Of a stretch of DNA of 47,549 nt, positions 1 through 47,549 are shown one piece after another. The position numbers were made by a program, and so were the translations under genes. How positions within the stretch are numbered: the first letter of the stretch is position 1; each line of letters begins with the position of its first letter. The notes beneath the pieces are model-generated. The model saw only the letters and a list, made by a program, of their open reading frames with translations. It was not told where the DNA came from and made no database searches. The DNA is from a virus: positions 1 to 47,549 of the IMG/VR virus record IMGVR_UViG_3300030107_005704; one strand, written 5' to 3'.

Positions 1-77
1 GTGATTACGTTCTTTACCCTGCAATAGTTGTGTGTAAGCACTGTTCCGCTCAATACCTAGCATCTTTCCAGGGTTTG
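1..77. repeat. Left 77-bp exact repeat (pair of 46775-46851)
   Basis: All 77 bases match 46775-46851 and the next base differs (a at 78, c at 46852). The block covers the 3' part of the zinc-ribbon gene. Exactly 77 bases of identity, repeated by the second pair (636-712 and 47473-47549), is the overlap left by a k=77 de Bruijn graph. It therefore marks one shared node of a two-branch bubble in a circular genome more probably than a biological terminal repeat. Confidence 0.95.
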
Positions 78-101
78 ACTGATTTAGAGGAAGGCGAATG
101 A
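1..101 (+). CDS. Zinc-ribbon protein, 3' end only (allele 1 version)
   Basis: This is the last 32 codons of the same gene that is complete at 46627-46878, cut by the window start (base 1 is the second base of a codon). It keeps the second CxxC pair (VCKHC). Past base 77 it differs from the other copy by real codon changes: Thr for Gln, a synonymous Leu codon, and one Glu codon fewer, all in frame. In-frame differences argue for two living alleles, not sequencing error. The stop codon overlaps the ATG of the short frame at 98. Confidence 0.85.
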   Translation, partial: DYVLYPAIVVCKHCSAQYLASFQGLTDLEEGE

Positions 102-145
102 GTACAACTACTACTACATTCCTGCTTAACAAACTGGAGGGTTAA
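98..145 (+). pseudogene. Vestigial 15-codon start of the surface gene (allele 1)
   Basis: A short frame reads MSTTTTTFLLNKLEG and stops. Its first eight codons match the start of the complete allele at 46875 (MSTTTTTF) with only synonymous changes, then it diverges. It ends at TAA directly followed by the GTG start of the next gene, and its last codons hold that gene's ribosome binding site (GGAGGG). It looks like the leftover 5' end of the replaced gene, perhaps still translated as a leader peptide that couples to the GTG frame. Function as a peptide is unproven. Confidence 0.5.
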
Positions 146-688
146 GTGACACAGTACGCAAGACCGGATTCTGATTTAGCAGTTTCACAGTATACATATT
201 ACGGCCAACGATGGGGATGGTGGGCTAGCACTTCTACCGATGATCTATACACAAAGATAGACGAAGCAACGGCAGACGACAGTGACTACGCTTGGTATAA
301 GTCGGACGGCTCGGACGCTGGTCAGGATTGGTATAGAGCTAGGTTATCTGATATAGATGAGCCTTCTGATTTGTCTACTGTATCCATCCGGGTCCGTGTA
401 CAAAATTCCGTGAATTGCTCCGTCAAGTTATACGATGGAACAACGCTAATCAAGTCATTTAGTACAGGGACAAACGGAAGTACAACAAATATAGATACAG
501 CCCTATCCTCCACTGAAGCTGGTAATATAACAGATTGGACAGACTTGAGACTTAGGTTTGGTTGCTATGATCAAACACCTTATGCAACCTGCTACATCTA
601 TCAGGCCTATCTTGAAGCTGGTGACGCAACTTCAACGACACCAATAGCTGCAATATCAATGAACACATACAGACAAATGAGGAATTAA
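146..688 (+). CDS. Variable virion surface protein, allele 1
   Basis: This 180-residue protein starts at GTG, with GGAGGG four bases upstream. The first 160 residues are rich in Ser, Thr, Asp and Tyr with alternating hydrophobics (for example STVSIRVRV and TDLRLRFG), the look of a beta-sandwich domain common in phage fibre or appendage proteins. The last 17 residues, ending in MNTYRQMRN, are identical to those of the unrelated-looking allele at 46875-47525, so this tail may be the attachment part and the rest the exchangeable binding part. It lacks signal peptide and membrane segments. It sits directly before another surface-domain gene at 690. A role in host or surface recognition is inferred from the exchange pattern, not shown by a known motif. 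Confidence 0.6.
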   Translation: MTQYARPDSDLAVSQYTYYGQRWGWWASTSTDDLYTKIDEATADDSDYAWYKSDGSDAGQDWYRARLSDIDEPSDLSTVSIRVRVQNSVNCSVKLYDGTTLIKSFSTGTNGSTTNIDTALSSTEAGNITDWTDLRLRFGCYDQTPYATCYIYQAYLEAGDATSTTPIAAISMNTYRQMRN

Positions 689-712
689 GATGTTTTTGAA
701 GCAATCAACAAA
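636..712. repeat. Right-border 77-bp exact repeat (pair of 47473-47549)
   Basis: These 77 bases equal the last 77 bases of the window, and the base before differs (a at 635, t at 47472). The block holds the shared C-terminal tail codons of both surface alleles, the intergenic region and the start of the gene at 690. It is the second shared node of the bubble. Confidence 0.95.
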
Positions 713-1565
713 TACTCAATACGTACTTATCGGGCCATTTCTAGATGAAGATGACGGTAAAACGGCAGAAACAGGTCTTAGTATTGGCGTGTCAGATATA
801 CGGCTTGGTAAGGCAGGTGGCAACATAGTTGCCAAGAACAGCGGTGGTGCAACCCATGACGAGTTGGGTTTTTACCAGATAACGCTTGATTCTACTGATA
901 CAGCCACGGTGGGTGAGCTTTTAATAGCTGTTCATAAATCAGGTGCTTTGCCTGTTTTCAAGTATTGCTACGTGCTGGAAGAGGACATTTATGATGCCAT
1001 GTTTGCTGCCAGTGCTAGTGCTTTTGACGCTAATGCTAGGGTTGATGTGGCTAGTATCGAAGGTTCTGATGCGACCGACCAGATAAACGCTGCTTGTGAT
1101 GCATCTATAGAGACTTATGGCTTAGATCACCTGTTATCGGCTTCTGTAGCTGGTTCAGATGTAACAGACAATTCTATTGTCGCTAAGCTGGTCAGTAAGG
1201 AATCTACTGCTGATTGGGATGATTATGTAAATACTACTGATAGCTTGCAAGCACAGCGTGATTATACGGGGTCTGGATATACTGCTATACCGTGGAATAG
1301 CAGTTGGGATGCAGAGGTTCAGAGTGAGTGCGCTGACGCTCTTACAGCTCACTGGGGAGCTACTTTAACGGAATCTTACGCTAATGATAATGCGGCAGCT
1401 ACGCCAGCGCAGCTTCTGTATATGATCTATTCAGCATGTAGCCAGTTTACTGTTTCGGGAACAGATCTTAATTGCTACGGATTAGATGGCAGTACTGTAA
1501 AGATGAAGTTTACTTTAGATGATGCAACAAGTCCGACAGAACGTAAGAGAGCGTCATCTCCATAA
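690..1565 (+). CDS. Phage surface/structural protein with N-terminal Ig-like domain
   Basis: 291 residues. Residues 1-95 follow a pattern I recognise from phage structural genes: a QST...YVLIGPFLD start, a central ATHDELGFYQITLD stretch, and SGALPVFKY near the end. This matches in style the EGNGQY-type domains encoded at 1671 and at the start of the gene at 9805, so it is probably a distant member of the same virion surface family. Residues 100-260 are helical and Ala/Asp rich, and the C-terminus is beta-rich and charged. GAGGA lies six bases before the ATG. It is followed by a hairpin terminator. Exact function unknown; a fibre, spike or decoration component is likely from context. Confidence 0.6.
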   Translation: MFLKQSTNTQYVLIGPFLDEDDGKTAETGLSIGVSDIRLGKAGGNIVAKNSGGATHDELGFYQITLDSTDTATVGELLIAVHKSGALPVFKYCYVLEEDIYDAMFAASASAFDANARVDVASIEGSDATDQINAACDASIETYGLDHLLSASVAGSDVTDNSIVAKLVSKESTADWDDYVNTTDSLQAQRDYTGSGYTAIPWNSSWDAEVQSECADALTAHWGATLTESYANDNAAATPAQLLYMIYSACSQFTVSGTDLNCYGLDGSTVKMKFTLDDATSPTERKRASSP

Positions 1566-1570
1566 TTAAA

Positions 1571-1593
1571 GCGAGCCCCGTAGGGGGGCTCGC
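1571..1593 (+). terminator. Stem-loop between surface genes
   Basis: A perfect 9-bp stem, GCGAGCCCC pairing with GGGGCTCGC around a five-base loop, lies six bases after the stop codon of the gene at 690. No clean T-run follows, so termination may be partial or the hairpin may protect mRNA. The same stem core (GCGAGCCC/GGGCTCGC) occurs again at 41028-41049. Confidence 0.65.
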
Positions 1594-1670
1594 AGTCGGG
1601 TAATTATCTACATGAGGCGTTCCGTATATGAACATTTTAATGATATTCGTCAATACTGCAAGGGGTCAAA

Positions 1671-2087
1671 ATGGCAATTAAAGATTTAATTGGTCCTGGA
1701 TTTATTGGTACGAACAGTATTGAATTTATTGTTACACGAGGAATGGGTGTTGCTCCTTCAACGGTTCATTACTTTGTACAATCCAACCAGATTGTAGGGG
1801 ATATAACCACAGAAGAGCTGTTCCGGCAGGGCGTAGCCCTTACAGGCTACACCTTTATTTTGATAAACAAAACGACAGGTGCGGCAATAACGTCAGGAGC
1901 TGTTACTTCAAAGATTACTAAAGACGGAGGAACTCAGGGTAGTACCACTAACTCAGCAACCCATGAGGGAAACGGACAATGGTCCATAAACTTAACCTCC
2001 GACGAAATGGATGCTGAAATAATTGGACTTACGTTTACTCATACCAATGCAATCGCAGAACATAGGACAATAAAAACGCATGGCTAA
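1671..2087 (+). CDS. Virion surface protein with EGNGQ-type domain
   Basis: 138 residues, starting at ATG with AAGGGG upstream. Residues 50-138 are clearly paralogous to residues 1-95 of the head-tail adaptor at 9805: both contain NKTTGAA, ITKDGGTQ, EGNGQ(W/Y), EM.A..IGL.FTH and TIKT in the same order. The first 50 residues are a separate short segment. The repeat of one beta domain in different genes points to a display module built into several virion parts. The stop overlaps the next gene by 8 bp, so the two are probably translationally coupled. Function inferred from paralogy only. Confidence 0.6.
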   Translation: MAIKDLIGPGFIGTNSIEFIVTRGMGVAPSTVHYFVQSNQIVGDITTEELFRQGVALTGYTFILINKTTGAAITSGAVTSKITKDGGTQGSTTNSATHEGNGQWSINLTSDEMDAEIIGLTFTHTNAIAEHRTIKTHG

Positions 2088-2688
2088 AAAGAAGCGACGA
2101 AGACCAGGGTGGGCTCTGTTTATTGACAGGATGAAAAGGGAGCAGAAATATCATCTTTACAGGGAAGTCTATCAGAGACTCCTGGATGAGGGTAAACCTC
2201 AGAAGACTGCCTCCTTTGAAGCTTGCAAGGAAATGGGGTATGAAGGACCGGACAAGGAGAGGGAAATACAGGCCGATTGGCTACAGATACAGGAACAACA
2301 GCTGGAGAAGGAGGAAAAGGAGCAAGAGAAACAAAGACTGGAGGAAGAGAGAGCTCCTGCTAAATTACAGCGGGAACAGCTAGATCTCCTTGATCAGCTT
2401 GGTGATTATGACATTCAGGAATCTGACCTGCCGGAAGACATTGCCTGGGTCTTTCATAATTTACATAAATGTAAAGGCGAGCTGGATGAGTGGCTTATTG
2501 TTCCTGACAATGCTCCCACGCCTGGAGCGTGGAGCATGATTGTATGGGCCGTTGGAAACCAGACTAAGTTTATGGAGCTTGTTATCCGTGAGCAAATGAA
2601 GATCAACAGCGGGAAAGACGAAGACAAAACGATGAAAGCTACCAATCACACGATTGAGCAAATCGAACAAATGTTGGCTAACATCTGA
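2080..2688 (+). CDS. terS: Probable terminase small subunit
   Basis: 202 residues with a Lys/Arg-rich N-terminus (KKKRRRPGW), a predicted helical region, and a Glu/Gln/Lys-rich coiled coil at about residues 68-110. The C-terminal third contains PTPGAWSMIVWAV followed by a short helix, a pattern seen in proteins encoded just before large terminases. Size, charge pattern and position 12 bp before the terminase large subunit support a DNA-recognition packaging subunit. The call rests on context and general features; no diagnostic helix-turn-helix is certain. The start overlaps the preceding gene by 8 bp and has only a weak ribosome site. Confidence 0.55.
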   Translation: MAKKKRRRPGWALFIDRMKREQKYHLYREVYQRLLDEGKPQKTASFEACKEMGYEGPDKEREIQADWLQIQEQQLEKEEKEQEKQRLEEERAPAKLQREQLDLLDQLGDYDIQESDLPEDIAWVFHNLHKCKGELDEWLIVPDNAPTPGAWSMIVWAVGNQTKFMELVIREQMKINSGKDEDKTMKATNHTIEQIEQMLANI

Positions 2689-2700
2689 TAAAGGAAGATT

Positions 2701-4536
2701 ATGAGTTTATACGACCAGGTTCCTAAAACGCTTAAAGAGAACCTTGAATACCGGCGTGATCTTCTCAAATGGGCAGATACTGTTGAGAGGCAGAGGGTGT
2801 TATTCACAGCTTGTCGTGAAGACATATTGTTTTTCATTAATGTTTTCTGCTGGCTGTACGAGCCCAGATCTTCTCGCCTTCGTGGTACGAGCTCTAACGT
2901 AATTCCATTTCTGACCTATGAATACCAGGACAGAGACTTCACTACGATGAATGATGTCCTGGGAGACAGGGACATAGGTATTGAGAAGTCTCGTGACCTC
3001 GGTGCAACCTGGATGTTTCTTACATTGCTGTTTTATCAATGGATGTTTTACGATTTCAGTAGTTTCGGGATTATGTCTCGTACTGCTGATCTGGTAGATA
3101 AGCCTGGTAAGAAAGACACGTTAATGTGGAAACTAGACTTCCTTCTCACTGGGGATGGGGGCAAGGGGGGCTTGCCCCCATGGATGCGGCCTAATGTTTA
3201 CCGGACAGCCATGCTAATGGAGAACAGAAGTAACGGGTCCACGTTTGAGGGTGCTTCAACTACTGAAGATGCTTTCCGTGGTGGTCGTAAGAAATGCATT
3301 GCAATTGACGAATATGCTGCTTTCCCCAACGGGGACGATTATAAAGCGTTGGCAGCAACCCAGCACGCTACGGACTGTCGGATGTTTGTTTCAACTCCGA
3401 AGGGGGCGAGTGGGGCTTATTACGATGTAATGCACCAGGACTCCAACATGGTTAAAGTAATCATGGATTGGAAAGAACATCCAGTCAGAAAGCAAGGTCT
3501 TTACTCTAGTGATGCTGGTGAAGTAAACATACTGGATGATGAATATGAATTTCCAGAAGACTATCAGTTTGTTAAGGACGGAAAGATAAGAAGTCCGTAT
3601 TACGACCAGGAATGCATGAGACCAGGGGCTACTCCACAGTCAATTGCACAAGAACTTGACCGAGATTACGGTGGTTCAGAATACCAAATTTTTGGAAAGG
3701 ATTTGTATGAGATTGGAAGAGAGAGTGTTATTAGCCCTTATTGTAATGGGATTTTACATTACGACGAAGATACTCTTGATCCTGAATTCAACGTCACAGA
3801 AGACGGTCCGTGGAAACTCTGGTGCCACCGAGATGTACACGGTAAACCACTTTCTAATGGTCAGTACGTTGTCGGTTGCGATATTGCTGCCGGGCTTGGA
3901 GGTTCTTATAGCTCTAATAGCGTGTGCGTTGTCTTGGATAGAGTCACGAATGAACAGGTGGCTGAATTTGCAACGAACACAATGAGACCTGAAGCGTTTG
4001 CCGATTTAGTAATTTCAGCGTGTAAATGGTTCGGAGATGCGTATTTAATTTGGGAAATGAACGGACCTCCTGGTGGAGCATTTGGAAGACAAGTGCTAGA
4101 TAGGTTCTATCCGAACATATACTTTAGGGAAGCTGAAGGAAGGTCGTTTAAGAAGAAAACTAAGAATCCAGGATGGTTCAGCAACGATAAAAACAAACTT
4201 GCTGTTTTATCCAAAATGAGTAGTGCGGTACAATCAAAACAGTATCTTATACGGTCAGATAAGCTCTTAGAGGAGTGTCGGCAGTATGTTTACAAAGATG
4301 GTAAGGTTGTTCACTCACGAAGCGTAAAGACACAAGACGATTCTTCAAAAGGTCAGTCCCATGGTGACCGTGTGATTGCAGCTGCGATTGCCTGGCATGC
4401 AGTTTTGGAAAGACCGCCTCGGAAGGACCCTGTCGCTGATGAAATACGTGACGATGCTCCTCATGGGAGTATGGCCTGGAGATGGCTTGAGAGTGAAAAG
4501 AAAAGAAAACAATTCGTTAACACTGGATGGGATTGA
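2701..4536 (+). CDS. terL: Terminase large subunit (packaging ATPase-nuclease)
   Basis: 611 residues, normal length for the family. The ATPase half shows a divergent Walker A (EKSRDLGATW, about 95-104), Walker B with catalytic Glu (IAIDEYA, D203-E204) and the coupling motif STPKG (231-235). The nuclease half has the RNase H-fold acidic positions D394 (VGCDIAAG), E452 (IWEMNG) and D556 (SHGDRVIAAA). It cuts concatemers and drives DNA into the prohead through the portal. AAGGAAG lies before the ATG. Its end overlaps the portal gene by 10 bp. A perfect 10-bp hairpin (3156-3180) lies inside the coding sequence. Confidence 0.95.
   Translation: MSLYDQVPKTLKENLEYRRDLLKWADTVERQRVLFTACREDILFFINVFCWLYEPRSSRLRGTSSNVIPFLTYEYQDRDFTTMNDVLGDRDIGIEKSRDLGATWMFLTLLFYQWMFYDFSSFGIMSRTADLVDKPGKKDTLMWKLDFLLTGDGGKGGLPPWMRPNVYRTAMLMENRSNGSTFEGASTTEDAFRGGRKKCIAIDEYAAFPNGDDYKALAATQHATDCRMFVSTPKGASGAYYDVMHQDSNMVKVIMDWKEHPVRKQGLYSSDAGEVNILDDEYEFPEDYQFVKDGKIRSPYYDQECMRPGATPQSIAQELDRDYGGSEYQIFGKDLYEIGRESVISPYCNGILHYDEDTLDPEFNVTEDGPWKLWCHRDVHGKPLSNGQYVVGCDIAAGLGGSYSSNSVCVVLDRVTNEQVAEFATNTMRPEAFADLVISACKWFGDAYLIWEMNGPPGGAFGRQVLDRFYPNIYFREAEGRSFKKKTKNPGWFSNDKNKLAVLSKMSSAVQSKQYLIRSDKLLEECRQYVYKDGKVVHSRSVKTQDDSSKGQSHGDRVIAAAIAWHAVLERPPRKDPVADEIRDDAPHGSMAWRWLESEKKRKQFVNTGWD
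3156..3180. repeat. Intragenic perfect hairpin in terL
   Basis: TGGGGGCAAG and CTTGCCCCCA form a 10-bp perfect stem around five G. It lies within the terminase reading frame and is one of a set of such structures inside genes. Confidence 0.8.
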
Positions 4537-6320
4537 TGGACGTATACAACAAAGACGAAAGAGCGAAGCTCTTGAAATGTATTGAATACTCTACTAGAAA
4601 TTTAAGACCATTCCGTGATCTTAGGAAGCGGTTAGTCAAAGACTATGTAGGTACATATTACAACCAGGGTGGTGATGAACCTAATTCAGAGATCATCATG
4701 AACTTGATGTATCAGACGGCTGAGACTTACACAATGTCTTTGGCAGCTAACCGTCCGAGAGTTTTGGTTACCAGCAAATATCCTGAGTTATCCTGGTTTT
4801 CTCACCACTTCCAGAGAAGCATAAATAACTTGATCGAAGAGATCCATCTTGAAGAAACGCTCCGCAAGGCTGTTCTGGAAGCATTCTTTGGAATGGGGGT
4901 CGTAAAAGTTTATACGGCAGAATCTGGATTAGTTAAGCTAGAAGGCGAAGATGAATGGGTAGATCCAGGAAAGCCTTACGCTGAGAATATCAGTTTTGAT
5001 GATTTTGTTTATGACATTGAAGCTACTAGCTGGAACAAGATCCGTTACGCCTTAAATAAGTACAAGATGCCTAAGTACAAAGCGTTGCAGGATGCTTCTT
5101 TTGATCAAGATGTTGTAAAGAATATGCAGCCTTATTCCAATGAATCGGGCATGATGGATCACCAACCTGATAAACCGTTAAGAGATTCTTTTACCGGAGA
5201 ATCTAAACCAGATCCTTATGAAGAACAAATTGAATTAATGGATGTGTGGCTGCCATATGAAGGTCTTGTCGCTACATTCCCTGTCGGAAAACACTCTCCT
5301 CCCCTAAGAGTTGTTGAGTGGGACGGACCTGAGAATGGTCCGTTCCACATTCTTACATTGTGTGCAGAAGTCCCAGATCAGATTATGGGTGTGTCTCCTG
5401 CGATGAATCTGAAGCCTTTGAATGACATTATCAATGGCCTCCTTCGGAAACAAAAGCGTCAGGCTCAAAGGCAGAAGGATATCCCGTTTTACCAGGATGG
5501 TGCACATGAAGACGCACAAAGATTGCAACGTGCTGGTGATGGTGAATGGACTCGGGTTTCCAACCCCGAGTCCGTCAATGTGTTGAAAATGGGCGGTGTA
5601 GACCAGCAGAACCAGGCATTCAGCATGGCGATGCAAGAACAATTCGACCGTATGGCTGGTAACCTCCAGATGATGGCTGGCCTGGGACCACAGTCAGACA
5701 CAGCTACCCAGGACAAACTTATTCATGGTGCTGTATCTAAGCGTGAAGCTAATATGCAGTACCGTGTCGTAGACTTTACTGCGAACATATGTAAAGATCT
5801 TGGATGGCTTTTGTGGACAGATGAAGCTACAGAGGTTGATACAAGCTACCAGGTAGCAGGAAGAGACTTTACTAGCAGATGGACTCCAGAATTGAGAGAG
5901 GGTGATTTCCTTCAATACAATTTTGAAGTTGAGCCTTACTCAATGATGTACAAGTCACCATCTGAAAAATTGAATAACATCACTCAATTTGTGACTCAAA
6001 TAGCTATGCCAATGCAGCAGAACATGATGGAAGCTGGTGGGCAAATAGATTTCCAGGAACTTTGTTTCTTGTACTCTGAATTGTTAGACATACCAAGGCT
6101 TAAAGAAGTCATTACGTTTGCTGAACCTAAGTCTAACAGGACTACTCCTAGTCCAGCTGAACCACCTCAACCACAAAAAGTGGTTAAAGAAAACATCCGA
6201 AGATCAGTTCCGACTGGTGGAACTAAGGATTCTAGAAGCCATGTAATGCAGCAGATACTGCAAGGCGGTCAGCCTAATCAGCAGCAAATGGCCCAAATGG
6301 GAAGGACTCCTGCGGGATAA
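4527..6320 (+). CDS. Portal protein
   Basis: 597 residues, directly downstream of and overlapping the large terminase, and followed within two small genes by scaffold and coat protein. It has the mixed alpha/beta body of portals, a long region around 350-420 rich in Gln and Met (QNQAFSMAMQEQFDRMAG and on) typical of the portal stem and crown helices, and a Gln-rich, disordered C-terminus. It forms the dodecameric ring at the capsid vertex through which DNA passes and to which the adaptor docks. An internal 9-bp hairpin lies at 5548-5573. Assignment rests on order, length and composition. Confidence 0.85.
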   Translation: MGLMDVYNKDERAKLLKCIEYSTRNLRPFRDLRKRLVKDYVGTYYNQGGDEPNSEIIMNLMYQTAETYTMSLAANRPRVLVTSKYPELSWFSHHFQRSINNLIEEIHLEETLRKAVLEAFFGMGVVKVYTAESGLVKLEGEDEWVDPGKPYAENISFDDFVYDIEATSWNKIRYALNKYKMPKYKALQDASFDQDVVKNMQPYSNESGMMDHQPDKPLRDSFTGESKPDPYEEQIELMDVWLPYEGLVATFPVGKHSPPLRVVEWDGPENGPFHILTLCAEVPDQIMGVSPAMNLKPLNDIINGLLRKQKRQAQRQKDIPFYQDGAHEDAQRLQRAGDGEWTRVSNPESVNVLKMGGVDQQNQAFSMAMQEQFDRMAGNLQMMAGLGPQSDTATQDKLIHGAVSKREANMQYRVVDFTANICKDLGWLLWTDEATEVDTSYQVAGRDFTSRWTPELREGDFLQYNFEVEPYSMMYKSPSEKLNNITQFVTQIAMPMQQNMMEAGGQIDFQELCFLYSELLDIPRLKEVITFAEPKSNRTTPSPAEPPQPQKVVKENIRRSVPTGGTKDSRSHVMQQILQGGQPNQQQMAQMGRTPAG

Positions 6321-6583
6321 TGAAGACGATAATACATGTTAATCAGCATAAAATTAAGTCAAACCGTAAAAACGGTGAGAATGAGCCTGTTTTAACCGTA
6401 AAGACTTATAAAGACAATCGTTATGCACACCAGGCTTTGATCATAGATGGCGATGATAATGTCGTTGCAAAAGTGCTGTACAGCGTAAACAAACCTTTAT
6501 CATGCGGAGCACATTGCTGGATTGAGACTACAAATAGAGTGGAGATTGTAAATGAGAAGGAAGAAGTATTACTACAGGAATAA
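6320..6583 (+). CDS. Small conserved phage protein of unknown function
   Basis: 87 residues, beginning at the ATG that overlaps the portal stop (TAATG), which indicates translational coupling. The protein opens MKTIIHVNQH and contains VLTVKTYKDN and KPLSCGAHCWIET, a pattern I have seen in many phage structural clusters but without known function. It is small, basic and beta-rich with no membrane segment. Placement between portal and scaffold suggests a role in head assembly or a minor virion part; this is inference. Confidence 0.6.
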   Translation: MKTIIHVNQHKIKSNRKNGENEPVLTVKTYKDNRYAHQALIIDGDDNVVAKVLYSVNKPLSCGAHCWIETTNRVEIVNEKEEVLLQE

Positions 6584-6875
6584 AAAGGGTGAACTTGCTT
6601 GGCATGACGAACCAACTCCTGAATACGGAAAAGAAAATGTTACCAGAGTATCCCGTAAACTAGGTACAAATGCCTGGTCTACAGGGTTAAGTAGTGTTGC
6701 TGCGGCTGTTCACAGCAACCAAGTCAATGAATTCAGGGAAGATGCAAAATCCCATGGATTTACTGGCGTTGATTTTAAGAAAGATGGTACAGCTGTATTT
6801 AGTTCCCGAAGGGAACGAGCAAAGTACCTAAAGCATCGTGGTCTCAGGGACCGTGATGGTGGTTATAGCGATTAA
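6552..6875 (+). CDS. Small basic protein, head gene cluster
   Basis: 107 residues with an Arg/Lys/Tyr-rich start (MRRKKYYYRN). The C-terminal half, VNEFREDAKSHGFTGVDFKKDG through SRRERAKYLKHRG to RDRDGGYSD, matches a pattern common in phage genes next to portals and scaffolds. The chosen ATG has GGAG eight bases upstream and overlaps the previous gene by 32 bp. It may bind nucleic acid or zinc-free ribbon partners, but no catalytic motif is visible. Function unknown. Confidence 0.6.
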   Translation: MRRKKYYYRNKKGELAWHDEPTPEYGKENVTRVSRKLGTNAWSTGLSSVAAAVHSNQVNEFREDAKSHGFTGVDFKKDGTAVFSSRRERAKYLKHRGLRDRDGGYSD

Positions 6876-6884
6876 GGAAGAATT

Positions 6885-7850
6885 ATGAGCGAAGAACAAG
6901 AAAGCGAACCAGTTGAATTGTCAGAATCCGATTTGGCAGTAATTGATGAAATCAATGAAGAAAGATCGGGAGAAACAGAAATTGAAGACAATGGGGATAT
7001 TGATGATATTTCCATTGAAACAGAAGAAGAAACAAGTCAAGATATAGATAACGAGAGTGTTGAAGTATCCACTCCCGAACCCACTATTTCTGACGAAGTA
7101 CGTCAAGCTGCTCAGTACTACGGATTAAATCCGAACGACTTTAGCGGCGAAGGTGCACTGAGGAATGTTATAGATCAGTTTATCTTAGCGGAACAACAGA
7201 TCTACAATGCTCAACAGTACTCCGGTCAACAAAACGCTCAGCAGACGCAGCAGCAGATTGTTGACCAATTTAAGGTTGGATTAGGTGATGATTATGATGA
7301 AGGTCTTCGTGACGCTATTAATTCGTTAGCAGGTAACATTGTTAACAATTTCAATAACCAACTTGGAACCTTACAGAATCAAATATCCTACCAGCAACAA
7401 TTCGTTGACCAGGCATACCGTGAGCAATCTCAACAGATGGCTCAAGGTCAGCTTGATCAGTTCAACGATGCTGTCGCAAGCCTTAAACACAAATCCTTGT
7501 TTGGTGACAAGCCATTCCAGGAGATTGATGCAAATAGTTCAGAGGGTCAAAATATGGCTCGGCTATTTGATCAAATGACTGTTCTCGCAACCGGATATCA
7601 GCAGATGGGCCAAAACCCGCCTGCTTATAAGCAGTTGGTAGAGCAGGCTTACCGTGCCTTATATGGCAATGAAATAGATTCGTTAAACAAGCGCAGAACA
7701 AATGATCGGCTTCGTAAGCAAGCGAAGCGAAGACTAGGAGGTGGAGCAACCACCTCCAAGCCAATCGCTCCGATTTCCGAAGATCCGGTTAATGACCCTG
7801 TTCTCAAGGAGGCCTTTGATGGTTATCTCCGAGAGAACGGAGACATATAA
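6885..7850 (+). CDS. Scaffolding protein
   Basis: 321 residues. The N-terminal 70 residues are very acidic (Glu, Asp, Ser), the middle is Gln/Asn-rich and helical, and the C-terminus is basic (KQAKRRLGGG). A strongly polar helical protein with an acidic start and basic tail, placed just before the major capsid gene, is the usual design of an internal scaffold whose C-terminus binds coat protein. AAGGAAG precedes the ATG. It should be absent from, or reduced in, mature virions. Confidence 0.75.
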   Translation: MSEEQESEPVELSESDLAVIDEINEERSGETEIEDNGDIDDISIETEEETSQDIDNESVEVSTPEPTISDEVRQAAQYYGLNPNDFSGEGALRNVIDQFILAEQQIYNAQQYSGQQNAQQTQQQIVDQFKVGLGDDYDEGLRDAINSLAGNIVNNFNNQLGTLQNQISYQQQFVDQAYREQSQQMAQGQLDQFNDAVASLKHKSLFGDKPFQEIDANSSEGQNMARLFDQMTVLATGYQQMGQNPPAYKQLVEQAYRALYGNEIDSLNKRRTNDRLRKQAKRRLGGGATTSKPIAPISEDPVNDPVLKEAFDGYLRENGDI

Positions 7851-7876
7851 TGCGCATATTTTAGGAGTGAGCAATT

Positions 7877-8926
7877 ATGCCATTGCTACCAGATCAATTA
7901 GACGACTTTGTCAATTTGACCTTGGACAACTTCAAAAAGCGAAAGTGGGTTGACCTTTCTTTAGATTTGCAACACCACATTTTTGCTTCCAAGTTCTTAT
8001 CCGGCAAAGCCGCAGACCCTGAAAAGGGTGGTGTTCAGCTAAATTGGAAGGTCCAGACTACAAACACTGGAACAGCTAAATTTAGCGAACTTTACTCAGT
8101 CGATGTTACTAGCGTGAAAGACCTTACCACCGAAGCTAAACAGCAGTGGACTAAGAGTACGGTCAACTTCAGCTATGACGTAGATGAGGATGTTTTCCAA
8201 TCGGATCGTGAAACGATCATCCGTGAAGTTGAAGTGCGTGAGCACTCCATGTACAACGATTGGTTTGAGTTAATGGAAGAAGCACTTTGGAGTGCTCCTT
8301 CATCTGACACCCAATCACCCCGACGACCATCCGGTATTCCTTTCTGGATTCAGAAGGGCACTGGCTCAGGTGGTTTTGTTGGTGGTGATCCAAGTGGATT
8401 CAGCAATGGTGCTGGCGGTATTAAAGTCGCTGATGTAGCTAACTGGAAAAACTGGGCTGGTCAGTATACGACAGCAAGCCGCGACGATCTTATTGCTAAG
8501 ATCCGAAAAGCTTGTGAGTTTACTTACTTCCAAGCTCCTAAGCAGTTCGCAGAACTTGCTGGTGGCAAGGGAGATTCAGACTGGATGTTCTTTACTACTT
8601 ACAACACTCTAGCTGACCTAGAGAAACTGTTGGAAAGTCGTAATGACAACCTTGGTGCCGATCTCAGCAAGTATGCTGGTTCAGTTGTCATCAAAGGTAA
8701 TCCTGTTGTATGGGTTCCATACCTCCAGGAAAATGACACCAGTGATCCGTTCTACGGAGTAAACCTCCGAGTATTCAAGTTCTTCTTCCGCAAGGGTCGT
8801 AAGATGCTTCGCCATGCTCCACAGCAGGCAGCGCGTCAGCACACCGTTCGTGAAGTTCATATGGATACCTGGGGTAACTTCGTATGTTACAACCGTCGTA
8901 AGCTCTTCGTATTGAACAAAGCGTAA
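7877..8926 (+). CDS. Major capsid protein
   Basis: 349 residues, preceded by AGGAG and lying between the scaffold and decoration genes. The N-terminal part has the style of a recognisable phage coat family: a helix of about 25 residues, LDLQHHIF near residue 30, and YSVDVTSVKDLTTEA followed by NFSYDVDEDVF and a SDRETIIREVEVREHSM helix. The E...LWSAP turn near residue 140 is also typical. Composition is even with no low-complexity tracts and strong codon bias, as expected for the most abundant virion protein. I would expect an HK97-like fold. Confidence 0.85.
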   Translation: MPLLPDQLDDFVNLTLDNFKKRKWVDLSLDLQHHIFASKFLSGKAADPEKGGVQLNWKVQTTNTGTAKFSELYSVDVTSVKDLTTEAKQQWTKSTVNFSYDVDEDVFQSDRETIIREVEVREHSMYNDWFELMEEALWSAPSSDTQSPRRPSGIPFWIQKGTGSGGFVGGDPSGFSNGAGGIKVADVANWKNWAGQYTTASRDDLIAKIRKACEFTYFQAPKQFAELAGGKGDSDWMFFTTYNTLADLEKLLESRNDNLGADLSKYAGSVVIKGNPVVWVPYLQENDTSDPFYGVNLRVFKFFFRKGRKMLRHAPQQAARQHTVREVHMDTWGNFVCYNRRKLFVLNKA

Positions 8927-8951
8927 TTTTAGTTGAAAGGAGGTAACCCAA

Positions 8952-9710
8952 ATGGGAGACCTTTATACAAAACGACAGGCTAAAGTTGGTTCGGTACGCC
9001 GAGGGCTTTCGCCTAACATTTTTAGCCAAGCTCCTATCACTGAGATCAACAACAATGGTCTTAGTGAAGGGTTTGGGATTATTGACGATTTTTTGTCGTT
9101 CAACGATGAATCGCCATGGATTTCTACAGCGGCAACTGCTGGTACTGCAACTTTGGCTGACGCTAAAGGTGGTGTGCTTGAGCTTGATAGTGCTTCCGGT
9201 ACTACGGGCCAAGGTATTCAAATCCAATATGGTGGAGCTACTGGAGCAGCTTCCTTTGTTCCTAATGCAGATGCAAATGTATACTTTGAAGCACGTATCA
9301 AAGTGACTGACATCAGCACAGGGATTATGGAAGTCTTCGTTGGTCTTTCGGAAGTTGACACTAGTATTATTAATAGTGGTGCAAACTCATCCGCTAACCA
9401 CATTGGCTTTGAGCTTGTTGATGACAATCTTGAAATTGATTTCCACAGTGAATCTGGTGGAACTCGTAGTTCAAGTGCTAATGTAGCTTCCATCGCTGAT
9501 GGGACTTACATCAAGCTTGGCTTCTTGGTAGAGGGGACAACAAAGGTTACGCCTTATGTTAACGGCGTTGCCAAAACTGCAATCTCTGCTAACATCCCAA
9601 CTGTCGCACTGACTCCTTCATTGGTATGTCAGTCTGGTGGATCATCTATTGATCCCATCATGTCGGCAGACTGGGTTGCTTGTTATCAAGTGGAGCAGAT
9701 CGCCAACTAG
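8952..9710 (+). CDS. Capsid decoration protein with lectin-like (LamG-type) domain
   Basis: 252 residues with a very strong ribosome site (AAAGGAGGTAA). Residues 45-250 read as a concanavalin-like jelly roll: DDFLSFN, YFEARIKVTDI, EVFVGLSEVD, HIGFELVDDNLEID, and then IKLGFLVEG.TKVTPYVNG. This kind of domain is common in phage genes directly after the coat gene and would decorate the capsid surface or bind glycans. The following terminator ends the head transcript. The N-terminal 40 residues probably anchor it. Sugar binding is not demonstrated by any specific residue I can name. Confidence 0.7.
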   Translation: MGDLYTKRQAKVGSVRRGLSPNIFSQAPITEINNNGLSEGFGIIDDFLSFNDESPWISTAATAGTATLADAKGGVLELDSASGTTGQGIQIQYGGATGAASFVPNADANVYFEARIKVTDISTGIMEVFVGLSEVDTSIINSGANSSANHIGFELVDDNLEIDFHSESGGTRSSSANVASIADGTYIKLGFLVEGTTKVTPYVNGVAKTAISANIPTVALTPSLVCQSGGSSIDPIMSADWVACYQVEQIAN

Positions 9711-9730
9711 TTGGTTTCTGTTTTTCGTCG

Positions 9731-9771
9731 CTGGGGGTAAGGTTGCTTCCTTTACCTTACCCCCAGTTTTT
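9731..9771 (+). terminator. Strong intrinsic terminator after head genes
   Basis: A perfect 13-bp stem (CTGGGGGTAAGGT with its complement at 9754-9766), a 10-base loop and five T immediately after. It separates the head operon from the tail/ejection operon and gives high yield of coat and decoration transcripts relative to downstream genes. Confidence 0.95.
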
Positions 9772-9804
9772 ATATACAACACAAAAACCTGAGAGGGCTA
9801 GTTC

Positions 9805-10908
9805 ATGAGCTTTATCCGCAATGAAGCTGTAACTGGATTTACTTTTGGTTTAGTAAATAAGACCACTGGAGCAGCCCTTACAGGGGCTGCTTCCGGCATA
9901 GGTAAATACATTACTAAAGATGGAGGCACACAAGCCTCTATTGCTGGTAGTATTGCGGAAGAAGGTAATGGGCAGTATTCAGTAGATCTTACTGCCACAG
10001 AAATGAACGCAGCTGTTATTGGGTTAATGTTTACCCATTCATCAGCGGTTCCGGTTCAGTTTACGATAAAGACACTCGGTTCTCCGGCTGATACCAGCAC
10101 AGAGTCAACGCTGTCTCTTTCATTGACTGACCTGAGGAAGGAAGTCGGCTGGTATTGGCTCGGAGAACGTACTTCCAGTAACTGGAGTACTGACGAGTTG
10201 TCACAGATAGATGATATTATTAATTCTGGGCTTCGTCAATTTTACCATCCAGCACCAGGAGGACTTGCTCCTAAAGGCTATAAATGGTCTTTTATGGAGC
10301 CGGTCACAACTCTTTCTACTGTTGCAGGAACAAAAGATTATACTCTTTCAGCCAACTTTGGGGGCATGATTGGAATAGCGACATACGCTACTAGTGATGA
10401 TCGCTGGAGTCCAATCGAAACAACTGGTGAAGCCAGGATAAGATTGCTTCGCCAGAGAGACAGTGGTAGTGAGCAATCAGATCCTCGCTTTATGGCAATA
10501 CGTCCAAAGAGCAGTGATGGGTCAAATGGACAGAGATTTGAATTGATGCTTTGGCCTACTCCTGACCAGGCGTATACTATCTCTTATCGATACCATGCTC
10601 TCCCAGTAAAACTTACTACTGGAAATCCTTATCCGTTAGGTGGGGAAGCACATGCGGAAACTATACTTGCAAGTTGCCTGGCAGTTGCTGAAGCTCGCCA
10701 GGAAAACAATGCTGGTATCCACGCAGCAAACTTTATGCAGAGATTGCAGGCTTCAATTGCCTACGACAAACAAATACACACACCAGATGTCGCTGGCTAC
10801 AACCGAGATGCTAGTGATACTGTTATGATGACAGAACAAGACAATCGCTATGTAAATGGTGACGTTGTGAAGTACAATGGTAGTGCCTTTTACGATACAA
10901 ACCCATAG
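9805..10908 (+). CDS. Head-tail adaptor fused to an N-terminal surface domain
   Basis: 367 residues. Residues 1-95 repeat the EGNGQ domain found at 1671 (NKTTGAA, ITKDGGTQ, EGNGQY, EM.A.VIGL.FTH). Residues 105-340 look like a connector/adaptor: a helix pair starting SLTDLRKEVGWYWLG, IDDIINSGLRQFYHP, a beta region ending YTISYRYHALP, and the YPLGGEAHAETILASCLAVAEARQ helix followed by FMQRLQASI. That last pattern is typical of podovirus adaptors that bind the portal. The fusion places a display domain at the neck of the virion. GAGAGG precedes the ATG. Confidence 0.75.
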   Translation: MSFIRNEAVTGFTFGLVNKTTGAALTGAASGIGKYITKDGGTQASIAGSIAEEGNGQYSVDLTATEMNAAVIGLMFTHSSAVPVQFTIKTLGSPADTSTESTLSLSLTDLRKEVGWYWLGERTSSNWSTDELSQIDDIINSGLRQFYHPAPGGLAPKGYKWSFMEPVTTLSTVAGTKDYTLSANFGGMIGIATYATSDDRWSPIETTGEARIRLLRQRDSGSEQSDPRFMAIRPKSSDGSNGQRFELMLWPTPDQAYTISYRYHALPVKLTTGNPYPLGGEAHAETILASCLAVAEARQENNAGIHAANFMQRLQASIAYDKQIHTPDVAGYNRDASDTVMMTEQDNRYVNGDVVKYNGSAFYDTNP

Positions 10909-10915
10909 GTGATAC

Positions 10916-11239
10916 ATGTCAACTACTAGTCCACAAAACATGGTGCTTTCGTCAATCACTATTAGTGACGACAAAGACAATTCTAGCCCTATTGTTTTTT
11001 CGGGTTTTCGTAAGGGCGTTATAAACGTACCTGCGGGTTCTTCGATAACATCAATAACTTATTGGGTAGCAGATACTGAAGACGGAACTTATCAACAGTT
11101 GTACAGCGGAGGCTCTGCTGTTTCGACGACTGTTGCTGCAAGTAAAAGCTACGCTCTAGACAGCGCTATAGAAGGCGTTGCATTTTTGAAACTACAAGCA
11201 AACGCAGCTGGCACAGCTGCACTACACATTATTTCGTAA
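10916..11239 (+). CDS. Small beta-rich structural protein
   Basis: 107 residues, rich in Ser, Thr, Ala and Val, with an alternating pattern suggesting a single beta-sandwich (ITSITYWVADTEDGTYQQLY and AFLKLQANAAGTAALHI). It has no signal or membrane segment. It lies seven bases after the adaptor gene and eleven before the next small gene, in the tail/decoration cluster. Function unknown; probably a minor virion part. Confidence 0.55.
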   Translation: MSTTSPQNMVLSSITISDDKDNSSPIVFSGFRKGVINVPAGSSITSITYWVADTEDGTYQQLYSGGSAVSTTVAASKSYALDSAIEGVAFLKLQANAAGTAALHIIS

Positions 11240-11249
11240 AGGGATATCA

Positions 11250-11618
11250 ATGTCAGGCCATAATATTCTTCAACAACTAGCTCGTGAGCCAGAAATGGCT
11301 ATTTTAGATCCAGGTGACGCTGGGACGATTGCCGTAGATCGAACTCTTGGAATTTGTTCAATTGTCACTGCTGGTTCCGAAACAAGAAAGATTGCATCTC
11401 CAGCCAGAGCAGGCATTATTATTGCTTTGTGCTTTAAGACTGATGGAGGAGATGTAGCTATTACTGGTTCAGGGAGTGAAATCCTTAACAGTGGTGCGGG
11501 TACTGAGACTACTGCAACGATGGCCGATGCTGGCGATCTTTTAGTCTTAATGTCTATTGAAAAAGGTGCCAATATTGTTTGGTCGCCAATTGCAAATAAC
11601 GGGGCTGCGATGAGCTAA
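11250..11618 (+). CDS. Small beta-rich structural protein
   Basis: 122 residues. After a short helical start the sequence is a run of beta strands and Gly/Ala turns (GTIAVDRTLGICSIVTAG, GDVAITGSGSEILNSG, GDLLVLMSIEKGANIVWSPI), a pattern frequent in small phage decoration proteins. It ends sharing one base with the ATG of the next gene (TAATG), so the two are translated in a coupled way. Function not recognised. Confidence 0.55.
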   Translation: MSGHNILQQLAREPEMAILDPGDAGTIAVDRTLGICSIVTAGSETRKIASPARAGIIIALCFKTDGGDVAITGSGSEILNSGAGTETTATMADAGDLLVLMSIEKGANIVWSPIANNGAAMS

Positions 11619-13195
11619 TGGCAAGATTAAGGACAAGGTTTGATTTGCCTTGGCCTAATCTTGGTTTAGTGGAGTCTACAGGTTATGAGACACAGCCACG
11701 TAACAGCACTTCCGAGTGTCAGAACGTCCGTGCTTATGAACCTTCTACTGGCCGCTCTCGTGGCGGTCAGCGTGCTGGGTTGTCAAAGTATGTAAACGCC
11801 CGAACAGCTGATGGCAAAGTACAAGATATTGGTCAGGTTGTAGCTAGAGCTACCCCTGCCGACCAAGATGAGGTCGGTGCGAGGACGGTGTATACTTATG
11901 CCGTTACCAATGGTACTGTTGCTAGCGTGACCAGTTCAAGTTTCACTACGGCTACCAATGGTAGTGGTGCTTTATCAAGCTCTGTGCCTATTATCTTTTC
12001 ATCACAGCTCTTTGGTGTTGTGTATTTTGCAGATGGTGCAAGCACTAAGAAGTGGACTGCTTCTACCAATACTGTTTCAACTTGGACGGCTTCGGCTGGC
12101 TCTTTGCCTGTCGATAGTGGTAACGAGCCAAGGCTAATAGAAACCTGGCGTGGACGAATTGTCCAGGCTGGTGTAAGTTCAGATCCTCACAACTGGTATA
12201 TGTCCAAGGTAGGTGATGCTACTGATTGGAATTATGCTCCGGCTACACCCACGGCCACACAGGCCGTGGCAGGTAATAATGCAGACGCAGGCAAAAGTCC
12301 TGACATCATAAATGCCATGTGTCCGTATAGTGATGACATACTATTGTTCTTTGGGGACCATAGTATTTATCAAATGACTGGTGACCCTGCTGAAGGCGGT
12401 CGTTTAGACCTTATTTCAGATACTATTGGTGCTCCATTTGGTAGGCCTTATTGCAAGAGCCCAGAAGGGATTGTTTATTTCTTTGGCTCACGTGGTGGAG
12501 TCTACCAAATGCAGCCTGGGTCTCCTCCTCAGAACCTGAGTGAGAAGCAAATACCGGAACGCTTAAATGCTTTTAATGCAGATACTACTTCCGTAAGGAT
12601 GGTTTGGTCAGACCGTGAAAGAGGATTCTACGTGTTCCTGACTCCACTGGATGGGTCAGCAACTACTAACTTCTATTATGATGTTAGGAATCAATCATGG
12701 TGGCCGGATAAGTTTGCCACAGCGGCACATAACCCAGTGTCAGTACATACATTTGATGGTGATGCAGCAACTGATAGAACGGTACTTCTTGGTGGTCAAG
12801 ATGGTTATGTTCGCAAGTTTGATTACGACACTCCTGCTAAAGCAGATGATGGTGTTGCAATAGACAGCTTTGTGTTTCTAGGCCCAATTCAATTAGCAAA
12901 TAGGCCTAAAATAATGCTTACTGATTTAGGTGCTGCGGTTGCTACTGGTAGCAACGATGTAGATTTTACTGTTTATGCTGCTGAAACTGCTCAGCTTGCA
13001 GAGGCAGCGGCTTCTGCACAAACAATATTTACTGGAACTTGGTCTGCTGGCAGAAATAAGTCTGAAAGAAGAAGAGCAGTTGGTCATAATATATATGTGA
13101 AGTTGCAGAACAATAGTAACAATGAGACCTGGGCATTTGAATTTTTGGGTGTGGAGCTTAATAGCTTTGACGGCCCAAGAGGAAGGCAGTGGTAA
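11618..13195 (+). CDS. Beta-propeller tail (hub/nozzle-type) protein
   Basis: 525 residues. Repeating strand patterns separated by about 45-60 residues suggest propeller blades: LIETWRGRIVQAG, DDILLFFGDHSIYQMTGDP, GRPYCKSPEGIVYFFGSRGGVYQM, VRMVWSDRERGFYVFLTPLDG, and FYYDVRNQSWWPDKF. The GDPAEGGRLDLISD..GAPFGR segment is typical of podovirus tail proteins located after the adaptor, which close or gate the DNA channel. Overlap by one base at both ends shows a tight translational unit. No enzymatic motif is seen. Confidence 0.7.
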   Translation: MARLRTRFDLPWPNLGLVESTGYETQPRNSTSECQNVRAYEPSTGRSRGGQRAGLSKYVNARTADGKVQDIGQVVARATPADQDEVGARTVYTYAVTNGTVASVTSSSFTTATNGSGALSSSVPIIFSSQLFGVVYFADGASTKKWTASTNTVSTWTASAGSLPVDSGNEPRLIETWRGRIVQAGVSSDPHNWYMSKVGDATDWNYAPATPTATQAVAGNNADAGKSPDIINAMCPYSDDILLFFGDHSIYQMTGDPAEGGRLDLISDTIGAPFGRPYCKSPEGIVYFFGSRGGVYQMQPGSPPQNLSEKQIPERLNAFNADTTSVRMVWSDRERGFYVFLTPLDGSATTNFYYDVRNQSWWPDKFATAAHNPVSVHTFDGDAATDRTVLLGGQDGYVRKFDYDTPAKADDGVAIDSFVFLGPIQLANRPKIMLTDLGAAVATGSNDVDFTVYAAETAQLAEAAASAQTIFTGTWSAGRNKSERRRAVGHNIYVKLQNNSNNETWAFEFLGVELNSFDGPRGRQW

Positions 13196-13476
13196 TGAGT
13201 GGATTAATTGGGGGTCTCAATAGAGGTCCGAAATTTCCTCCTAGAGCCCGACGAGCTAATGCTCGCCTGGCTTTAACTGATGCCCAGCAGATTACTATTA
13301 ATGGAGCGATAGCGATTCCAGTTGTCACTAGTGATGAAACGGATTCAACGGATCTTGATAGTAGTCCTGCTGATGGTGAGATCGTATTGCTTATTGGCGG
13401 CGGCGGTTCCACTGTGAAACTTTGTGTTGCCTACGGCGGCAACTGGTACGAAGAAACCTTAACACAAATGAGCTAA
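13195..13476 (+). CDS. Small virion-cluster protein
   Basis: 93 residues, starting at the ATG that overlaps the preceding stop (TAATG); an upstream GTG at 13189 is less likely. N-terminal 25 residues are Gly/Arg/Pro rich (KFPPRARRANARL), followed by beta strands (ITINGAIAIPVV, EIVLLIGGGGSTVKLCVAYGGNWYEE). The second half resembles small phage beta domains that end near a Trp-Tyr pair. Function unknown. Confidence 0.55.
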   Translation: MSGLIGGLNRGPKFPPRARRANARLALTDAQQITINGAIAIPVVTSDETDSTDLDSSPADGEIVLLIGGGGSTVKLCVAYGGNWYEETLTQMS

Positions 13477-13480
13477 TCAA

Positions 13481-14062
13481 ATGTCAGCTGTCAGACCATG
13501 GAGTAATAATCAGCCTTTTAAGCGTCCCGCTGCTGGTGGAGGTATGCCTGCTGCACCTGCTGGAGGAGGTGGTTTTGAAATGCCTCAAGCCCCACAATCT
13601 CCCGCAGGAGGTTTTGGTGGAGGTGGATTTGGTACAGGGATGCCTACACCTCCTCTTGGCGGTGGGGGAGGTGCGATGCCACCAGGAATGCCAGGAGGTG
13701 GTGAAAATACCGACACGGGTGGTCTCACATCAGGGCCGGATGGAGGCGGGGGTTTTGGCGGTGGACAGCCGTTCTATTACAGCCCCACGTTTGGCGGTGA
13801 TACTACTAATATTACAAATAGGAATATAAGTACATACCGAGGCGGTGATCGGGACTATAGCCGTACATATAATCAACAAAAAACAAACATTGATAACTCA
13901 CAGACAACGATGGCTGCTCGTGGTGGTCAGCAAAGGCAGAAGATTGAACGCATGAGACCGTTCAAGCAAAAAGATTATGGCATGGGTGAGCAAATGATAG
14001 GCGATCCAGGTCTTGCTATGCAACAACTTAAAATGATGAACTCTTTAATGGGACTAGGATAA
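13481..14062 (+). CDS. Gly/Pro/Met-rich protein, candidate small ejection protein
   Basis: 193 residues. The first 105 are low-complexity Gly, Pro, Met and Ala (GGGGFEMP, GGFGGGGFGTGMPTPP) and likely disordered. Residues 110-193 are Asn/Arg/Gln rich, with YRGGDRDYSRTYNQQ, and end in a Met-rich helix (MQQLKMMNSLMGLG). It overlaps the start of the 2067-residue gene by one base. Position matches the smallest of the internal ejection proteins in short-tailed phages, but there is no sequence proof. Confidence 0.5.
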   Translation: MSAVRPWSNNQPFKRPAAGGGMPAAPAGGGGFEMPQAPQSPAGGFGGGGFGTGMPTPPLGGGGGAMPPGMPGGGENTDTGGLTSGPDGGGGFGGGQPFYYSPTFGGDTTNITNRNISTYRGGDRDYSRTYNQQKTNIDNSQTTMAARGGQQRQKIERMRPFKQKDYGMGEQMIGDPGLAMQQLKMMNSLMGLG

Positions 14063-17000
14063 TGGCTGAAACCCCTTATCACCAATCACTTATTGAACAA
14101 GTAATAGCTGAGTTTGAAAGCGCTCGCCAAAAAGGTAACGCTGCAAACGAGGCTCGTTATGCGCAGATCCTAAGAGGGTATGACCAACTTGTTAATGAGC
14201 AGAAGAGTCGTTTAGATGCCTTGAATACCAAGCACGGCAACCTTGCTTCAGCAATGGCTAGTCTTAGTGGAGATGTATCGTCTGCAATGAAGGAGATAGC
14301 AGATGGTACCCGAACAGATGTATTAACAGGAGGAGAGGGTCGTGTACAAGATACAGCTGATAGGTTTGCTGCTGGACAAACTGGTCTTGGAAAGCTTGCT
14401 GAAGCAGCCGGAGCAAAAGTTGAAGGAATTGGAGAAGATGTCTCGGGGAAAATCGGAGACCTTGGAGCAAAAGCTAGGAAGGGCGTACTGGATCGTTCAT
14501 CTAAAGATATAGATAAACTAGTAGGCAAATATAAAACAGAAGCTGCGGCTCAAAGAAAGATTGTTGAATCAGGAAGAGGGAAAGTAAAAGCTGGCTATGC
14601 AAGCCTGGAAGGCAAGGACGCTAGCTCCCGACAAAAGGCAGCAGCGGATGTTCTCGGTAAATACGAAAAACAACAAGGCAAAGCAGGCCAGCTTTTTGCA
14701 GGTGCTTCTAAAACAGCAGACAAAGCATTTGATGCAGCTTCTAAACAAGCTCAACAAGCTATGGGTGCTGCTGAACAAAAGACAGCTAAAGCTTTTGATA
14801 AAGCCCGTGGACAAGTAGATAAGGCTGTCTCAGGAGAAGTAGCTGCTGCTGGTCAGAGATACGCAAAAGGCAAAGGTGAGGTTGGACAAGATTTTGCAGC
14901 AGCCCGCCAGGCTGCTGCTGGTATATCAGATAAAGCTCAAGCTAGAGCAGGTCAGCTTGCTTCTGGAACACTTCAAGATCTTGCTAGCAGAGCTGAAGGT
15001 AGGCTTGGTGAGTTAGGTAAAGGTTATTCTGATCTCGGTAAAACAGGGAAAGAAGCTGCCCAAGCAACTGGCAAAGCAACAACCGAAGGATTTGACAAGC
15101 TTGGAAAAGGAATGGCAGAAAAGTTCGGCTCAGCAGCTAAGGAAAGAGCTGCTGGATTTGGTGCTGCCAGGGAAACAGCAGCAGGAGCTGCCGGAACTGC
15201 TCAAAGCGAAAGAGCTGAACGATACGGTCAAAGAGCTGAAACCGGATTAGGCATGTACGACAACATGGCTAATGAAACTAAAGCCCAAATCAATCGCCGG
15301 TTTGACGAGCAGAGAGATACTCAGCTTGCAAGCATGGAGCAAAATTTAATAAATAGAGGTCTTGATAGCACTACTATCCGTGGTCAGTTAGACCGTGCTG
15401 CTTCAGACATTGAAAGAAATCGTTCTGAAGCTCTTGGTCAAGTAGACTCTCAAGTAAGACAACAAAAAGCTTCGGCGTATGAACGTCTTACCGGCCAAGG
15501 CATGAGTGCTCAAGATGCAGCTCAGCAGGTAGGTTTACAGTCAGAAGCTTCTCTAGCTGGAGCTGAAGCTGGTGCTGGAGAACAAGCAAGAAGAGATGAA
15601 CTTTCAACAAGTGCTCAATTAGGACAGCAGAAAATAGCGGCTGGTGAAAGATCTGAGGTTCGTGGTGAACAAGCTGCCCAGCAAGCGGGTCTTGCTGGAC
15701 TTGCTCAACAAGCGGCTGGACAACAAGGAATTTCTGATGTTGAATCAAGAGCTGGACTTGCTGGCCTAGGTGCTCAAATGGGTGCTTTGCAGCAGGGTAC
15801 TCAAGCACAAATGGGACTGTTGGGGCAGCAGGCTGGGACAGCAGCTAACTTAACAGGTCAGGGTTTAGGTGCTCAACAACAACTTGCATCGCAGGCAGCA
15901 AACCTTAAAGCTGGTCTTGCAGGTCAGGAAGCTGCTGGCCAACGTGGATTAGCAGCTCAGGGTGCAGCAGGACAGCAAGCTTTAGCTGGCCAAAGAGCAG
16001 CAGGACAACAGCAGCTCGCAGCCCAGGGAGCAGCAGCTCAGACTCAAGCAGGTCTTGCAGGAGCTGGTGCAGCTCAGCAAATGGCTGGACAAAACCTTGC
16101 CGCTGGAACAGCATTGGGACAGGCGACTCAAGCTGCGGGAGAGAGAGGGCAAGCTGCTCTGGAAGGTCAGGCTGGTCAGTTTGGATTGGCTGGATTGGCA
16201 GCAGCTGCTAGTGGACAGCAGCAAATGAGAGGTGCTGACGCTGCATTGACATCTGGAATCCAGGGTCAACAGGCAAGTGCACTTGGCCAAGGTGCTGCTT
16301 CTAGAGCTAATATTGTTGGTCAGGGATTGGGTGCTCAAGCTGGATTGTTAGGTCAGGGACTAGGTGCTGAGGCTGCTGCGAGGGGTCAGCTTACCGGATT
16401 AGAAGGTCAATTAGCCGGTCAAGGTCTTGCTGGCCAATTAGGCCAGCAATCTGCTGGATTTAATATGCAAGGGAGATTGGGAGAAGGTGCTCTTGCTGCT
16501 GGTGAGCGTGGGGATGTACGTGGTGACGCAACTAAACAGGGCCAGCTTGATTACATGGAACGAAGGACTGACACTGTTCCGTCCCTGAAAGACATGGCCG
16601 ATCTAGTTATGGCTGCTGGTCAAAGTGGTATGGGAGTCGGCGGTGGTGGAGGAGTTCCAGCTGGAATTGACCCTGCTGTTCAAGCTCTGATGGGTCAGAT
16701 AGGAAAACAGAATGAGTGGATGCAGGGCCAAATAGGTGCTCAGCAGCAAATGGCTCAGCAAGATCGAATAAGAGCAGAAGAAGCCAGGGCTCAACGAGAA
16801 AAAGATAGAGCTTCTGCTAAAGACAAGAGAGCCAAAGACAAGTTTGATAGAGATCGTATTGTTGCTGAAGAAAATAGAAAAGAACGGCGCGCTCAGGATC
16901 AAATAAAGAAAGATCTACTTGATCGTCAGCGACAACTTGAAGATGAAAACGATCAATATCTTAAAGGTGAAATTGAAAAAATCGATGCTGCCAAAGCCGC

Positions 17001-20000
17001 TAAGGAAAAAGAGCTGGCAGCTAAGAACGATGAGATCACCAAGATCCAAGGGGATCTTGGTAAAGCAGTAACAGAAGAGGCTAGAAGAGCTGCTGAGATG
17101 GCATTGGATGAAGCCGAAAAAGGCCGTTCTGCTATTCAGGATGCTATGGGCAAAATAGATAGTGTCAACCAGCGTTTGCTTGAAAATAAAGAAGGAAGTA
17201 ACGCTCAAGGCATGCCGATTAATGTTCAAGTTAATGTTGATCAATCAACTGGTGATGTCTCTCTTACTGATTCGGGTAGTGGTGCTGAAGTAATTGGAAC
17301 CAACGCTGGTCCTCAAACGCAAGGACCTACACATACTGTCCCAGGCACAGACGGGCCTATGTCACCTACTGGACCATTTGGTTCACCTAATCAACCAGGA
17401 GGACCTTTTGGAGGACCTTTTGGAGGACCTTTAGGAGGACCTTTAGGTGGCCCAGGCGGCCCAATGAATATCCCTGGTGGAGGCGGTCCAAGTTCTCCAG
17501 GGCCAGGTACGCCAGGTCCTGGTACACCAACAGGTCCAGGTACCCCAGGTCCAGGTACTCCAGGTCCAACAACAGGGCCAACAACAGGTCCGACAACAGG
17601 GCCAACTTCCCCAGGTCCAGGTACACCAACGGGTCCAGGTACTCCAACGGGTCCAGGTACTCCAACGGGTCCTGGAGGGCCAACAACTCCAGGCCCAGGC
17701 ACACCTGGTCCAACTACGCCAGGGCCAGGAACGCCAGGTCCAAGTGGTCCTGATGATGGCCCTGTAAAAAATCCAACTCCAGGACCTGGTGGGCCAGCAT
17801 TTCCCAATCCGTTTCCACTTCCACCAGGACCAGGTACGCCAGGACCAGGTACGCCAGGACCAACAACAGGTCCTAGTGGGCCAGGTGGTCCAGGAACTGT
17901 TCCTGGTACAGACGGACCTATGTCACCGACAGGACCGTGGTCTCCTACTACAATTCCTACAAGCATTCCTTCTCCAGGAGGTCCATCTGGACCGCAGAGT
18001 CCATTTCCAAAGCCACCGGCAGGTCCGACTGGCGAAGGCCCAGGCATGCCTCTTCCACCTCAAGGTCCTTTAGGGGCTCCACCATTACTGCCTCAAGGAA
18101 CAAACTATGAAGAGTTTATGGCTGCTCAGGTTCCAGGGCCCGATGGTCAGATGATGTCTAGCATGCAAGGGACACATGGAGAGATGTACGGCCCTGGAGA
18201 GATGGGTGGTTGGGGAAGACCTCAGAATTACACGGGGCGATTTGATGGCGACTGGACTGGAGGGTTTGACGGCGGCCCTACCTCTCCCGATATCCCTGAT
18301 ATCCCTGATATGAATGAGATTGAAAGAACTTTTCCTGATTGGGAAGGACTTATGGCTACGCCAGCTAAAGGTCTGCAAGGCCTAGCTGCTCAGGCAAGTG
18401 GTCAAGGTTTCCAAAATGTCGGTCCAGGTTCTCCTAGAAAGGCGGCCAATGCTACGCAAGGTCAACAGAATCAAATGGACTTTATGGCCGGAGGTAATCA
18501 AGGAGGTGGAGGACCGCTTTCTGTTCCTAAAGTTGCTTCGATGCCTTGGTACGGTGGGGGGCCAGAACCGGGTGGCGGTACAGTTGGTGGATGGGGTACA
18601 AGCCCTGACGGCACTCCATGGGTTTCAGCTGAAGGTACAGATGGTGAAATGTACATGCCTCTTGAAGACAAGCTGGCTATGGATGCGGAAGCTGGTGTGT
18701 GGAGACCAAATGCTTTCATGGAAGAACCTCTCAAGAGAGATCTTACTGAAGAGGAAGAAGCAGGTTTGATGGAATCCCAGAGGCCATATCAACCAGAAGA
18801 TTTTTGGGCTGGTGGGCGTGCTCATACTGACGTGACTAATCAAGGCATGCAGAATCAGTGGGATCAGGCAAATCGCATTTGGGAGGAGCAGCTCCGTAAG
18901 CAACAAGAAATAGTTGACAAGATCAACCAAGGCGGCGGCGGCGGCGGCGGTGGCCGTGGAGGCGGCGGTGGAGGCGGCGGTGGAGGCCGTGGCGACACTG
19001 GTGGCGGTGGAGATGACGGCGGTGGTGGTAAGAAACGACCTCCAGTATGGGGTCAAGATGGGCCAATCATTCCTGGAGGCGGTCGTGGAGGGCCAACCAA
19101 GGGTGACCCAAGAATACTCGGAATGCCCCCAGGCATTCCAGGAGGTGGTCGTGGAGGGCCTCAACAAGTACCTCAGAAACTACCACCATGGATAAAGGGA
19201 CAAGACTATGGAGGCGGTGGTCAAGGTGACCCGAGAATACTCGGAATGCCTCCAGGCATTCCAGGCTCTAACACGACCGGCGGTGGCCAAGGTGGCGGGC
19301 AGTCCGCAATCATGCAGAACGAAAAGGGTCAATGGGTTGACCGTAAGACTGGCTTCCCTGTTGATATCTCAGCAGCACCTCAAGGTGGAGGTCAGGGTGG
19401 CAATAATTTGATTGTCGATATGCCATCTCAAGGTGGCGGTCAATCGACAACAGGAGGGATGCCAATTCCAAAACCTGATGTCAGCATTGCTCAGCCTCAA
19501 GGTGGCAACGTGGCTGGTGTTAGAGCCGGTGCAGGTGGACAAATGGAACAAGGAATCAATCGTCCTAGAACAGGTGGCGGACGTATGCCAATAAGTAAAG
19601 GGCAAGTTATAGACGGAGGTTGGAATAGAGGCCAACAACAAGGAGGTAGCGGTCAGCAAGGCGGTGGAGGCTTCCAAAGGCAGGATAATCAGGGTCAGCA
19701 AGTCCTTGACAGCATGAAACGCCATTTTGACATGATGACACCTGAACAGCGAATGCAAAACGCTGGCAATTTTCAAAGGGACATGGATAGATGGCAGTCC
19801 AACTTTGGTGAAGGCGGAAACACCAGAGAGCAAGTCGATTTATTTAATCAAATTAAAGATGGAATCGGAAGCCAGAGACTGCGTGGTTTTGCTGATCCGA
19901 ACAATCCGATGCAGTTCAATGATCGGCAGTTGCGGGAACAGTCTGATGCAAGGGTTCAGCAGCGACAGTTAGGCCAATCACAGCAACCTCAAGCATCACG

Positions 20001-20265
20001 TATGCAGCAAGGCCCAGAGGCAAGGACGGAACAACCCATGTTCGGCCAAGAGGGCTATGGGGCGATGATTCGTCAGAGGCGGCAACAGCAGGGTAATCCA
20101 AATTCTCTTGCAGCATTGAGACAAAGAGCTAGTGCCCAACCTACAATGAATCAAAAAGCTCCTGGAATGAGAACGGCTCGGGCTGGAAGCGGTGGTCTTA
20201 ACAGACTATCTAATGCTGCCAGGGGTTCTAATATGATGAAGAAACCAATGTTAACCTACGGATAA
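14062..20265 (+). CDS. 2067-residue mosaic low-complexity virion protein
   Basis: Segments by residue: 1-90 helical and not repetitive; 90-390 Ala/Lys/Gly helices with GKAGQ-like repeats; 395-490 a more conserved stretch containing [20 protein letters not shown], a pattern I recall from phage structural proteins; 495-815 irregular Ala-Gln-Gly-Leu repeats (variants of GLAGQ and AAGQQ); 890-1040 a charged coiled coil; 1090-1340 collagen-like Gly-Pro-Thr repeats; 1620-1660 poly-Gly; then Gly/Gln-rich sequence with internal duplications; and a basic C-terminus. Its place between the tail hub and two other large proteins suggests an ejection or tail-spanning virion protein. An extended fibre is the alternative. 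Function unknown. Confidence 0.6.
17038..17061. repeat. Intragenic perfect hairpin
   Basis: ACCAAGATCC and GGATCTTGGT, 10-bp perfect arms with a four-base loop, within the coiled-coil coding part of the 2067-residue gene. Confidence 0.8.
17500..17760 (+). repeat. Collagen-like coding repeats (Gly-Pro-Gly-Thr-Pro)
   Basis: Degenerate tandem DNA units around GGTCCAGGTACTCCA encode [12 protein letters not shown] and TTGP units. Several units differ only at third codon positions, which points to old duplications kept for their protein sequence. The repetition also leaves a long stop-free antisense frame that is not a gene. The flanking motif [12 protein letters not shown] occurs twice, at 17335-17376 and 17896-17937. 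Confidence 0.85.
19102..19266 (+). repeat. Duplicated [14 protein letters not shown] segment
   Basis: The 14-codon segment at 19102-19143 recurs at 19225-19266, 123 bp (41 codons) further on, with only third-position changes. Each copy also holds a small inverted repeat, GGAATGCC...GGCATTCC. It is an in-frame segmental duplication within the 2067-residue gene. Confidence 0.85.
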
Positions 20266-20271
20266 TATTTA

Positions 20272-22005
20272 ATGGCTATTAGAGTAGAGCATGGCCCTAG
20301 TATGGTGCCGGTAGGCCGATTGGCCTACCGTACAGGGCAAAACGAATATATTAATCGTCGACGTAGGGAACTTGAGGCTCTGCGGGAACAGCAATCTGAC
20401 AGGCAGATGAGAGCTGCCATGCATGTCAGTGATATCAATGCTGGGTTCCAAAGACTGCAAATGCAGAATGCTGCTGATCAGCAACAGATGCAACAGCAAC
20501 AGCAATTTCAGATGCAGATGATGCAAGCTGGTCAGCAGTTTGATCAGCAACAAGCTCAGCAGCAAAATGAATGGCTAACCGAAAGAGTAGAACTTGGCCA
20601 TGAGAATGCTGTTAATCTTGCACAGATGGGAAATCAGTTCGATCTTGACAGGATGGAGCGAGAGTACGAGCTTGAAGATCAAGAAGCAGCTAAGCGAATT
20701 AGACAAGCAAAGCGTGCTAAACGTGAGCAAGAGCGATGGGGGAAATACAATACAGAAACAAAGGATCTGATTACATCCCTGCAACAGCAGAAGAAAGACG
20801 TTAAGAAAAGCTCTGAACTGAACGACGAGCAAAAGCAGTCAGCCCTTGACGAGATAAATGCTGAATTAAAGGAGATTGAAAGAGCTGTTCCTGGGGATGG
20901 TAGTGACTACTTTAAGGATGCTCACTTACAGGCTGGGTATTACGGAGTAGACCCTCACAATCCAAGAAGGCACATTCACAACAAAGAAGACGGTCAAGGT
21001 GGATATGAGCAAATAGTTACATACAACCTAGATAAGGAAGATGGTACTAGGTATGAAAGTGCAACTAAAATGATGGTAGATACTGGAATGGCAGGTACCG
21101 GCAGGACTAAGGATGGCCAAGATTATCAATACCGAGAGGGCCTTGATGGCGAGCCCCAAATTATATTCGGAAAAACAGCTGCTGAGCGACAAGCCGATAA
21201 AGATATCCACGATCAGAATGTAGTGAAAAACCAAGTAGCCAAACAGGAAGCAGACACTAGACGTGCCCAGCAAAACCAAAAGCACCAGATGGAAGCTACG
21301 CAAGCATTTTTGAATCTTCCCCAGGACATGATTCCTGATCCCAATGATCCTGAGGGAGGTGAGATTCCTGATCCCTCTGGAGCAAGAGGCGGTGGATGGC
21401 TAGAGGCTGATTGGATGAAGACGTTTGGTAATCAGGAAATCTCTGTTGATTTACCAAGAGCTGAAGATGGCATGTTCGTAATTGAATTGACTGACTATAC
21501 AGAGGAACAACTGAAACAAATACTTGCGGACCATCCTAATGAAAAAATTCGTGCTTTCTACGGGGGGGAAAGAGTCGGTGATTTTTATCTTCCAGGTAAA
21601 CCGAAAGAAAAAGAAGATCCACGAGTTGACGTAATCAATAAATTCATCAATGAAGCTGAAGGTATTGATGGAATGCCAATGGAAGTTGTCTTAAAAGGTC
21701 TTGGTGGATTTATGGACCCGCTGAACCGGCAAGGTGGGCAAGCGGGACGAGCAATGCAGCAGCTTCAAAAAATACCTGGCGGTGAACACTTAACGGCAGA
21801 TTTCATTGCAAAAGCAAGCCAGGAACAGATGTTGAAAGAGTTGCTTAAGATAGCAACAGAGAATGGTGCTTCAGCGGAAATAAAGAGGGGAATAATGAAG
21901 CAAGCTGAGAAGCACGGCATGAAACAACGGCTTGTTCCAGCTGCCCCAGCTGCCAAGAATCCCCTTCAAGGCCAGGGGGAGGATTTCCTCTGGTTTAATC
22001 AGTAA
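20272..22005 (+). CDS. Gln-rich internal virion/ejection-type protein
   Basis: 577 residues. Residues 25-130 are a Gln/Met-rich amphipathic coiled coil (QQMQQQQQFQMQMMQAGQ), 150-205 a charged helix (TSLQQQKKDVKKSSELNDEQ), 215-330 mixed, and 420-577 mostly helical with a basic C-terminus. There is no signal peptide, membrane segment or enzyme motif. It is the middle-sized of three consecutive large proteins after the tail hub gene, the place where short-tailed phages keep core proteins ejected into the cell with the DNA. The start follows the previous gene by six bases with a weak ribosome site. Confidence 0.55.
   Translation: MAIRVEHGPSMVPVGRLAYRTGQNEYINRRRRELEALREQQSDRQMRAAMHVSDINAGFQRLQMQNAADQQQMQQQQQFQMQMMQAGQQFDQQQAQQQNEWLTERVELGHENAVNLAQMGNQFDLDRMEREYELEDQEAAKRIRQAKRAKREQERWGKYNTETKDLITSLQQQKKDVKKSSELNDEQKQSALDEINAELKEIERAVPGDGSDYFKDAHLQAGYYGVDPHNPRRHIHNKEDGQGGYEQIVTYNLDKEDGTRYESATKMMVDTGMAGTGRTKDGQDYQYREGLDGEPQIIFGKTAAERQADKDIHDQNVVKNQVAKQEADTRRAQQNQKHQMEATQAFLNLPQDMIPDPNDPEGGEIPDPSGARGGGWLEADWMKTFGNQEISVDLPRAEDGMFVIELTDYTEEQLKQILADHPNEKIRAFYGGERVGDFYLPGKPKEKEDPRVDVINKFINEAEGIDGMPMEVVLKGLGGFMDPLNRQGGQAGRAMQQLQKIPGGEHLTADFIAKASQEQMLKELLKIATENGASAEIKRGIMKQAEKHGMKQRLVPAAPAAKNPLQGQGEDFLWFNQ
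20309..20330. repeat. Intragenic perfect hairpin
   Basis: CGGTAGGCC and GGCCTACCG with loop GATT, 9-bp arms, and an outer GCCCT/AGGGC pair (20293-20297 and 20334-20338), near the start of the 577-residue gene. Confidence 0.8.
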
Positions 22006-22068
22006 CACTTCCTTTTTAACACTCATACAATTTATTGAAAACTCCTTTTAGTTGAAAGTTCCTAGAAG

Positions 22069-25000
22069 ATGGTTGACCCAATTGATCCATTATCAAATGG
22101 AATGGACGCTGCGCGCTATAACCGAGCATTAGACGCTATAAATCCCGAAGGTGGCTTCAGGCTGTCTGACTGGGGTACCCAAATAACAAAGAATAATCCT
22201 CTCAAGGTATCTAAAGAGCTCGCCAAGAAATATGCTGTGGACAATAGGGTTCGTCCACAGATAATGGTCTTTGATAAAGAAGGTAATAAAGTCCCTTTCC
22301 AAAAGGGACTTCTTGCGACCATTAATATGGACGAGCTTTCTGCTGGTCCTGGATACCAGGGTGAAACTCTCGGTAGTTTGTTTACAAGCAAGGCTGCTGG
22401 TGTAGACCTTATCGACAGTGAAGGTACGATGAACTTCACTAAAGAAGATATCAATAGAATTGCTGATCAGGAGTTGGCTGAATACAAGAGAAATTACCCT
22501 GACCAAACAATCGATCCTGTTGAGTTTAGAGCCAATCTGAAAGCATACGCAATTGCGAATTATATCGTTCAGCCTTGGGATACTGGGAGGGCTTCAGACG
22601 AATCGGTCCAAGGGGGAATTGAAGAGGAGGAGATACCAGGCATTCTTTCTACGATGTCGACTTCAGAAAGAAATAGAACTCTAAGTGCTATTCAGGAGAT
22701 AATTAACGAAAACCCCGAAAAGACTTATACGCCATTTTTCTTTAAGGCTATTGGGGGAGCTGTGGAAGGAACTGGTCACTTACTAGAAAACGTAAATCTT
22801 ATCGGTCAAAAGTGGCTAGGTGGAGATGATCCCGATGTAGGAAGAACAGCCATAGAAGACATTGGCATAGGCTCAGCTGATATTGCTAGCCAGATGCTCA
22901 GCGAGAAGAGGAAGACTGGATTTAACCTTGAAGGGGAGGATGGAACAAGCGTATTGAAGCAGATGACGGCTATAGCGGATGAGAAGGTAGCCACTCCTAT
23001 ATTTAGCGTAGCTGAGTTTATGTACGGCGGTGTTGGCGCTGGAAGACTTTTCTCAAAAGGTGCTAGAATGCTTGGGAATGCATCTAAAAGTTCCACGATA
23101 GCTAAGGGGACTGCTGCTGGTGCAAGGATAAGAGACAAAATTGCTGCTGGACATGCGGTTAGATCTGTAGATAAGCTTAGCAAAACTGGCCATACACTTG
23201 GTTCTCTAGGTTACTGGAGTAGTATAGAGGGTATTCCCCTTCAACAAGACCTTTTAGAGATGGGCATGGACCCTGATACGGCTCGTTGGGTTTCTATGTC
23301 TGGTGGTCTTGGTATTGCTCTTATAGAACAATTGCAGGTTGGTTCTTTGGCGAAGGGCCTTAAAGCGAATCCAGTTAAAGAGTTAGGCAAATCTGGATAC
23401 ATTGACTCTCTCAAAGAAACAATAAAGCACAATAGAAAAAACTGGTTCAAACGACGATGGGCTAATGTTGTTGATATTGCTCGTAAAGTACCTGCTAATG
23501 CCGCAGAGCAAATAGCAGAGGAAATGGTTCAGAGTGCTTTAAGAGAGTCCATCAAAATGGGTTCTGGTTGGGCATCTAACACTTTTGGTGACGGGGATAT
23601 TAACTACAACAAGACTTGGACTCAAGTGAAGGATGAGTTCTTAGAAGAGTTGACCAGTGTTTCGATTGCAATGACAGGGCTAACCACCGGAAGGTCAGCC
23701 TGGAAAAGAGCTCAGAGAGGATTGCAGAATAGGAAGGCATTAAGGGAGTTTGAAAGAAAAAAAGCAGAACGAAGGCATGTTGGTGCTATTCATGCTGAAG
23801 CAGTTGCTGATGAGGCCGAGGCTTTGCTAGAATCCCAGGCTTACCTGGAAGCTGATGAAGCTGCTGCAATGCTAGGTCTTGAGCCACAGGAGCTAGAGTT
23901 TTTTAGAAGTGAAGGGCTAATCGAATATGAAACAAATAAGTCAATTGAAGTAGCTGAAGAATTTATAAAATCAGCTAAAGAAAAGCTGGCTGATGCAGAT
24001 AATCCGTTTGAAGAAGCGGCTGCTCAAATGGAACTTGATACAGCCACGGAAATGCTTAACGAATCTTCTTTTACTTATGAACGCAGTGCTATCCTTGATT
24101 TTGCTGAGCGTGAAGGAAGAGACATTGATCCAGCTTTCGCTGTTGATACAGGTCACCTTGAAGCTTACATGCAGTGGCTTGAGAATCCAAACATCGACCG
24201 TCAGTCAATGGCCCTGTTGTTTAATTACAAAGATGAAAACGACATTGGTTCTGAGTTGCTTCTTCCAAACGGGCAGAGATTAACTCTGCCCGTTTCCAAG
24301 ATGTTTGATATCTTGCAGAGCAATACTGCCCGAAGAGAATTCCTGGCAATACTTACCAGTGGTAGCTACCCACACCTGCAAGAAATGTATCGTGAGCGGT
24401 TGTTAACTGCTTCTAAGACATATGCTGACAAAGCTTTGGAAGATCGCATACAACCTCTTGTCGATGTGTTTAAGAAGCATTTAGCCCCAGGGGCGTTGTA
24501 TAGCCCTGAAGACAATGTTTATGACGAAGACGCTAGAGATGCTTACGAACTGGCTGAGCAGCTATCTGCATTCTTGCTTGATGGCTCAAGTAGTAGAAGT
24601 GCTTTCCAGAAGACTGTTCTCGGACCTAAAGCATTCAATCCAGATGGATCAATAGACTTTAGTACTTCCCGTGGAAGACTGATGGCAGATCTCCTGGACG
24701 TAATGGATGAGTCATTGCAGCGGGTGTACGATGGATTTATTCCAACTGAAGACGGTGAGTCTATGCCGATTGAGCAGACTCCGTACAGTGCTTACATGCC
24801 TGCACTAGACCTTCTCAGGATGGATGAGTCAAACTTCCGTGGGTGGGTGTTAGCTAACGGTGGTTCCGATGGAATGATCTCCACGCTATCTCGTGAAGCA
24901 ATTATTAACCGTCTTGCACCTGAGTTGGACACAAACATTGTCCGCAGAAAATGGTTGATACCTGACAACCTGGAAAAGCTTGGTTTAACTAACCAGGCTG

Positions 25001-28000
25001 AAAGAGCTCACTTCATGGCTATGCTTGAAGAAGCACTTTACGACCACACCATAGAGTCAACATTAAACACGATAAAGGGAATGGTCCATGAGACCATTCC
25101 TGCTTACGCAGCAGAAGCTGAGCACAGCAACTTTCTTGATAGTACTGCAAAAGCTTTGATAGATCTTGAGACCAGAATGGGTCAGGCAAAATCATCTCAA
25201 GAAAGAATGGCCATAGATAACGAGATTAAAAGGCTGTTTGAAAGTTTTGACACCAACAAGAATCCATTCCCTTGGTGGAATTACATGGCCATAAAGATGG
25301 ACTTAGGTGAAGCCATCCCTGATTACCTGCACAAGCAGATGGAACGTATGTACCTGGATGCCAAGTTCCGTGGAGTGGCTGTGCCAGATTATATCGCAGC
25401 TCAACTTGATCCTGAATACAAAGGTCCCCGCCAACCTGTTCCTGTTAAGCGGATGCCCATCACTGAAGCCTGGATGGAAAGGGTTATTGATAGAGTTCAG
25501 GAATTCCTGGATACAGCTGAAGGTAGAAACCTGACGATGGAGCAGGAAGATGCTCTATACGAGGACATGTACAACGCCAGGAGAGGTGTTGATCCTGATT
25601 CCGTATTGGCATCACAGGATAGATTGCTTGATTATGCTACCAAAATAGATCAAGGGGCAACTCTTGAGCCTACTAACTTAAGGCCTAGTGTTAACACTGA
25701 AGTTGAGGTTAATAGGGCTCGCAGATTAGGCGAGACCTTCAAGAGATTATTAAGAGAAGGCATCCTTGAAGACCCAGATGTCTGGAATGAGCGTATGCTT
25801 AGCTACCTTGATCTTACACCGCAGCAGGTGGAGACAGCTGTTATGCTGTATCGTCAGCGGGTTAACTTAGGGGAGCCTGTTTCCGAGAACATGATCTCAG
25901 AGGTAATGTACCAGGCTGTAACGGGGCGAGGTATAGACCTGGAGGCAGAGACTCTATCTCCTGTCGATGATCTGTTGCCAGAGCACGATGATTATACAGA
26001 TTTTGATCGTGCAACAGCTCGGCAGATACGAGCTGAAAGTATAGATGCTGCTGAAGCTTTCGACATTAACACTCACATTGAAGAGAACTACGATGGCAGG
26101 CAGGCTTCAGAGCTCAGCTCTCAGGAGAGAGCTGAGATTGGTGAACTACTTGATAGCTACATGCAAGCTATTCAGGATGAACTAAAAGAGCGCAAGCTGG
26201 ATGCCAAGTACGAAAAAGAGATTAGTCCCAAAAAGAAAAAATCCAAAGAGGAAAAAGAAAACCTAAGGTTCTTGAAGAAGATGTCCCAGCTTTACAAGAA
26301 GCTTGCATCGGATGAAACCAAGAAGTTCAATAGCATAACTACTGATTTTGGTAAGGAGCGGTCTCAAGACGAGGACGGTAAGAAAAAGCTTGAAGAAGGC
26401 AATTTTATTGTCCCTCATAAAGGGAGGAAGATTCCTACTATCGGTATCAGTTTTATGGGCAAGCGTTATGACGTTGCCCATTTAGAAGATGGTTATGACC
26501 TGACAGCTGACGGAGCAGTCATAGAACCTTCTGGAGAAATGCAGTCCCCTCAGAAAATTAAAACATTCTTTGTTGAGCATGGTGAAGCTGGGGATTTAAT
26601 CCCCATGGATTTGTATCGTGTAGGAGATGGGAAAGATACTGGTTATGTGGTGGTTAATCGGGAAACATCAAAGATATCTTCCCGATTGAATGCTGGTGAG
26701 AAAACTCCGTTTAATGAAGTTATAGCTGAAGCTACCGAACGAGTTATCTTTGACCGCAAAACCAATAGAGTATTTGGTGCATCAAAAACCATCATTCCAG
26801 AACTAAACCGTGAAGGTTTTACGGACCCTGACATTCACCGTGCTTATAAGAAAGTAAGATCTCGTTTCCCGAGTGTTCTCCGAAGTGAAATTGATTCATG
26901 GGTTAGGTACAACACTGACAATGATGCCATCAGGTTAGCGATGATTAAACACCTGGAGAGATTTCTTCCAGAGGGCGAAGTGGCTGCCCAGACCCCTAAG
27001 GGACCTGGTTCCGTGACCTTTGACCATATGGATGGAAAGGGGACTAATGACGACTTCTTGGTCGGCCATGAACCTCAATTCAAAAAGTACCACATCCAGA
27101 GGATGGACAAAAAGAGAGATCCAGCCCGAAGGAAATGGGAAGTGTTTTACGATGGCATGCTTATTCCTGGTGTTACAGCAGGAAACATTGAGTCGGCAAG
27201 GAGCATCATATACGACCATTGGATGAGTGGTGGAATGCGTGACTTTGTAAGTCACGGTACATTGCGGTCTGAGATGGGTAACATGCTCCAGGAGGGAAGT
27301 TCATTCCTTAAAGGGTATGAGAATCTATTTGAATGGAAAGAGCAAAAGACGACCAGCCGTGTTCGCAAGGATTCCCCGAAAGAGGTCGACAAGCTTGTTC
27401 CTGCCGGAAGAATGGAGGGCACTAAGCTTGCAATCAAACCATCTGAAGAACTTATTCGTCAGAAGAACGGAGAACCAGCCCCCGATGTTCCTGCTACAAA
27501 AGAAGAGATTGAAAGTAGTGACGACAACCAGAAAGACTGGGCAAAGCTGCCGAAGCCTTTGAAAAATGAGAGCGTTGAGCTTGCAATGGAAATTGCAATT
27601 GCACAGCTTCAAGCTACTGGACTTCTGGGATCAAAGCTTGATGTAGTTAGAAGTCAGGTTACTAAGTCTACTGATGACGGTGGAGAAGGTGTAATTACCT
27701 ACAAGGACAAGTCGGGTAAGGTTTCTTACGCACTGGTTCATAAGAGTTTTCTTGCTGAGCATGGTACTGATAGCTTTCTAATTGAACAAGTAAACCAAGA
27801 TGCTGTTTCCGAATCAAATGGATTTGTACTTTGGAGCGCTGCTCTAGATACTCCTTCCGATTGGTTTGAACAAGTGGATGTGGAGTCGATAAATGAAGGC
27901 AATTACGAAGAGATCCATAGGTCCATTATTGAGAATTTAATTGAAGAAGGTTATGAAGACCACATTAGCGAGTCAGTAAAAGACTACTATGGCGGCGACT

Positions 28001-31000
28001 TGTTTGAAGGTTACCAGCTAGTTAATGATTTCTCAGTTCTACCGGAGATGGTTCATATAGACAACCTGACTGCTCATGATACGGAAATTGCTCTTGAGAA
28101 CATTTCAAGCTACTTAATGGGTCTTGCAGAAGCTGGGCAAATTAAACCAGATATAAGCCGAACTGAATTCAAGAACATGATAGTTGAACCCTTGGAAGCT
28201 ACCCTTGAAGATATTGCAGGTAGTCAAGGTATACCTACTCAAGAGTTGATGGAAGATTCACCCCAACTTGAGAAGAACATAATCGCTCTTTACAGAAAGA
28301 ATGTAGTAAGGCTCTTGGATCATTTCAGAAAGATGCCAACCGCTGAGCAGCAAGCAGAAACTGAAAGACTGCAAGATCCTGTTGAGCAGCAGATGGATGC
28401 TGAACTGAGGCAGGTTATAGAATACGACAGGAACTACGGAAGAGCGACTAACCACTTCAGACATGATGGTGTTCTTTATGTAAGGGTGAAGAAAAACAAG
28501 ACTGAGTTTAGCAGGGACAACTACATACCAGCCAAATACATTCTTGATTGGAATAACATTACCCAGAAACGCACGATTTATAACGGTGATGTTGATTACT
28601 ATGTTCCTGGAATGAAGAAATCCCCCAAGTCAGATCAACCAGGTCCTTTTCAGCTGATGCATGCTGTGATGAAAAAGGGTAAAGAGGTTGATCACCCTTC
28701 AGAGCTTGTGTGGACAAGGATTCAAGGACAGAGAGAAAGTCTTGTTGAAGCAGAGATATTTGCTTCCGAGAAGCTTGGTATTAGCTGGATTGGTTCTTAT
28801 GGAAACATGGAGGAGTTTAACCAGTTCTATGAAAATCTTTCTGAGGATGCTCAGAAATTAATCATCCAGAAGATGACTAACCTGCTAAATCAAGCTCGCA
28901 AGAGTCACAACCCGACACTCTTAGACAATCCTGAAACTGGAACTAGATCAGAGCTTATCAAATTGATGGATGATCTAAGGACAGCTGCTGGGGTGGAGTC
29001 CCATTGGGGACTACCTAATCGGGATAAAGTAGCTCAAATCAGAGAGCAAGTTAAGAATCTCAACACCTATTTGGATTCGATGTTGGAGATCGTTGTTAGT
29101 GAAACTCGTAGGTTTGAAGAACAAGCTGATCAAGAGACTGTAGAGCAGGAAGTCGTTGAGGAACGCAAGCCCGAAGTACAGCACGAGATAGTTTTTGAGG
29201 AAACTGAAGAAGAAAGAAGGGATGAACCTGGTGAGCAGCAAACTCTGTTCTCCATATCATCACCCTCGGTGATTGTTGATGAGTTTGGCAATCAGCTGGA
29301 TATGAGCAATTACGTTACTGAAGAATCTCAACTTGAGGGCGAACAATACAGTGTTGTTAACTGGACTAATCTACCCAACTCTGAGAGAAACATAGATCCA
29401 AAAGCTATCCTGGATATCATTCCAGGGTTAGAGTACATCGGCTACAGTGAAGCACTCGGAGCTCATGAGTACAGGCTGGGCAAGGAAAGCCCAGCCCATC
29501 AAAAATACGGTGACAATCCGTATGGTGCGCCGTCTAATATGGAAGTAGGGAAAGACATAATATCACCGTCTCGTTCTTTTTACAGTAACAAGGGTACTAT
29601 TGATGGAGATACGATCTGGATAAAGTACACCAAGTTCATACCTTACCAGACAGGTGAGATTACTGGGTATGGTCAAGACGCAGAGTATGATGCAGCCAGG
29701 GAAGCTACTGGCGTGTCAGCTACAGGTGGTGCTTTCTTAAACTTTGCACAACAGGGTGGTGACAATGTTATTCTGATATCAGATCTTGGTATGGACATGT
29801 CTCCAGGTGGAGCAAAGACTCTTACTCACGAGTTTGCTCACATGCTACAGTTTGCTGGACGCATATCTGAAGACATGCAGGTGTTTATCTTACAGGAAGC
29901 TGTCAACCAAGGGAGAGTTGATTACAACGCTCCCTGGGATGTCATGGTCGAAGCCACTGCCGACATGCTTACCGAAGAGTTTATGAAGGACTACAACGAA
30001 AGAAACCGTAGTGGTTTGATTCGTAAATTCAGGAACATTCTTAGAAGATTCGGTCGCAAGATAAACACTTGGTTAATCAATGCTGGCATGAAGGAAATGA
30101 ATATCGACTACATAGTCGATAGATGGACTAGCGGTAAATTCGCATCTGAAAGACAAGCTCGCAGACAGAACTATCTAAACATGATGCGTACAATCCCATC
30201 AAGGATGCCACGCAATTTCTATGACATACTTGGCAATAGCGGGGCATCGGCAGCTGACGCAGTTGCAAAAGCAAATGATCAACGCAGGGATGGGTTTATA
30301 GCAAAGCTAATATCATCTGGGTTTTTTGATGTTAAACAGTTTGCAGTTACTGCTGGCTTGATGGACGGTCATATTAAGTGGGCTAAAGCTACTAAGTCTT
30401 TGATCACAAAGATGTTCAGAGCTCATGACCTGGATGACAAAGAAGCGCGTAATATGTTCACCAGGCTTACTGAAGAGCACCGTGGATTCATGGCCGGTCA
30501 GGATAGACGATTGAGACTGAATATGGATAGATTGCGATCCCTCAGGGATCGCATATTTGGATCTGGTGAAGTGCCTGATTCCGTAACTCAGATGTTCCGA
30601 AAAGCTTTATCTGATCAAAACGCACGCCTTAAACTACCTGATTTGCTAACCAAGAAGATTAAAGATCCTAAGGAACGGGAAAGACTTAAGGGATTGTTCC
30701 AGGAATATGGAGAGGTCCTTCAGAATGCACGTGAGCATATAGATGAACTTTCAAGGTTAATCCTTCAGGTTGTCCCTGATATAGACGAAGAGTTGGCACT
30801 TAGGATCGACAAGAACCTGGATGTTTACGTCACAAGATCGTACAACTTGTTCACCTCTGAAGATTACATTGACTATCTGAACAACACCGAGGCTGGAAAG
30901 GAACTTTACAAGGAAGCTGCTTTGAAGATCATTGAGACTCACAATGAGCGTTTGGCAGCGAAGGTTCAGACGAAAGCTTTCTACGAAACCTTGTACGACC

Positions 31001-33627
31001 CTGACTCAGATTTGTCTAAGGATTACAGGCAATTCAGAAAGGATACCAGGGCCGACATAAAAGAAGGCTTGCATGCTGACATAGTGAGTGAGTTAGGTAG
31101 CGAGAAGGCTGCCCTGGCTCGTCTGAGTGGCATGTGGAAGATGGAATGGGCTCAACACAGTGACAACACTGGTCTTTGGGAGGCTGATTACAACGAAGCA
31201 AAGATGGATGAACAGCAAGGTTTGGATGAAACTGTTCGCATGCTAAACAGGCTAATCAGAAAGGGAGGAAGAAGTGGAGTCGGTGAGGGTAAGCTTAATA
31301 CCCAGATTCTGATGAAGAGGAAAGAGATCGACATAATATTCAGAAAGCTATATGGTGAGATTACTGATGCGGACCAGAGCTATGGTATTTCAGTTACGAA
31401 AATGGCCAAGCTTATAGCAAATGCTCAGTTCCATAATGAGCTTCTAAAGAATCCAGTGTTTGGGTCTGGCATGAGCCTTAACAGTGAACCTGGGAAATTC
31501 GACAAGACATTCCAGGGAACTGAATGGGGTGTTCTCGCTTCCTCGGGCTACTTCTTTACCGAGGAACTGTACGATGCAATCGAAGGTGCGTTCGGAAAAA
31601 CATTCCTTGGTCAGATGCGAGACAATAGCGATTTCATGTCCAAGATCCTTGTTTACACTGGGATGATGAGCCAGATTAACAAGGCGACTCTCACCATATT
31701 CAACCCTAAAACAGCTGGTCGAAACCCTGTGGAGGCAATGATTACAGCAATGTTTAATGGGCATTTCTCAATGGGAAATGCCCTTAAGGGATTCATAATG
31801 TCATGGATGGCTAATGATAGTTACAAGCCGTCAAAAATACGCATGCTGGTAAATCCAGGAATTCACCTGGTGAAGGAAGCAATGCATTTCTACGACATGG
31901 TCCAGGACTCTAACGGATTAATGAATTTAGTGTTCCAGCCAGGAAAAAGGGTTAAGTACGGAAAGGCCAAGGCTAAATGGCATGAAGAAACAGAATCTTT
32001 CCAGGATCTTGTTACTAATTTGACTGAGCTTGGGCTCTTGTCCAATGACAAATGGAGCCTTGAAGAGGAAAACATAAGGGCTTTAACAAAAGAAACTTTC
32101 AACGGTGAAAGCTTGTTCTCAAGCCGTGAAGCCAGGGAGAAGTTCAGGGAGAACCCTAGCGTTAAGTCATGGTGGGAATTGCAGAAATCAAACTGGAAGG
32201 AAGGTGCTGGTAGGAAGGTTGCTGAGAAACAAACTAAGTTGAGTGTCAACTACTGGTGGAAGGCTCTAACCGACAATAAAACAACTAGATCTTTGGCAGC
32301 TGCTTACAGAATTGGTGATGATGTTGCTAAGGTCATGGGGTATTTAACTGAGAAGCAGCACCTGGAACGTGCTATGCGACATGAAGGCGCTACCGAAGAA
32401 GAGATCAGGGCTAAACAGGAATTTATCATCCAGAAGGCTGTAAACAAAACCCTTGATATCACTACTACTTACAGCCGAGTTCCCATCGGATTGAAGGCTA
32501 TCGGTTCGATACCTATCATCGGTTCCTTTGCTGGTTGGACAGCTAGTTATGTCCAATCAACTATTGGCCGGTACGCCAATGCAATGGAAGAAATTCAGAG
32601 TGACAATAAATACATTAAAAATCTTGGTATAAAAAGAGTGATTCTTGCCTTGCTTGGAGATGTTGGTTTAGCTGCTCTCGGCAGAATGATCATACCAATT
32701 TTCTACGATGACGACGACGAGTTTGAAGCTTACAGGTCGATGCTTAACGACTGGCAAAAAGGCCATACAATAATTCCATTTAAGTTTGGAAACAATTCGC
32801 CTGAATTCTTTGACGCTACAGCATTGATCCCTTCACTGATGTATGGAGACATATTCTTTGAGGGTTACAATGAGTTTTCTGACAAGGGAATAATAGCTGG
32901 TTTGGGAGCATCTTTTGCAACTGCAACTGAACCGTTTCTTGATACCGATGTGTATACCGATAGATTGGTAGATGTGTTTTGGCGTACAGGAAAGCCGGAG
33001 ATGGCCCCGCAAGTATGGAGTGTATTCGATAATCCGCTTGAAGTCACAGCCAAGGCGGTACAGCATCTAACTATTGGGCGAGACTTAAGAGGACCCCTGA
33101 TCCCTGGTTTTGTTAGTGAAATGAGGAGAGCTCAGGAAGCACTAAGCGGTGAAGAATCTAGAACTGGGGTTATTAGAAGTCCATTTGGTGTAGCTACTAG
33201 ATGGATGATTGGTACTGAAATCAACCGCATGGAACCTGAGAAGAAGCTTACATTCAAGGCTATGGAGTTCAAGAGAAGGTACCAGGAAATAAAGACTGAA
33301 CTTCGGAGATCTGGATTTAGCGAGAGCTCGGCTAAATTCAAAGCAGATATGGAAGATTTCAGAAAGGAAAACGAAGTTCTCTACCGTGACATGGCCCAGG
33401 TAGTTTACGCTGCTAGGAAGATGGGGATGAGCCTGTCGAAGATAGAAGCCACGTTAAGGCAATGGAATATGGGTGCGGAGGACATCAAAGCATTCATTAA
33501 TAAGTCTTCCAGAAAACCTGTATTTAGCCCTAAAATTGTTGAAGGGATACTTGATGCCTCTAAAACATCAAAAGATAGGAACCGAAAGAGGACAATTTTA
33601 AGAAGGTACACCGACGATGGCAGGTAA
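22069..33627 (+). CDS. 3852-residue giant polyvalent-type ejection protein with metallopeptidase motif
   Basis: One uninterrupted frame covering a quarter of the genome. Residues 210-480 are helical with Gly/Ala-rich, possibly membrane-active segments (VAEFMYGGVGAGRLFSKGA). A zincin motif H2587-E-F-A-H2591 lies in TLTHEFAHML, with a downstream acidic helix VMVEATADM (E2628 a likely third ligand), as in the metallopeptidases of phage polyvalent proteins. Residues about 3400-3740 contain DDVAKVMGY, VPIGLKAIGSIPIIGSF, TEPFLDTDVYTDRL and SPFGVATRWMIG, the style of the C-terminal LPD38 region of such proteins (recalled, not searched). The C-terminus is basic. It is probably packaged and injected with the DNA. 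The ribosome site is weak. The N-terminal 2400 residues are unassigned. Confidence 0.7.
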   Translation: MVDPIDPLSNGMDAARYNRALDAINPEGGFRLSDWGTQITKNNPLKVSKELAKKYAVDNRVRPQIMVFDKEGNKVPFQKGLLATINMDELSAGPGYQGETLGSLFTSKAAGVDLIDSEGTMNFTKEDINRIADQELAEYKRNYPDQTIDPVEFRANLKAYAIANYIVQPWDTGRASDESVQGGIEEEEIPGILSTMSTSERNRTLSAIQEIINENPEKTYTPFFFKAIGGAVEGTGHLLENVNLIGQKWLGGDDPDVGRTAIEDIGIGSADIASQMLSEKRKTGFNLEGEDGTSVLKQMTAIADEKVATPIFSVAEFMYGGVGAGRLFSKGARMLGNASKSSTIAKGTAAGARIRDKIAAGHAVRSVDKLSKTGHTLGSLGYWSSIEGIPLQQDLLEMGMDPDTARWVSMSGGLGIALIEQLQVGSLAKGLKANPVKELGKSGYIDSLKETIKHNRKNWFKRRWANVVDIARKVPANAAEQIAEEMVQSALRESIKMGSGWASNTFGDGDINYNKTWTQVKDEFLEELTSVSIAMTGLTTGRSAWKRAQRGLQNRKALREFERKKAERRHVGAIHAEAVADEAEALLESQAYLEADEAAAMLGLEPQELEFFRSEGLIEYETNKSIEVAEEFIKSAKEKLADADNPFEEAAAQMELDTATEMLNESSFTYERSAILDFAEREGRDIDPAFAVDTGHLEAYMQWLENPNIDRQSMALLFNYKDENDIGSELLLPNGQRLTLPVSKMFDILQSNTARREFLAILTSGSYPHLQEMYRERLLTASKTYADKALEDRIQPLVDVFKKHLAPGALYSPEDNVYDEDARDAYELAEQLSAFLLDGSSSRSAFQKTVLGPKAFNPDGSIDFSTSRGRLMADLLDVMDESLQRVYDGFIPTEDGESMPIEQTPYSAYMPALDLLRMDESNFRGWVLANGGSDGMISTLSREAIINRLAPELDTNIVRRKWLIPDNLEKLGLTNQAERAHFMAMLEEALYDHTIESTLNTIKGMVHETIPAYAAEAEHSNFLDSTAKALIDLETRMGQAKSSQERMAIDNEIKRLFESFDTNKNPFPWWNYMAIKMDLGEAIPDYLHKQMERMYLDAKFRGVAVPDYIAAQLDPEYKGPRQPVPVKRMPITEAWMERVIDRVQEFLDTAEGRNLTMEQEDALYEDMYNARRGVDPDSVLASQDRLLDYATKIDQGATLEPTNLRPSVNTEVEVNRARRLGETFKRLLREGILEDPDVWNERMLSYLDLTPQQVETAVMLYRQRVNLGEPVSENMISEVMYQAVTGRGIDLEAETLSPVDDLLPEHDDYTDFDRATARQIRAESIDAAEAFDINTHIEENYDGRQASELSSQERAEIGELLDSYMQAIQDELKERKLDAKYEKEISPKKKKSKEEKENLRFLKKMSQLYKKLASDETKKFNSITTDFGKERSQDEDGKKKLEEGNFIVPHKGRKIPTIGISFMGKRYDVAHLEDGYDLTADGAVIEPSGEMQSPQKIKTFFVEHGEAGDLIPMDLYRVGDGKDTGYVVVNRETSKISSRLNAGEKTPFNEVIAEATERVIFDRKTNRVFGASKTIIPELNREGFTDPDIHRAYKKVRSRFPSVLRSEIDSWVRYNTDNDAIRLAMIKHLERFLPEGEVAAQTPKGPGSVTFDHMDGKGTNDDFLVGHEPQFKKYHIQRMDKKRDPARRKWEVFYDGMLIPGVTAGNIESARSIIYDHWMSGGMRDFVSHGTLRSEMGNMLQEGSSFLKGYENLFEWKEQKTTSRVRKDSPKEVDKLVPAGRMEGTKLAIKPSEELIRQKNGEPAPDVPATKEEIESSDDNQKDWAKLPKPLKNESVELAMEIAIAQLQATGLLGSKLDVVRSQVTKSTDDGGEGVITYKDKSGKVSYALVHKSFLAEHGTDSFLIEQVNQDAVSESNGFVLWSAALDTPSDWFEQVDVESINEGNYEEIHRSIIENLIEEGYEDHISESVKDYYGGDLFEGYQLVNDFSVLPEMVHIDNLTAHDTEIALENISSYLMGLAEAGQIKPDISRTEFKNMIVEPLEATLEDIAGSQGIPTQELMEDSPQLEKNIIALYRKNVVRLLDHFRKMPTAEQQAETERLQDPVEQQMDAELRQVIEYDRNYGRATNHFRHDGVLYVRVKKNKTEFSRDNYIPAKYILDWNNITQKRTIYNGDVDYYVPGMKKSPKSDQPGPFQLMHAVMKKGKEVDHPSELVWTRIQGQRESLVEAEIFASEKLGISWIGSYGNMEEFNQFYENLSEDAQKLIIQKMTNLLNQARKSHNPTLLDNPETGTRSELIKLMDDLRTAAGVESHWGLPNRDKVAQIREQVKNLNTYLDSMLEIVVSETRRFEEQADQETVEQEVVEERKPEVQHEIVFEETEEERRDEPGEQQTLFSISSPSVIVDEFGNQLDMSNYVTEESQLEGEQYSVVNWTNLPNSERNIDPKAILDIIPGLEYIGYSEALGAHEYRLGKESPAHQKYGDNPYGAPSNMEVGKDIISPSRSFYSNKGTIDGDTIWIKYTKFIPYQTGEITGYGQDAEYDAAREATGVSATGGAFLNFAQQGGDNVILISDLGMDMSPGGAKTLTHEFAHMLQFAGRISEDMQVFILQEAVNQGRVDYNAPWDVMVEATADMLTEEFMKDYNERNRSGLIRKFRNILRRFGRKINTWLINAGMKEMNIDYIVDRWTSGKFASERQARRQNYLNMMRTIPSRMPRNFYDILGNSGASAADAVAKANDQRRDGFIAKLISSGFFDVKQFAVTAGLMDGHIKWAKATKSLITKMFRAHDLDDKEARNMFTRLTEEHRGFMAGQDRRLRLNMDRLRSLRDRIFGSGEVPDSVTQMFRKALSDQNARLKLPDLLTKKIKDPKERERLKGLFQEYGEVLQNAREHIDELSRLILQVVPDIDEELALRIDKNLDVYVTRSYNLFTSEDYIDYLNNTEAGKELYKEAALKIIETHNERLAAKVQTKAFYETLYDPDSDLSKDYRQFRKDTRADIKEGLHADIVSELGSEKAALARLSGMWKMEWAQHSDNTGLWEADYNEAKMDEQQGLDETVRMLNRLIRKGGRSGVGEGKLNTQILMKRKEIDIIFRKLYGEITDADQSYGISVTKMAKLIANAQFHNELLKNPVFGSGMSLNSEPGKFDKTFQGTEWGVLASSGYFFTEELYDAIEGAFGKTFLGQMRDNSDFMSKILVYTGMMSQINKATLTIFNPKTAGRNPVEAMITAMFNGHFSMGNALKGFIMSWMANDSYKPSKIRMLVNPGIHLVKEAMHFYDMVQDSNGLMNLVFQPGKRVKYGKAKAKWHEETESFQDLVTNLTELGLLSNDKWSLEEENIRALTKETFNGESLFSSREAREKFRENPSVKSWWELQKSNWKEGAGRKVAEKQTKLSVNYWWKALTDNKTTRSLAAAYRIGDDVAKVMGYLTEKQHLERAMRHEGATEEEIRAKQEFIIQKAVNKTLDITTTYSRVPIGLKAIGSIPIIGSFAGWTASYVQSTIGRYANAMEEIQSDNKYIKNLGIKRVILALLGDVGLAALGRMIIPIFYDDDDEFEAYRSMLNDWQKGHTIIPFKFGNNSPEFFDATALIPSLMYGDIFFEGYNEFSDKGIIAGLGASFATATEPFLDTDVYTDRLVDVFWRTGKPEMAPQVWSVFDNPLEVTAKAVQHLTIGRDLRGPLIPGFVSEMRRAQEALSGEESRTGVIRSPFGVATRWMIGTEINRMEPEKKLTFKAMEFKRRYQEIKTELRRSGFSESSAKFKADMEDFRKENEVLYRDMAQVVYAARKMGMSLSKIEATLRQWNMGAEDIKAFINKSSRKPVFSPKIVEGILDASKTSKDRNRKRTILRRYTDDGR
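22289..22311. repeat. Intragenic perfect hairpin
   Basis: AAGTCCCTTT and AAAGGGACTT, 10-bp arms with loop CCA, in the 5' part of the giant gene. Confidence 0.8.
24267..24295. repeat. Intragenic 12-bp perfect hairpin
   Basis: AAACGGGCAGAG and CTCTGCCCGTTT, 12-bp perfect arms with loop ATTAA, inside the giant gene. This is the strongest hairpin found within coding sequence; no T-run follows, so it is not a terminator. Confidence 0.85.
26113..26136. repeat. Intragenic perfect hairpin
   Basis: CTCAGCTCTC and GAGAGCTGAG, 10-bp arms with loop AGGA, in the giant gene. Confidence 0.8.
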
Positions 33628-33889
33628 AATGAAGAGAAGGCGGTATGATCGGAAGGGTTATTACGATGATTCCGAGAACACAACCGAAGCTATAGCTCAT
33701 GGTTATGAGCCTAAATACGTTGCCCGTGGGGAGCGTAAAGAGGACAAAAGGGACTATAAGCTTGATAAAACAGCCCAGAAAACAGAGCTCCTTAAGGCTA
33801 AGGGGACTCGTTTGAAGTGGCTTGTAATACTGATAGGTTTGGTAATGGGCGGTTTTGCCGCATTCAAATCAGGAATATTTGGAGGTTGA
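33617..33889 (+). CDS. Small basic protein with C-terminal membrane segment (lysis candidate)
   Basis: 90 residues. Residues 1-65 are very basic and polar (MKRRRYDRKGYYDD, RGERKEDKRDYKLDK). Residues 68-88 are one hydrophobic segment (WLVILIGLVMGGFAAFKSGIF), so the protein is a tail-anchored membrane protein. It overlaps the end of the giant gene by 11 bp and is one base before the next membrane protein. Three adjacent small membrane proteins after the virion genes suggest a lysis cassette. Alternatively it may be a virion membrane-channel component. No holin family is recognised. Confidence 0.5.
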   Translation: MAGKMKRRRYDRKGYYDDSENTTEAIAHGYEPKYVARGERKEDKRDYKLDKTAQKTELLKAKGTRLKWLVILIGLVMGGFAAFKSGIFGG

Positions 33890-33890
33890 T

Positions 33891-34115
33891 ATGGAAAACA
33901 TAAAAGCAGTAATGTTGGACTTCTTGCAGTCATTGAAGTCCAAGAGAGTAGTATCTGGCTTGCTCACGATTTTGTTCATGGCAGCTTGGAATTTTTTTAA
34001 CCTGGAACAGTATGGGATTACTGAAGAGGCCGTTAGCAATCTAGTCATTACAGTGACTGGACTTATTGTTGCTGACAGCATCTCCAGTGTTAATCCAGAT
34101 AAGAAACGAGAGTAG
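33891..34115 (+). CDS. Two-span membrane protein, holin candidate
   Basis: 74 residues, starting at the ATG preceded by TTTGGAGG; an in-frame TTG 36 bases upstream is less likely. Two hydrophobic spans are seen (VVSGLLTILFMAAWNFF at about 20-36 and NLVITVTGLIVADSI at about 50-65), separated by a short loop, with a charged C-terminus (NPDKKRE). Size, two spans and the charged tail fit a small holin or the related phage membrane proteins. It would permeabilise the inner membrane at lysis. The call rests on topology and place only. Confidence 0.55.
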   Translation: MENIKAVMLDFLQSLKSKRVVSGLLTILFMAAWNFFNLEQYGITEEAVSNLVITVTGLIVADSISSVNPDKKRE

Positions 34116-34117
34116 AG

Positions 34118-34396
34118 ATGTCTGAAGAGGTAGTCAAAGAGCTGCAAAAAGTCAGCCGTGATTTAGTTAAGCTAGAGAGTCGTGTAGATAATTTGCAGCA
34201 GACTATCCAGACTGAACTACAACCATTGAACCGTCTGTTTCAGGGGAACGGCAAGCCGAGCCTTGAAGCTCGGCTCTATCACGTAGAACATGAAGTTAAG
34301 GAGCAGAGTCAAGCGACCAGCTGGGCATTCAAGACTGCGTTAGGTGCAGCCCTGGGGGCTTTAGTGACGGTCGTACTATCTCTGATGAAAACATGA
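34118..34396 (+). CDS. Coiled-coil protein with C-terminal membrane span (holin/spanin-like)
   Basis: 92 residues. Residues 1-40 form a clean heptad coiled coil (VVKELQKVSRDLVKLESRVDNLQQTIQ) and residues 70-90 a hydrophobic span (FKTALGAALGALVTVVLSLM). A single C-terminal anchor after a coiled coil resembles phage membrane proteins in lysis regions, with reversed topology compared with classical i-spanins. It lies two bases after the holin candidate and its stop overlaps the next ATG (ATGA). Confidence 0.5.
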   Translation: MSEEVVKELQKVSRDLVKLESRVDNLQQTIQTELQPLNRLFQGNGKPSLEARLYHVEHEVKEQSQATSWAFKTALGAALGALVTVVLSLMKT

Positions 34397-34563
34397 GAAT
34401 TAGATACATCATACCGAAGACCCGTAAAAGAGCCATGATCCGCACCAGCAGCACTGAAGTGGCTTGCCTACTGAAGAGTGTCTTGGAGGATGCCGGATAC
34501 CAGGAGACTGGTATGGCTGGGATGGTAAAGCACATATTGTTTTGGTGGGTGAAAAAGAAATGA
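34393..34563 (+). CDS. 56-residue basic protein
   Basis: A short frame bound at both ends by ATGA overlaps (with the gene at 34118 and the gene at 34560), which supports real translation. The protein begins MRIRYIIPKTRKRAM, has a helical middle (EVACLLKSVLEDAG) and ends in a Trp/Lys-rich stretch (MVKHILFWWVKKK) that could bind membrane. Function unknown. It may belong to the lysis group or simply couple translation of the HNH-like gene. Confidence 0.5.
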   Translation: MRIRYIIPKTRKRAMIRTSSTEVACLLKSVLEDAGYQETGMAGMVKHILFWWVKKK

Positions 34564-35039
34564 AAAAGCCTTACGTGCAGATAATGCGTGAGGCTTTAGA
34601 AAAGTACGGAAATATTGGATCTAGAGAGCTAGCACAAAAAACTGAGTTTAAGGAATGGCCTTACAGCAGAGTAAGGGAGACTAGAGGAAATGTACTTAGC
34701 GTCCGTGCTAAACGAAACTGGGCTAGAGATAATCCAGAGAAAAGAATGATCTCTCAAATAAAATCACGCTGCAAAAAGAACAATATATTTTTTGACATCG
34801 GTATAGAGGATGTGACTATACCTAGTCACTGCCCTGTACTAGGCATTCCACTAGACAAGAGGGACGCTAACCACCACCCATCTCTTGATAGGTTTGACAG
34901 TTCTAAGGGGTACACTAAAGAAAATGTTAGTGTGATAAGCTTCAGGGCGAACCACTTGAAGAATGACGCTACTGTAGAAGAGATTGAGAAGCTCTACAAC
35001 TGGGTTAAAGATCAAGAAAGTCGTCGGAAACAGGCCTAA
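34560..35039 (+). CDS. HNH/His-Me-finger-like endonuclease candidate
   Basis: 159 residues from the ATG that overlaps the preceding stop (ATGA); a frame extension upstream to 34464 would overlap the 56-residue gene and is rejected. Residues 10-45 look like a winged DNA-binding helix set (IMREALEKYGNIGSRELAQ). Residues 88-140 (CPVLGIPLD, PSLDRFDSSKGY, ENVSVISFRANHLKNDA) match the shape of a phage endonuclease family with a conserved Cys-Pro-Leu-Gly and a SLDR...GY...N...N..K motif. It is the last rightward gene and overlaps the opposing gene by 35 bp. It may nick phage or host DNA near packaging or lysis; activity is not shown. Confidence 0.55.
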   Translation: MKKPYVQIMREALEKYGNIGSRELAQKTEFKEWPYSRVRETRGNVLSVRAKRNWARDNPEKRMISQIKSRCKKNNIFFDIGIEDVTIPSHCPVLGIPLDKRDANHHPSLDRFDSSKGYTKENVSVISFRANHLKNDATVEEIEKLYNWVKDQESRRKQA

Positions 35040-35484
35040 ATACTACGTGTTCAGTTCCTACTCGGTATGATCTTTGCACATATCCTTCCCCATAACGCTT
35101 ATCTGGCATGCTGAATTCCTCCCAATGGGGCCTGGTTGAGGAATAAATTATGGCTACATGTGTCATCGAATCATTGAGATTGATGTATGCATAAGGCTTA
35201 GGGAATGAGAAGTCGAAGCTTCTCTTGGCGCATACGAATAAATCGGGGTAGGGGAAGTCGTCCCTGGAAGTCCAGGTGATCTTCTTGCGGTGCTTAACTT
35301 CGATCTTAAGGTTGATGTGCAGGTCGCCATCATCCACATAATCATTCCTGTTCCCGCCCTCAGGCATTTCCCCAGAGCAGTTAACCGTTGGGCTGAAGCC
35401 CTGATCAAACAGGGCCTCAGCTACTTTCCACACGGCTTTACGACTTTCCCTCAGGTGAGTCAGGAACTTCTTCCGATTGTTCAT
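35005..35484 (-). CDS. Nuclease-like protein (possible PD-(D/E)XK)
   Basis: 159 residues from the ATG (a TTG two codons upstream is possible). N-terminal helix (NRKKFLTHLRESRKAVWKVAEAL) then DDGDLHINLKIEVKHRKKITW, where an Asp followed by E-V-K looks like a PD-(D/E)XK active site. The rest is beta-rich (DLFVCAKRSFDF, AYINLND, MTHVAIIYSS), which suits a small resolvase-type fold. It is the last leftward gene and overlaps the previous gene by 47 bp and the opposing HNH-like gene by 35 bp. Nuclease activity is an inference from one motif. Confidence 0.45.
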   Translation of the reverse strand: MNNRKKFLTHLRESRKAVWKVAEALFDQGFSPTVNCSGEMPEGGNRNDYVDDGDLHINLKIEVKHRKKITWTSRDDFPYPDLFVCAKRSFDFSFPKPYAYINLNDSMTHVAIIYSSTRPHWEEFSMPDKRYGEGYVQRSYRVGTEHVVFRPVSDDFLDL

Positions 35485-35734
35485 CGTCAAATAACCTCGT
35501 TACAAATATTGGTGTTCGCTCACCTACGTAAGCAGCTATGATATTGAAATTAAAATACTCACGAGCCTCTTGTTCGCTCATGGATTCTGCCAGCTTTTCT
35601 ATCACCTTGTCAGTGTCGTAGACGGCCAGCATTTGAATGCTGGCCCCCTCGGCAACACCTATGATGCAATCATCAAATCCATCAGCACAAATAATCTCTT
35701 CGTCAATTTCAGATAACTTATCTCTCGTATCCAT
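35438..35734 (-). CDS. Conserved small phage protein, unknown function
   Basis: 98 residues from the second ATG, where GAGGG stands at better spacing than for the Met three codons upstream. The middle reads GFDDCIIGVAE, VYDTDKVIEKLAESM, SEQEAREYFNFNIIAAYVGE.TPIFV, a pattern I have met in many phage early regions without an assigned role. It is acidic and soluble, with no metal or nucleotide motif. Overlaps genes on both sides, so it is probably co-translated. Confidence 0.65.
   Translation of the reverse strand: MDTRDKLSEIDEEIICADGFDDCIIGVAEGASIQMLAVYDTDKVIEKLAESMSEQEAREYFNFNIIAAYVGERTPIFVTRLFDDEQSEEVPDSPEGKS
35624..35645. repeat. Intragenic perfect hairpin
   Basis: GGCCAGCATT and AATGCTGGCC, 10-bp arms separated by two bases, within the 98-residue early gene. 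Confidence 0.75.
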
Positions 35735-35903
35735 TACCTTCATCCCTCATCATATTCAACATCATTTCCATGTGTTCTTCATATTCTTGTATGTCGTCTT
35801 CACTAGGTTCAGTTCCCCTTCCTTTGCAGGAAAGGCATACGCCAGAACCTATAGGACCATACAACCCCTCTCCTGTTCCAGCACAAGTATTACAATCATC
35901 CAT
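35718..35903 (-). CDS. Small zinc-finger protein (DnaJ-type CxxCxGxG repeats)
   Basis: 61 residues. Two motifs, CNTCAGTG (Cys4, Cys7) and CLSCKGRG (Cys23, Cys26), form one four-cysteine zinc site like half of a DnaJ zinc finger, followed by an acidic Met-rich helix (EEHMEMMLNMMRDE). Such small ribbons in phages may bind RNA, DNA or a host partner. It overlaps the DUF3310 gene by eight bases and the next gene by 17 bases. Confidence 0.6.
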   Translation of the reverse strand: MDDCNTCAGTGEGLYGPIGSGVCLSCKGRGTEPSEDDIQEYEEHMEMMLNMMRDEGNGYER

Positions 35904-36156
35904 TTACTTCGTCCTCCACACATTGTTGGTAAACCTCTTTGAGGTTTTCTATTGCTTTCCTGATGTCCTGAGCTCTGGAATTACCATCTTTACCCCCAGC
36001 TCGGCAAATGTATTTGATTGCATTGCCTTCCCAGAAGTCTAGGTTCCAGTCTCGTATGACATCCCACGGTTCAATTTCGTAGGCATAATGAACTGGCTTA
36101 GTCGGCCTGCCCATCTTGAATAGGGTTTCGTTTACTGAATTCTGTGATTCGCTCAC
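35896..36156 (-). CDS. DUF3310 family protein
   Basis: 86 residues starting at GTG, with TAGGAGA six bases upstream. The core HYAYEIEPWDVIRDWNLDFWEGNAIKY followed by ICRAGGKDG and DIRKAIENL is the pattern of the DUF3310 phage family (also called SaV-like), in which the N-terminal half has the conserved Tyr/Glu/Pro residues and NxIKYxxRAxxKxG is the signature. Biochemical role is not settled, although a nucleotide-related function has been proposed. It overlaps the resolvase-like gene upstream by 59 bp. Confidence 0.8.
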   Translation of the reverse strand: MSESQNSVNETLFKMGRPTKPVHYAYEIEPWDVIRDWNLDFWEGNAIKYICRAGGKDGNSRAQDIRKAIENLKEVYQQCVEDEVNG

Positions 36157-36460
36157 TGATATCTCCTAAATCGTCTAAGTACATGATTGCCACAAACTTC
36201 TTGTGGTTCTTTTTGTAGATCACGATCTGTCGATCATGGTAATTCTTGTCGCTTTCGGCTTGCTCTAAAGCTTTGTGGAGCTGTAAACGCTCCACAGTCT
36301 TTATCTCAAAATGCAACCCAGGCATGTTGGTGATCAGATCCGCATCACCAGCAACGCCACAATATTGCTGTGATCTCCTGGCTTGGCATCCAAAGAGCCT
36401 GGTAAGTTCCTTAGCAGCAGCTAATTCACCCCTGGCACCTTTCCTTCTACTGTTGGTCAT
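36098..36460 (-). CDS. Holliday-junction-resolvase-like nuclease
   Basis: 120 residues, start ATG with GGAGG upstream. The layout is that of small archaeal-type resolvases in the PD-(D/E)XK fold: N-terminal helix with E12 (SRRKGARGELAAAKEL), basic stretch ARRSQQYCG, D39/D41 (GDADLI), E52-I-K54 (FEIKT), then a helix with HKALEQAESD. It would resolve branched recombination or replication intermediates before packaging. It overlaps its neighbours on both sides within the replication module. Confidence 0.75.
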   Translation of the reverse strand: MTNSRRKGARGELAAAKELTRLFGCQARRSQQYCGVAGDADLITNMPGLHFEIKTVERLQLHKALEQAESDKNYHDRQIVIYKKNHKKFVAIMYLDDLGDISERITEFSKRNPIQDGQAD

Positions 36461-36743
36461 AAATTTCCTCCGCGCTCATAGCTGCGCTTTCAAAAAGTGT
36501 TTTTATTACGGGGACACATGCCTCGTAAGTTGCCCTGCCGACATAACGCCTACAGGTTTCTTCTTCAGTCCATGACTCCCTGATCTGTGCTGAGACCCGA
36601 CGAATCCGTTCGTCCATGATCTCAATGGCTTCAGGGAGCTCCCATCTAAGGTATTCAATGGCCCAGTTTTCTAATGGGTCATCAGTATCTACTTTCAGAT
36701 ACCATTCTTTTAAGGCGGCTTTTACGTATGATCCATTTCGCAT
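36447..36743 (-). CDS. Early protein of unknown function
   Basis: 98 residues from the ATG that shares one base with the stop of the primase-helicase gene (TGATG). Mostly helical and acidic (LENWAIEYLRWELPEAIEIMDERI), with several Trp and no recognisable catalytic residues. Tight coupling to the primase-helicase and to the resolvase suggests an accessory replication role, but there is no direct evidence. Confidence 0.5.
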   Translation of the reverse strand: MRNGSYVKAALKEWYLKVDTDDPLENWAIEYLRWELPEAIEIMDERIRRVSAQIRESWTEEETCRRYVGRATYEACVPVIKTLFESAAMSAEEIYDQQ

Positions 36744-38464
36744 CAATAAAACCGTTGCTCCGAAGATTCAAATCGCAGGTGAAGCTTCTGCTTCTTGATG
36801 GGCCCGTTACGTCTTTTGGCAATGTGCACATCGTATCTGCGGGGATTGTCGGAATTATTGTCTTTACCATAATTCCAACCGAACAGTATTAGGTCGGCAT
36901 CCTGCTCCAACTGTCCTGATTCCCTTAGGTCTGACCCTTGAAATTCTACATTATCCCTCTTCTCCACCTCTCGGGAAACTTGGCAAAGTGCCAGAATTCC
37001 GATGTTGTAATCTCGGGCACAGCCTTTGATCCGTTGAGAAATTTCTGTAACAGTTTCATATCTTCCGCTTGAGGTTGATGATCGTAGAAGTTGGAGATAG
37101 TCGACAGCAACCAGCTGGACACCATTGTTTTCGACGTAGGACTTGATATTAGTCTCAACATCTTCAATGCTTCCAACTGGTCTGTAAAAGAGCTTCCCCT
37201 TATCTTTCCAGTAATCCTCAATCTTCGCCATGATCTCATTCTTATTTTCCTCCCAGTATTGTTCATCTTCAGGAAAGCCATTCATAACAACCCTCCTGCC
37301 GATTTCCCTTGCTGACATTTCAGCGTTAAGCATTAAGCAATTCACATTGTTTTGGGCCTGATAGATCAGCCACTGTAAAGCTAGTGCTGACTTACCATGT
37401 CCAGGGCGAGCTGCAATGATCGCCACTTCCCCTGGCCCCACTCCATCAATAGAGTAGTCAACAGCAGAGATACCGCTGCCGAAGTAATGGTTAGCACCGA
37501 CACTTTTAAGGAATACGTTGGCACAATCTACCACGGTCTCTGACGATTGTTCGCTTTCGCTACTGAGTCGATTACGTACACTATCGTAAGCATTGTTAAT
37601 AACAGTACTAAGCCAAACATCATTGCCACCTTTTTCGTATCCCTCTTTCTCGCACCAGTGCCTTAAGGTGCTCTTGATGACATCGGTGTGCACTCGCTGG
37701 TAGACCAGCTCGCACGCTATGTAGAATACACTGGCACTGGTTGATCTGTCCCCGTCAAACGAGTCATCAAACATCCTGTGCCATTTCCTGTACAAACGAC
37801 TTTCCTGGTTCTTGATCATGCTTGCGATCTCACCTGGAAGGCCGTATTCATCCTCAGAGGGCGGCACCAGAGAGGTGCCGAACCGGACACAGGAAGCTTC
37901 TATCTCACTTCGGTAAGTCCAACTTGGTGTGAATCGTTCAAGCTCTTCCCACGACTCATTGACATCTACGAACCTACTCTTGTTCCAGTAAGGTAGTCGG
38001 ACGAGGTTCCCCAACCCCTTACCAGACAGTTTATCCTGTCTAGGGTAGATCTCCTTGAACTTCTGACCTACCTTTTCGGCAACCCCCTTCCAGAACTTCC
38101 TGATAAGCCATGCCGGTATAGGGTCCTCAAAGAACAGCCATATGTGAGCTCCTGAGCCGCTAGACGACACTTCGGCTGTCGGTGTGTATCCTTCCTGCTC
38201 TAAGAAGTTGAAGACCGCCTGAGCATCCTCACGCCATTGAGGATTGGGGTCATCATCATGGTTGTCAAAATCAACGCAGCTGCAATGTACTGTGTTGTCC
38301 TTCCGCATGACATAAAAACCAACACAAGTATTCCCAGTAAGGTGTAAAGTTCGATAATCTTCAATCGTAATTTCCTTATCCATCGGCCTGAAGTCATGGG
38401 CACAGATATCCTCTCTTCCCCTAAAGGTGTTAACGACGATTGCTTTGTCTAATTCAGATAACAT
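36743..38464 (-). CDS. Primase-helicase: AEP-type primase fused to DnaB-like helicase
   Basis: 573 residues from the ATG preceded by AAGGAG. N-terminal part: motif DFD (D65, D67), SSGSGAHIW (H107) and GLGNLVRLPYW near 150-160, the signatures of archaeo-eukaryotic primases of the kind found in TOTE-type conflict elements. Residues 225-300 form a helical linker like a primase C-terminal domain. C-terminal part: Walker A ARPGHGKSA (K358), LNAEMS, Walker B AVDYLQLL (D455), LCQVSREVEKR, and GSDLRESGQLEQDAD, the DnaB/RecA-like hexameric helicase set. It would unwind and prime at the fork. Most short-tailed phages use a TOPRIM primase instead. Confidence 0.88.
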   Translation of the reverse strand: MLSELDKAIVVNTFRGREDICAHDFRPMDKEITIEDYRTLHLTGNTCVGFYVMRKDNTVHCSCVDFDNHDDDPNPQWREDAQAVFNFLEQEGYTPTAEVSSSGSGAHIWLFFEDPIPAWLIRKFWKGVAEKVGQKFKEIYPRQDKLSGKGLGNLVRLPYWNKSRFVDVNESWEELERFTPSWTYRSEIEASCVRFGTSLVPPSEDEYGLPGEIASMIKNQESRLYRKWHRMFDDSFDGDRSTSASVFYIACELVYQRVHTDVIKSTLRHWCEKEGYEKGGNDVWLSTVINNAYDSVRNRLSSESEQSSETVVDCANVFLKSVGANHYFGSGISAVDYSIDGVGPGEVAIIAARPGHGKSALALQWLIYQAQNNVNCLMLNAEMSAREIGRRVVMNGFPEDEQYWEENKNEIMAKIEDYWKDKGKLFYRPVGSIEDVETNIKSYVENNGVQLVAVDYLQLLRSSTSSGRYETVTEISQRIKGCARDYNIGILALCQVSREVEKRDNVEFQGSDLRESGQLEQDADLILFGWNYGKDNNSDNPRRYDVHIAKRRNGPIKKQKLHLRFESSEQRFY

Positions 38465-38477
38465 ATTTTCTCCTTGC

Positions 38478-38511
38478 AAAAAAAAGCACTGGGAGCGCTA
38501 ACTCCCAGTGC
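38478..38511 (-). terminator. Intrinsic terminator between SSB-like and primase-helicase genes
   Basis: Read leftward, GCACTGGGAG and its complement form a 10-bp stem with a six-base loop, followed by eight T. It ends, or attenuates, the transcript of the recombination genes before the primase-helicase gene, whose ribosome site starts only a few bases later. Confidence 0.92.
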
Positions 38512-38531
38512 TTTCGGTAAGACGGAAATAC

Positions 38532-39032
38532 CTAGAATGGTGCTTCGCCGGTATCAGACGGAGGGGCTGTCCCCTGCGATCCACCATAAGAAGTCTGAGA
38601 GGCCTCAAATTTGTCCCCCCAGAGGGCATCCGCTTCCATTAGGGTATGCTGATCGATTGGCTTGGGAGCCTGCGCTGCCCGTGGTCGATCCACATTCCAC
38701 TCTTCACGATCCTTGCCGTTGTAGTTCGACTTGCTGGAAAACCAAGGAGAAATTTTTCCAATCAAGCTCACATGATTAGCATGTGAAGGGTCTAGCTGTC
38801 CAGGGCTTCCTGTGAAGCCTATGAAGGCCAGATCCTCAGCAAAACGGTCAATCGTTTTTTCGGTAAGCGTCATCCACTTCTTCCGTCTTACTCCACCTTC
38901 AACGGCTTCTCTGGTGCCATCGGCATTCAGTTTGAAGAGCACGTTGAGGTCAAATTCCACCTGATGATTTCCATTGCTGGAAACTGTGAGTCGGTGGCCC
39001 GCAATCTCACATTCGTATTTACCTAGTAACAT
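38532..39032 (-). CDS. Single-stranded-DNA-binding-like protein
   Basis: 166 residues. The body has beta strands (YECEIAGHRLTVSS, VEFDLNVLFKLN) then WMTLTEKTIDRFAEDLAFIGF, HVSLIGKISPWF and NYNGKDREEWNV, a pattern common to phage proteins encoded with Sak4-type ATPases. The C-terminal 45 residues are Gln/Ser/Pro-rich, disordered and end in GEAPF, resembling the acidic PF tip of SSB proteins that recruits partners. Three bases separate it from the ATPase gene. A strong terminator follows. Confidence 0.6.
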   Translation of the reverse strand: MLLGKYECEIAGHRLTVSSNGNHQVEFDLNVLFKLNADGTREAVEGGVRRKKWMTLTEKTIDRFAEDLAFIGFTGSPGQLDPSHANHVSLIGKISPWFSSKSNYNGKDREEWNVDRPRAAQAPKPIDQHTLMEADALWGDKFEASQTSYGGSQGTAPPSDTGEAPF

Positions 39033-39035
39033 GTA

Positions 39036-39830
39036 CTACGCTTCCTTTGAAAATAGTTTTACAAAATTACGGAATCCCTCAGACGATGAGGAACCCAAAT
39101 CGAAAGATGCTGGCAGGCCCATTCTGTTCTTGGCCTCAAACCCAGCTTCAGGTTCGCAGTAGGCGACACGCTTCTTGCCTCCTTTTGCCTTACCGCTTGA
39201 ATCGACAGTGGTGAAAAAATTGAAAAACAGCACTGCGTCAGCCCACTGTCGGATGACATCACTGTTGTCCTTGTGAAGATCGATCTTGTAAGACTGGTAG
39301 TCTTCGCCAAGGGGGTTGCGTTCTTTAGCCAGACGACTGTGTGCGAGACACACGATGGTCATCCCCTTTTCGATACGCAATCGATCAAGTTTAATAGTCA
39401 GTTCCTTGAATACGTTCGCACAGGCGGCGTATCCACGGTGGTATGCCATGAAACTGGCATGGTCACCATTGAACTGTGTTTGCAACACATGCTCCAGACA
39501 CAGCTCTTCAAAGCCATTTAGGCAATCAATAACAACTGTCTTGAAATCATGATCTGCTGATGCCAGTTCATCCAGAGCTCCCATGAACTCCGACCATGTG
39601 TCGAATGCAGGGAGATGGCTGGTTTCACCTAACTGCCCACTTGAGATAAGGGTCTCAAGACCAGTCTCATTGCGGCTCATTAGGTACAGAGGTTTGGTCA
39701 TTTCAGCAGGGAAAGATGTCTTCCCCACGCCTTCACGACCGTAAATAACGATTCGGTAAGGCAGCTTTTCGGCTTTAGCCTTTACCTTGGTCAGAATGCT
39801 TCCAATAGCATTAGCTGATACTTTGTTCAT
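39036..39830 (-). CDS. Sak4-like RecA-fold ATPase (single-strand annealing recombinase)
   Basis: 264 residues, typical length. Walker A GREGVGKTS (K37) near the N-terminus, Walker B VVIDCLNGFE (D102), and a third conserved strand TIVCLAHSRLA in the place of the RecA-like sensor region. Later segments (KIDLHKDNSDVIRQWADAVLFF) follow the phage AAA_24/Sak4 pattern. It likely works with the SSB-like protein and the nuclease upstream in recombination and repair. It starts 20 bp inside the nuclease gene, with AGGAAG upstream. Confidence 0.8.
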   Translation of the reverse strand: MNKVSANAIGSILTKVKAKAEKLPYRIVIYGREGVGKTSFPAEMTKPLYLMSRNETGLETLISSGQLGETSHLPAFDTWSEFMGALDELASADHDFKTVVIDCLNGFEELCLEHVLQTQFNGDHASFMAYHRGYAACANVFKELTIKLDRLRIEKGMTIVCLAHSRLAKERNPLGEDYQSYKIDLHKDNSDVIRQWADAVLFFNFFTTVDSSGKAKGGKKRVAYCEPEAGFEAKNRMGLPASFDLGSSSSEGFRNFVKLFSKEA

Positions 39831-40797
39831 GAACTTCTTCCTTTTTAGTGGAGTTCCAAAATGACTCTAGGCACTCATGAAATGCAGAGCCAAATGTGAG
39901 AGCTAACGGTTGCTCTTCACGATCTCTTTCGATACGTTCGACGTATCGGTAGTAGTACTTTCGACGACACTCCATGAAGGTGTGTATGCCGGATGTACTT
40001 AAGTTAAATTCACCAGACAGGTCAGAACCTTTTCGTTCCCTCCAAGATCCGTCATCAGGTCTGGATGTACCGCAGCAAATGTTAATGTATTCACATGGCG
40101 TATTGAACTTTGAGCACGCACTGCTGTTCTGGTACCAGCTACCGTTCAAACGGGCATCTCTGATGTGATCAGCGATTGTGTTTAACGTCAAGTAGGTTTG
40201 CTCACATTGAGCAGTGGTACGACGAAGATTCCCGTGACGAAGATAGTATTTATCTGGGTCAGCAAGTATCTCCGAGAACAAACGTGTCTCAAACAGACCA
40301 GGCGTTTCCACATCACCAACATCTACTGCTGGTATAGGGATTTTCAACATAAGGTCGCAATAGTGACCAACCTGTAGCTGTTCTATATCCGCTTTCTTCA
40401 GCTTCCTCGGACGAATCCTTGGTTTGTGAACAACATCGTATATAGTTTGCTCTAGCTCTTCCTCCATGAAGAGCTGAGCCATGTGGTAAGCAGACAGCTG
40501 TAAGTCATAAGCCAGCTTCTTGAAGTATGGCTTATTCAGATCTCCCAGATCATGCACGGTCGTCTTATGTTCCAACATAACCAGACCATGATTATCGTCC
40601 GTGATCAGCGTATCTATCTTACCAACGAATACATAGGGTTTTACTTTCAGTTCGATTTCAAAGTTACGCTCTACGTCAACTGCGTACCATGTGTCGGCAG
40701 CATATCGATAGAAGTAACCGAGAACAAGTGCACGAAGCTTAGCTTTGTCATACTCTTCCATTTCGTAGTTTGAAATTGCCGCTAAGTGCTTACTCAT
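39811..40797 (-). CDS. Cas4/RecB-like PD-(D/E)XK nuclease with permuted motif order
   Basis: 328 residues from the ATG with GAGGTG upstream. Residues 20-105 carry the catalytic core: D62 (VGKIDTLI), E77 and K79 (LEHKT) and YDLQLSAY (Q100). Cysteines at 198, 228, 235 and 241/242 suit an iron-sulfur cluster. Residues 266-312 (NLSTSGIHTFMECRRKYYYRYV, then LTFGSAFHECLESFW with H307) are the segment that normally opens these nucleases, before the catalytic core. Here it closes the protein, so the order is circularly permuted. All catalytic pieces are present once, so activity is plausible. It probably resects DNA for the Sak4-like ATPase encoded next. Confidence 0.75.
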   Translation of the reverse strand: MSKHLAAISNYEMEEYDKAKLRALVLGYFYRYAADTWYAVDVERNFEIELKVKPYVFVGKIDTLITDDNHGLVMLEHKTTVHDLGDLNKPYFKKLAYDLQLSAYHMAQLFMEEELEQTIYDVVHKPRIRPRKLKKADIEQLQVGHYCDLMLKIPIPAVDVGDVETPGLFETRLFSEILADPDKYYLRHGNLRRTTAQCEQTYLTLNTIADHIRDARLNGSWYQNSSACSKFNTPCEYINICCGTSRPDDGSWRERKGSDLSGEFNLSTSGIHTFMECRRKYYYRYVERIERDREEQPLALTFGSAFHECLESFWNSTKKEEVHEQSIS

Positions 40798-40978
40798 TCG
40801 GTGACACCTCATTCTTGTTGATGTAATCTTCAAGAGCTGATTTGGTAGTCATCCAAGTCTTGCCAATCTTTCTGGCTTCCAAGCCTTTGTTGACCCAGTT
40901 ACGGATCGACTGTGGCGTTTTGTGTAGAAGCTTTGCGGCTTCAGAGATAGTTATCTTATCTGGATCAAAGATATCCAT
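40790..40978 (-). CDS. Small HTH (MerR/excisionase-type) DNA-binding protein
   Basis: 62 residues from the ATG with GGAAGG four bases upstream; a TTG six codons further is less likely. The sequence ITISEAAKLLHKTPQSIRNWVNKGLEARKIGKTWMTTKSALEDYI is a winged helix-turn-helix of the excisionase/MerR type, with recognition helix SIRNWVNKG and a Lys-rich wing. It heads the recombination module and overlaps the nuclease by eight bases. No integrase is found, so a transcription regulator role is more likely than excision. Confidence 0.75.
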   Translation of the reverse strand: MDIFDPDKITISEAAKLLHKTPQSIRNWVNKGLEARKIGKTWMTTKSALEDYINKNEVSPNE

Positions 40979-41001
40979 AGAACCTTCCTTTCCCAACTAG
41001 C

Positions 41002-41023
41002 TGTAGTAGTTGTAGTAGTTGTA
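41002..41023. repeat. Short 9-bp tandem repeat
   Basis: TGTAGTAGT occurs twice in tandem and is followed by TGTA, just upstream (in the leftward sense) of the HTH gene, a place where an operator or promoter element may lie. Confidence 0.6.
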
Positions 41024-41027
41024 TTTA

Positions 41028-41049
41028 GCGAGCCCCCTTAAGGGCTCGC
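41028..41049 (-). terminator. Hairpin between early genes and recombination module
   Basis: GCGAGCCC and GGGCTCGC form a perfect 8-bp stem with a six-base loop, in the 129-bp gap after the leftward gene ending at 41108. No T-run follows on either strand. The stem core is the same as in the hairpin at 1571-1593, the only other place I noticed it. Confidence 0.6.
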
Positions 41050-41107
41050 AAGAATCAAGTAGAAGTCGTCTTAGTTAAAGAACATTATAAATATGCATAA
41101 ACCATAT

Positions 41108-41611
41108 TTATCCGTCAAGCCCAATTTTAGCCGTAATTGTTTTTTTAAGGTTTTCTATTTCACGTTGCCTTAAAGCAGATGCTCTGACACGGGCTTCTTC
41201 GATCCATTTTTGGGGGTCAAAGTCGTCTGGTAGCTGTTGTGTTGTGTATCTGTTGAGTACAGATCGCACCGATCCAGCAGTCCACTTTTTATTCGTGGAT
41301 GATCTGGTACGCAGCTCATTCATCACATTGGCGATTGAACCAGGAGAGCAGCCCTTCTCTTTGAGGTGAAGGATGTAGCCGACTTTGCTTAGGTAAGTTT
41401 GCTTAGTTATTTTGCGATTGGACACTTTGGTTTGAAGCTCTAGATGCTTCCTGAAATCGGCTTCCCAGCGCATTAAAATACGGACAGCCCTTTCAGAGCT
41501 GCCCGTACCGTCGATCCCAGACTTGATCTGTTCTCGTATTCTAAAGTATTCCTCCTTGGTCAGATTCACTGCTACGTTCCTGCTCACGTTTCCAATCCCT
41601 GTAGAATTCAA
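41108..41611 (-). CDS. DNA-binding protein with recombinase-like helical domain
   Basis: 167 residues if the first ATG is used; this overlaps the upstream gene by 71 bp, and a GTG at 41569 is an alternative start. Residues 80-125 (YILHLKEKGCSPGSIANVMNELRTR, then KWTAGSVRSVLNRYT) look like the DNA-binding domain that follows the catalytic part of large serine recombinases, in which G.S...IA..LN and W....V..IL recur. No catalytic serine domain is present. The rest is basic and helical. It may be a regulator or a partner of another recombinase. Confidence 0.5.
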   Translation of the reverse strand: MNSTGIGNVSRNVAVNLTKEEYFRIREQIKSGIDGTGSSERAVRILMRWEADFRKHLELQTKVSNRKITKQTYLSKVGYILHLKEKGCSPGSIANVMNELRTRSSTNKKWTAGSVRSVLNRYTTQQLPDDFDPQKWIEEARVRASALRQREIENLKKTITAKIGLDG

Positions 41612-41849
41612 GTTGTAAGTACCTTATTTCCTGCTTAGCAATAAATTCTACCAGCTCACGGGTCTGACGTTCATCATCTTTTCTTAGGCTGATGTGATCG
41701 AACATCCACAGTTTGTTGTGAATAGCTGCCTCCAATTCCTTTTTAGTTGAATCCTGATACGGATCAGCATTCAAGATCGAAAATGCGTCACGGATATCAT
41801 GCCTGATCCTGACGATACTGCTATCTTCTATTTTTTCGATGTAACTCAT
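41541..41849 (-). CDS. Early protein of unknown function
   Basis: 102 residues, starting with ATGA overlap on the preceding gene. Helical and charged, with IVRIRHDIRDAFSILNAD and HNKLWMFDHISLRKDDERQTRELVEFI. No motif for a known function. Compact overlaps on both sides mark it as part of a leftward early operon. Confidence 0.5.
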   Translation of the reverse strand: MSYIEKIEDSSIVRIRHDIRDAFSILNADPYQDSTKKELEAAIHNKLWMFDHISLRKDDERQTRELVEFIAKQEIRYLQLEFYRDWKREQERSSESDQGGIL

Positions 41850-42265
41850 TCTGAATTCCTTTCATTCATTTTCTCAAATTCCTCCTTGGCCGATTCGTAG
41901 TCGAATACATATTCATACAAGGCATCATTTTCCAATGCTTGAGCGATCAATGTGTGAAGCAGTAGTGCTTCATCATCCACGTACTCCACATACGCTTCCG
42001 AGATGTCATGGTAGATCATCCACTTCACAGTGACCCCCTTAAGCTCACTAGGCTCAAGGAAGCCATCTACGCTGGCCACTTCGGTGTCCTGCCAATCAGA
42101 CGCTGGTTGCCCCTCAGGGAAGTACCAGATCGTCTTGGACGATCTGGCAAACCCATTGAGTACTATAAAGCATTCACAACCATCGCCGTCTATAAACTCG
42201 TGATGCAGTCCTGCCCACGATCCGGCTAGTTTCTTTAATTCGTCTAAGGTTTTAATTGGTTTCAT
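41846..42265 (-). CDS. Early protein of unknown function
   Basis: 139 residues from the ATG that lies 14 bp inside the preceding gene, with AAAGGGAAAG upstream. Acidic, mixed alpha/beta; LKKLAGSWAGLHHEFIDGDGCECFIVLNG at the start and a long acidic helix at the end (YVFDYESAKEEFEKMNERN). A 10-bp perfect hairpin lies within it at 42125-42147. No recognised domain. Confidence 0.5.
   Translation of the reverse strand: MKPIKTLDELKKLAGSWAGLHHEFIDGDGCECFIVLNGFARSSKTIWYFPEGQPASDWQDTEVASVDGFLEPSELKGVTVKWMIYHDISEAYVEYVDDEALLLHTLIAQALENDALYEYVFDYESAKEEFEKMNERNSE
42125..42147. repeat. Intragenic perfect hairpin
   Basis: CCAGATCGTC and GACGATCTGG, 10-bp arms with loop TTG, inside the leftward early gene 41846-42265. 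Confidence 0.8.
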
Positions 42266-42515
42266 TGCTTTCCCTTTTTCTGTTATCTTCAATTTCCATG
42301 TCCATAACGCTCAATAACGATTCGTGCGTCATGCTCCAGTCCATGTCATCTCCTATATGAACCACGTCTTCCCACTCGGCCTTGGTGACAGGTGGGTCAA
42401 ACCGTGTTCTTTCTGGATCAGGATCGTAGAACATATCCATCTCCCACCATGCGATCACAATGTGATCCTCTGGAGGTAGCTGGTTTAAGTAATTAATTGC
42501 GTCTTTAACTTTCAT
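42252..42515 (-). CDS. Small acidic early protein
   Basis: 87 residues from the ATG with GGAG seven bases upstream (an ATG two codons earlier is too close to it). The opening MKVKDAINYLNQLPPEDHIVIAWWEMDMF is a pattern common to small phage proteins of unknown role. It is strongly acidic with no metal-binding cysteines. It overlaps both neighbours. Confidence 0.55.
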   Translation of the reverse strand: MKVKDAINYLNQLPPEDHIVIAWWEMDMFYDPDPERTRFDPPVTKAEWEDVVHIGDDMDWSMTHESLLSVMDMEIEDNRKRESNETN

Positions 42516-43044
42516 CTTCATTCTCCGTCAGTTCTTTAGCTTTATGACAAATCTCGGCTAAATGCGAGTAGCACAATTCGTAATTTGGCTGACAATCCTC
42601 TCCCCAAGTGGATGCGGGTGGAAGCCAGTCACCATTGTGACTTTGGTGTCCTAAATCCCTGACGAACTCCACAAGCTTCCTGTTGTGGTTCTCTGCACGC
42701 AGGCACCATAGGTGAGCCTTCTCAACGATCTCGGCTGCCACAACAAGCTCCTGAGTGGATTGCCAGAACTCTATCTCATTCTTGCCGTCATTGGGGCATT
42801 TGAAATAGCCAAAGTAATCGTTGTAGTAATGTTCCTTATCATGATCCGCATAATCGACTTCAGCATCACGTACGTATTGCTTACAAGCCTTCACAAGGAT
42901 CATGATGCAGTCTTTAAGAGACTTGCCTTCGATTGCATTCTTTGCATTTCGCCTTGCAAGTTCGGAACCTCCTAATCCACCTACGCTAATATTCCAACTA
43001 CTGAGTCTCTTCATGTAGTCGTAACTGTGTTCTTCCTTTTTCAT
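42505..43044 (-). CDS. Early protein of unknown function
   Basis: 179 residues. The first ATG shares one base with the stop upstream (TGATG). Mixed composition with many His, Trp and Tyr (YADHDKEHYYNDYFGYFKCPND, AHLWCLRAENHNRKLVEFV). No conserved catalytic pattern is recognised. It is the longest gene of its operon segment. Confidence 0.5.
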   Translation of the reverse strand: MKKEEHSYDYMKRLSSWNISVGGLGGSELARRNAKNAIEGKSLKDCIMILVKACKQYVRDAEVDYADHDKEHYYNDYFGYFKCPNDGKNEIEFWQSTQELVVAAEIVEKAHLWCLRAENHNRKLVEFVRDLGHQSHNGDWLPPASTWGEDCQPNYELCYSHLAEICHKAKELTENEDES

Positions 43045-43289
43045 CAGATTTTTACCTTTCTGAATAGTAATCTTGAAGCCCAGTTGTAATCTTTCCTGAA
43101 ACCATTCAGGTCTTGCTGAGCTTCCTTTCTAGTCTTATACGATCCGACATAATCAATGGTGTCGTCAGGCCAGACCACTTCGATCTCCCACTTACCCACA
43201 ACAAAGTCCTCAGGAACGGGAAGCCCCTTGGCTTCCCGCTCACTGACAAACTGCTGTGTTAGTCGGAATAACCTAAACTTACACGTCAT
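43044..43289 (-). CDS. Small early protein
   Basis: 81 residues from the ATG with AAGGAG seven bases upstream; a longer reading frame exists upstream but lacks such a site and would overlap the neighbouring gene. Beta-rich: MTCKFRLFRL, KWEIEVVWPDDTIDYVGSYKTRKEAQQDL, with the last part like a small DNA- or RNA-contact domain. A 9-bp perfect hairpin lies at 43217-43238. Function unknown. Confidence 0.6.
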   Translation of the reverse strand: MTCKFRLFRLTQQFVSEREAKGLPVPEDFVVGKWEIEVVWPDDTIDYVGSYKTRKEAQQDLNGFRKDYNWASRLLFRKVKI

Positions 43290-43449
43290 CTTCAATCTCC
43301 TTGGGGAATTCATGTACTTTGCCATCAGTACCAAGGAATGTCCCCTCTGGTAGTTGTTGGAAGCTAATGAAACCATTGATCATGGCATCCAAGAATGAGA
43401 TCGACGGCTCTTCACCGTCCTGTTCCGGCTTATCTTTTTCAGTTGACAT
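43279..43449 (-). CDS. 56-residue acidic early protein
   Basis: A short frame starting at ATG with a strong GGAGG eight bases upstream; it reads MSTEKDKPEQDGEEPSISF, then LDAMINGFISFQQLPEG and ends FPKEIEDDV. It overlaps the next gene by 11 bp, and its last codons contain that gene's ribosome site. It follows directly after the terminator at 43467-43500, so it may be the first gene of its own transcript. Small acidic early phage proteins often act on host enzymes; no evidence for a target here. Confidence 0.65.
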   Translation of the reverse strand: MSTEKDKPEQDGEEPSISFLDAMINGFISFQQLPEGTFLGTDGKVHEFPKEIEDDV

Positions 43450-43466
43450 ATCTGTCCTCCAGGTAC

Positions 43467-43500
43467 AAAAAAATACCTGCTGGCCTTGCGACCAGCAGGT
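43467..43500 (-). terminator. Intrinsic terminator
   Basis: Read leftward, ACCTGCTGG and its complement form a 9-bp stem with an eight-base loop, followed by ATTTTTTT. It lies 15 bp after the stop of the gene at 43515-43946. Confidence 0.92.
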
Positions 43501-43514
43501 TGGTTAATGAATAG

Positions 43515-43946
43515 TTACTCTTCGATCCGTTCGATGTTCCAGTCGATCTCATTGGATGCCTTGCCTTCGGAGTAGACATTCATCTCTTCCGTAACATTTT
43601 CATCCTGATATTCGCTGTAGGCAATTGTCCTAGCATCAGCAAGAGTCCGAGCTTCAACCTTAGTGGAGTATCGATTGACTTCTTCGATTTCCATATAGAC
43701 CTCCCAATTCCAAACCCAATGATGTATGGCTTGATCAGCGGCCTCCATGAACTCTTCTAAGTCCTTGTCGGTCTCATCACGGGTGTAGTAAGGGTTTGCG
43801 GCCTTTTTAAGTTCTCTGAGCTGCCTGATGGCTTCAACCAGATGTTTGAGCTGTTCGATCCCAAGCTGATTGGTGGCTACTTGCAGTAGACCCTCATTGT
43901 CCTCAGATTCCCAATCCCATTCACTTAATTCATGCAAAGTATTCAT
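43515..43946 (-). CDS. Acidic early protein of unknown function
   Basis: 143 residues, strongly acidic, mostly helical at the start (LGIEQLKHLVEAIRQLRELKKA) and beta-rich at the end (YMEIEEVNRYSTKVEARTLADARTIAYSEYQDENV). Many Trp and Glu. It overlaps the 54-residue gene upstream (ATGA) and is followed by a strong terminator. No known domain recognised. Confidence 0.5.
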   Translation of the reverse strand: MNTLHELSEWDWESEDNEGLLQVATNQLGIEQLKHLVEAIRQLRELKKAANPYYTRDETDKDLEEFMEAADQAIHHWVWNWEVYMEIEEVNRYSTKVEARTLADARTIAYSEYQDENVTEEMNVYSEGKASNEIDWNIERIEE

Positions 43947-44107
43947 ACTAATTCTCCTTCTGTTATGGCTCTACACCATGCCTTAAAAACATCTCTTGCT
44001 TCTTGTTTAGTTAAATCAAAATGCGCCATCAGGATCTCGGGAAACTCATACGAGTTATGCATTCCCGTCTTCTGTAGGTAACTTAGTAAGTCAAAGTATT
44101 CACTCAT
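43943..44107 (-). CDS. 54-residue early protein
   Basis: A short frame with AAGGAG six bases before its ATG and an ATGA overlap with the next gene. It reads MSEYFDLLSYLQKTG, EFPEILMAHFDLTKQEARDVF and ends AITEGELV; a compact helical protein, perhaps with a small helix-turn-helix (LTKQEARDVFKAW). It follows the terminator at 44134-44166, so it likely opens a transcript. Confidence 0.65.
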   Translation of the reverse strand: MSEYFDLLSYLQKTGMHNSYEFPEILMAHFDLTKQEARDVFKAWCRAITEGELV

Positions 44108-44133
44108 TCTTTTCTCCTTGTAATGAGCAGGTT

Positions 44134-44166
44134 AAAAAAAAGTGGCAGGGCTATAAACCCTGCCAC
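44134..44166 (-). terminator. Intrinsic terminator
   Basis: Read leftward, GTGGCAGGG and its complement form a perfect 9-bp stem with a seven-base loop, followed directly by eight T. It ends the transcript of the gene at 44177-44758. Confidence 0.93.
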
Positions 44167-44176
44167 ACAAAGCCAA

Positions 44177-44758
44177 CTAAACAGTTCGCTGTTCCGCATT
44201 AATTTGTCCTTGTACTGATTCGATTGAATCCACAACAGACTTTGCTAGACGGTCGATATGTCCTTCAGAAGTTGGGAAACCTGCCAGATCAGCAATCATT
44301 GCATTCCACAACACAGTGAAGTGGTTGATGATGTCCTGATCCAAGTCCATTAACTCTTCAGTGTCATTGCTGAGTTGGACAATGGCTACATCACCAATGA
44401 TCCTGTTGAACTCCAATGCTTTAGCTTCTTCGGCAGTGATACTCTTATCTGCTCCCGTATGAGCTTCTTGATCCCAAATGCTATTGATAGCGGCGGCGTA
44501 TTGGCCAAAGCTCTCATACCGGAACAGTGAAGCAGTATTGTTGATGAAAATGCCTTCAGGGTTCCATCCAGCGATCTCATCACCAATGATGCATACCGAG
44601 TAGCCTTCATAGACTGTTGGAGTCCACATTACCGGTTGAATGAACTCAAACGGTGCAGTGGTATCCCAAGCGATAGTTTCCATGACTTCCCGCAAGTTGT
44701 TGTGGTTGCTGGTAGTTGGTTGTTGTGGTTGTGCGTGAAGCACCAAAGTCTTTGCCAT
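44177..44758 (-). CDS. Early protein of unknown function
   Basis: 193 residues, AAGGAG before the ATG. The first 25 residues are Gln/Pro/Thr/Asn-rich and probably disordered; residues 30-95 are beta-rich with SVCIIGDEIAGWNPEGIF; the rest is acidic and helical (NTEELMDLDQDIINHFTVLWNAMI). It stands alone between two terminators, so it is regulated and expressed as a single gene, often a sign of a strongly expressed early phage protein. Function not recognised. Confidence 0.55.
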   Translation of the reverse strand: MAKTLVLHAQPQQPTTSNHNNLREVMETIAWDTTAPFEFIQPVMWTPTVYEGYSVCIIGDEIAGWNPEGIFINNTASLFRYESFGQYAAAINSIWDQEAHTGADKSITAEEAKALEFNRIIGDVAIVQLSNDTEELMDLDQDIINHFTVLWNAMIADLAGFPTSEGHIDRLAKSVVDSIESVQGQINAEQRTV

Positions 44759-44791
44759 TTCAATTCTCCTTGAGTTTGGCGAAATAAAGAT

Positions 44792-44811
44792 ACCAGCCCC
44801 GTAGGGCTGGT
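44792..44811 (-). terminator. Probable weak terminator
   Basis: ACCAGCCC and GGGCTGGT form a perfect 8-bp stem with loop CGTA. Read leftward it is followed by ATCTTTATTT, a poor but T-rich tract. It lies 51 bp after the GP88-like gene. Confidence 0.65.
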
Positions 44812-44862
44812 GTTTGCTTGAATTGTCATATTATCTGTTATCCAGGAACAAATCAATATCAA

Positions 44863-45627
44863 TTATGCATGCCATGGATAAACGACAACATCAACGGACG
44901 GATCAGCGCAGTCAGTGCAAGAGCCGCACAACTCAGATTGTCGTTTCTTGCGCCTTGGGCGTTCACTGGCAACGGCGAAGGCTTCACGGGTTGCACTACA
45001 TACGCTGACAGTGTTCCCGTTATCCCTTAGACGTTGCGCGACTTGTTCTGCAGCGGCCAAATTATTTTTATTGCCTTGACCCTTTTTGCCGACAATTACG
45101 GCACGGGCACCACTTGTACGCCTGACAGTGCTGTTCCCGTTGAATGTCTCAACGTCATGTAGTGGTGGCATGCTTTCACGTATGACGCATAGATCGCCTA
45201 GTTGTTGACGGTGTTGACGTGCTTTCGCTTTACCTTGTACAGGCCAATGAACCGGAATGCCAGCGTCATTGGCAACGGTCAAAAGCTTACGGGCGGCTGA
45301 ATAATACCGGCTTCGTCTGTTGTCCTGGTTCAAGTATTCAACTGTTGGGCTTGCGCCTAACGGGTTTATCCGTAGCCACGGGATATCGTAACCGCATAGG
45401 ATCAACTGTTCTAGTTCAAGCCTTGCAGCGTCCAATGTGGCGGCTACGTCTAACACCTTTAACCGCTTGTTGTGCGCTTGCTTTATGTATTGGCGGTGCT
45501 TGTACAGTGTTAGTACGTAGCAGTCCCTAACTTTACAGCCTGCGCAGGCTCCGGCATGACCAGCAGGCAAGAGGCTTACGCCTACGCTCCCGCGCTTGAA
45601 CTTCTGGATCTCTTGTAATACTTTCAT
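44863..45627 (-). CDS. GP88-like cysteine-rich protein
   Basis: 254 residues, AAGAGG upstream of the ATG. An N-terminal cluster C28-AG-C31-x4-C36 (ACAGCKVRDCYVL) is followed by YIKQAHNKRLKVLD; a central region reads PWLRINPLG; a C-terminal cluster C234-x2-C237-x2-C240 precedes VVVYPWHA. This matches the layout of the phage/plasmid GP88 family (Cys...CY N-terminus, W-R-x-x-x-x-G centre, CxxC...W C-terminus), thought to bind metal or an iron-sulfur cluster; the enzymatic role is not established. A structured leader with a 22-bp palindrome precedes it, hinting at its own control. Confidence 0.65.
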   Translation of the reverse strand: MKVLQEIQKFKRGSVGVSLLPAGHAGACAGCKVRDCYVLTLYKHRQYIKQAHNKRLKVLDVAATLDAARLELEQLILCGYDIPWLRINPLGASPTVEYLNQDNRRSRYYSAARKLLTVANDAGIPVHWPVQGKAKARQHRQQLGDLCVIRESMPPLHDVETFNGNSTVRRTSGARAVIVGKKGQGNKNNLAAAEQVAQRLRDNGNTVSVCSATREAFAVASERPRRKKRQSELCGSCTDCADPSVDVVVYPWHA

Positions 45628-45640
45628 TTGGTTACCTCTT

Positions 45641-45662
45641 GGAAGTTAAATTTTTAACTTCC
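45641..45662. promoter_or_regulatory. Palindromic operator or leader hairpin before the GP88-like gene
   Basis: GGAAGTTAAA and TTTAACTTCC, perfect 10-bp arms with two bases between, end right against the ribosome site (AAGAGG) of the gene at 44863-45627. It could be an operator for a dimeric repressor or an RNA hairpin that limits translation. A weaker imperfect stem (CCATGGTGA with TCACCGTGG, one G-T pair) lies just before it at 45663-45704. Confidence 0.7.
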
Positions 45663-45709
45663 ACGGTGACCGCGCCACGGAGCCGCAGCACGGATCACCA
45701 TGGAATAGA

Positions 45710-46117
45710 CTAGTTAACGGATTCGGGGGGATTCACTCCTGAACCGTAATGAACCGGCGCGGGGATCATGTCCGCATCGTGAAACAGTGCATACTGTACG
45801 CCCGTGGATATCGCCGAGCAGGCCTCAGGCTGTAGGACGTCATCAACGATTGCTTGTCTGACAGTAATTCCTGATCCGTATTCAATGGCTAATTGGCCAA
45901 TATCCTCAATGACTATCTTTATATAATCTGACTGCCATAGAATCGGCATAGTATCGGCCGCGCTTTCGTCGTCCTGTATACGCTCCAGTACTTCCACCAG
46001 CAGCGCCTCCACTTGGAATAAATCCAACGATTCTAGGTACGATTGAAAGATAATAAATTTGACAGGCTCCGGAGCCTGTTGGTAAATGGTACTGATCCAT
46101 GTAAATGATTCACGCAT
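45710..46117 (-). CDS. First leftward gene, acidic protein of unknown function
   Basis: 135 residues, AAAGGA before the ATG. Acidic and helical (LDLFQVEALLVEVLERIQDDES, IVIEDIGQLAIEYGSGITV), ending in a Gly/Pro/Ser tail. As the gene nearest the control region it is likely the first phage gene made after infection on the leftward arm, which suits a host-takeover protein; this is inferred from position. An 18-bp perfect palindrome lies in its 5' part (46062-46079). Confidence 0.55.
   Translation of the reverse strand: MRESFTWISTIYQQAPEPVKFIIFQSYLESLDLFQVEALLVEVLERIQDDESAADTMPILWQSDYIKIVIEDIGQLAIEYGSGITVRQAIVDDVLQPEACSAISTGVQYALFHDADMIPAPVHYGSGVNPPESVN
46062..46079. promoter_or_regulatory. 18-bp perfect palindrome near start of first leftward gene
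   Basis: ACAGGCTCCGGAGCCTGT is self-complementary without a spacer. Its centre, TCCGGAG, matches the CCGGAGC direct repeats at 46375-46419 in the control region. A protein-binding site (operator or replication-initiator site) is likely. Confidence 0.55.
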
Positions 46118-46164
46118 TGTGTTGTTTCCTTTATGTTATGCGTTGTTACGTTTGTTACGTCCTC

Positions 46165-46193
46165 ATTCTATTGTTATCGGCAATTAAAGCCAA
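46165..46193 (-). promoter_or_regulatory. Leftward sigma70-like promoter
   Basis: On the minus strand, TTGGCT (46188-46193) and TAGAAT (46165-46170) are separated by exactly 17 bases. TTGGCT matches four of six -35 positions and TAGAAT five of six -10 positions. It stands about 50 bases upstream of the first leftward gene. Confidence 0.6.
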
Positions 46194-46241
46194 TATCCAT
46201 TTGTCTATTTAGCGTTTGTTGTGGTTGTTGGTGCAGAGTTT

Positions 46242-46267
46242 ACGCACGTACGCACGCACGCACGCAC
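46242..46267. repeat. ACGC tandem repeats
   Basis: About six four-base units of ACGC (one with ACGT) in a row within the control region. Confidence 0.8.
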
Positions 46268-46289
46268 AGCGCACGGGCTATGGCTAGCC

Positions 46290-46334
46290 ACGTAGCCACG
46301 TATCCAAGGACAAACGCTCAGTCCTTGGCTACGT
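46290..46334. repeat. Long imperfect hairpin
   Basis: ACGTAG...CCAAGGAC on the left pairs with GTCCTTGG-CTACGT on the right, 14 paired bases, with an eight-base bulge on the left arm and a nine-base loop. It lies just left of the CCGGAGC repeats, as in many plasmid and phage origins. Confidence 0.65.
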
Positions 46335-46374
46335 CTAAGGCACCTACTGTTGTCCAGGCACAAGCAACGCACGG

Positions 46375-46419
46375 CCGGAGCCGGTTCCTGATCCGGAGCG
46401 AGCGACCCGCAGCCGGAGC
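46375..46419. repeat. Iteron-like CCGGAGC direct repeats
   Basis: CCGGAGC at 46375-46381, 46393-46399 and 46413-46419, spaced 18 and 20 bases start to start, close to two helical turns. They are all on one strand and share a core with the palindrome at 46062-46079. Confidence 0.6.
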
Positions 46420-46626
46420 TGGTAACGTCCGACAATGTCTCTTATGTTCGGTTTGTGGTATGGCCAGTATAAAAGGAAGCGAGGTTTTCAACGCGCGCGT
46501 ACGCGGTATATATGAACCAAACCCCCCACCCCCGCGCGTGTATCTATACATATAGCTACCGAAACTAGCGAATGCATTTTTCGACCCTATGGAGTAGAAT
46601 AGTAGGATACCTGGGAGGGACTGATT

Positions 46627-46878
46627 ATGAGTGGAATGGAAGACGTAGTAGCTGTATTACACCACGCTTTCCGCTGGGATTGCGAGATTTGTGGGCGTGA
46701 GAACTTTGAAAGGGCCATCTCTATGGAAAAAGAGTACATAGAGGCTAAGGTTGATGGTAAGCTAGACGAAGATGGTGATTACGTTCTTTACCCTGCAATA
46801 GTTGTGTGTAAGCACTGTTCCGCTCAATACCTAGCATCTTTCCAGGGTTTGCAAGATTTGGAAGAGGAAGGCGAATGA
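46627..46878 (+). CDS. Small zinc-ribbon protein (complete)
   Basis: 83 residues, GGGAGG before the ATG. Two CxxC pairs (C19/C22 in WDCEICGREN and C61/C64 in VVCKHCSAQY) enclose a 38-residue middle, a zinc-ribbon layout, with an acidic Glu-rich tail. It is the first rightward gene and overlaps the surface gene by four bases (ATGA). It might regulate or co-fold with the variable surface protein, but no evidence beyond position. The 3' end of its other allele begins this window. Confidence 0.7.
   Translation: MSGMEDVVAVLHHAFRWDCEICGRENFERAISMEKEYIEAKVDGKLDEDGDYVLYPAIVVCKHCSAQYLASFQGLQDLEEEGE
46775..46851. repeat. 77-bp exact repeat (pair of 1-77)
   Basis: Identical to window bases 1-77; the left border of the second allele of the bubble. 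Confidence 0.95.
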
Positions 46879-47525
46879 GTACAACTACCACTACGTTTAC
46901 AGTATCTGCGAGCGCTGATGACGGATACGTGAGCAAGGCTACGTCATCGTCAACAATTCCGACATCTGGTTGGGGCAGCCCGAGCAATAGCGGTAGTAGC
47001 GTTACAGTTGGAAGCCAAGACAACGAGAGTTGGCCGAATTATTTCACACACTATTTAGGTTTTTTTAGATTCCAAAATATCACTGTCGCTCAAGGTGCGA
47101 CAATCGCTTCGGCATATTTCAAGCCATACAAATCAGGCTACCAGTCTACTCCGTTAGTAATCCATGGCATCGATGCAGATAATGCGGCGGCACCTTCAGC
47201 AGGCAGCGATTTAGCAGCGAGTAATTTCACTTCCGCAAATGTCAGTTGGTCAAGTTCGGTAGGATTTGGGCAACAGACAAGCTCAGATATTAAAACCATC
47301 ATACAAGAGATTGTAAACCGTTCAGGTTGGTCAAGTGGCAATGCAATGATGTTAGCCGTTGTGACAAACACATTTAGTTATGCTGGACAATATGGCTGGA
47401 ATGCAAGGCAATACGACTATTCAAGTGCTAGCGAGGCCGCTCAATTAGTTATTGAGTATTCATCGGGCAGTTCGACACCAATAGCTGCAATATCAATGAA
47501 CACATACAGACAAATGAGGAATTAA
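46875..47525 (+). CDS. Variable virion surface protein, allele 2
   Basis: 216 residues. Residues 1-195 have a beta-sandwich pattern that I recognise from phage fibre and carbohydrate-contact proteins of the DNRLRE-like kind: LGFFRFQNITVAQGATIASAYFK, then TSANVSWSS, IIQEIVNRSGWSSGNAMMLAVV and AAQLVIEYSSG. The last 17 residues (ending MNTYRQMRN) equal those of allele 1, while the rest is unrelated in sequence and 63 bp longer over the variable part. It starts at ATG four bases inside the zinc-ribbon gene. It likely carries a different ligand specificity from allele 1; binding is inferred. Confidence 0.65.
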   Translation: MSTTTTTFTVSASADDGYVSKATSSSTIPTSGWGSPSNSGSSVTVGSQDNESWPNYFTHYLGFFRFQNITVAQGATIASAYFKPYKSGYQSTPLVIHGIDADNAAAPSAGSDLAASNFTSANVSWSSSVGFGQQTSSDIKTIIQEIVNRSGWSSGNAMMLAVVTNTFSYAGQYGWNARQYDYSSASEAAQLVIEYSSGSSTPIAAISMNTYRQMRN

Positions 47526-47549
47526 GATGTTTTTGAAGCAATCAACAAA
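47473..47549. repeat. 77-bp exact repeat (pair of 636-712)
   Basis: Identical to bases 636-712; the right border of the second allele of the bubble and the end of the window. Confidence 0.95.
47527..47549 (+). CDS. 5' end of the surface/structural gene (same as 690)
   Basis: The first codons MFLKQST match the gene at 690-1565 exactly, cut by the window end. On the circular map this is the same gene. Confidence 0.9.

Follow-up and report, generated by a model that had tools for sequence, protein, structure and literature searches.

Two probable alleles of a putative glycan-binding head gene in an uncultured phage share a C-terminal tail whose type follows the next gene

The window analysed here is the whole of a viral record from IMG/VR (IMGVR_UViG_3300030107_005704; 47,549 nucleotides). 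Its two ends carry different versions of one gene, alleles A and B, each encoding a head followed by a short C-terminal tail. The features of the two segments that hold them, arm A at the left end and arm B at the right, are as follows.

1-77, plus strand: left border repeat V1, first copy, which opens arm A; 3' part of the zinc-ribbon gene, with exact identity to 46775-46851.
98-145, plus strand: remnant, in arm A, of a B-type gene since displaced (ATGAGTACAACTACTACTACATT...), now a 15-codon stub ORF reading MSTTTTTFLLNKLEG and then a stop; the arms are 93.5% identical as far as base 120, and allele B and locus L050 begin in the same way.
146-688, plus strand: allele A, a 180-aa protein consisting of a predicted jelly-roll head and the tail; starts at GTG, preceded by GGAGGG at 136-141; model pLDDT 89.
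635-685, plus strand: shared tail codons of allele A (TTPIAAISMNTYRQMRN), containing the Shine-Dalgarno-like GAGG of the next gene (679-682).
636-712, plus strand: right border repeat V2, first copy, from the first codon of the shared tail to 23 nt inside the next gene.
690-1565, plus strand: downstream gene (MFLKQST gene), 291 aa; its N-domain (approximately residues 1-110; 690-1019) goes with the tail.
46627-46878, plus strand: upstream gene for an 83-aa zinc-ribbon protein, flanking the exchange on the left; arm A repeats its 3' end at 1-101, with some codons changed.
46775-46851, plus strand: V1, second copy, which opens arm B; exact identity to 1-77.
46875-47525, plus strand: allele B, a 216-aa protein with a predicted DNRLRE/CBM96-like head plus tail; model pLDDT 74.5, pTM 0.75.
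47472-47522, plus strand: shared tail codons of allele B, from the alignment with the allele A tail and from the model.
47473-47549, plus strand: V2, second copy, exactly identical to 636-712 and ending at the contig's last base.

The exact 77-bp identities and the variable stretches between them (558 bp in arm A, 621 bp in arm B), first noticed in a sequence-only reading of the same DNA, were reproduced here. The first copy of V1 is flush with contig base 1 and the second copy of V2 with the last base, and no other exact repeat of at least 30 bp was found in the window. The identities had been described as ending after 77 bases, which is true of the exact repeats, but on the left the homology runs past the border at 93.5% up to base 120 of arm A and includes a 26-bp exact block at 86-111. 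On the right side, arms A and B become identical inside the first codon of the tail. The in-frame codon changes reported for the zinc-ribbon gene were also recovered, its 3'-terminal codons reading T-D-L in one version and Q-D-L-E in the other before EEGE.

Chance does not explain repeats of these lengths in these positions. A k of 77 accounts at once for both, because, when the de Bruijn graph of a circle contains one bubble, a path from arm A through the backbone to arm B passes exactly two k-mers twice, those at the branches, one per end. The contig ends are best read as both arms of a single bubble in the k=77 graph of a phage genome that is circular or circularly permuted and that would measure 46,774 bp with allele A and 46,837 bp with allele B, in line with the 46.8 kb or so proposed earlier. 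On this reading, two forms of the gene coexisted in the sampled population, with a backbone that was nearly identical around them. The further claim of an otherwise uniform genome goes too far, as the arms require identity over only 77 bp per side and short-read assemblers conceal small strain differences. Counting against the bubble reading, the placement of A on the left and B on the right is left unexplained by it, because a short-read assembler cannot join arms across a 46-kb backbone.

The closest relative found, IMGVR_UViG_3300030090_002660 (hereafter G001), is a circularly permuted contig that is 92-98% identical across most of the genome. Its locus holds a single gene, a third version (at 92-643) that is about 30% identical to A and has the tail STPIAAISMNTYRQMRD. 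In this comparison the locus shows one trait of a metaviromic island or hypervariable host-recognition locus, a sharply divergent gene within a near-identical backbone. Each further intact locus examined likewise has a single gene just before the MFLKQST gene.

After the end of the zinc-ribbon gene, arm A keeps the first seven codons of a B-type gene, followed by GGAGGG and the GTG start of the A gene. Since arm A retains the start of a B-type gene, we conclude that a B-type gene was displaced here by one of A type, complete with its own ribosome-binding site. Contrary to the sequence-only reading, the start codons are not common to both genes: the B-type ATG in arm A (98-100) opens just the 15-codon stub, and allele A starts at the GTG at 146.

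The stub also bears on two other ways of producing the same contig. If each genome held both genes as a tandem pair, and the assembler left out the stretch joining V2 to V1, the path from arm A through the backbone to arm B would be equally expected and one phage would make both heads; head doubling does occur in the group, locus L011 putting two A-type heads in one protein. We regard this arrangement as improbable, because one gene stands here in G001 and in each further intact locus examined, because the stub indicates replacement rather than addition, and because no stretch leading back from the next gene to the zinc-ribbon gene, which a tandem pair needs, was seen. The other possibility is a false join, in which arm A comes from a different, moderately related phage sharing both 77-mers. 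Arm A indeed departs from arm B right after V1, and A-type heads are found in other phages (L053-L060). However, two exact 77-mers in common suggest that the sequences differ locally by no more than about 2%, and G001, whose flanks are about 95% identical, does not share them exactly; moreover, the stub and the identical tail and next-gene start fit allele replacement on the same backbone, which leaves a chimeric contig with slim prospects.

Two alternative versions with one common end also recall invertible or shuffled tail genes, where a dedicated switching device (a diversity-generating retroelement, invertase or shufflon) toggles a gene inside one lineage. Here the variation is of whole domains rather than of points, and no silent copy was found elsewhere in the window. 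Neither reverse transcriptase (PF00078) nor serine or tyrosine recombinase (PF00239, PF00589) was matched in the record, and no inverted repeats bracketing the gene were found. On these absences the retroelement, invertase and shufflon were ruled out as candidates, and a switching device of any such kind is largely refuted and hardly credible.

Outside the locus, most of the sequence is 92-98% identical to G001. The stretch at 20452-33685 has no blastn match to it and spans a giant 3852-aa gene (22069-33627), the product of which has no PHROG match; this giant-gene region is another replaced or fast-evolving module. Two more short islands of divergence from G001 lie at 781-1114, in the next gene, and at 8978-9668, in a 252-aa gene after the capsid gene. 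The region 14062-20265 encodes a 2067-aa Gly/Pro-rich, repeat-bearing protein, and low-complexity repeats also occur at the ends of contig G002.

When family A was compared with family B by hhalign, 18 C-terminal tail residues alone aligned (E 6e-8), in agreement with the common C-terminal tail noticed previously. As judged by these profiles, heads A and B are unrelated in sequence and belong to two families sharing the tail alone. The models predict a carbohydrate-binding beta-sandwich for each, of a different kind in A and in B, and leave the tail unfolded. The bodies of both proteins had no match in 50,697 phage records, and sequence searches of Pfam, PHROGs and the PDB with either head or with the N-domain returned nothing useful.

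Against solved structures, the allele A model matched many jelly-roll carbohydrate-binding modules (CBMs) tied at Z about 11, the best being CBM4-2 (2y64; Z 11.2, 3.3 A over 135 residues). We assign it a CBM4/CBM16-like fold, a class in which non-CBM jelly rolls score almost as high as CBMs. The protein itself has no family match in Pfam, PHROGs or NCBIfam, CBM sequence profiles included, and sequence searches gave only scattered, weak single-member matches, to non-CBM families only. For allele B (Foldseek was also run), the best match of the model was 8wab, a chondroitin-sulphate-binding CBM (Z 15.3, 3.9 A over 170 residues), followed by 7vbo, an alginate-binding CBM (Z 13.7), and then by TGF-beta-type propeptides. 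The predicted fold is DNRLRE/CBM96-like, on a model of pLDDT 74.5 built from 8 sequences. The DNRLRE profile NF033679 matches 5 of the 8 members of the allele B family (best 1.8e-11), although not the window protein itself, which also has no Pfam match. From the models, the heads would bind glycans of the host surface or of its surroundings, and the earlier designation of a surface protein is plausible, both heads modelling as CBM folds.

A-type heads are also present in other phages (L053-L060), four of them (L054-L057) in contigs of 45-86 kb. The locus sequences of L054 and L056 also contain the ORFs KSAILLWMGGGPSTMDIWD, which we take to resemble planctomycete DUF1501 proteins. At L011 (2933-3991) the two A-type heads stand in tandem on one tail, and its relative L088 is single-headed.

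The head is joined to the short C-terminal tail by a Gly/Ser-rich linker, and model confidence in the tail is low in both alleles (below 50 in B, 53-63 in A). Among relatives, the genes before the MFLKQST gene have very different bodies (A-type, B-type and several others) and similar tails, with a type I consensus of roughly P-x-x-x-hydrophobic-N/H-x-Y-R-Q-M-R. Type II tails (AKIPVTLFINGMST, AAKIPITLFINGMST, SVPIAIFFTGMST) form a group with a different N-domain in the next gene. A motif fitted to 27 distinct tails scored 449, against 219-234 for shuffled tails.

The ribosome-binding site of the next gene (ATGAGG) lies within the tail codons, overlapping those of the last four residues. With this overlap, conservation of the tail as a purely protein feature was set aside, and the residues ahead of the ribosome-binding stretch were therefore tested separately. 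A matrix was built from 24 distinct tail cores and applied to 39 non-redundant loci new to it, with other ORF ends as background; in some of these loci a spurious ORF had apparently been taken as the upstream gene, and these were counted as failures. With the matrix, 31 of the 39 new loci scored above the 95th percentile of other ORF ends (p 1e-18), as did 29 with the five residues ahead of the ribosome-binding stretch alone (p 4e-14), p-values that serve as a guide only and are not strictly valid because the loci are related by descent and not independent. The last four residues alone were enriched in 14/39.

This last enrichment, the GAGG or GGAG encoded by the tail ends a few bases before the next start, and the adjacency of tail and N-domain on the DNA would all be expected if the tail were conserved solely as the ribosome-binding site of the next gene and as a homologous crossover point, and were not a docking peptide. 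The independent enrichment of the five preceding residues (29/39) argues against this, as do the unfolded state of the tail in both models and the switching of tail type with the N-domain, described below, in which neither the head nor the remainder of the next protein takes part. We consider a role limited to translation and crossover unlikely, though it deserves some weight.

Across the loci, type I tails stand before a type I N-domain (IMG/VR and MAG loci) and type II tails before a type II N-domain, which starts MATRNVxMTxTF... (L050, L095-97, L020-22); no mismatch of types was seen among these IMG/VR, MAG and L loci. The head does not dictate the tail. The MATVTTSIGTNTSIDTETP head occurs with tail I in L001 and with tail II in L020-L022, head B with tail I (the window, L007, L009, L014, L016), tail II (L050, L095) and a third tail (L049), and head A with tail I and others (L053-L060). 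Comparison of sequences across phages thus shows tail type to follow the N-domain type of the next gene whatever the head.

Two pairs of loci illustrate this. L001 and L022 agree at 77% in their heads and at 87% over the final 90 aa of the next protein, whereas their tails are of types I and II, respectively, and their N-domains only 22% identical; the exchanged unit therefore spans the stop codon and the start codon of two genes. Between allele B of the window and L050, the heads are 80% identical and the N-domains 17%. Phages therefore seem to exchange heads by way of a docking pair whose halves lie in two adjacent genes, and we infer that the tail physically docks onto the N-domain. The two are also adjacent on the DNA, and linkage alone could therefore make them travel together.

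The same pairing is found in MAG contigs assigned to Woeseia, Planctomycetaceae, Omnitrophica and others, bin assignments of a kind that can be wrong. Among known phages, the N-domain is clear only in a Microcystis phage (Mvi-Yong1342-1), in which the upstream gene ends ASPIPVFMNHYLQQGIR and which thus also shows the pairing. At L049, L053, L059 and L060, A and B heads carry a third, proline-bearing anchor (N-terminal in L053) beside a small protein with an SPDDGT motif, and this anchor and protein are possibly a third docking pair.

Two further genes may bear on the place of the head on the virion:

1671-2087, plus strand: a 138-aa member of this beta-domain superfamily, paralogous to the N-terminal part of 9805-10908 (54% identity over 90 aa, E 7e-27).
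9805-10908, plus strand: head-tail adaptor (SU10_adaptor, PF24175, E 2e-15) with the same beta-domain at its N-terminus.

The N-domain profile aligned with the family of the 138-aa protein in hhalign (probability 89%, E 2.4e-6). With a sister domain forming part of the head-tail adaptor, these relationships hint at a site for the head near the neck.

Candidate recombination genes are also encoded in the window:

39036-39830, minus strand: Sak4-like recombinase of the single-strand annealing type, a candidate for promoting the exchange of heads (PF13479, E 4.5e-34; phrog_124, E 2.5e-39).
39811-40833, minus strand: PD-(D/E)XK exonuclease adjoining Sak4 (PF12705, E 1.2e-19; phrog_1218, E 4.2e-25).

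Together they make up a Sak4-type system of recombinase and nearby exonuclease. Passages of one report describe single-strand annealing recombinases of the Sak4 kind as acting on diverged DNA and generating phage mosaics (PMC5499656). A primase-helicase fusion, with an AEP-TOTE primase domain and a DnaB-type helicase, lies at 36743-38479 on the same strand. Most likely, co-infecting phages would exchange heads by homologous recombination, with a left crossover in the zinc-ribbon gene and a right crossover in the conserved tail or next-gene start; the Sak4 recombinase and exonuclease of the phage, by their presence, may assist. On the virion, the tail would then dock the head onto the N-domain of the next product, possibly near the neck.

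Taken as a whole, we consider it probable that the contig ends are bubble arms and that the gene in them encodes an exchangeable carbohydrate-binding head on a tail paired with the N-domain of the next gene. The sequence-only reading had arrived at the two-allele graph bubble; it overlooked the tail as a separate module going with the next gene, and the stub of the displaced gene in arm A. A broader proposal, to which we give even chances, is a widespread plug-and-socket over two adjacent genes, in which a C-terminal tail of 12-18 residues on otherwise unrelated glycan-binding heads docks to the N-domain of the next product, in at least two mutually exclusive types; phages of unrelated hosts would change heads by recombination in the linker, and one population would keep two heads. 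If this is true, the tail and its matching neighbour domain offer a sequence handle for interchangeable heads, often unannotated, in uncultured phages of many lineages. The tail would also predict which heads are compatible with which virions, and would allow a direct test of how phages maintain several host-recognition variants in one population. Public viral contigs can also be screened for the assembly signature, repeats of equal length k that abut the contig ends, as a way to loci with two co-existing alleles.

Adhesin swapping at conserved motifs is well known in T-even phages, and the exchange of specificity by recombination at conserved stretches between variable parts is similar here. 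No T4 fibre homology was found, however, and what is conserved here is a single short tail at the C-terminus, directly before the next gene. Small glycan-binding beta-sandwich heads are also displayed on virions by phage T4 Hoc and by further decoration domains of Ig-like or CBM-like type. The predicted heads resemble these, although their anchoring appears tied to the next gene product rather than to any demonstrated capsid binding. The collar fibre of T4, fibritin (wac), is anchored by its N-terminus, whereas the anchor here is C-terminal, and no homology between the two is shown. According to passages on fibritin, its C-terminal domain is modularly swapped (PMC3797505), and a modular fibre exchanged by swapping, with a possible neck location, is what the two systems would have in common. 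Allele B resembles the DNRLRE/CBM96-type polysaccharide-binding modules (8wab, 7vbo, NF033679) by its predicted fold and, at the level of its family, partly by profile; it differs from them in that the window protein lacks a profile match and carries a phage-specific tail, binding being predicted from fold.

The closest parallel in population structure is with metaviromic islands and flexible genes, as portrayed in parts of two reports, where near-identical phage backbones co-exist with strongly divergent versions of host-recognition genes, including carbohydrate-binding domains (PMC3909814; cryoconite phages, PMC7468147). Those passages deal with under-recruiting or flexible genes and contain no such pairing, whereas here heads of different families sit on one tail and the tail is paired with the N-domain of its neighbour. 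In a limited search of the open-access literature, we found no account of a short tail at the C-terminus being matched in type to the N-domain of the next gene. Divergent host-recognition genes on near-identical backbones are thus already known, and what is apparently new is the pairing of the tail with the N-domain of the neighbouring gene.
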